Notes: generated from the letters alone by a model not told the origin. A DNA stretch of 24,424 nt from a virus (IMGVR_UViG_3300025411_000083:1-24424); one strand, 5' to 3'; numbered from the stretch's first letter, positions 1 through 24,424 are shown. Translations and numbers: made by a program.

Positions 1-348
1 TCGTTTGATTTAACATCACTTTATCCAAGTTTAATGATGCAATACAATATAAGTCCTGAAACTTTAATTGAACCTGAAAACTATACCGATGAAATGCGCA
101 GAATCTTATCGAAAGGTGTAACATTAGATAAAATGTTAAAAAAAGAAGTAAATACTGAAGGTTTGGTGACAGCATCATTAACTCCAAATGGACAATTCTT
201 CAGAACCGACATTAAAGGATTTATGCCAAGTTTAATTGAAAAAATGTTTAAAGAAAGGCAAGATGCAAAAAAAATAATGTTAAAGGAAAAACAACAATTG
301 GAGTTAATTCTAATTGAATTAGAAAGAAGAAATCTTAGAGTTGAATAG
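1..348 (+). CDS. 43: DNA polymerase gp43, N-terminal cistron (5' truncated by window edge)
   Basis: This is part of the replicative B-family DNA polymerase. The reading frame is open from base 1 and opens directly with polymerase motif A, SFDLTSLYPSL, whose Asp (codon 3) is the metal-binding catalytic residue equivalent to T4 gp43 D408. The next residues, QYNISPETL, are also typical of T4 gp43. The chain continues into the charged helical fingers segment (ERQDAKKIMLKEKQ) and stops at 348, well before motif B. The exonuclease and N-terminal domains lie upstream of the window. The rest of the palm, motif B, motif C and the thumb are encoded from 1080, after an inserted homing endonuclease gene. 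The polymerase is therefore in two cistrons split inside the fingers. Two-cistron gp43 genes separated by a homing endonuclease are known among T4-related phages. That the two parts assemble into one enzyme is inferred. Confidence 0.92.
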   Translation, partial: SFDLTSLYPSLMMQYNISPETLIEPENYTDEMRRILSKGVTLDKMLKKEVNTEGLVTASLTPNGQFFRTDIKGFMPSLIEKMFKERQDAKKIMLKEKQQLELILIELERRNLRVE

Positions 349-356
349 TCTTTATT

Positions 357-364
357 TATAAATA
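357..364 (+). promoter_or_regulatory. T4-type late promoter box TATAAATA upstream of the HNH gene
   Basis: An exact TATAAATA, the late promoter -10 element recognised by T4 gp55-type sigma factors, lies in the short gap between the first polymerase cistron and the homing endonuclease gene. It sits inside a 12-bp palindrome (TATTTATAAATA, 353-364), so the box can also be read on the minus strand. It is 31 nt upstream of the ATG at 395, which has its own AAGGA at 383-387. Late promoters in front of phage homing endonuclease genes are known in T4. Use of this one is inferred. Confidence 0.6.
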
Positions 365-394
365 CTAAAGGTATTAAAATCTAAGGACAAAAAA

Positions 395-1090
395 ATGAAT
401 TATATAAAACATTATATAAAACTTTGTAGAAAAGCAAAAACTAGAACAGTAATATTTGAAAGACAAGATTATGAAAACCATCATATTTTTCCAGAGTCCA
501 TTTACGGAAAAAATAAAAATATTGTTAAGTTAACTTTACGGGAACACTATATTGCACACCACCTTTTATGGAAACTTTTAAAAAAAAGATATGGAACTAA
601 TAATCACAAAACAAGAAAAATGGCACAAGCATATCATATGATGGTATTAGGTACTGGTGGCGATAACCACAGAAAAGTTAGTTATACATCTAAACAATTT
701 GCTTCAGCTAAACTAGCAATACATGAAGCTAAAAAAGGAAAAATAAGAAATGATATGTTTGGAAAAAAATATTTTGGAGCTTCTGAGGAGTCAATAAAAA
801 ATGGTATTGAAAAAATGCGAGTTAAAAAAACAGGAATGAAAATAATAAATTATCCTAAAAATAGAAAATCATCTCCTTGTTCAACTGAAAAAACCAAAAA
901 AATTAGTGAATCTAGGTTGAAAACAAAAGAAAAGTATATTAATATGAGTGATATAGAATTTAACGAATGGTTAAAAAAACAGAAACCGTTCAGAAAAGAT
1001 GGTAAAAGGAATCCTAATCTTACAAGAGCTTTAGTATATAGAAACAATGATGTAGAATTATATTATGGAAAATTAAATAATGGATTATAA
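395..1090 (+). CDS. HNH homing endonuclease inserted in the DNA polymerase gene
   Basis: Free-standing HNH-family homing endonuclease that would nick or cut DNA to copy itself into alleles lacking it. The HNH core is visible at residues 27-57: ENHHIFPESIYGKNKN followed by LTLREHYIAHHLL, with the paired His 29-30, an Asn near 42 and His 51/55. The C-terminal half is basic and contains NUMOD3-like DNA-binding segments (TEKTKKISESR near residues 166-176). The ATG at 395 follows AAGGA with 7-nt spacing. The gene lies exactly between the two halves of the polymerase gene, and its last 11 nt overlap the start of the second half, which suggests translational coupling. A late promoter box lies just upstream. 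No separate group I intron core fits the 46-nt gap before it and the absence of any gap after it, so it is best read as an intercistronic element. It looks intact at 231 aa. Confidence 0.85.
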   Translation: MNYIKHYIKLCRKAKTRTVIFERQDYENHHIFPESIYGKNKNIVKLTLREHYIAHHLLWKLLKKRYGTNNHKTRKMAQAYHMMVLGTGGDNHRKVSYTSKQFASAKLAIHEAKKGKIRNDMFGKKYFGASEESIKNGIEKMRVKKTGMKIINYPKNRKSSPCSTEKTKKISESRLKTKEKYINMSDIEFNEWLKKQKPFRKDGKRNPNLTRALVYRNNDVELYYGKLNNGL

Positions 1091-2183
1091 AAATTTATCC
1101 GATACTGAATTAATTGAAATGTATCATAATCTAAAGAAATCTATATCAAAAAATAATAATATACAATTAGCAAAAAAACTCGGATTAAATTCTCTTTACG
1201 GAGCATGCGGCTCTCAGTATTTCCGCTTTTATGACCTCCGTATGGCTCTTGGTGTTACTACTGCAGGCCAGTTGTCAATTCGTTGGATAGAAGCAAAATT
1301 AAACCAATACATGAATAAGGTATTAGAAACAAAAGATGTTGACTACGTTATTGCGAGTGATACTGATTCGATTTATCTTCGTCTTGGAGAATTGGTTAAT
1401 CGTGTCTACAACAAGGGAATACCTAATACAAACGATGTTATCAAATTTATGGATAAAGTTTGTAATGATAAGTTGCAACCGTATATTGATAAGTGTTATC
1501 AAGAACTTGCTGATTATGTTAAGGCACCTACGCAGAAAATGCAGATGAAACGTGAAGGCTTGTCTGATAAAGGAATATGGACGGCAAAGAAACGATACAT
1601 TCTCAACGTATACAATAATGAAGGTGTGCAGTATAAAGAACCAGAAATGAAAGTAATGGGTCTTGAGATGGTAAAATCATCTACACCATATGTTATTCGT
1701 GAAAAAATGAAGCAAGCAATTCGCATTATGATATCTGGTACAGAAAATGATATGCATAACTTTATTGCTAATTTTAAAGATGAATTTAAAAATTTACCAC
1801 CAGAAGAAATATCTTCACCAAGAGGTTGTAACGGCTTAGCTAAATATACAGATGCTACATCATTATATAAATTGAGTACTCCGATTCATGTAAAGGGTGC
1901 CATACTGTATAATCATTATTTGAAACAAATGGATTTAACTAAAAAATATCCATTGATTCAAGAAGGTGAGAAGTTGAAGTACAGTTATTTGAAAATGCCA
2001 AATCCGTTTAAAGATACCGTGATTTCATTTCCGGCAAGATTGCCTAAAGAATTTGACATACACAAATATATTGATTATGATATGCAATTTGACAAATGTT
2101 TTGTAGAGCCTATTAAAGTTATCCTTGATTGTATTCAATGGAAAACTGAGAAGGTAAGTTCGCTTGAAGATTTTTTTAATTAA
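1080..2183 (+). CDS. 43: DNA polymerase gp43, C-terminal cistron
   Basis: C-terminal part of the B-family replicative polymerase. It begins in the fingers, then has motif B (K-x3-NSLYG, residues 33-41) and the YFRFYDLR segment. Motif C, ASDTDSIY, places the second and third catalytic aspartates at 94 and 96. The KKRYILNVY and K-x-MGLEM segments of the palm/thumb follow. The last residues, VSSLEDFFN, resemble the T4 gp43 C-terminal tail (SLDFLFG) that binds the gp45 sliding clamp. The ATG at 1080 overlaps the end of the homing endonuclease gene by 11 nt and has no strong Shine-Dalgarno sequence, so translation is probably coupled to that gene or reinitiates after it. Together with the upstream cistron, all three active-site motifs A, B and C are present and unmutated, so the split polymerase is likely functional as a two-chain enzyme. 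Confidence 0.92.
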   Translation: MDYKNLSDTELIEMYHNLKKSISKNNNIQLAKKLGLNSLYGACGSQYFRFYDLRMALGVTTAGQLSIRWIEAKLNQYMNKVLETKDVDYVIASDTDSIYLRLGELVNRVYNKGIPNTNDVIKFMDKVCNDKLQPYIDKCYQELADYVKAPTQKMQMKREGLSDKGIWTAKKRYILNVYNNEGVQYKEPEMKVMGLEMVKSSTPYVIREKMKQAIRIMISGTENDMHNFIANFKDEFKNLPPEEISSPRGCNGLAKYTDATSLYKLSTPIHVKGAILYNHYLKQMDLTKKYPLIQEGEKLKYSYLKMPNPFKDTVISFPARLPKEFDIHKYIDYDMQFDKCFVEPIKVILDCIQWKTEKVSSLEDFFN

Positions 2184-2192
2184 AGGAATATT

Positions 2193-3245
2193 ATGAGTAT
2201 ATTAGACAAAATCAAAAAGAATACCAGCATCAAAGAGTCTGCTATTCTATCTAAATCAAAGTTCTTCACAAGTAAGGACATGATTCCAACACCAGTACCA
2301 ATTATCAATGTGGCCTTATCTGGTCAACTTGACGGTGGTTTAACACCAGGTCTTACAATGTGGGCAGGACCATCAAAACACTTTAAGACTGCCTTTTCAC
2401 TTTTGATGGCAAAATCTTATTTGGAGAAATACGAAGATGCGGCTCTTTTATTTTATGATTCTGAGTTTGGTACACCTCAGTCCTATTTCGATTCTTTTGG
2501 AATTGATACTGATAGGGTGCTTCATACTCCTCTTACTGACATTGAACAATTAAAATCAGATATAATGCAACAGATTTCTAATGTTGAAAGAGGAGATAGA
2601 TTAATTATTGTGATTGATTCAATTGGTAATCTTGCTTCAAAGAAAGAAGTTGATGATGCACTTGAAGGTAAATCAGTTGCTGATATGACAAGAGCTAAAG
2701 CGGTCAAGTCATTGTTCAGAATGGTTACACCACATTTATCTCTTAAAGATATTCCAATGATTGTTGTTAATCATACTTACAAAGAAATTGGAATGTTCCC
2801 TAAAGATATCGTTGGTGGTGGTACAGGTTCTTATTATTCTGCTGATAATATTTTCATTATTGGTCGTCAGCAAGAAAAAGAAGGTACTGAAGTTGTAGGT
2901 TATAATTTTATTATTAATGTGGAGAAATCAAGATATGTTCGTGAAAAATCTAAAATCCCTGTTACCGTATCTCATAATGGTGGTATCAGCCGTTGGTCTG
3001 GTCTGCTTGATATCGCTCTTGAATCCGGACACGTTATCAAGCCAACGAACGGATGGTATTCTAAGGTCAACCAAGATACTGGTGAAATAGAAGATAAGAA
3101 ATATCGTATCAAAGAAACTGATACAAAAGACTTTTGGATGCCTATTATTACAAGCCAAAGTTTCCGTGATTATGTCCAAGGCAAATATCAAATTGCTACA
3201 GGAGATATTTTACATGAAGAAGTAGAGGAGATGGTAGATGATTGA
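2193..3245 (+). CDS. uvsX: UvsX RecA-like recombinase
   Basis: Strand-exchange recombinase of T4-like phages, which forms filaments on single-stranded DNA for recombination-dependent replication and repair. The 350-aa protein follows T4 UvsX closely. It has a Walker A motif of the UvsX type, GPSKHFKT (residues 59-66), then LFYDSEFG (86-93) and a Walker B/Ser segment, LIIVIDSIGNLASKKE, at about 137-152. DMTRAKAVKSLFR, INHTY-like VNHTY and the glycine-rich VGGGTGSYYSAD follow. NVEKSRYVREKSK and GLLDIALE match the C-terminal part. The tail is shorter than T4's and ends in acidic residues. The ATG at 2193 has AAGGA at 2183-2187, overlapping the polymerase stop codon, so the two are linked in one operon. 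Confidence 0.96.
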   Translation: MSILDKIKKNTSIKESAILSKSKFFTSKDMIPTPVPIINVALSGQLDGGLTPGLTMWAGPSKHFKTAFSLLMAKSYLEKYEDAALLFYDSEFGTPQSYFDSFGIDTDRVLHTPLTDIEQLKSDIMQQISNVERGDRLIIVIDSIGNLASKKEVDDALEGKSVADMTRAKAVKSLFRMVTPHLSLKDIPMIVVNHTYKEIGMFPKDIVGGGTGSYYSADNIFIIGRQQEKEGTEVVGYNFIINVEKSRYVREKSKIPVTVSHNGGISRWSGLLDIALESGHVIKPTNGWYSKVNQDTGEIEDKKYRIKETDTKDFWMPIITSQSFRDYVQGKYQIATGDILHEEVEEMVDD

Positions 3246-3558
3246 AGGTATTGATTATTGTTTTATTTACCCTAAGAATGATAAAGAAACGGTTAATATC
3301 AAACTCTTAGAAGGTGAATATAAAGATACTATTTTTAAATATGGTAAGGTTAAATTTGAGGAAAAGAATGATGAAATGCATTTACTTTTCGCCTATGATG
3401 TGTTAGAATCTACCATAGACAAGCCTAGAAAGCTTGAAAAGAATGAAGATTTTAAAAACTACATTGGCAACTTATTGGTCGAACTTATGTCGGCAAACAT
3501 TGAAACGGAAATAGTAGATGAAACTGGAACAAGCGATACTGAAACACCTGATTTATAA
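3238..3558 (+). CDS. conserved T4-like phage protein of unknown function, between uvsX and gp41
   Basis: A 106-aa acidic protein of a kind repeatedly found beside uvsX and the helicase gene in marine T4-like phages. I recognise the pattern (IEG-DY-F-YP near the start, KLEKNEDFKNYIG and LVELMSAN near residues 75-96), but I know of no established function. It has no signal peptide, membrane segment or enzymatic motif. In position it corresponds to the place of gene 40 in T4, but I see no clear resemblance to gp40. The start overlaps uvsX by 8 nt and the end overlaps the gp41 start by 41 nt, so it is translated as part of the replication operon. A helper role in recombination or helicase loading is possible by context only. 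Confidence 0.75.
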   Translation: MIEGIDYCFIYPKNDKETVNIKLLEGEYKDTIFKYGKVKFEEKNDEMHLLFAYDVLESTIDKPRKLEKNEDFKNYIGNLLVELMSANIETEIVDETGTSDTETPDL

Positions 3559-4900
3559 TGAGGACTATTTAAGAAAAGTATTACCATTCATAAAAGAAGA
3601 TTATTTCTCTGACAGGACAGAGAGGACACTATTCAATGAAATTACACAATTCACGCAAACTTATAATAATGCGCCGGAGATTACAGCACTTAGTATTGCC
3701 GTCAAGGAAAAGAATCATCTTACAGATGAAGAAGTTCAGAAGTGTGAGGACTATCTCCAAGAAATGTCAAAAGATAGCGACTCAAAAGCCGAGATTCAAT
3801 GGCTTGTTGACAAAACCGAGAAGTGGTGTCAAGAGAAGGCCATATACAATGCAGTATTGGGGTCTATTTCTATTCTCGATGGCAAAGACAAAACAAAAGA
3901 CAAGGGTTCGATTCCCAAAATATTATCGGATGCTCTAGCAATAAGCTTCGATACAACCGTAGGACATGATTACTTAGAGGACTCAGATGAACGATACGAC
4001 TTTTATCACCGTAGGGAAGAAAGAATTCCCTTTGATTTGGACTGTTTTAACAAAATCACAAAAGGTGGACTCCCAGCGAAAACGCTTAATATTGCTTTGG
4101 CTGGCACGGGAGTTGGTAAATCTCTCTTTATGTGCCATGTGGCTGCAGGATGTATGGTACAAGGCAAAAATGTTTTGTACATCACCATGGAGATGGCTGA
4201 AGAAAAGATTGCTGAAAGAATAGATGCTAACCTTCTCAACGTAACACTTGATGATTTGATGGGTTTACCAAAAGATTTGTATGATAAGAAAGTTGCTCGT
4301 GTTCGTGAAAAATGTACGGGTAAATTAATCATTAAAGAATATCCAACTGCTTCGGCTTCAACTATACACTTTAGAACATTACTCAATGAACTTAATCTTA
4401 AAAAGTCTTTCGTACCTGATATTATCTTTGTTGATTATCTTAATATCTGTTGTTCATCTCGTATTAAAGCAGGCGCAAATATTAACTCCTACACATATGT
4501 CAAGTCAATTGCTGAAGAACTCAGAGGCCTTGCTGTTGAGTATAATGTACCTATCGTTAGTGCCACACAGACCACTCGTTCAGGATTTACATCAAGCGAT
4601 CCTGGTCTTGAAGATACCTCAGAATCATTTGGATTGCCAGCCACCGCAGACTTGATGTTTGCTTTGATTACGAGTGAAGATTTAGAAGCACTTGGTCAAA
4701 TTATGGTCAAACAATTAAAGAATCGTTACAATGACCCAACATATTACAAAAGATTTACTGTTGGTGTTGACCGTGCTAAAATGAAGTTATATGATATCGA
4801 ACAATCATCAGAGATACATATTACAGATGCTGGCCATAAAGATAAACCATTAAACACTTTTGGTACTAAAGAAAAGAAATTTGAAGGCTTTAAAGTATGA
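3518..4900 (+). CDS. 41: gp41-like replicative DNA helicase (DnaB family)
   Basis: Hexameric 5'-3' replicative helicase that unwinds DNA ahead of the polymerase and partners with primase. The 460-aa protein has the DnaB-like N-terminal domain (residues 1-110) and a RecA-like motor domain. Walker A is GTGVGKS (196-202), preceded by FNKITKGGLPAKTLNIALAG. VLYITMEMAEE (219-229) carries the catalytic Glu, and Walker B is DIIFVDYLNI (301-310). A SATQTTRSG sensor follows, then an SFGLPATADLM segment almost identical to T4 gp41. The ATG at 3518 overlaps the preceding gene by 41 nt. It is preferred because MKLEQAILKHLIYNEDY aligns with the start of T4 gp41. Codons in the first 500 nt end in G or C more often than elsewhere in the gene. 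Confidence 0.95.
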   Translation: MKLEQAILKHLIYNEDYLRKVLPFIKEDYFSDRTERTLFNEITQFTQTYNNAPEITALSIAVKEKNHLTDEEVQKCEDYLQEMSKDSDSKAEIQWLVDKTEKWCQEKAIYNAVLGSISILDGKDKTKDKGSIPKILSDALAISFDTTVGHDYLEDSDERYDFYHRREERIPFDLDCFNKITKGGLPAKTLNIALAGTGVGKSLFMCHVAAGCMVQGKNVLYITMEMAEEKIAERIDANLLNVTLDDLMGLPKDLYDKKVARVREKCTGKLIIKEYPTASASTIHFRTLLNELNLKKSFVPDIIFVDYLNICCSSRIKAGANINSYTYVKSIAEELRGLAVEYNVPIVSATQTTRSGFTSSDPGLEDTSESFGLPATADLMFALITSEDLEALGQIMVKQLKNRYNDPTYYKRFTVGVDRAKMKLYDIEQSSEIHITDAGHKDKPLNTFGTKEKKFEGFKV

Positions 4901-6009
4901 TATTAACTAGAGATGATGCACTTCATTGTGCTAAAGTGTTTGCTGATTATTTTAGTAATACGGCAAACATTGAGCAATACATGAGAGAAGAAAAATTGAA
5001 ATCGGTGGCTGAAATACCGTTTTCATTATTTCCACCTGAAGATGATTTGTTTTCAGATTTTACAATGCACCCAAAAGATATGGATATAGAAGTGTGTGAA
5101 ATACCAAATGATACTTGGGAAACATTACTTGCGATTACATCATCTCATGTCAATAAAGCACCAGTTGGAAGAAATATACAACTGGCAGTCAGAGAAAGAA
5201 ACTCAGGAAAGATTCTAGGATTCATTCGATTAGGTTCACCTGTTATCTATATGAAACCAAGAAATGAAATGCTTGGACAAGTTTGGATACAGAATGAAGA
5301 TACTGCTAAACGATTCAATCATTCTACAATTATGGGTTTTGTAATTGTACCAAGTCAGCCATTTGGCTTTAATTATCTTGGTGGTAAATTACTAGCAGCC
5401 ATTTGCACATCACATACCGTTAGAGAAATTGTAAACAAAAAATATGGTATGAATTTATGTTTATTTGAAACTACCAGTTTGTATGGTTCAACTAAAGCAG
5501 TATCTCAATATGATGGTATGAAACCATATATTCGATATAAAGGTTTAACTGATTCTGATATGATACCGATGATTAACGGTAAGACATATACCGATTTAAA
5601 AGAATTTGTTGAGAGTAGAATTGGTGGAGATATTCTAGGAACTGATGAATCAACTACAAGTAGAAAGCTAAGGACCTTTACTAAGATAGTAGCTTTAACT
5701 AAAACAGCACTTAAAGGTACTTCTGAAGGGGAGGCATTCTTGTTAACGATTGAGAACGCCAAAAAGTTGACAGAGAAAAAAAGATATTATGTATCAGATT
5801 ATGGTTTTAGTAACATAGTAGATGTGCTTGGTTGTAAGACCGACCAATTGGTAAAAGGCGAAAACTATGATAAACATGAATTGGTAAACATTGTTGAATG
5901 GTGGCGGAATAAAGCTATAAATAGATATGAAACTCTTAAATCAGAGGGTCGACTGAGAACAGAACTTGAAGTATGGACTTCAGGTAAAGACATACAAATT
6001 ATTAGGTGA
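4897..6009 (+). CDS. DUF4338/DruA-like protein of unknown function in the replication operon
   Basis: A 370-aa protein joined to the helicase gene by an ATGA overlap. Residues about 92-215 follow the order of motifs I associate with DUF4338, the domain of the DruA protein of the Druantia anti-phage system. A strand pair, QLAVRERNSGKILGFIRLGS (95-114), comes first. Next is an N/H-S-x-IMGFVIVPSQPFGFNYLGG segment resembling the family's N-S-RFLI-P-...-NLAS. Last is a KYGMNLCLFETTSLYG segment resembling Y-x-P-x-LLETF. The domain has a GNAT-like fold in some descriptions, but I see no clear acetyl-CoA motif and no function is established. The C-terminal part (215-370) is charged and helical. The resemblance is by eye and needs a profile search. 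Its genomic place suggests a DNA-transaction role. Confidence 0.55.
   Translation: MILTRDDALHCAKVFADYFSNTANIEQYMREEKLKSVAEIPFSLFPPEDDLFSDFTMHPKDMDIEVCEIPNDTWETLLAITSSHVNKAPVGRNIQLAVRERNSGKILGFIRLGSPVIYMKPRNEMLGQVWIQNEDTAKRFNHSTIMGFVIVPSQPFGFNYLGGKLLAAICTSHTVREIVNKKYGMNLCLFETTSLYGSTKAVSQYDGMKPYIRYKGLTDSDMIPMINGKTYTDLKEFVESRIGGDILGTDESTTSRKLRTFTKIVALTKTALKGTSEGEAFLLTIENAKKLTEKKRYYVSDYGFSNIVDVLGCKTDQLVKGENYDKHELVNIVEWWRNKAINRYETLKSEGRLRTELEVWTSGKDIQIIR
5916..5923 (+). promoter_or_regulatory. candidate T4-type late promoter box TATAAATA inside the DUF4338-like gene
   Basis: An exact TATAAATA in the 3' end of the preceding gene, 91 nt upstream of the first glycosyltransferase ATG (6014). It could give the glycan island its own late expression. 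An 8-mer this A+T-rich can also occur by chance inside coding sequence, so support is positional only. Confidence 0.35.
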
Positions 6010-6013
6010 TTAT

Positions 6014-6727
6014 ATGAGTGCAACGGTGATTATACCAACTACTGGTTCGCCAGAGTTAAGAGATGCGATTGAATCTGTTTTGAATCAATCATACAAAGAT
6101 ACTATCTGTTATGTTGTGGTTGACGGAGAACAAGCATTAGAAAAATCAATTGAAATAAAATGTAAATTTGATGATGATAGATTAGTGATGGCTACTCTAC
6201 CAATTAATGTGGGAGCCAAAGGTTTCTATGGCCATCGTGTGTATGCTGCTTTTACACATTTAGTCAATACTGATTATGTTATGTACCTTGACCAAGACAA
6301 TTGGTTATATCAATCTCACGTAGCAAAATGTATTGAAACAATCGAAAATAGAAATCTTGATTGGTGTTATTCTCTCCGTAAAATTCATAAAAAGAATGGT
6401 GATTTTGCTTGTTTCGATGATTGTGAATCGTTAGGTAAATGGACAACATATCATGGAATACATCACATAGATACTAATACATACTTCATCAAAACAGATG
6501 TTGCAACTAAAATAGCATCTGTATGGCATGGTGGTTGGGGCCAAGATAGAGTATTTTTACAAGCAATAACTCAACACTTTCCTAAATGGGATTGTACAAA
6601 TGAATACACGGTGAGTTATCGTGTTGATGGCGGTAAAGGTTCTGTTAGTGAAGAATTTTTTATCAATGGTAATGCAGTAATGAATGAAAAATATGATGGA
6701 GTTTTCCCATGGCGAAAAAAAATCTAA
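6014..6727 (+). CDS. family 2-like glycosyltransferase (GT-A fold)
   Basis: Probable GT-A glycosyltransferase that transfers a sugar from a nucleotide-sugar donor. The N-terminus ATVIIPTTGSPELRDAI (residues 3-19) and SVLNQSY (21-27) are classic GT2 nucleotide-binding signatures. YVMYLDQDNW (88-97) supplies a DxD-like metal site (DQD), and WHGGWGQDR is a plausible acceptor/catalytic loop. The start at 6014 is chosen because MSATVIIPTT begins exactly at the first strand of the fold and has AGGTG 5 nt upstream. An in-frame upstream ATG at 5966 would add 16 unlikely residues that overlap the previous gene. This is the first gene of the glycan island. The acceptor is unknown. Confidence 0.85.
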   Translation: MSATVIIPTTGSPELRDAIESVLNQSYKDTICYVVVDGEQALEKSIEIKCKFDDDRLVMATLPINVGAKGFYGHRVYAAFTHLVNTDYVMYLDQDNWLYQSHVAKCIETIENRNLDWCYSLRKIHKKNGDFACFDDCESLGKWTTYHGIHHIDTNTYFIKTDVATKIASVWHGGWGQDRVFLQAITQHFPKWDCTNEYTVSYRVDGGKGSVSEEFFINGNAVMNEKYDGVFPWRKKI

Positions 6728-7560
6728 TTATCGGTGGTTATACAAACTACGGTATCAATCAATTAAAACCTTGGGTATTATCAGCATTAGAAGTTGCTGA
6801 CGATAATACAGATGTTGTTTTAATTGCCGGCAGTACATCAAAAGAAACAGTACAATGGTTAACACAACAAGGCGTTGTTGTTATACCTATGATACAAGTA
6901 CAAAATGTACCTATTCATGTACTACGATTCTTGTCAATTTATGACTTCTTATGTGGTCATTGGCAAACATATAACTATGTTGTTACCACAGATGTAAAAG
7001 ATGTTTATTTCCAAGCAAATCCATTTGAAGATATTAAACGATTGTGTGAAATGGGATATAAACTCATTATTGCTTCGGAAGGTTTAAAATATAAAGACGA
7101 ACCTTGGGGCAATGAAAATTTACATCAAGCTTACGGACAATATGTTTATGACCAATTCAAAGAAAATGAAATCTTTAATGTTGGAACATTTGGTGGTACA
7201 TCCGAATATGTGAAAGATATGGTGTTCAACATTTTCACGAATGCAACAAACAGGCCTATTCCTATTGTTGACCAAGCAGTATTCAATGTATTAATCAATA
7301 CACAACCTTTCAAAGAAGTTGTTGCCAAAACAATTGATTGGGCTGCTGAGTTGGGTACAATTATGGATCCATCAAAAATAGAACAATTTAGACCAAATTT
7401 ATTATACAGAGAACCTACATTTGAAGATAGTTTAGTGAAATATGGAAATGTATGTTACCCAATCGTACATCAATATGATAGAGTACCAGTTTTGAAGAAG
7501 TTTGTCCAAGAGAAATACGGACAAGAAGATGAATCACAATATTTTATTTACAGGACTTAA
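6709..7560 (+). CDS. glycosyltransferase-like protein with TDVKDVYFQ motif
   Basis: A 283-aa probable nucleotide-sugar transferase. Residues 94-107 read TDVKDVYFQANPFE, the DxxD/DxD-containing motif found in several GT-A families with a TDVRDVVFQ-DPF pattern. The N-terminus LIIGGYTNYGI and the early LSALEVADDNTDVVLIAG segment are consistent with the first Rossmann-like unit. FNVGTFGGTSEYVKDM (residues about 160-175) and IVDQAVFNVLI resemble the GxxGG and D-Q elements of such enzymes. It overlaps the preceding glycosyltransferase by 19 nt. The sugar and acceptor cannot be read from the sequence. Confidence 0.72.
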   Translation: MAKKNLIIGGYTNYGINQLKPWVLSALEVADDNTDVVLIAGSTSKETVQWLTQQGVVVIPMIQVQNVPIHVLRFLSIYDFLCGHWQTYNYVVTTDVKDVYFQANPFEDIKRLCEMGYKLIIASEGLKYKDEPWGNENLHQAYGQYVYDQFKENEIFNVGTFGGTSEYVKDMVFNIFTNATNRPIPIVDQAVFNVLINTQPFKEVVAKTIDWAAELGTIMDPSKIEQFRPNLLYREPTFEDSLVKYGNVCYPIVHQYDRVPVLKKFVQEKYGQEDESQYFIYRT

Positions 7561-7562
7561 AA

Positions 7563-8096
7563 ATGAACTTTGAACAATTATACCAAGACGCTTGTGCAAA
7601 AGATACAGACATTCATGAGCATTTACCATTATTATCGCAATTAACATCTGAATGTAAACACGTTACTGAATTGGGTGTTGGTCATGCACAAAGCACACTT
7701 GCTTTCCTAAGACATGATATTGAATTACATAGTTATGAATATAGACCACATGATTATATTCCAAAATTATTTGAAGATTTTAGAAATGCTGGTCGTAATG
7801 TAACATTACATATTGATGATACAAGAGCTGTAGAAATTGCACCAACAGATTTCTTATTTGTTGATAGTTTACATATCTACGAACAAGTAAAGGTTGAATT
7901 ACAGTTACATGCCAATAAAGCAAGAAAGTATATTGGTTTCCATGACACAACAACTTATGCTACAAACGGAGAATTTGGTGGCAGAGGTATTTGGCCTGCT
8001 ATTCAAGAGTTTATAGATTCTCATCCTGAATGGCAATTGATTGAAAGACTTATCAATAATAATGGTTTGACAATTCTAAAGAGAGTTCATGGATAA
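7563..8096 (+). CDS. class I methyltransferase-like protein (Methyltransf_24/CmcI type)
   Basis: A 177-aa small Rossmann-like protein. VTELGVGHAQSTLAFL near residues 34-49 is a SAM-binding motif I (E-x-GxG). LHSYEYRP gives an acidic residue at the end of strand 2. FLFVDSLHIYEQVKVEL (about 98-114) and YIGFHDTTTY resemble motif IV and the HD of cephalosporin-hydroxylase-like methyltransferases, followed by GGRGIWPAIQEFI. It is placed between glycosyltransferase genes, 2 nt after one and overlapping the next by 8 nt. Methylation of a sugar in the glycan being built is the likeliest role. The substrate is unknown. Confidence 0.72.
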   Translation: MNFEQLYQDACAKDTDIHEHLPLLSQLTSECKHVTELGVGHAQSTLAFLRHDIELHSYEYRPHDYIPKLFEDFRNAGRNVTLHIDDTRAVEIAPTDFLFVDSLHIYEQVKVELQLHANKARKYIGFHDTTTYATNGEFGGRGIWPAIQEFIDSHPEWQLIERLINNNGLTILKRVHG

Positions 8097-8742
8097 AAAT
8101 AAAATTGCCATTCTTATTACAACTTATTGTGATAATGAAATACGTCATTTTATGACCGAAACAATTTGTGAGAAGTTAAGTAAATCCGGTTACCATATCT
8201 GCCTAACTAGCCATACTTTGGTAACAGAAAAAGCATTAAAGTATTGTGATAGCTTTCTTTATGATGCCGATAATTCAACTTTAGTTGACGGTAGAAATAC
8301 CATGACTAATAATACTCCTGCCGAAACTACTTGCATGAACATGGGGTTAGATTATCTACAATCAAAAGGATTTACTCATGTATTTAAAACAAATTATGAT
8401 GTAAATCCTAGTATTGATATTAACAAAATTATTGAAACACACGCTTCTAAAAATAAAAAATTGGTGGCAACAACCAATGGTGATGAGTGTGCTATGTTAT
8501 CTTACTTTGGTGAAATTAGTTTTATCAAAGAAACATGGAACTTTGATATGTTAAGAAAATATGGCTTTGATAATATTGCAGAGATGGCATGGAAAAAATA
8601 TATTAGAGAAAAAGGTTGGTTAGATGATGTTTGTATGGATTATAAAACTGATGGCCAACTTTTACTTATCGGTGAGCAAAGAGTAAATTTTTACCATGCT
8701 GGTGGTATGAATTATTTAAATGAATATAAAACAAAAATATAA
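8089..8742 (+). CDS. probable glycosyltransferase of unassigned family
   Basis: A 217-aa protein starting KIAILITTYCDNEIRHFM, a GT-A-like first strand (V/I-L-I-T-T-Y). It has GFTHVFKTNYDVNPSID in the middle, where NYDVN takes the place of a DxD site. MGLDYLQSKGF before it resembles the helix that precedes the DxD strand in GT2-type proteins. LVATTNGDECAMLSYFGEISFIK continues the fold. No textbook motif is complete, so the assignment leans on context between a methyltransferase-like gene and an oxygenase gene. The stop and the next start share one base (TAATG). Confidence 0.5.
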   Translation: MDKNKIAILITTYCDNEIRHFMTETICEKLSKSGYHICLTSHTLVTEKALKYCDSFLYDADNSTLVDGRNTMTNNTPAETTCMNMGLDYLQSKGFTHVFKTNYDVNPSIDINKIIETHASKNKKLVATTNGDECAMLSYFGEISFIKETWNFDMLRKYGFDNIAEMAWKKYIREKGWLDDVCMDYKTDGQLLLIGEQRVNFYHAGGMNYLNEYKTKI

Positions 8743-9497
8743 TGTATATTAATAAACAAAATTGGAATAAATTATCTGAAGATTTTCTTTCACAAGAACC
8801 ATTTAATCATGTAGTGATTGATAATTTCTTTACTAAAGAATTTGCAGAAGAAATTGTTAAAGATTTACCATCCGATTACGAGAAAAATGTTGATGGCAAA
8901 TATGATAATGCGATTGAAAAGAAAAGAACTATTCAGAATTGGTTAAAACTTGATAAGAATGTTTATAAAGCAATATTTCATTTGCTTGATTTTGAATTTG
9001 TAAATAATCTTAGAACACTAACTAAACAAAAACAATTAGTTGCTGATTATGGTTTACACGGAGGTGGTGTGCACATGCACCAAGCAGGTGATTATTTGAA
9101 TGTTCATTTTGATTATGATATTCATCCTAAATTAGACATGAAACGCAAACTCAATTTAATTGTATACATGAATCCTAATTGGCAAGAATCTTGGGGTGGT
9201 AATTTGGGTTTATGGTCACATGATGAAGAAACACAACAACCAAAAGAACTTATCAAATCAATACCTCCACTTTTTAATCGAGCAGTCATATTTGATACTA
9301 CACAAAATTCTTGGCATGGAGTAACCGAAGGTATATTTTCACCTGAGGGACAATACAGAAAAAGTATTGCTACTTATTATTTAATACCAACGGATGATGT
9401 AAAAAATAAAAGACAAAAAGCTTTATTTGTACCAAGAGCAGAACAAAAAGATAATGAAGAAGTTAAAGAGTTAATCAAAAAAAGGTCAGGATATTAA
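8742..9497 (+). CDS. 2OG-Fe(II) oxygenase, prolyl 4-hydroxylase-like
   Basis: Iron(II)- and 2-oxoglutarate-dependent oxygenase that hydroxylates an unknown substrate. The metal triad is visible: HFD at residues 122-124 and a distal His at 192 in NSWHGVTEG. Arg 206 and Ser 208 in YRKSIATYYL would bind 2-oxoglutarate. The spacing and the segments GGGVHMHQAGDYLNVHFD, LNLIVYMNPNW and WGGNLGLW match the double-stranded beta helix of P4H-type enzymes common in marine T4-like phages. In the window it lies amid glycosyltransferase and methyltransferase genes, so a glycan or glycosylated virion protein is a plausible target. Ribosomal or other host protein hydroxylation cannot be excluded. Confidence 0.88.
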   Translation: MYINKQNWNKLSEDFLSQEPFNHVVIDNFFTKEFAEEIVKDLPSDYEKNVDGKYDNAIEKKRTIQNWLKLDKNVYKAIFHLLDFEFVNNLRTLTKQKQLVADYGLHGGGVHMHQAGDYLNVHFDYDIHPKLDMKRKLNLIVYMNPNWQESWGGNLGLWSHDEETQQPKELIKSIPPLFNRAVIFDTTQNSWHGVTEGIFSPEGQYRKSIATYYLIPTDDVKNKRQKALFVPRAEQKDNEEVKELIKKRSGY

Positions 9498-9498
9498 A

Positions 9499-10047
9499 AT
9501 GTCACATCCACAACAAAGAGAATTTTTACAATCAGTTAAAAATAATTTTTCTGGTTATTTTAATGGCAAAAAAGTATTAGAAGTTGGAAGTCTAAACATT
9601 AATGGATCCGCAAGAGATTTTTTCTCTAATTGTGATTACGTTGGAATTGATGTAGGACCAGGAAATGGTGTTGATATTGTTTGCCAAGGTCAAGACTTTG
9701 ATGCACCAAATGAAACATTCGATACAATTATTTCATGTGAGTGTTTTGAACATAATCCAGAATGGGTTGCAACATTTACTAATATGCACAGAATGTGTAA
9801 GACTGACGGATTGATTATAATGACTTGTGCAACTGGTGCTAGATTAGAACATGGTACAAGTAGGTCGGATCCAGATGCATCACCATTAACAAGAAATATT
9901 GGTTGGGAATATTACAGAAATTTAAGTGAAAAAGATTTTCGTGAACACTTTGATATTGAATCAATGTTTAAAAAGTTTCAATTTAGTTTAGGTTGGTTTA
10001 GTGGTACAGAACCTATGGATTTATATTTTTATGGAATAAAAGCATGA
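9499..10047 (+). CDS. SAM-dependent methyltransferase (class I)
   Basis: A 182-aa Methyltransf_11-like enzyme. VLEVGSLNINGSARDFF (residues 26-42) is a motif I variant with the acidic residue before the glycine-rich turn. YVGIDVGPGNGVDIV (47-61) supplies the Asp that would bind the SAM ribose. FDTIISCECFEHNPEW (about 74-89) is motif IV with the FEH typical of these proteins, and CKTDGLIIMTCATG is the motif VI strand. It begins 1 nt after the oxygenase gene and ends in ATGA with the next gene. Glycan modification is inferred from context. The substrate is unknown. Confidence 0.82.
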   Translation: MSHPQQREFLQSVKNNFSGYFNGKKVLEVGSLNINGSARDFFSNCDYVGIDVGPGNGVDIVCQGQDFDAPNETFDTIISCECFEHNPEWVATFTNMHRMCKTDGLIIMTCATGARLEHGTSRSDPDASPLTRNIGWEYYRNLSEKDFREHFDIESMFKKFQFSLGWFSGTEPMDLYFYGIKA

Positions 10048-10772
10048 TATCATTTTTTCATATTGCTTCGGTTTATCCGAAATCTACAGAAGTTGCTATT
10101 CAAAATGTCAGGTTACACCATCCTGATAGTTATTATTTTTTAGCTGTTGATGGAAATAGACCAGAATATCTTAATATTGCCGAACAATATAATTGTGATT
10201 GTGTAATCTATGAAAATCGCCTTGGTGGTACTTTTGGTGAATATGGATGGACACTTGAGAATGTTCTTCAATTTTTAGAAAGATTTAAAGAAGCTTGTCA
10301 ACGATGCAACACATCACATATTATTATGATGGAAGATGATGTATTAATTACCAGACCAATTACGGTAGAAGCAACTTGGGAACACGCTTGTGCTGATACA
10401 AAAATTGGTAATATTATACCGGAAGAAATACATGATTTAATTGAAAAGTTTTGTGGTAAAAGACCTACATTTAAACAGTATGGTGCTGGTGGCGGTTCAA
10501 TATTTAATGTCTTGACATTTTTAGAAAATTATGATAAAATAACTAAGTATCTTGAAGAAATTTATAAATTACATAATCAATATCCACCTTTAGGTTATGT
10601 TGATTGTTTGATGAATGTTTATTATTATCTTTGTGGAAAAGATTATTCGGTAAATCCACATAGAACTGATACACATAACCATAAACCTGGATTTGATTAT
10701 GAATCGTTTATAAGTAACCAATCAAGCGATATACAAATTATTAACAATTATAAAAAATATTATTATGAATGA
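10044..10772 (+). CDS. glycosyltransferase-like protein with EDD motif
   Basis: A 242-aa GT-A-like protein. HIIMMEDDVLI (residues 92-102) is a strong metal-binding DxD-type motif at the end of a hydrophobic strand. The first strand ISFFHIASVYPKSTEVAI followed by YYFLAVDG fits a nucleotide-sugar fold. YGAGGGSIFNV (about 146-156) is a glycine-rich acceptor-side loop. Near the C-terminus DTHNHKPGFDYE offers a possible catalytic/metal His. ATGA overlap upstream and an 8-nt overlap downstream keep it in the island operon. No specific donor or acceptor can be assigned. Confidence 0.68.
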   Translation: MISFFHIASVYPKSTEVAIQNVRLHHPDSYYFLAVDGNRPEYLNIAEQYNCDCVIYENRLGGTFGEYGWTLENVLQFLERFKEACQRCNTSHIIMMEDDVLITRPITVEATWEHACADTKIGNIIPEEIHDLIEKFCGKRPTFKQYGAGGGSIFNVLTFLENYDKITKYLEEIYKLHNQYPPLGYVDCLMNVYYYLCGKDYSVNPHRTDTHNHKPGFDYESFISNQSSDIQIINNYKKYYYE

Positions 10773-11568
10773 AATTACTATTGTAACAGCCTTCTTTGAT
10801 ATTGGTCGTGGTGATTGGACTCCAGACAAAGGTCTACCACATTATTTACAGAGAACTAATCAAACTTATCTACAAAGATTTGGTAATATGAGCACAATCA
10901 AAAATAAAATGATTGTGTATACCGAAGAAAGATTTGTTGAAGATATTAAATTTTATCGTAAAGATAATCCAACCGAAATTCTTGTAGTTGATTTTCAAAA
11001 TTCATTTGAAAAACTCCGTGAAAAAGTTTCTACGGTTCAAAAGAATCCAGAATATCAAGCGAAAATAAATCCCATGCAAGTACGCAATCCAGAATATTGG
11101 AATGCTGATTATGTTGTAGTAAATGCTTTAAAATCCACTTTTGTTTCTAAAGCTATTGAACTAGGTCATGCTGTAACTGACTTGGTTGCTTGGCTTGACT
11201 TTGGTTATTGCCGTGATGAATCTACACTTAATGGTGTAGAACTTTGGCAATATCCGTTTAATAAAGAAAAAATTCATTTGTTTAACATCAAAGAATGGAA
11301 AGAAGGAACAATTATTCAAGATGTTATTGCTAATAATGATGTCCATATTACTGGCCCGTGTATTGTTGCTGGCAGAGAAATGTGGTCAAAATTAGAATAT
11401 CTTGTTCACCATTCTATTGAAGAAATGGTTAAGAACGATTTAATTGATGATGACCAAACTATGTTATTGATGTCATATCTGTTTGCACCAAATATATTTG
11501 AATTACATCCAGTATCTCCAGATAACTGGTTTGTTGCTTTTAAGGAATATAATGAAAATACAAATTGA
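10765..11568 (+). CDS. HtrL/YibB-like protein, probable glycosyltransferase
   Basis: A 267-aa protein whose N-terminus ITIVTAFFDIGRGDW (residues 4-18), then MIVYTEERF (49-57) and LVAWLDFGYCRD (140-151) follow the pattern of the HtrL/YibB/WlaTC family. That family is found in lipopolysaccharide and capsule clusters and is thought to be of glycosyltransferase type. The order of elements is conserved: TAFFDIGR, then an I/V-Y-(T/C)-(E/D) strand, then WxDxG(Y/I)CR. IVAGREMW occupies the later nucleotide-binding region. It is coupled to its neighbours by 8- and 17-nt overlaps. The biochemical reaction of the family is not firmly established, so the role in the phage glycan is inference. Confidence 0.72.
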   Translation: MNEITIVTAFFDIGRGDWTPDKGLPHYLQRTNQTYLQRFGNMSTIKNKMIVYTEERFVEDIKFYRKDNPTEILVVDFQNSFEKLREKVSTVQKNPEYQAKINPMQVRNPEYWNADYVVVNALKSTFVSKAIELGHAVTDLVAWLDFGYCRDESTLNGVELWQYPFNKEKIHLFNIKEWKEGTIIQDVIANNDVHITGPCIVAGREMWSKLEYLVHHSIEEMVKNDLIDDDQTMLLMSYLFAPNIFELHPVSPDNWFVAFKEYNENTN

Positions 11569-12280
11569 TTGTACGGCCAATCTTGGTGATTTTTGTAATG
11601 CTTTACCAGTAATTTCTGGCATTTCAAAATATGTTAATGAAAAAATTGATATTATTATTCGACCAGAAATGCGTAAGTTCAATGGCATTAAAGAATTTTT
11701 ACTATATCAGCCAATGTTTAATTCAGTTGAATTTGCTGATGAAGTATTTACCTATGGTGATATTATGAAGCTTAGTTCATGGACTCGCATGGACCAAGAG
11801 AATGAAAATCGACCTATTGAAACTTGTCGTTATGAGAATTGGGTGAATGATAATTACAGAATGTTGTTTGAAGTGGATGATGATTTTGAGATACAGGTTG
11901 GACCAATGCCTTTTACTTTAAGTGATATTATGAGTAAAACTGTCATTGGTGACCGATGGAATCATGAAACGATTGATACACGAAGAAATACCAATATAGT
12001 TGAACATGGGGTAAAACCAGACCCATTAAAAGTAATCTATCTCGACTATTCAAAACCAATTATGGAAAATTTGAATATTATTAAAAATAATCCTAATCCT
12101 TTTATTACTACGTTTACAGGTATTGGTATTATTGCTGATTTAATGAATAAAGAAACTATTGTTTGCTGGGACGAAGATATGAGAATGTGGGATGGTCAAC
12201 CTGTTGAGTTTGACTTCAAGCGACACTATTATGGTAATCGCAAATCAAAATTAGTTTATGTTAAGGATTTAGTAATATGA
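11552..12280 (+). CDS. GT-B-like (heptosyltransferase-type) glycosyltransferase, probable
   Basis: A 242-aa protein beginning KIQIDCTANLGDFCNALPVI, which resembles the GDF/GD-x-x-x-LPV loop at the start of family 9 (ADP-heptose LPS heptosyltransferase) GT-B proteins. IDIIIRPEMRKF supplies the second strand. The C-terminal half (FITTFTGIGIIADLMNKETIVCWD) looks like a degenerate donor-binding side. The ATG at 11552 is chosen because AAGGA (11542-11546) precedes it by 5 nt and the residues after it start the fold. An upstream in-frame ATG at 11483 would overlap the previous gene by 86 nt. It pairs with the next gene, which has a clearer family 9 signature. Confidence 0.6.
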   Translation: MKIQIDCTANLGDFCNALPVISGISKYVNEKIDIIIRPEMRKFNGIKEFLLYQPMFNSVEFADEVFTYGDIMKLSSWTRMDQENENRPIETCRYENWVNDNYRMLFEVDDDFEIQVGPMPFTLSDIMSKTVIGDRWNHETIDTRRNTNIVEHGVKPDPLKVIYLDYSKPIMENLNIIKNNPNPFITTFTGIGIIADLMNKETIVCWDEDMRMWDGQPVEFDFKRHYYGNRKSKLVYVKDLVI

Positions 12281-12990
12281 TTTATAATATTCGTAAAGGT
12301 GTTTTTGGTAATTGTATTCGCAACGGAGATTTAATTGCAGTTGCTAATGTAGTTGAACATCTAAGAAAAGTTAATGATGATAAAATTAGATTTTGGATTG
12401 ATCCTGCGGCACTAAGTCAAGAAAAATATGTACAAAATTTTCATACTTGGATGATTGGAATGACCGATTATTTTTCTGCTTTTGAAGGAAATCAAGATTT
12501 ACCTTGGAAAAATGTCAATCTGTGGGATTTTCGTGATATCATTGGAGATTTGGTAAAAATACCAAACCATCAAAAACCAGAATTCAAAATTGTTGTATGT
12601 CCAGTCTTAGATGCTCCGTACAATACATACAGAAATTGGCCTAAGCCAGTTTTTGAAAAAATATTAAAAATATGTGAACAAGGATATCCGAATAACTTTG
12701 AAAGAGTTCTTTGTGTATCACCTAATGTTGATTTAACTGATTATGATACATCTAGATGGCAAGTCAGTACCAATTTTATAGAAAATCTTCACCACATTAT
12801 GAATACACAGGTTTTTATAGGTGGTGATACCGGTACATCTCATTTTGCATGGGCTCTTGATACTGGACCTAAAGAGCTTATCTATTATAACTCTAGTCGA
12901 GGTTTAGTACACACATTACCTTTCTATTTGTTGAAGGGTAAAGGTGAAATGCGAACTTATTGGCTGGATTTCGAAGGAACTAAATTTTAA
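12277..12990 (+). CDS. GT9-like glycosyltransferase (GT-B, heptosyltransferase-related)
   Basis: A 237-aa protein with VFIGGDTGTSHFAWAL at residues 179-194, which matches the donor-site signature (GGD-x-G-x-x-H-x-A-x-AL) of family 9 heptosyltransferases. The N-terminus NIRKGVFGNCIRNGDLIAVANVVEHL resembles the GD-x-x-x-A-N-V-V-x-H-L loop of the acceptor half. YRNWPKPVFEKIL corresponds to the W-P-x-x-x-(F/W) segment before the second domain. It is shorter than bacterial heptosyltransferases (about 340 aa). It is the last gene of the island and is followed by a 123-nt gap containing the late promoter of the next block. The sugar transferred is unknown. Confidence 0.68.
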   Translation: MIYNIRKGVFGNCIRNGDLIAVANVVEHLRKVNDDKIRFWIDPAALSQEKYVQNFHTWMIGMTDYFSAFEGNQDLPWKNVNLWDFRDIIGDLVKIPNHQKPEFKIVVCPVLDAPYNTYRNWPKPVFEKILKICEQGYPNNFERVLCVSPNVDLTDYDTSRWQVSTNFIENLHHIMNTQVFIGGDTGTSHFAWALDTGPKELIYYNSSRGLVHTLPFYLLKGKGEMRTYWLDFEGTKF

Positions 12991-13060
12991 ACCGAACATT
13001 TTTAGCCCTATGTATCGAAGCCAACATTTATACAGTTATATTATCAAATTTTAAAAGTTG

Positions 13061-13068
13061 TATAAATA
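13061..13068 (+). promoter_or_regulatory. T4-type late promoter box TATAAATA at the start of the late block
   Basis: An exact late promoter box (TATAAATA, followed by AGG) in the 123-nt non-coding gap between the glycan island and the gene at 13114, 45 nt upstream of its ATG. Of the three copies of this motif seen it is best placed: it is intergenic and heads a run of co-directional genes reaching at least to 21630. I saw no clear terminator hairpin in the rest of the gap (12991-13060). Confidence 0.72.
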
Positions 13069-13113
13069 AGGTGTACGGCAACCAAAGTGTGTTGCAAATC
13101 TGTAAGGAAATCA

Positions 13114-14292
13114 ATGTTATCGTTTAAAACTTTTTTAAAAGAAGAAACCGAAGAAGGTTCAAAACTTAAGCATATACATCATGCTGAAGATAGACCTCTA
13201 TTTCACGGTAAAAAAGGATTTGAACACGCCAAAGGCGCACTAAACCAAGCTCATGAACATATGAAGTCTGGTGGAGATAGTTCTGCTTTAACAATGAAAT
13301 ATGATGGTTCTCCTGCAGTAGTATTTGGACACCATCCAGAAAATGGTAAATTCTTTGTAGCTTCAAAATCTGCTTTTAACAAAAATCCAAAGATTAATTA
13401 TACACACGCAGATATCGTAAAAAACCATGGTCATGCGCCAGGATTGGTAGAAAAACTCCACGCAGCATTAAATCACCTCAAAAAAGTTGCACCAAAAACT
13501 GGCGTATATCAAGGTGATATTATGCACTCTGGTACTGATTTAAAAAATGAGAAGAATGGTAAAGTATCATTTACACCTAACACAATTAAATATACCGCAT
13601 CTGGAGATGAAGCTGATAGAATCAAAAAATCTAAAATTGGTATAGTAACTCACACACAATATCACGGTAAAGATATTACCTCGATGAAAGCTGATTCTCA
13701 TCCAGACTTACACAATTTCAAACAACATCCTGATGTTTGGCAAAAATCACCTAATCACGACACAAAACAAATTCATTATTCTGAAAAAGACCAAGCTGAG
13801 TTTCATAAACATATGGATGCGGCTGAAAAAATACACAAAGAACATGGTAAAACCATGTATAAGTCCACAGAACCTCATCAAGGTGAATCCGGACACTTAG
13901 CAACCTATATAAATCATACAGTTAGAACAGGTGAAACACCGTCAGCTGAGGGTTTAAAAGCTCACATTACTGATAAGTATAAAAAAATATCCAGTAAGTT
14001 AAAAACTCCAGCAGCACAAGCTCGTAAAAATACTGAGTTATCTGCACACATAAAACACATAGATGCACACAAGAAAGACTATGATAATTTGTTAAAAATG
14101 CACCATCATTTACAACAAGCTAAAAATATTTTAGTTAAAAATTTGGAACAACATGAAGGTGGTTTGGAACATCATATAGATAGTAAGAGAACTGGTCCTG
14201 AGGGTTTTGTAGTGAATCATGCAGGTGAACCAACAAAATTAGTCAACCGTGCCGAGTTTGCTCGTGCCAATTTATTAAAGGTAAGAAAATGA
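13114..14292 (+). CDS. covalent nucleotidyltransferase/ligase-like protein with capsid-targeting-like N-terminus
   Basis: A 392-aa protein of a family I know only as conserved hypothetical in T4-like phages. It shows the motif order of the ATP-dependent ligase/capping superfamily: KYDGSP with candidate nucleophile Lys 62 (motif I), VASKS (82-86, Ia-like), GVYQGDIM (130-137, III-like), GPEGFVV (361-367, IV-like) and KLVNRAEF (375-382, V-like). A long His-rich helical insertion (about 215-350) separates motifs III and IV. The first 10 residues, MLSFKTFLKE, resemble the T4 capsid-targeting sequence, with L-K-E as a gp21-type cleavage site. The ATG at 13114 has TAAGGAAA just upstream. A GTG at 13087 in the same frame lies before that ribosome site and is rejected. 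Ligase-type activity is inference, and the substrate (RNA, DNA or protein) is unknown. Confidence 0.6.
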   Translation: MLSFKTFLKEETEEGSKLKHIHHAEDRPLFHGKKGFEHAKGALNQAHEHMKSGGDSSALTMKYDGSPAVVFGHHPENGKFFVASKSAFNKNPKINYTHADIVKNHGHAPGLVEKLHAALNHLKKVAPKTGVYQGDIMHSGTDLKNEKNGKVSFTPNTIKYTASGDEADRIKKSKIGIVTHTQYHGKDITSMKADSHPDLHNFKQHPDVWQKSPNHDTKQIHYSEKDQAEFHKHMDAAEKIHKEHGKTMYKSTEPHQGESGHLATYINHTVRTGETPSAEGLKAHITDKYKKISSKLKTPAAQARKNTELSAHIKHIDAHKKDYDNLLKMHHHLQQAKNILVKNLEQHEGGLEHHIDSKRTGPEGFVVNHAGEPTKLVNRAEFARANLLKVRK

Positions 14293-15698
14293 CAACAATA
14301 CAAGAAATGATTTATCGTGAAAGGGCAGGATTACTAAAAGAAAATTTTGGCGATGACCATGATTTTAGTTCTTTAAAACCACATCATTCTTATACAACAA
14401 AAGATGGTCACCAAGTTGATGTTCATATCTTCAATAATCCTAATGGTAAACATGCTATTTTTTATAATAAAAATTTGAATGGTATAACAAAATTGGTTCA
14501 TTGGGAACATAATGCTGAACATCCGACTAAAGATGAATTGGAAAAAGCTGGGCACGAAGAATTTGAAGAAGAAAATACACGTTTAAATGAAGAAAAAAAA
14601 GAATTAGGACTTTTAGGTGATACTGGAGGAAAAGTAACAGAACACTCAGCAATTATACACTTAATTCATCATATGCACACACAACATGGAACATATGGTT
14701 CAGTAGAGCATAAAAAAGATTTGGCGCCGCACGAAAAAGCTCTAAAAGATATGAAGAGCAAATATGTTACAAATAAAACACAAGAAAAAGAATTTAGAGT
14801 TAGACAAGCTCACGGTAAAGCAGCAGCAAGTTCGATGATAGAATCATTGAAACAAAAACATGGACCACACGTTAGAATTGCTGCAGTTGGTCATACAGCA
14901 AAAGAAGGCGACATTGGAAGATTTACTAATGGCAAACATAATGATACTCAAGATAATCCGTCGGATGTTACAGTAAAAACTTATGTACCAGGTCATTTAA
15001 AAGAAGAATTTGGTGCCGGACACGAGCATAGTTATGAAGGATTTTCATTAAAATCATCTAAATCTTCAAAAAGAATAACAACTAAAAATCCTGCAATACA
15101 TTTAGATGGTATGTTGGACCATTCAACTAGAAAATTAAATACAGAAAAAATTGCAAGAGATGGATTGAAAAAAGTTCACCATGAAATGGGTCACGGCGAT
15201 AAGTCTGCTGCTGAAAGGGGAAGATATATCGAGGCTGTCAGAAAGAAAGAAGGTGTACCAAATCGTTCTTCTGTTGAAGAAAAAGCAAGTAAATTAGCTC
15301 AACCTGTACATAAAGCAACAGCTGAAGAATTACATGACCACATACATCATTTATTACACAATACCGGAGATGAAGGACATAGAATGGTTGGTCGTATGTT
15401 GAAAAAACATTTAACACCACATACTGGAATGCCTTGGTCTAAAGTTCATGTGATGGGTAATGAAGAACATAAAGTTAAAGCTTCAGTTACTCCAGGAAGT
15501 GAACATCCTTTAAATAAAGTTTTTAATAGTAAAAAAACAAAATACGCAGTATCAAGAAGTGGTGCTACTGTAACTTTACACAAAGTTGAAAAAGATGGTT
15601 CACATACTGCATTAGCACATTATAGACCAAAAACAAACAGTAATGCTTTAAAATCTGATACTTCAAACTATACTGTAACTCCAGCGTACTCACACTAA
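14289..15698 (+). CDS. conserved phage protein of unknown function, possible nuclease-like fold
   Basis: A 469-aa protein linked by an ATGA overlap to the ligase-like gene and by a 1-nt overlap (TAATG) to the next. I do not recognise a named family. Features seen are a charged, His-rich composition, GLLGDTGGKVTEHSAIIHLI near residues 107-126, NPSDVTVKTYV at 223-233 and YEGFSLKSSKSSKRITTKNP at 249-268. The E119, D226 and S-L-K255 arrangement is reminiscent of PD-(D/E)xK-type nucleases in which the usual acidic residue before K is lost. This is weak. The N-terminus MTTIQEMIYRERAG has a loose capsid-targeting flavour (I-Y-R-E) but not the full pattern. Its location between two nucleotide-handling proteins suggests they act together. 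Confidence 0.55.
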   Translation: MTTIQEMIYRERAGLLKENFGDDHDFSSLKPHHSYTTKDGHQVDVHIFNNPNGKHAIFYNKNLNGITKLVHWEHNAEHPTKDELEKAGHEEFEEENTRLNEEKKELGLLGDTGGKVTEHSAIIHLIHHMHTQHGTYGSVEHKKDLAPHEKALKDMKSKYVTNKTQEKEFRVRQAHGKAAASSMIESLKQKHGPHVRIAAVGHTAKEGDIGRFTNGKHNDTQDNPSDVTVKTYVPGHLKEEFGAGHEHSYEGFSLKSSKSSKRITTKNPAIHLDGMLDHSTRKLNTEKIARDGLKKVHHEMGHGDKSAAERGRYIEAVRKKEGVPNRSSVEEKASKLAQPVHKATAEELHDHIHHLLHNTGDEGHRMVGRMLKKHLTPHTGMPWSKVHVMGNEEHKVKASVTPGSEHPLNKVFNSKKTKYAVSRSGATVTLHKVEKDGSHTALAHYRPKTNSNALKSDTSNYTVTPAYSH

Positions 15699-17593
15699 TG
15701 AAATCATTTTTAGAAATACTTGAAGAAGCAGAAAAGAGTGCCAAACCGGTGGTGATGGCGTTTGGCCGCATGAATCCTCCAACAACTGGTCATTTAAAAC
15801 TTATTGATAAAGTAAAATCCACAGCTGAAAAACTTGGAGCTAAACACACCGTTGTAGTTTCACATTCACAAGATTCTAAGAAAAATCCTTTATCTGGCGA
15901 ACAGAAGATTAAACACCTAAAACGTTATTCTTCTGGTACCAATTTTCAATCTTCATCTAGTCAACATCCAACAATATTGCACCATGCTGCAAAATTACAT
16001 GGAATGGGACATGACGAACTTCATGTTATTGCTGGGTCTGACCGTGTTAAAGAAATGGAACATCTATTACACAAATATAATGGTGTAAAAGGTAAACATG
16101 GTTATTATAATTTTAAAAAAATAAGAGTACATTCTGCTGGTCACCGTGATCCTGATGCTGAAGGTGCAGAAGGTATGTCTGGTACTAAAATGAGAGAGCA
16201 TGCAAAGAATAATGACTTTTCTTCATTCCGTCAAGGCGTACCACATCATGTTTCCGCTGAACACGCAAAAGAGTTAATGCATGATGTTCGTAAAGGTATG
16301 GGATTAAACGAATCTTATAATCGTGGTATGTTCAAAGCTATTTTTATTACTGGTGGGCCAGGTTCTGGTAAAGATGTTATTATTCGTGAAGCCATTGCTT
16401 CTGAGAAAGCAACCGAATTAAATTTCACACAAGTTCTTGATATTCTTAATGATAAACATAAACTTGCAATGAAATCAATGAATCCAAAATTTGAATCAGT
16501 TCGAACCAGAAATCCACTTATTATTAATGGCCCAGCAGATGATTTAGAAAAGATTAATCATATCAAAGAAGAATTAGAAGAAATCGGTTATTCTACCATG
16601 ATGATTTTTGTTAATACCGATAATAAAACCAGTCAAGAAAGAAATTCTTCATTGTCTAGAGTTATGGTAGAATCAATTAGACAAGAAAAATGGTGTAAAT
16701 CTCAAGAAAATACTAAATATTTCACCGAGTTATTTAATAATTTTATCAATTTTGATAATACAGGAAATTTAGATAATAAAGAAGAAGATATAACTGAAAT
16801 ATATCAAACTACTCAAAATTTCTTGGATTCTACGAAAGTAGATATGGTAGTTGATAATTGGCTAAGTAAAACCATTAAGGAAGAAAATGTTAAGAAAACT
16901 AATGCAAAAGCTATTCAGCTTAAAACCGTTGGAAAATACAACCCGAGTTTTAGAGCAAAAGGACCAGCCGATATCAAAAGAGATAACTCCGGTTCCCTTG
17001 TCTACGGAAAAGACCAAATCTCAGGAGATACCGGTCCAAGAAAAGACCCTAACGGTAGAGGACACTCCGGTGGAGCATGGTCAGGCGTCTACAATACCAG
17101 TTATAACACCGAAGAAAAAGGTCCAACCATCAAATTCAACCCGCCGGCCAAAGAACCAAACTTCAACTACGACAAAGACAAGCTCAAAAAGCAAAAAAAA
17201 GGCGATAAAAGTTTAAGTGCAGGACGTGTAGCTAGACCGGATGGTGTTACACCAACATACGATACAAGAGCGGGTGGCCAAGGTGCTGCAGCAGGCGCCG
17301 GACTTGGCAACCAAACATACAGCGAAACAGTAGATTATAACAATGATGACGTATCTAATTTTAGTGCTCAGAGTGGTTCAGTTCAAGCGAATCCTCTAAG
17401 CTCAGCTTATGAACAAAAGAAGTCATTTGATAGATTTAGAAAGAAGATTAAAAAAGAAGCAATAGATAGTCCAGGTGAAGTAGCAATGGGTGTCGGAGGT
17501 ACTTTAATGGGTGGTAGTAATAAAGAGCCTATGGAAACATATGCTGACCGTAAAATTGGTATAGAAGTAGATAAAAAGAAGAAGAAAAAATGA
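15698..17593 (+). CDS. TxGH nucleotidylyltransferase fused to P-loop kinase-like domain, with capsid-targeting-like N-terminus
   Basis: A 631-aa three-part protein. Residues 16-200 form a cytidylyltransferase-like domain, with VVMAFGRMNPPTTGH carrying the TxGH motif (29-32), IAGSDR (111-116) and SGTKMRE (161-167), the counterpart of ISSTxxR. Residues 212-400 hold a P-loop, AIFITGGPGSGKD (214-226), in a kinase-like fold. The order nucleotidylyltransferase then P-loop kinase is that of NadR (NMN adenylyltransferase plus ribosylnicotinamide kinase), so NAD metabolism is a reasonable guess but not shown. Residues 400-631 are low-complexity Gly/Asn/Lys-rich, with a conserved-looking ending (SPGEVAMGVGGTLMGG) and a poly-Lys tail. 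The first ten residues, MKSFLEILEE, fit a capsid-targeting sequence. Codon use changes abruptly at about 16920-17210, where another frame is open. Confidence 0.75.
   Translation: MKSFLEILEEAEKSAKPVVMAFGRMNPPTTGHLKLIDKVKSTAEKLGAKHTVVVSHSQDSKKNPLSGEQKIKHLKRYSSGTNFQSSSSQHPTILHHAAKLHGMGHDELHVIAGSDRVKEMEHLLHKYNGVKGKHGYYNFKKIRVHSAGHRDPDAEGAEGMSGTKMREHAKNNDFSSFRQGVPHHVSAEHAKELMHDVRKGMGLNESYNRGMFKAIFITGGPGSGKDVIIREAIASEKATELNFTQVLDILNDKHKLAMKSMNPKFESVRTRNPLIINGPADDLEKINHIKEELEEIGYSTMMIFVNTDNKTSQERNSSLSRVMVESIRQEKWCKSQENTKYFTELFNNFINFDNTGNLDNKEEDITEIYQTTQNFLDSTKVDMVVDNWLSKTIKEENVKKTNAKAIQLKTVGKYNPSFRAKGPADIKRDNSGSLVYGKDQISGDTGPRKDPNGRGHSGGAWSGVYNTSYNTEEKGPTIKFNPPAKEPNFNYDKDKLKKQKKGDKSLSAGRVARPDGVTPTYDTRAGGQGAAAGAGLGNQTYSETVDYNNDDVSNFSAQSGSVQANPLSSAYEQKKSFDRFRKKIKKEAIDSPGEVAMGVGGTLMGGSNKEPMETYADRKIGIEVDKKKKKK
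16887..17216 (+). CDS. candidate overprinted gene in the +1 frame of the nucleotidylyltransferase-kinase gene
   Basis: A 109-codon ATG frame wholly inside the 631-aa gene, shifted +1. It has a near-ideal ribosome binding site: AAGGAAG at 16877-16883, with 5 nt between AAGGA and the ATG. The product is hydrophilic, basic and rich in Thr, Pro, Ser and Lys, with no membrane segment or known motif, and ends in a Lys-rich tail. Through most of the nested frame the host frame uses many C-ending codons (gac, aac, tcc, acc, tac), unlike the T/A-ending codons on either side, and the shift fades near the nested stop. A similar shift marks the genuine nested spanin gene at 23534. Against it, C-rich wobble positions by themselves give Ser/Pro/Thr/Ala in this frame, so the frame could be a by-product of recombination-derived codon use. 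Confidence 0.35.
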   Translation: MLRKLMQKLFSLKPLENTTRVLEQKDQPISKEITPVPLSTEKTKSQEIPVQEKTLTVEDTPVEHGQASTIPVITPKKKVQPSNSTRRPKNQTSTTTKTSSKSKKKAIKV

Positions 17594-18687
17594 AAAATTT
17601 TAAGCAATTTTTAGATGAAAAAGGCAGATGCTGGACAGGATACAAACCAGTTCCTGGTAAAAAACCATATTCAAAAGGATCTTGTAAAGAAGAAGAAGTT
17701 GAATTGGATGAAGGTGCTAACGTGTCTTATAATGCTACGGTTTCACATCCTCATTTTGGTGAAAAAAAACATGAAGTTGAATATTCTGCTCTATCATCAC
17801 ACCATGCTGTTGAAGAACTCCAAAAGAAAGGTTTTACAGTTCATAAAATAAGACCTACTTACCAACAAACAAATAATGAAGAAGTTGAATTGGATGAAAT
17901 GGATAAAAGTCAAAAATCACAGGAACGCCACGGTGATTATCCTCTTGGTGTTAAAAATAAAGATGCAAATATGGTTAAACCAATTACTTCAAAAAAAGTA
18001 AAGAAAGATACCTTGAAATTATTAAACAAGGCGTTTAATAAAGAAGAAGTTGAATTGGACGAAAGGTCAGATTATGCTAGTAGACATCCAATAACAAAAG
18101 GTATTATTGGTGGTCGTGATAAAGGTGCTGAGTTATTTGGGGGTAAAAAACAATATGACACTTTAGCAAATAGAAGAAAACCTGGACATGAAGTTGCTCA
18201 TGCTAAAGCATTAGGCCACCAAGGCGGAGACGAAAAAGAACAACAAGCTAAACTTAAAGCTGCATTAAAATCTAAAAATGAAGAAGTTGAATTCTACGAA
18301 GAATATGATACTGAAGAATTGTTTGATATCTTAGAAGAAGTTGTTGATGGTATTGCTGAAGAAAGCAATATTGATCCAGATATTCTTTGGGAAAATTTAG
18401 AAGATGTTACAGACGAAGAATTATTTGAAACTGCCGCTTGGCGTAGAAAAGAAGGTAAGAGTGCTACTGGTGGATTAAACCGTAAAGGCATTATGTCTTA
18501 TCGTAGAGAAAATCCAGGTTCTAAATTAAAGATGGCCGTTACAGGCAAAGTAAAACCTGGTAGTAAAGCTGCCAAGCGTAGAAAATCATTTTGTGCTAGA
18601 ATGTCTGGCATGAAAGGTCCAATGAAGAAACCTAATGGTAAACCAACAAGAAAAGCACTAGCATTACGCAAGTGGAAATGCAGATAA
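17590..18687 (+). CDS. charged phage protein with EEVELDE repeats and basic C-terminal domain; capsid-targeting-like N-terminus
   Basis: A 365-aa protein of a kind common in marine T4-like phages, function unknown. The N-terminus MKNFKQFLDE matches the capsid-targeting pattern with L-D-E. It is followed by GRCWTGYKPVPGKKPYSKGSC (12-32 region), a recurrent phage segment with two Cys. Four copies of an acidic heptad follow: EEVELDE at 35-41 and 97-103, the same at 152-158 and a degenerate EEVEFYE at 231-237. Each of the first three contains the gp21-type L-x-E signature. The C-terminal 85 residues (WRRKEGK, GGLNRKG, KAAKRRKSFCARM, MKGPMKK, RKALALRKWKC) are very basic and well conserved in my recollection of such phages, suggesting nucleic acid binding. 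ATGA overlap with the preceding gene. An internal, proteolytically processed virion protein is a reasonable inference. Confidence 0.7.
   Translation: MKNFKQFLDEKGRCWTGYKPVPGKKPYSKGSCKEEEVELDEGANVSYNATVSHPHFGEKKHEVEYSALSSHHAVEELQKKGFTVHKIRPTYQQTNNEEVELDEMDKSQKSQERHGDYPLGVKNKDANMVKPITSKKVKKDTLKLLNKAFNKEEVELDERSDYASRHPITKGIIGGRDKGAELFGGKKQYDTLANRRKPGHEVAHAKALGHQGGDEKEQQAKLKAALKSKNEEVEFYEEYDTEELFDILEEVVDGIAEESNIDPDILWENLEDVTDEELFETAAWRRKEGKSATGGLNRKGIMSYRRENPGSKLKMAVTGKVKPGSKAAKRRKSFCARMSGMKGPMKKPNGKPTRKALALRKWKCR
17692..18300 (+). repeat. dispersed 21-nt coding repeat encoding EEVELDE
   Basis: Four in-frame copies of a 21-nt unit starting GAAGAAGTTGAATTGGA lie at 17692-17712, 17878-17898, 18043-18063 (one change) and 18280-18300 (diverged at the end). 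Related copies occur in the next gene at 19647-19667 (EEVELSE) and 20241-20264 (EEVEELDE). Spacing is irregular, so this is not a tandem array. The near identity at DNA level suggests recent duplication or recombination among linker segments as well as selection on the peptide. Confidence 0.75.
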
Positions 18688-18701
18688 AATAGGAGAAAAA
18701 A

Positions 18702-20558
18702 ATGTTTGCAAAAAATAAAGTATCACAATCAATGATTGATGCGGTTAATTCTGTATTAAATGAAGAAAAGAAAGAATTGTTGCTTGAACCAAAGAAAAAA
18801 GAAATAGATGAAACAGGCTTTCATAAAGCTGCTCATGCTGCTCGTAAATCTGGCCAATCTCATTTTGAGTTCCAAGGTAAAAAATATCCTGTTACTGTTA
18901 AATCCTACAAAGAAGCCATTGAAATGGATGAAGCTGCTGAGAAAGTACCTACTGCTACCGGCATGAAAGTATATGGTTCAAGTTATGGCAATTCGATGAA
19001 AGCTCGCAAAGACCAGTTGAAATCTCCTGTTGATGATGTTAAAAAAGGTCCAACAGAAAAAAATATTAATAATAAAAGCTCTACAGGTGTACAATATCAC
19101 CACAGCGTAAAAGAAGATGGTGATTGTGTTACTGAACCACAAGCAAAAAAGATTGCTAAAAAAGAAGTTAGTCACCATAATATAACAATGCACAAAGGCC
19201 AAAAGAATACTGTTAAAGAAGGTACTTTTGCTTCTAAGTTATTAGCTATGACCGAAGCTAAAGGTCCTTTGGCTGGTGCTCCTGAAGAATTTACCGACAA
19301 TAATCTTGGTGAAGAAGAAATGACTGACGCTCAAATGAAGAAGCGTGAAAAGATTGTCATGTCAATGAAAAAAGGTATGGCAGGTTTCAAACAGCGTTAC
19401 GGTAAAAATTGGAAGAATGTAATGTATGCTACTGCTACAAAACAAGCGATGAAAGAAGATTCTTCTGATACATGGAACGGTTCATACGATTTTGTAATTA
19501 GTGAACAAGAAGTTGAAATTGAAGAAGGTGATGCAAGTTACAAAAAGAATCCTCCAAGAACAAAAATGGCTGATGTTGTTGACCGTAAAAAGACTGTTAA
19601 AGATTTGTTGAAACCTCGTCAATACTTTGGTACAGGTAAAGTAAAAGAAGAAGTTGAATTATCCGAAAAGAATGATTCACATACACATGCTGCTCACTAT
19701 GAAAACGAAAAGGGTGAATGGAGTGGTATGAAGTTGTTTACTGCTAAAGATGACCAAGATGCAATCAGACAAGCTCATAAAAACTGTGAAAAAGGTTGCC
19801 GTTTATCTAAAGTAGAACGTCATATGACAGTTAAAGAAGAATATTTCAATGAGGCTGAAGAAGTTGTTTCAACAGGTAAAAAAGAAACACACTCAACTGA
19901 TATGTTACGTGGTCGTGTAAGTGGTGTTGCTAAGACAAATTCATTTAAAAATTTTAAATCAGAATTAAAGAGTGGTGGCGGCATGGAAGCTCCAAGTGAT
20001 ATGGAAAAGGGTGAAGATACAAAAGAGAAACAAAAGATTACTACTAATCCAGGTCCTGTAGATATTAAATTTGATGATAAATTGGGTCGCCCAAATCCAT
20101 ATACACACTTTAAAGATGAAAAACATATTACAAGTGAAGAAGTTCGTGGTGAATTAAAGAAGATGCGTGACCATCAAAAAAAAGAGCACAATAAAGAATT
20201 ATCTCACTTTGAAAAAATGGAAAAAGATGCCTTCAAAAAAGAAGAAGTTGAAGAATTAGATGAAGATTCTGCATTAGACCAATTTCTTTCACAAAAGGGA
20301 CTTAATACAGTAAATCTTTCAAGAGATAAAAAAATTAGTTATGCTAAATCAAATGAATTCATGAGATGGAAACAAAACCATCAAATGGAAGCAGCTGAAA
20401 TTCCATTTGAAGGTCCTTATACAAAAAATCCAAAAAATGTAAAAGATAAATCTGGTGCAGTACATACACCAATGAGTCGTGCAAAAGATTTAGCTCGTCA
20501 AGCATTTAAAAAACTTAAAAAAGAAACAATGATGGGGAAAATTTCTGGTGGCGTCTAA
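18702..20558 (+). CDS. large Lys/Glu-rich phage protein of unknown function, probable virion-internal or core protein
   Basis: A 618-aa hydrophilic protein with no membrane segment. The start at 18702 has AGGAG 7 nt upstream. Recognisable blocks recur in such phage proteins: GFHKAAHAARKSGQSHFEF (39-57), MKKGMAGFKQRYGKNWKNVM (a basic helix near 225-245), a CEKGCRLSKVERH segment near 365 and ALDQFLSQKGL near 525. It shares with the upstream protein the acidic linkers EEVELSE (316-322), EEVEELDE (514-521) and EVEIEEG, which contain L-x-E or I-x-E signatures, and an early VLNE at 18-21. These would suit processing by a gp21-type prohead protease. The alternation of acidic linkers and basic blocks looks modular. 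A role in the prohead core or as injected protein is inferred. Confidence 0.62.
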   Translation: MFAKNKVSQSMIDAVNSVLNEEKKELLLEPKKKEIDETGFHKAAHAARKSGQSHFEFQGKKYPVTVKSYKEAIEMDEAAEKVPTATGMKVYGSSYGNSMKARKDQLKSPVDDVKKGPTEKNINNKSSTGVQYHHSVKEDGDCVTEPQAKKIAKKEVSHHNITMHKGQKNTVKEGTFASKLLAMTEAKGPLAGAPEEFTDNNLGEEEMTDAQMKKREKIVMSMKKGMAGFKQRYGKNWKNVMYATATKQAMKEDSSDTWNGSYDFVISEQEVEIEEGDASYKKNPPRTKMADVVDRKKTVKDLLKPRQYFGTGKVKEEVELSEKNDSHTHAAHYENEKGEWSGMKLFTAKDDQDAIRQAHKNCEKGCRLSKVERHMTVKEEYFNEAEEVVSTGKKETHSTDMLRGRVSGVAKTNSFKNFKSELKSGGGMEAPSDMEKGEDTKEKQKITTNPGPVDIKFDDKLGRPNPYTHFKDEKHITSEEVRGELKKMRDHQKKEHNKELSHFEKMEKDAFKKEEVEELDEDSALDQFLSQKGLNTVNLSRDKKISYAKSNEFMRWKQNHQMEAAEIPFEGPYTKNPKNVKDKSGAVHTPMSRAKDLARQAFKKLKKETMMGKISGGV

Positions 20559-21630
20559 ACTAAAGAAAATTCTCAAAGATGTTGTTAAGAGAAATCCTGA
20601 ACCGGCCAGAGGTACTAATTATGTGGACCCTGGCCAATTAGGACAATACTCTGCACAGAATCAAGTATCAGAAGATATGACCACAAGTAAAAGAGGTGTA
20701 AAGCCTCCTAAAATTCGTGGTAAAGAAGCTGGAGAACCAAGGTCGAGCGATAAAGATTCTCCCACATTACAACACGTGCAAAGAATTAAACAAGCTGAAA
20801 AACATTATTTGGTAAAAACGCCGCCTGGAGCTTTAAGAAAATTAAATAAATCAGGCGTAATTAAAAATGCACCAACTGCTTTAAAAACAATAGATAGAAC
20901 GCAAGGTTCACAAACAACTCAATTGACTCCTGAGGAAACACAAATGAATGAAGCAAAGAAAACAAAAAGAATGTCTGGTGCTGATAGGTGGCGTAAACAT
21001 TTGAGTGATATAGATAGAGCACACAAAGAATTTATGAAAAGTATTGAACATCTACCACATAAAGACCAAACGCAAGCTATAATGGATAAAATCAAAGCAA
21101 ATAGAGCGGCTATGCATAATGAAGATATGAATCCAAATTCACCTAAGGCTAATTTTGTTGCTAAAGAATTAAAAGGTGTTAGGAAACGTTCCGATTTTAA
21201 TACTTTTAAAGAAGGTGGAGATTTAATGGGTGACCCAAAGGCTGCTGAGATATCTCCAGCTGATGGTGCAAATGGTGGTAAAGAACTCGCTGATGAAAAA
21301 ATGAAACCATCTAGAGCCAAACTGATTAAGATGATAGTTAAAAATAAAATGGTCAAAGAAGATTTGTATGACCATGAAAAAGAAGATAAATCGGTACAAA
21401 CTTATGGTAAAAAACCAAAATTTGATAAAGCTGATAAAAAAGATAGTGAAGGTGAGAAAAAACCATCGGCTGCTGCAATAATGACTGGTGGTACAACATT
21501 AACTGGTGAAAAACGTGATACCGTTGAAATCGATCCAATGATGCGTAATCGTCCTGGTCAGCCAGATGTCACCAAAAAAGATGACAAGAAAAAAGACGAT
21601 AAAAAAGAAGAAAAGAAGAAAGATAAATAA
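20548..21630 (+). CDS. hydrophilic phage protein of unknown function with Lys-rich tail
   Basis: A 360-aa protein starting at a GTG (20548) that overlaps the preceding stop by 11 nt. GGGGAAA at 20534-20540 is its likely ribosome site. It is basic throughout. The N-terminus (KLKKILKDVVKRN) could be an amphipathic helix, NYVDPGQLGQYSAQNQVSED follows, and the protein ends in an almost pure Lys/Asp/Glu tract (last 25 residues). A middle segment (SGADRWRKHLSDIDRAHKEF, near 143-162) looks helical. There is no enzymatic signature and I do not recognise a family. Position and composition group it with the two preceding charged proteins. It ends just before a strong ribosome site for the next gene. 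Confidence 0.6.
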   Translation: MASKLKKILKDVVKRNPEPARGTNYVDPGQLGQYSAQNQVSEDMTTSKRGVKPPKIRGKEAGEPRSSDKDSPTLQHVQRIKQAEKHYLVKTPPGALRKLNKSGVIKNAPTALKTIDRTQGSQTTQLTPEETQMNEAKKTKRMSGADRWRKHLSDIDRAHKEFMKSIEHLPHKDQTQAIMDKIKANRAAMHNEDMNPNSPKANFVAKELKGVRKRSDFNTFKEGGDLMGDPKAAEISPADGANGGKELADEKMKPSRAKLIKMIVKNKMVKEDLYDHEKEDKSVQTYGKKPKFDKADKKDSEGEKKPSAAAIMTGGTTLTGEKRDTVEIDPMMRNRPGQPDVTKKDDKKKDDKKEEKKKDK

Positions 21631-21662
21631 CAATATAACCAAGGCTAATTAAGGAGAAAAAA

Positions 21663-22295
21663 ATGCCAGCATGGTCAAATACAGATGCGCCAAATGCAAA
21701 ACCAAAATGGGATGTCGAAAGACAGACAAGAGAAGTAATTCAGTTGCCAGTTTTAACTGGTAATACACCTGGAAACAATATCATTGTTGTTTCATACAAT
21801 GACGGTGCTCAAAATAACGTAGCTAATATTGGCGTTGTTGCTGGTCAATATGTTTATTTTTGGGCAAATGGAGCAAACACTTATGGTGGTCAAGCAGGTA
21901 ATGGCGTACCAGGTATGTTCTTCTCTAATACAACCGTTTCTTCAACAAGTGGTAATACAGTTACATTAACTAATAATCTGTTTAATACTGTATCCGCTGG
22001 ATTTACTGTTGAATTTGATAAAACTATTGCTTATAGTGCATCTAAACCAAATATGGGTGGTAGTGCATATAATGCAAACACAGTTTTGGTAACAGATACT
22101 AGAGGAATGACAGCAAATCAAGCTGTTTCTTTAGGTAATCTAAACGCTGGATGGGTTAATATTATCAAAACAACTAATAATGATGGAACAGTTCGTTACC
22201 GTCATGAAACTTTAGTTGTATTAGCAAATCCAACAGCATCAAATGTTTATTCTGGTAATACTGGTTGGGGTAGCCCTTTCGTTCCTGGTGTTTAA
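21663..22295 (+). CDS. conserved beta-rich phage protein, probable virion component
   Basis: A 210-aa protein with a strong ribosome site (AAGGAG, 7-8 nt before the ATG), the best in this part of the window, which suggests high expression. The composition (Asn, Gly, Thr, Val, Ala; almost no Lys after the first 30 residues) is quite unlike its Lys/Glu-rich neighbours and typical of beta-structured virion proteins. DVERQTREVIQLPVLTGNTP, SYNDGAQNNVANIGVVAGQYVYF and ETLVVLANPTASNVYSGNTGW are segments I recognise from hypothetical proteins of T4-like marine phages. No function is established to my knowledge. Attachment to the capsid or tail surface is a guess. Confidence 0.7.
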   Translation: MPAWSNTDAPNAKPKWDVERQTREVIQLPVLTGNTPGNNIIVVSYNDGAQNNVANIGVVAGQYVYFWANGANTYGGQAGNGVPGMFFSNTTVSSTSGNTVTLTNNLFNTVSAGFTVEFDKTIAYSASKPNMGGSAYNANTVLVTDTRGMTANQAVSLGNLNAGWVNIIKTTNNDGTVRYRHETLVVLANPTASNVYSGNTGWGSPFVPGV

Positions 22296-22306
22296 TATTA
22301 ATTGTT

Positions 22307-22341
22307 AAGGGTGGGTATGGTTTCATACCCACAATAATATG
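22307..22341 (+). promoter_or_regulatory. Shine-Dalgarno, 9-bp hairpin and start codon arrangement (T4 gene 38-like) for the gene at 22339
   Basis: AAGG(G) at 22307-22311 is followed by a perfect 9-bp stem, GTGGGTATG (22311-22319) with CATACCCAC (22324-22332), around the loop GTTT. After it come AATAAT and the ATG at 22339. The linear distance from AAGG to ATG is 28 nt, far too long for initiation, but folding the hairpin leaves only six unpaired bases between them. T4 gene 38 is known to bring a distant Shine-Dalgarno close to the start in this way. No T-run follows the stem, so an intrinsic terminator is less likely. Confidence 0.55.
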
Positions 22342-22725
22342 TTTGAAGAATTGAATGAAGAAAACATTATGATATATGCAATGAAGTGTTATAATACTCC
22401 AAATTGTGTAATGTCTGAATTTGAAAGTGATATTAAAAGAACCAAATATCTCAAAAGATTATTTCGTAGATACAAAGTTACCAAATCACTTAAAGAAAGA
22501 TTAATATTAAATCATATCATTCTATTAAATAATGTTTTTGGGCCAGAACCAACATCAAGAATATTATTTTATAGAATTGATGAAAGAGATTATGATATAT
22601 TGAAAACTTTTTTGCTTTATTTAAATATATTACCAAAAATAGTATACGGTATTAATAATAAAAATATATTTACTGATGATATACCGGTAGATATGCATAT
22701 AGCAGACGTATTAAGGAAAATATGA
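22339..22725 (+). CDS. conserved small T4-like phage protein of unknown function
   Basis: A 128-aa protein rich in Leu, Ile, Lys and Arg. Segments IYAMKCYNTPNC, FESDIKRTKYLKRLFRRY, LKERLILNHIILLNNVFG and LKTFLLYLNILP are familiar from a widespread hypothetical family in T4-like marine phages, predicted helical. No enzymatic motif or signal peptide is present. No function is known to me. The start codon lacks a directly adjacent Shine-Dalgarno and is preceded by a stem-loop that may present one. ATGA overlap with the next gene. Confidence 0.75.
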   Translation: MFEELNEENIMIYAMKCYNTPNCVMSEFESDIKRTKYLKRLFRRYKVTKSLKERLILNHIILLNNVFGPEPTSRILFYRIDERDYDILKTFLLYLNILPKIVYGINNKNIFTDDIPVDMHIADVLRKI

Positions 22726-22955
22726 AATCTTTCAAAGAATACATCCAAGAAATGGGTGGAGGCGGTGGCGGAGGAGCAGCAGGAGGCGCTGTTGCTGCTG
22801 GACCAACAAATACAACAAGCGGTGGTCAAGTTGCAGGTATGGGACAACCACCAGGTAGTAAGTCTGGTGAACCGGGTGTTGATTTGAGAAAACGCAAGAA
22901 AAAAGTTGCCGATCCACGATTACCGATGGGTATTGGCAAACGAAAGGATTTCTAA
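22722..22955 (+). CDS. small Gly-rich phage protein with capsid-targeting-like N-terminus
   Basis: A 77-aa protein made of three parts: MKSFKEYIQE (residues 1-10), a glycine/alanine-rich linker with PTNTTSGG, and a basic tail (LRKRKKKVADPRLP, GIGKRKDF). The first ten residues are the closest match in the window to the T4 internal-protein capsid-targeting sequence (MKTYQEFIAE), with I-Q-E as the gp21-type cleavage signature right before the glycine run. A short leader plus a basic body is what a small DNA-associated internal head protein would look like. Similar small proteins are frequent in marine T4-like phages. Function is inferred, not known. Confidence 0.68.
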   Translation: MKSFKEYIQEMGGGGGGGAAGGAVAAGPTNTTSGGQVAGMGQPPGSKSGEPGVDLRKRKKKVADPRLPMGIGKRKDF

Positions 22956-23204
22956 GTGATTCATAAAGTTGCTACTAGAATTAAAGAAAAGTTTGGTTTA
23001 TCAGCAGAAGTCACAATAACATCAAACGTAGCATTATTAAAAATAAAAGGTTTAGATAATTATAGTTTAGCAAAATGGATTACAGAAGAATTTGATGATG
23101 TTAAAGTTACAGTAAAAGATAGAGAACTTGCAGGTTATAAAATATCCGATTTTGGCTGGATCAAAATAGAAAAGACAAATAAAAAAGAATTGATATTAAC
23201 ATAA
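22956..23204 (+). CDS. small phage protein of unknown function
   Basis: An 82-aa protein with a GTG start immediately after the preceding stop, supported by AAGGA at 22944-22948. The sequence alternates short strands and helices (HKVATRIKEKFGL, AEVTITSNVALLKIKGL, YSLAKWITEEF), which suggests a small alpha/beta fold. There is no recognisable motif. It lies between the last late-block gene and the lysis cassette, 1 nt before the spanin gene. Confidence 0.6.
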   Translation: MIHKVATRIKEKFGLSAEVTITSNVALLKIKGLDNYSLAKWITEEFDDVKVTVKDRELAGYKISDFGWIKIEKTNKKELILT

Positions 23205-23205
23205 A

Positions 23206-23793
23206 ATGTTTATCGGACAATTGTTTAACCTTAATTTCTGGTTCGGTCTACTACCAGCTTGGATTCCATTAGTTATAATGGGAACTGGTATATGTTTGAT
23301 TATATCAAGTTCATTAATCAAAATATTTTTGCCTATACAATATCGTATAGTTATAATTGCTGTATATTTTTCTGGTATTATTTTAAGCTTGAGTGGTGCG
23401 TATATTAAAGGTAGAGTAGACGTTTTGGTTGATTACAAAAAAGAAATAGAAATATTACAAGCCAAACAAGAAGAAATTACACAAAAGATTGTTGAACATT
23501 ACATTATACAAACCCAAGTGATAAAGGAAACAAATGAAAAAATACTCAATCAAGTCAATACTAAAGATGACCGTATGTGTACTTTGCCTGAATCTTTTGT
23601 TAGGTTGCACGACAACGCCGCTCAAGGTACCGTTCCCGACACCTCCACAGGAGTTGATGGTACCGCCTCCGGAATTGCACTCTCTGAGGCCGAAAGAACC
23701 ATCATTGAAAACTACGGACAATACCAACAAGTTGCCGAACAATTAAAAGCATTACAAGAATGGGTAGCTAAACAAAAGGAATTAAATCCATGA
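23206..23793 (+). CDS. inner-membrane spanin (Rz-like), with two predicted membrane segments
   Basis: i-spanin subunit that, with an outer-membrane lipoprotein, disrupts the outer membrane at lysis. The 195-aa protein has two hydrophobic stretches (about 13-43 and 47-67), then a charged coiled-coil-like region (77-118). The segment CTLPESFVRLHDNAAQGTVPD (125-145) is an element I associate with phage Rz-like proteins, and a helical end follows. Two membrane segments are unusual, since classic Rz has one; here the N-terminus would lie in the periplasm. The strongest evidence is the lipoprotein gene nested in its +1 frame. Codon use turns C-rich across that overlap, as expected for dual coding. 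Confidence 0.85.
   Translation: MFIGQLFNLNFWFGLLPAWIPLVIMGTGICLIISSSLIKIFLPIQYRIVIIAVYFSGIILSLSGAYIKGRVDVLVDYKKEIEILQAKQEEITQKIVEHYIIQTQVIKETNEKILNQVNTKDDRMCTLPESFVRLHDNAAQGTVPDTSTGVDGTASGIALSEAERTIIENYGQYQQVAEQLKALQEWVAKQKELNP
23534..23746 (+). CDS. outer-membrane spanin lipoprotein (Rz1-like), nested in the i-spanin gene
   Basis: A 70-aa o-spanin encoded entirely within the i-spanin gene in the +1 frame, the same architecture as lambda Rz/Rz1. It has a basic N-terminus (MKKYSIKSILK), a hydrophobic stretch and the lipobox LLLGC, with Cys 25 as the lipidated residue. The mature part of about 45 residues is proline-rich (PLKVPFPTPPQ, VPPPELHSLRPKEPS), which is the hallmark of Rz1 proteins. 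AAAGGA at 23524-23529 serves as ribosome site. The lipoprotein would sit in the inner leaflet of the outer membrane and bind the i-spanin C-terminus across the periplasm. It implies a Gram-negative host. Confidence 0.88.
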   Translation: MKKYSIKSILKMTVCVLCLNLLLGCTTTPLKVPFPTPPQELMVPPPELHSLRPKEPSLKTTDNTNKLPNN

Positions 23794-24161
23794 AAAAATT
23801 ATTGTTGTGTTGTTTATTAGTTTTATCTGGTTGTGCTACAGTAACAGATATTGTTTTCCCATCAAAATATGATGTCAATGAATATATGTTAATTAACAAG
23901 TTAAGAACCATATCTCAATTTGGTACTTGTGATAAATTTACTGTAAGTATGTTATATACAACTTCATTAGAATTAAAAAATTATAGTCAACATTTACCAA
24001 GAAATGAAGCATCATATAATATGGAACAAGGATTATTTACAATAGTTGAAGAATTATACAAAAAAGAAAATCCAAGTCCTGTATATTGTAAAGCAAAACT
24101 AAATATCATAGAAATTACGGCAGATAAAATTCAACAAGTTACCGGGAGTAAACCAAGATGA
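23790..24161 (+). CDS. predicted lipoprotein of the lysis region, function unknown
   Basis: A 123-aa protein with a clear lipoprotein signal: MKKLLLCCLLVLSGCATV, lipobox LSGC with Cys 15. The mature part contains FPSKYDVNEYMLINKLRTIS, FGTCDKF and two further Cys (in GTCDK and VYCKAK) that could form a disulfide in the periplasm. It starts by ATGA overlap with the spanin gene and overlaps the next gene by 4 nt, so it belongs to the lysis operon. It lacks the proline-rich body of an o-spanin. It might act as an accessory lysis protein, an antiholin-like factor or a superinfection-exclusion lipoprotein; the sequence does not decide. Confidence 0.75.
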   Translation: MKKLLLCCLLVLSGCATVTDIVFPSKYDVNEYMLINKLRTISQFGTCDKFTVSMLYTTSLELKNYSQHLPRNEASYNMEQGLFTIVEELYKKENPSPVYCKAKLNIIEITADKIQQVTGSKPR

Positions 24162-24367
24162 GTCAATTAGAAGAAATTTCATACTTAGCTGACCAATATA
24201 CACAACAGTATCAAACTGGTCAATTATCTGCTGAAGATTATAAAGAATTGATTGGTAACTTAAATATTATGGGTCATATTAATGCAGCTGCTGATGACTT
24301 AACAGAAAATCAACAAGCATATCAAATTTTAATGGGTGCTGTACAATTAGCGGGAGCAATATACTAA
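24158..24367 (+). CDS. small phage protein of unknown function in the lysis operon
   Basis: A 69-aa protein, acidic and Gln-rich (ISYLADQYTQQYQTGQLSAEDYKELIG), predicted mostly helical, with a mildly hydrophobic end (ILMGAVQLAGAIY). It has no charged cluster after that stretch and no second membrane segment, so a holin role is not well supported. Similar small proteins accompany lysis genes in marine T4-like phages as far as I recall. The start overlaps the lipoprotein stop by 4 nt. Confidence 0.6.
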   Translation: MSQLEEISYLADQYTQQYQTGQLSAEDYKELIGNLNIMGHINAAADDLTENQQAYQILMGAVQLAGAIY

Positions 24368-24368
24368 A

Positions 24369-24424
24369 ATGATTACAATAGAAAAATTTCAAGCGATTGT
24401 AGGTAATAATCCAAATTCAGAACA
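24369..24424 (+). CDS. start of a further gene, cut by window end; possibly the endolysin
   Basis: ATG 1 nt after the previous stop begins an open frame of 18 codons, MITIEKFQAIVGNNPNSE, running off the window. The beginning faintly resembles the N-termini of family 19 chitinase-like phage endolysins (M-x-T-x-x-x-x-x-x-I-x-P/G-N). The spanin genes upstream make an endolysin plausible here. Too little is visible for a firm call. Confidence 0.35.
   Translation, partial: MITIEKFQAIVGNNPNSE

What the first reader, a model, noticed from the sequence alone, without database searches (positions are those of the whole stretch)
13114..22955. Several genes share a T4-like capsid-targeting N-terminus, implying capsid-packaged enzymes
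Four proteins start with nearly the same ten residues: MLSFKTFLKE (13114), MKSFLEILEE (15698), MKNFKQFLDE (17590) and MKSFKEYIQE (22722). Each ends in (I/L)-x-E at positions 8-10, with basic and aromatic residues before it. T4 internal head proteins carry a comparable leader (MKTYQEFIAE) that directs them into the prohead and is cut after (I/L)-x-E by gp21. The four bodies are otherwise unrelated, as expected for a portable targeting tag. If correct, a ligase-like enzyme and a nucleotidylyltransferase-kinase are packaged and injected with the genome, like T4 Alt, and would act in the first moments of infection.
Basis: partly seen in the sequence, partly recalled or inferred. Interest (0 to 1): 0.72.

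Follow-up and report, generated by a model that had tools for sequence, protein, structure and literature searches.

The report
Capsid-loading tag on phage enzymes
Several unrelated enzymes of this T4-like phage begin with the same ten-residue address label that phage T4 uses to load proteins into its head, and in related phages such labelled enzymes have been found in purified virus particles, so they are probably injected into the host together with the DNA.

Summary
Proteins at 13114, 15698, 17590 and 22722 start with M-x-x-F-x-x-[F/Y/I]-[L/I]-x-E and have unrelated bodies. A motif based on T4 genetics gives 4 hits against 0.07 expected in the window, and 26 against 4.0 in 12 complete related phages. 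The leader is conserved (F4, F7, L8, E10) in 118 of 120 alignable DUF6267 relatives and followed by a variable linker. It is absent from five other window families, from cyanophage DUF6267 proteins and from jumbo-phage nucleotidyltransferase homologues. When DUF6267 and the nucleotidyltransferase are fused, one N-terminal leader remains. All complete relatives and large contigs tested encode the gp21 protease, and their capsid proteins keep the L-x-E site. A conserved late promoter lies 53 bases upstream. Most telling, published virion mass spectrometry of three relatives contains 6 of 7 leader-bearing proteins (P about 5e-4): the S-SM1 and S-SCSM1 nucleotidyltransferases and, in S-CREM2, SAM hydrolase, a kinase, the nucleotidyltransferase and a small protein. 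The principle is known (T4 capsid targeting sequence); the lineage, the enzyme cargo and its predictive value appear new.

The parts
13061..13068 (+). T4-type late promoter TATAAATA, first element of the cargo operon
   Evidence: Exact match; exact TATAAATA within 150 nt upstream of DUF6267 in 64 of 99 distinct relatives, mostly 45-54 nt from the start; background 0.8% per 150 nt
13078..13095 (+). 5'UTR hairpin GCAAC-CAAAGTGT-GTTGC between late promoter and ribosome site
   Evidence: Compensatory stem variants GCAAT/ATTGC, ACAAC/GTTGT, GTAAC/GTTAC with a near-constant loop; 52 of 53 stem-forming copies in 157 loci follow a late promoter; no Rfam match
13114..13143 (+). Capsid-targeting leader MLSFKTFLKE of the DUF6267 protein
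   Evidence: 118/120 alignable relatives tagged; F4, F7, L8, E10 at 87-98% then variable linker; residues 1-15 of the AlphaFold model pLDDT <50, helix 4-12
13114..14292 (+). DUF6267 protein, probable covalent nucleotidyltransferase (ligase/capping-type), predicted cargo
   Evidence: Pfam DUF6267 E 1e-100; invariant K62 and G65, near-invariant D64, invariant E363-G364-x-V366, near-invariant K375; Foldseek matches to ligases/capping enzymes not significant
14289..15698 (+). Variable cargo-slot gene (469 aa); N-terminus MTTIQEMIYRERAGLLKEN is at best an atypical leader
   Evidence: Same slot in relatives holds unrelated proteins with clear leaders, e.g. L226 MKSFLEMLSEAE, L288 MKSFKFWLKEQ, L223 MKSFIQFIKES
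15698..15727 (+). Capsid-targeting leader MKSFLEILEE of the nucleotidyltransferase-kinase
   Evidence: Leader kept across 9 phages although linkers of 0 to about 90 residues separate it from the domain; S-SCSM1 orthologue MKSFLQFLKEA is in the virion; M1, K2, F4, E10 at 90% or more in 30 relatives
15698..17593 (+). Cytidylyltransferase/NMNAT-like domain fused to a P-loop (polynucleotide/NMP-kinase-like) kinase, predicted cargo
   Evidence: PF01467 E 1e-5, phrog cytidyltransferase 3e-63; Foldseek: ATP sulfurylase 5e-8, adenylate kinase 1e-5, polynucleotide kinases about 1e-4
17590..17619 (+). Capsid-targeting leader MKNFKQFLDE
   Evidence: 8 of 11 alignable homologues tagged
17590..18687 (+). 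Cargo/core protein with C-terminal basic DUF6321 domain and three exact EEVELDE repeats (17692, 17878, 18043) that could be further gp21 sites
   Evidence: PF19846 E 3e-21; 9 [I/L]xE against 3.8 expected after shuffling
18702..18764 (+). Second, longer leader type MFAKNKVSQSMIDAVNSVLNE
   Evidence: Conserved block 1-21 ending in E21 (18/20) with L/I/M at 19 in 20 distinct homologues, then variable
22722..22751 (+). Capsid-targeting leader MKSFKEYIQE of a 77-aa protein
   Evidence: homologues MKSFKTFINED, MKTFKKFIDED, MKTFKQFLEED

Best explanation
The ten-residue N-terminus is a capsid targeting sequence of the T4 internal-protein type. Late in infection the operon at 13114 is transcribed from the late promoter at 13061. 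The leaders form short amphipathic helices (hydrophobic residues at 4 and 7) that dock the enzymes on the scaffold core of the prohead. The head-maturation protease gp21 then cuts after [I/L]-x-E at residue 10, releasing the mature enzymes inside the head before DNA is packed. They leave with the DNA at the next infection and act before phage genes are expressed. Shown: motif, conservation, modularity, gp21 in relatives, conserved late promoter sequence, virion presence of orthologues. Inferred: core docking, cleavage at residue 10, injection, early action in this phage.
For: Enrichment: window 4 vs 0.07, relatives 26 vs 4.0. Conservation of residues 4, 7, 8, 10 with synonymous codon change, so selection is on the protein. 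Internal negative controls: families 14289, 18702, 20548, 21663, 22339 have none. Modularity: cyanophage DUF6267 proteins lack the leader while those of the window, C48C1, Melnitz and DLP6 have it; five DUF6267-nucleotidyltransferase fusions keep one leader, at the N-terminus; jumbo-phage homologues start directly at the domain. Protease: gp21 in 12/12 complete relatives and 8/8 large related contigs; L-x-E at the T4 gp23 cut position in 17/17 capsid proteins. Virion MS: S-CREM2 gp6 MKDFDSFLEE, gp13 MKDLHSFLTE, gp14 VKRFDAFLTE, gp154 MKNFSSFLTE all detected; the one convincing tagged gene of S-SM1, the cytidylyltransferase T4-GC190, detected; the one of S-SCSM1, NMNAT, detected; 6 of 7, P 5e-4. 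Late promoter conserved. T4 precedent: residues 4 and 7 target, 8 and 10 process (PMC9026906).
Against: No MS exists for this phage, and no peptide starting at residue 11 is reported in the parts of the papers read. Authors of two proteomes note that such enzymes could be contaminants of CsCl preparations. One tagged S-CREM2 protein (gp175, 55 aa) was not detected. S-PM2 has no tagged gene, and HTVC008M only one doubtful hit. Many nucleotidyltransferase relatives have V or Y at position 8, which would cut poorly by the T4 rule. The window does not itself contain gp21.
Confidence: 0.86

Rival explanations
1. The tagged proteins are packaged as prohead core or assembly components that shape the head and are discarded or retained, not injected effectors. 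The leader is still a core-docking and cleavage element.
For: 17590 and 18702 look like core proteins: charged, with repeats of EEVELDE that could be cut into fragments, as T4 gp22/gp67/gp68 are. The tagged S-CRM01 g33 lies beside terminase genes.
Against: Other tagged proteins are enzymes with conserved catalytic motifs (SAM hydrolase, kinases, nucleotidyltransferases, HAD phosphatases, HExxH proteases), which head assembly does not need; gene content varies freely between relatives.
Confidence: 0.3
2. The leader docks cytoplasmic phage enzymes to each other or to a host partner during infection, and their presence in virions is contamination.
For: MS authors raise contamination for CsCl preparations. 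The leader is a generic short amphipathic helix.
Against: Abundant replication enzymes, which should contaminate most, are almost absent from the same S-CREM2 MS list while tagged enzymes are present; the leader ends in the protease's own recognition motif; gp21 is always present; jumbo-phage homologues next to a DNA methyltransferase gene lack it.
Confidence: 0.07
3. The similarity is common descent or translation-start bias (A/T-rich first codons), not a signal.
For: First codons of phage genes are A/T-rich, which favours K, F, N, I.
Against: Synonymous change at F4, F7, L8 and E10; position-specific conservation followed by a variable linker; 0 hits in neighbouring families; unrelated bodies.
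Confidence: 0.03

Closest known systems
T4 internal proteins IPI/IPII/IPIII and the capsid targeting sequence (MKTYQEFIAE)
   Same: Ten-residue N-terminal leader, hydrophobic/aromatic at 4 and 7, [I/L]-x-E at 8-10, unrelated bodies, gp21 in the genome; the same scan finds two IP genes, gp24 and gp61.1 in T4.
   Different: Cargo here is mostly large enzymes, not small nuclease inhibitors; the genes form one operon with a late promoter near replication genes; residue 2 is variable (L/K/Q/Y), and a longer second leader type occurs.
T4 Alt (packaged ADP-ribosyltransferase)
   Same: Enzyme packaged in the head and cut by gp21 at both ends (ITE-6, LTE-619; PMC5694885).
   Different: No ADP-ribosyltransferase recognised here; the leader resembles the IPs more than Alt.
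Cyanophage virion-associated NMNAT/cytidylyltransferase, kinases and SAM hydrolase (S-SM1, S-SCSM1, S-CREM2, S-CRM01)
   Same: Orthologous nucleotidyltransferase with the same leader; detected in virions.
   Different: Those papers, as far as read, give no packaging signal and leave contamination open; the window adds DUF6267 with a leader and a fused P-loop kinase.
SPN3US/phiKZ ejection proteins
   Same: Prohead-protease processing after x-x-E of packaged proteins (PMC5694885).
   Different: Motif A/S/G-x-E, often long propeptides, different lineage.

Membership tests
T4-type capsid targeting sequence | Hydrophobic/aromatic residues at positions 4 and 7 of a ~10-residue N-terminal leader | tested here: met
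T4-type capsid targeting sequence | [I/L]-x-E gp21 site at residues 8-10 | tested here: met
   All four window proteins; DUF6267 family L/I 91 of 92, E 90 of 92 distinct sequences; weaker in nucleotidyltransferases (V at 8 in 23 of 109)
T4-type capsid targeting sequence | Portable: same leader on unrelated bodies, dispensable to the fold | tested here: met
T4-type capsid targeting sequence | gp21-type prohead protease with L-x-E specificity in the same phage | tested here: inconclusive
   Not in the 24-kb fragment; in all 12 complete relatives and 8 large contigs, with L-x-E at the capsid-protein cut site
T4-type capsid targeting sequence | Tagged proteins present in virions | tested here: met
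   For orthologues and relatives through published MS, 6 of 7; not for this phage
T4-type capsid targeting sequence | Cleavage after residue 10 | not testable with these tools
   Needs semi-tryptic or N-terminal peptides
T4-type capsid targeting sequence | Injection with the DNA | not testable with these tools
   Inference from T4
Covalent nucleotidyltransferase (DNA/RNA ligase, capping enzyme) superfamily, for DUF6267 | Motif I KxDG with later E-G-x-V and K motifs | tested here: met
   K62, D64, G65; E363-G364-V366; K375
Covalent nucleotidyltransferase (DNA/RNA ligase, capping enzyme) superfamily, for DUF6267 | Fold match to solved members | tested here: inconclusive
   RNA editing ligase 1, capping enzyme and NAD+ ligase appear among the hits but E is 1.2 or worse
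NadR/NMNAT-type nucleotidyltransferase plus kinase, for 15698 | Nucleotidyltransferase (T/H)xGH motif and separate P-loop kinase domain | tested here: met
   GRMNPPTTGH and GGPGSGKD; Foldseek ATP sulfurylase 5e-8, kinases about 1e-4; substrate unknown

The most novel reading that the evidence does not exclude
Aquatic T4-like phages, across Kyanoviridae and relatives, share a leader-addressed, late-expressed cargo operon whose interchangeable slots are filled with nucleic-acid and cofactor enzymes (ligase-type nucleotidyltransferase, NMNAT-like/PNK-like nucleotidyltransferase-kinase, HAD phosphatase; elsewhere in the genomes SAM hydrolase, kinases, a Cas9-like nuclease). These are pre-loaded into the head and disarm or repair first-response host defences (tRNA or DNA breaks, NAD depletion, restriction) before any phage gene is expressed.
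Probability: 0.35. Interest if true: 0.85.

Novelty: new variant of a known kind. Interest (0 to 1): 0.68.

Why it matters
Virion proteomes of cyanophages keep finding enzymes whose presence is either genuine packaging or contamination; their authors say so. A ten-residue leader readable from sequence predicts which enzymes are cargo, and here 6 of 7 tagged proteins were in the virion lists of three independent proteomes. That turns the injected proteome of the large group of aquatic T4-like phages into something that can be listed from genomes and metagenomes, and gives a delivery address that can be tested and used to load foreign proteins. It also points to DUF6267, a family of unknown function in at least 470 phage records, as a probable injected ligase-type enzyme in some lineages.

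Tried and rejected
Pfam S77 search of the window for gp21: nothing; the fragment holds no head genes. Profile searches of the PDB with DUF6267 alignments: only chance hits. Foldseek of DUF6267: not significant, although ligases and capping enzymes recur. SD-based start choice missed some leaders, so all in-frame ATG starts were compared with non-start codons instead. Idea that EEVELDE repeats are general in the group: found only in the 17590/18702-type slot of some relatives. S-CBWM1 and S-TIM5, non-T4 cyanomyoviruses with virion kinases or NMNAT, were looked at in part: the S-CBWM1 NMNAT has no leader, as expected for another lineage; S-TIM5 proteins were not translated. Fisher combination of the three MS tests gives only p 0.013 because two phages have one tagged gene each; the Poisson-binomial value (5e-4) treats the seven proteins together. 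A second S-SM1 hit, on the minus strand at 125212, is a TTG frame overlapping a gene and was discarded.

Full report
What the window is. The 24,424-base record is a fragment of a T4-like phage and is the whole record held. It runs from a DNA polymerase C-terminus through uvsX (62-64% identical to phage C48C1 and Stenotrophomonas phage DLP6) and gp41, a block of glycosyl- and methyltransferase-like genes, and then an operon from 13114 to about 23200 whose genes mostly overlap or nearly touch. The same gene set is found in Kyanoviridae: close after gp41 in HTVC008M, Melnitz and several cyanophages, further downstream in C48C1.

Check of the observation. The four N-termini are as described and the bodies are unrelated. 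A motif based on T4 genetics, where residues 4 and 7 of the IPIII leader carry targeting and residues 8 and 10 processing (PMC9026906), was scanned at in-frame ATG starts and compared with non-start codons of the same reading frames. The window gives 4 against 0.07 expected; 12 complete genomes, T4 included as a positive control, give 26 against 4.0. In T4 the scan recovers two internal proteins, gp24 and the unassigned gp61.1.

Selection and modularity. In 157 viral-contig loci fetched with the nucleotidyltransferase and DUF6267, 118 of 120 alignable DUF6267 proteins are tagged. Residues F4, F7, L8 and E10 stay at 87-98% while residues 2, 5, 6 and 12-20 vary, and the conserved residues use synonymous codons. 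87 tagged ORFs belong to neither bait family (3.7 expected over all ORFs) and include HAD phosphatases, HExxH metalloproteases, DUF6321 proteins and several unrelated families in the slot after DUF6267. Five other window families in the same loci have none. The leader is an add-on: cyanophage DUF6267 proteins lack it, nucleotidyltransferases carry it ahead of linkers from 0 to about 90 residues, five natural fusions of the two proteins retain one N-terminal leader only, and jumbo-phage homologues have none. In the AlphaFold model of the DUF6267 protein (mean pLDDT 90.5) residues 1-15 are poorly placed, with a helix at 4-12.

The machinery. A gp21 protease is present in all 12 complete relatives and in all 8 large contigs related to the window. 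In 17 of 17 major capsid proteins an L-x-E lies where T4 gp23 is cut, so the protease rule appears unchanged. The operon begins with an exact T4 late promoter, conserved upstream of DUF6267 in 64 of 99 relatives, which fits proteins made when heads are assembled.

Virion evidence. In S-CREM2 the MS list (PMC10665884 table 3) contains four of the five tagged proteins: SAM hydrolase MKDFDSFLEE, gp13 MKDLHSFLTE, APH/ChoK-like kinase VKRFDAFLTE and cytidylyltransferase MKNFSSFLTE. The remaining non-structural, non-lysis enzyme on that list, a Cas9-like nuclease, has LRFASFMAEA at residues 17-26 and may have a mis-set start. S-SM1 and S-SCSM1 each have one convincing tagged gene in the genome, the nucleotidyltransferase, and both are in the virion lists. 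The S-CRM01 kinase MISFDQFLSE is probably the virion kinase that PMC10665884 cites from Dreher et al.; I could not read that paper. Jointly 6 of 7, P about 5e-4 given the fraction of each proteome detected. These authors considered contamination possible; the leader argues for packaging.

Mechanism. Most likely the leaders dock the enzymes on the prohead core, gp21 removes them after residue 10, and the mature enzymes are enclosed with the DNA and ejected at infection. Docking, cleavage and ejection are inferred from T4. What the cargo does is less certain. DUF6267 has the K-x-D-G, E-G-x-V and K motifs of ligases and capping enzymes but no significant fold match. The 15698 protein joins an NMNAT/cytidylyltransferase-like domain to a kinase of the adenylate/polynucleotide kinase type. 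Repair of RNA, DNA or NAD against a first-response defence is a reasonable guess, not a result.

Novelty. Capsid targeting sequences, and their use to recognise internal protein genes in T-even phages, are known. No paper found in the library searched links them to cyanophages or other aquatic T4-like phages or to their virion enzymes (most subscription journals are not held). I rate it a new variant of a known kind.

Noticed in passing
13061-13095: Late promoter followed by a covarying 5-bp hairpin with a near-constant CAAAGTGT loop in the 5'UTR of the cargo operon; 52 of 53 stem-forming copies in 157 loci follow a late promoter; no Rfam family. Possibly a late-mRNA stability or translation element.
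   Followed up: partly
L292 (T4 18966-19130, minus strand): T4 gp61.1, a 54-aa protein annotated as hypothetical, starts MKTFKEFIKE and fits the capsid targeting sequence as well as the known internal proteins.
   Followed up: no
17692, 17878, 18043 in gene 17590; also gene 18702: Repeated EEVELDE/EEVExLDE motifs, each an L-x-E, in long charged proteins of this slot; relatives have up to eight copies of EEVEQIDE-type motifs. Possible multiple protease sites in a core polyprotein.
   Followed up: partly
34-2183: DNA polymerase appears split: a polymerase-like ORF 34-348, an HNH-endonuclease-like ORF 395-1090, and the polymerase C-terminus 1080-2183 with its own start. S-CREM2 also has a polymerase annotated in two genes.
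   Followed up: no
5966-12990: A block of about ten glycosyltransferase-, methyltransferase- and oxygenase-like genes between gp41 and the cargo operon; not present at that place in Melnitz or HTVC008M.
   Followed up: no
L189, L190, L193, L200, L202: DUF6267 and the nucleotidyltransferase fused in one polypeptide with a single N-terminal leader; also fused, without leader, in S-PM2.
   Followed up: yes
L002:15998-16064: C48C1 cytidyltransferase is annotated to start at 16064; a GTG at 15998 restores the leader (M)IKNFSQYLLEE.
   Followed up: partly
L294 and L293 (S-CRM01): A protein annotated as acetyltransferase (g185, MKTFDEFLTEG) and g33 beside a terminase gene (MRTFESFLAEAD) carry the leader and are predicted cargo.
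   Followed up: no
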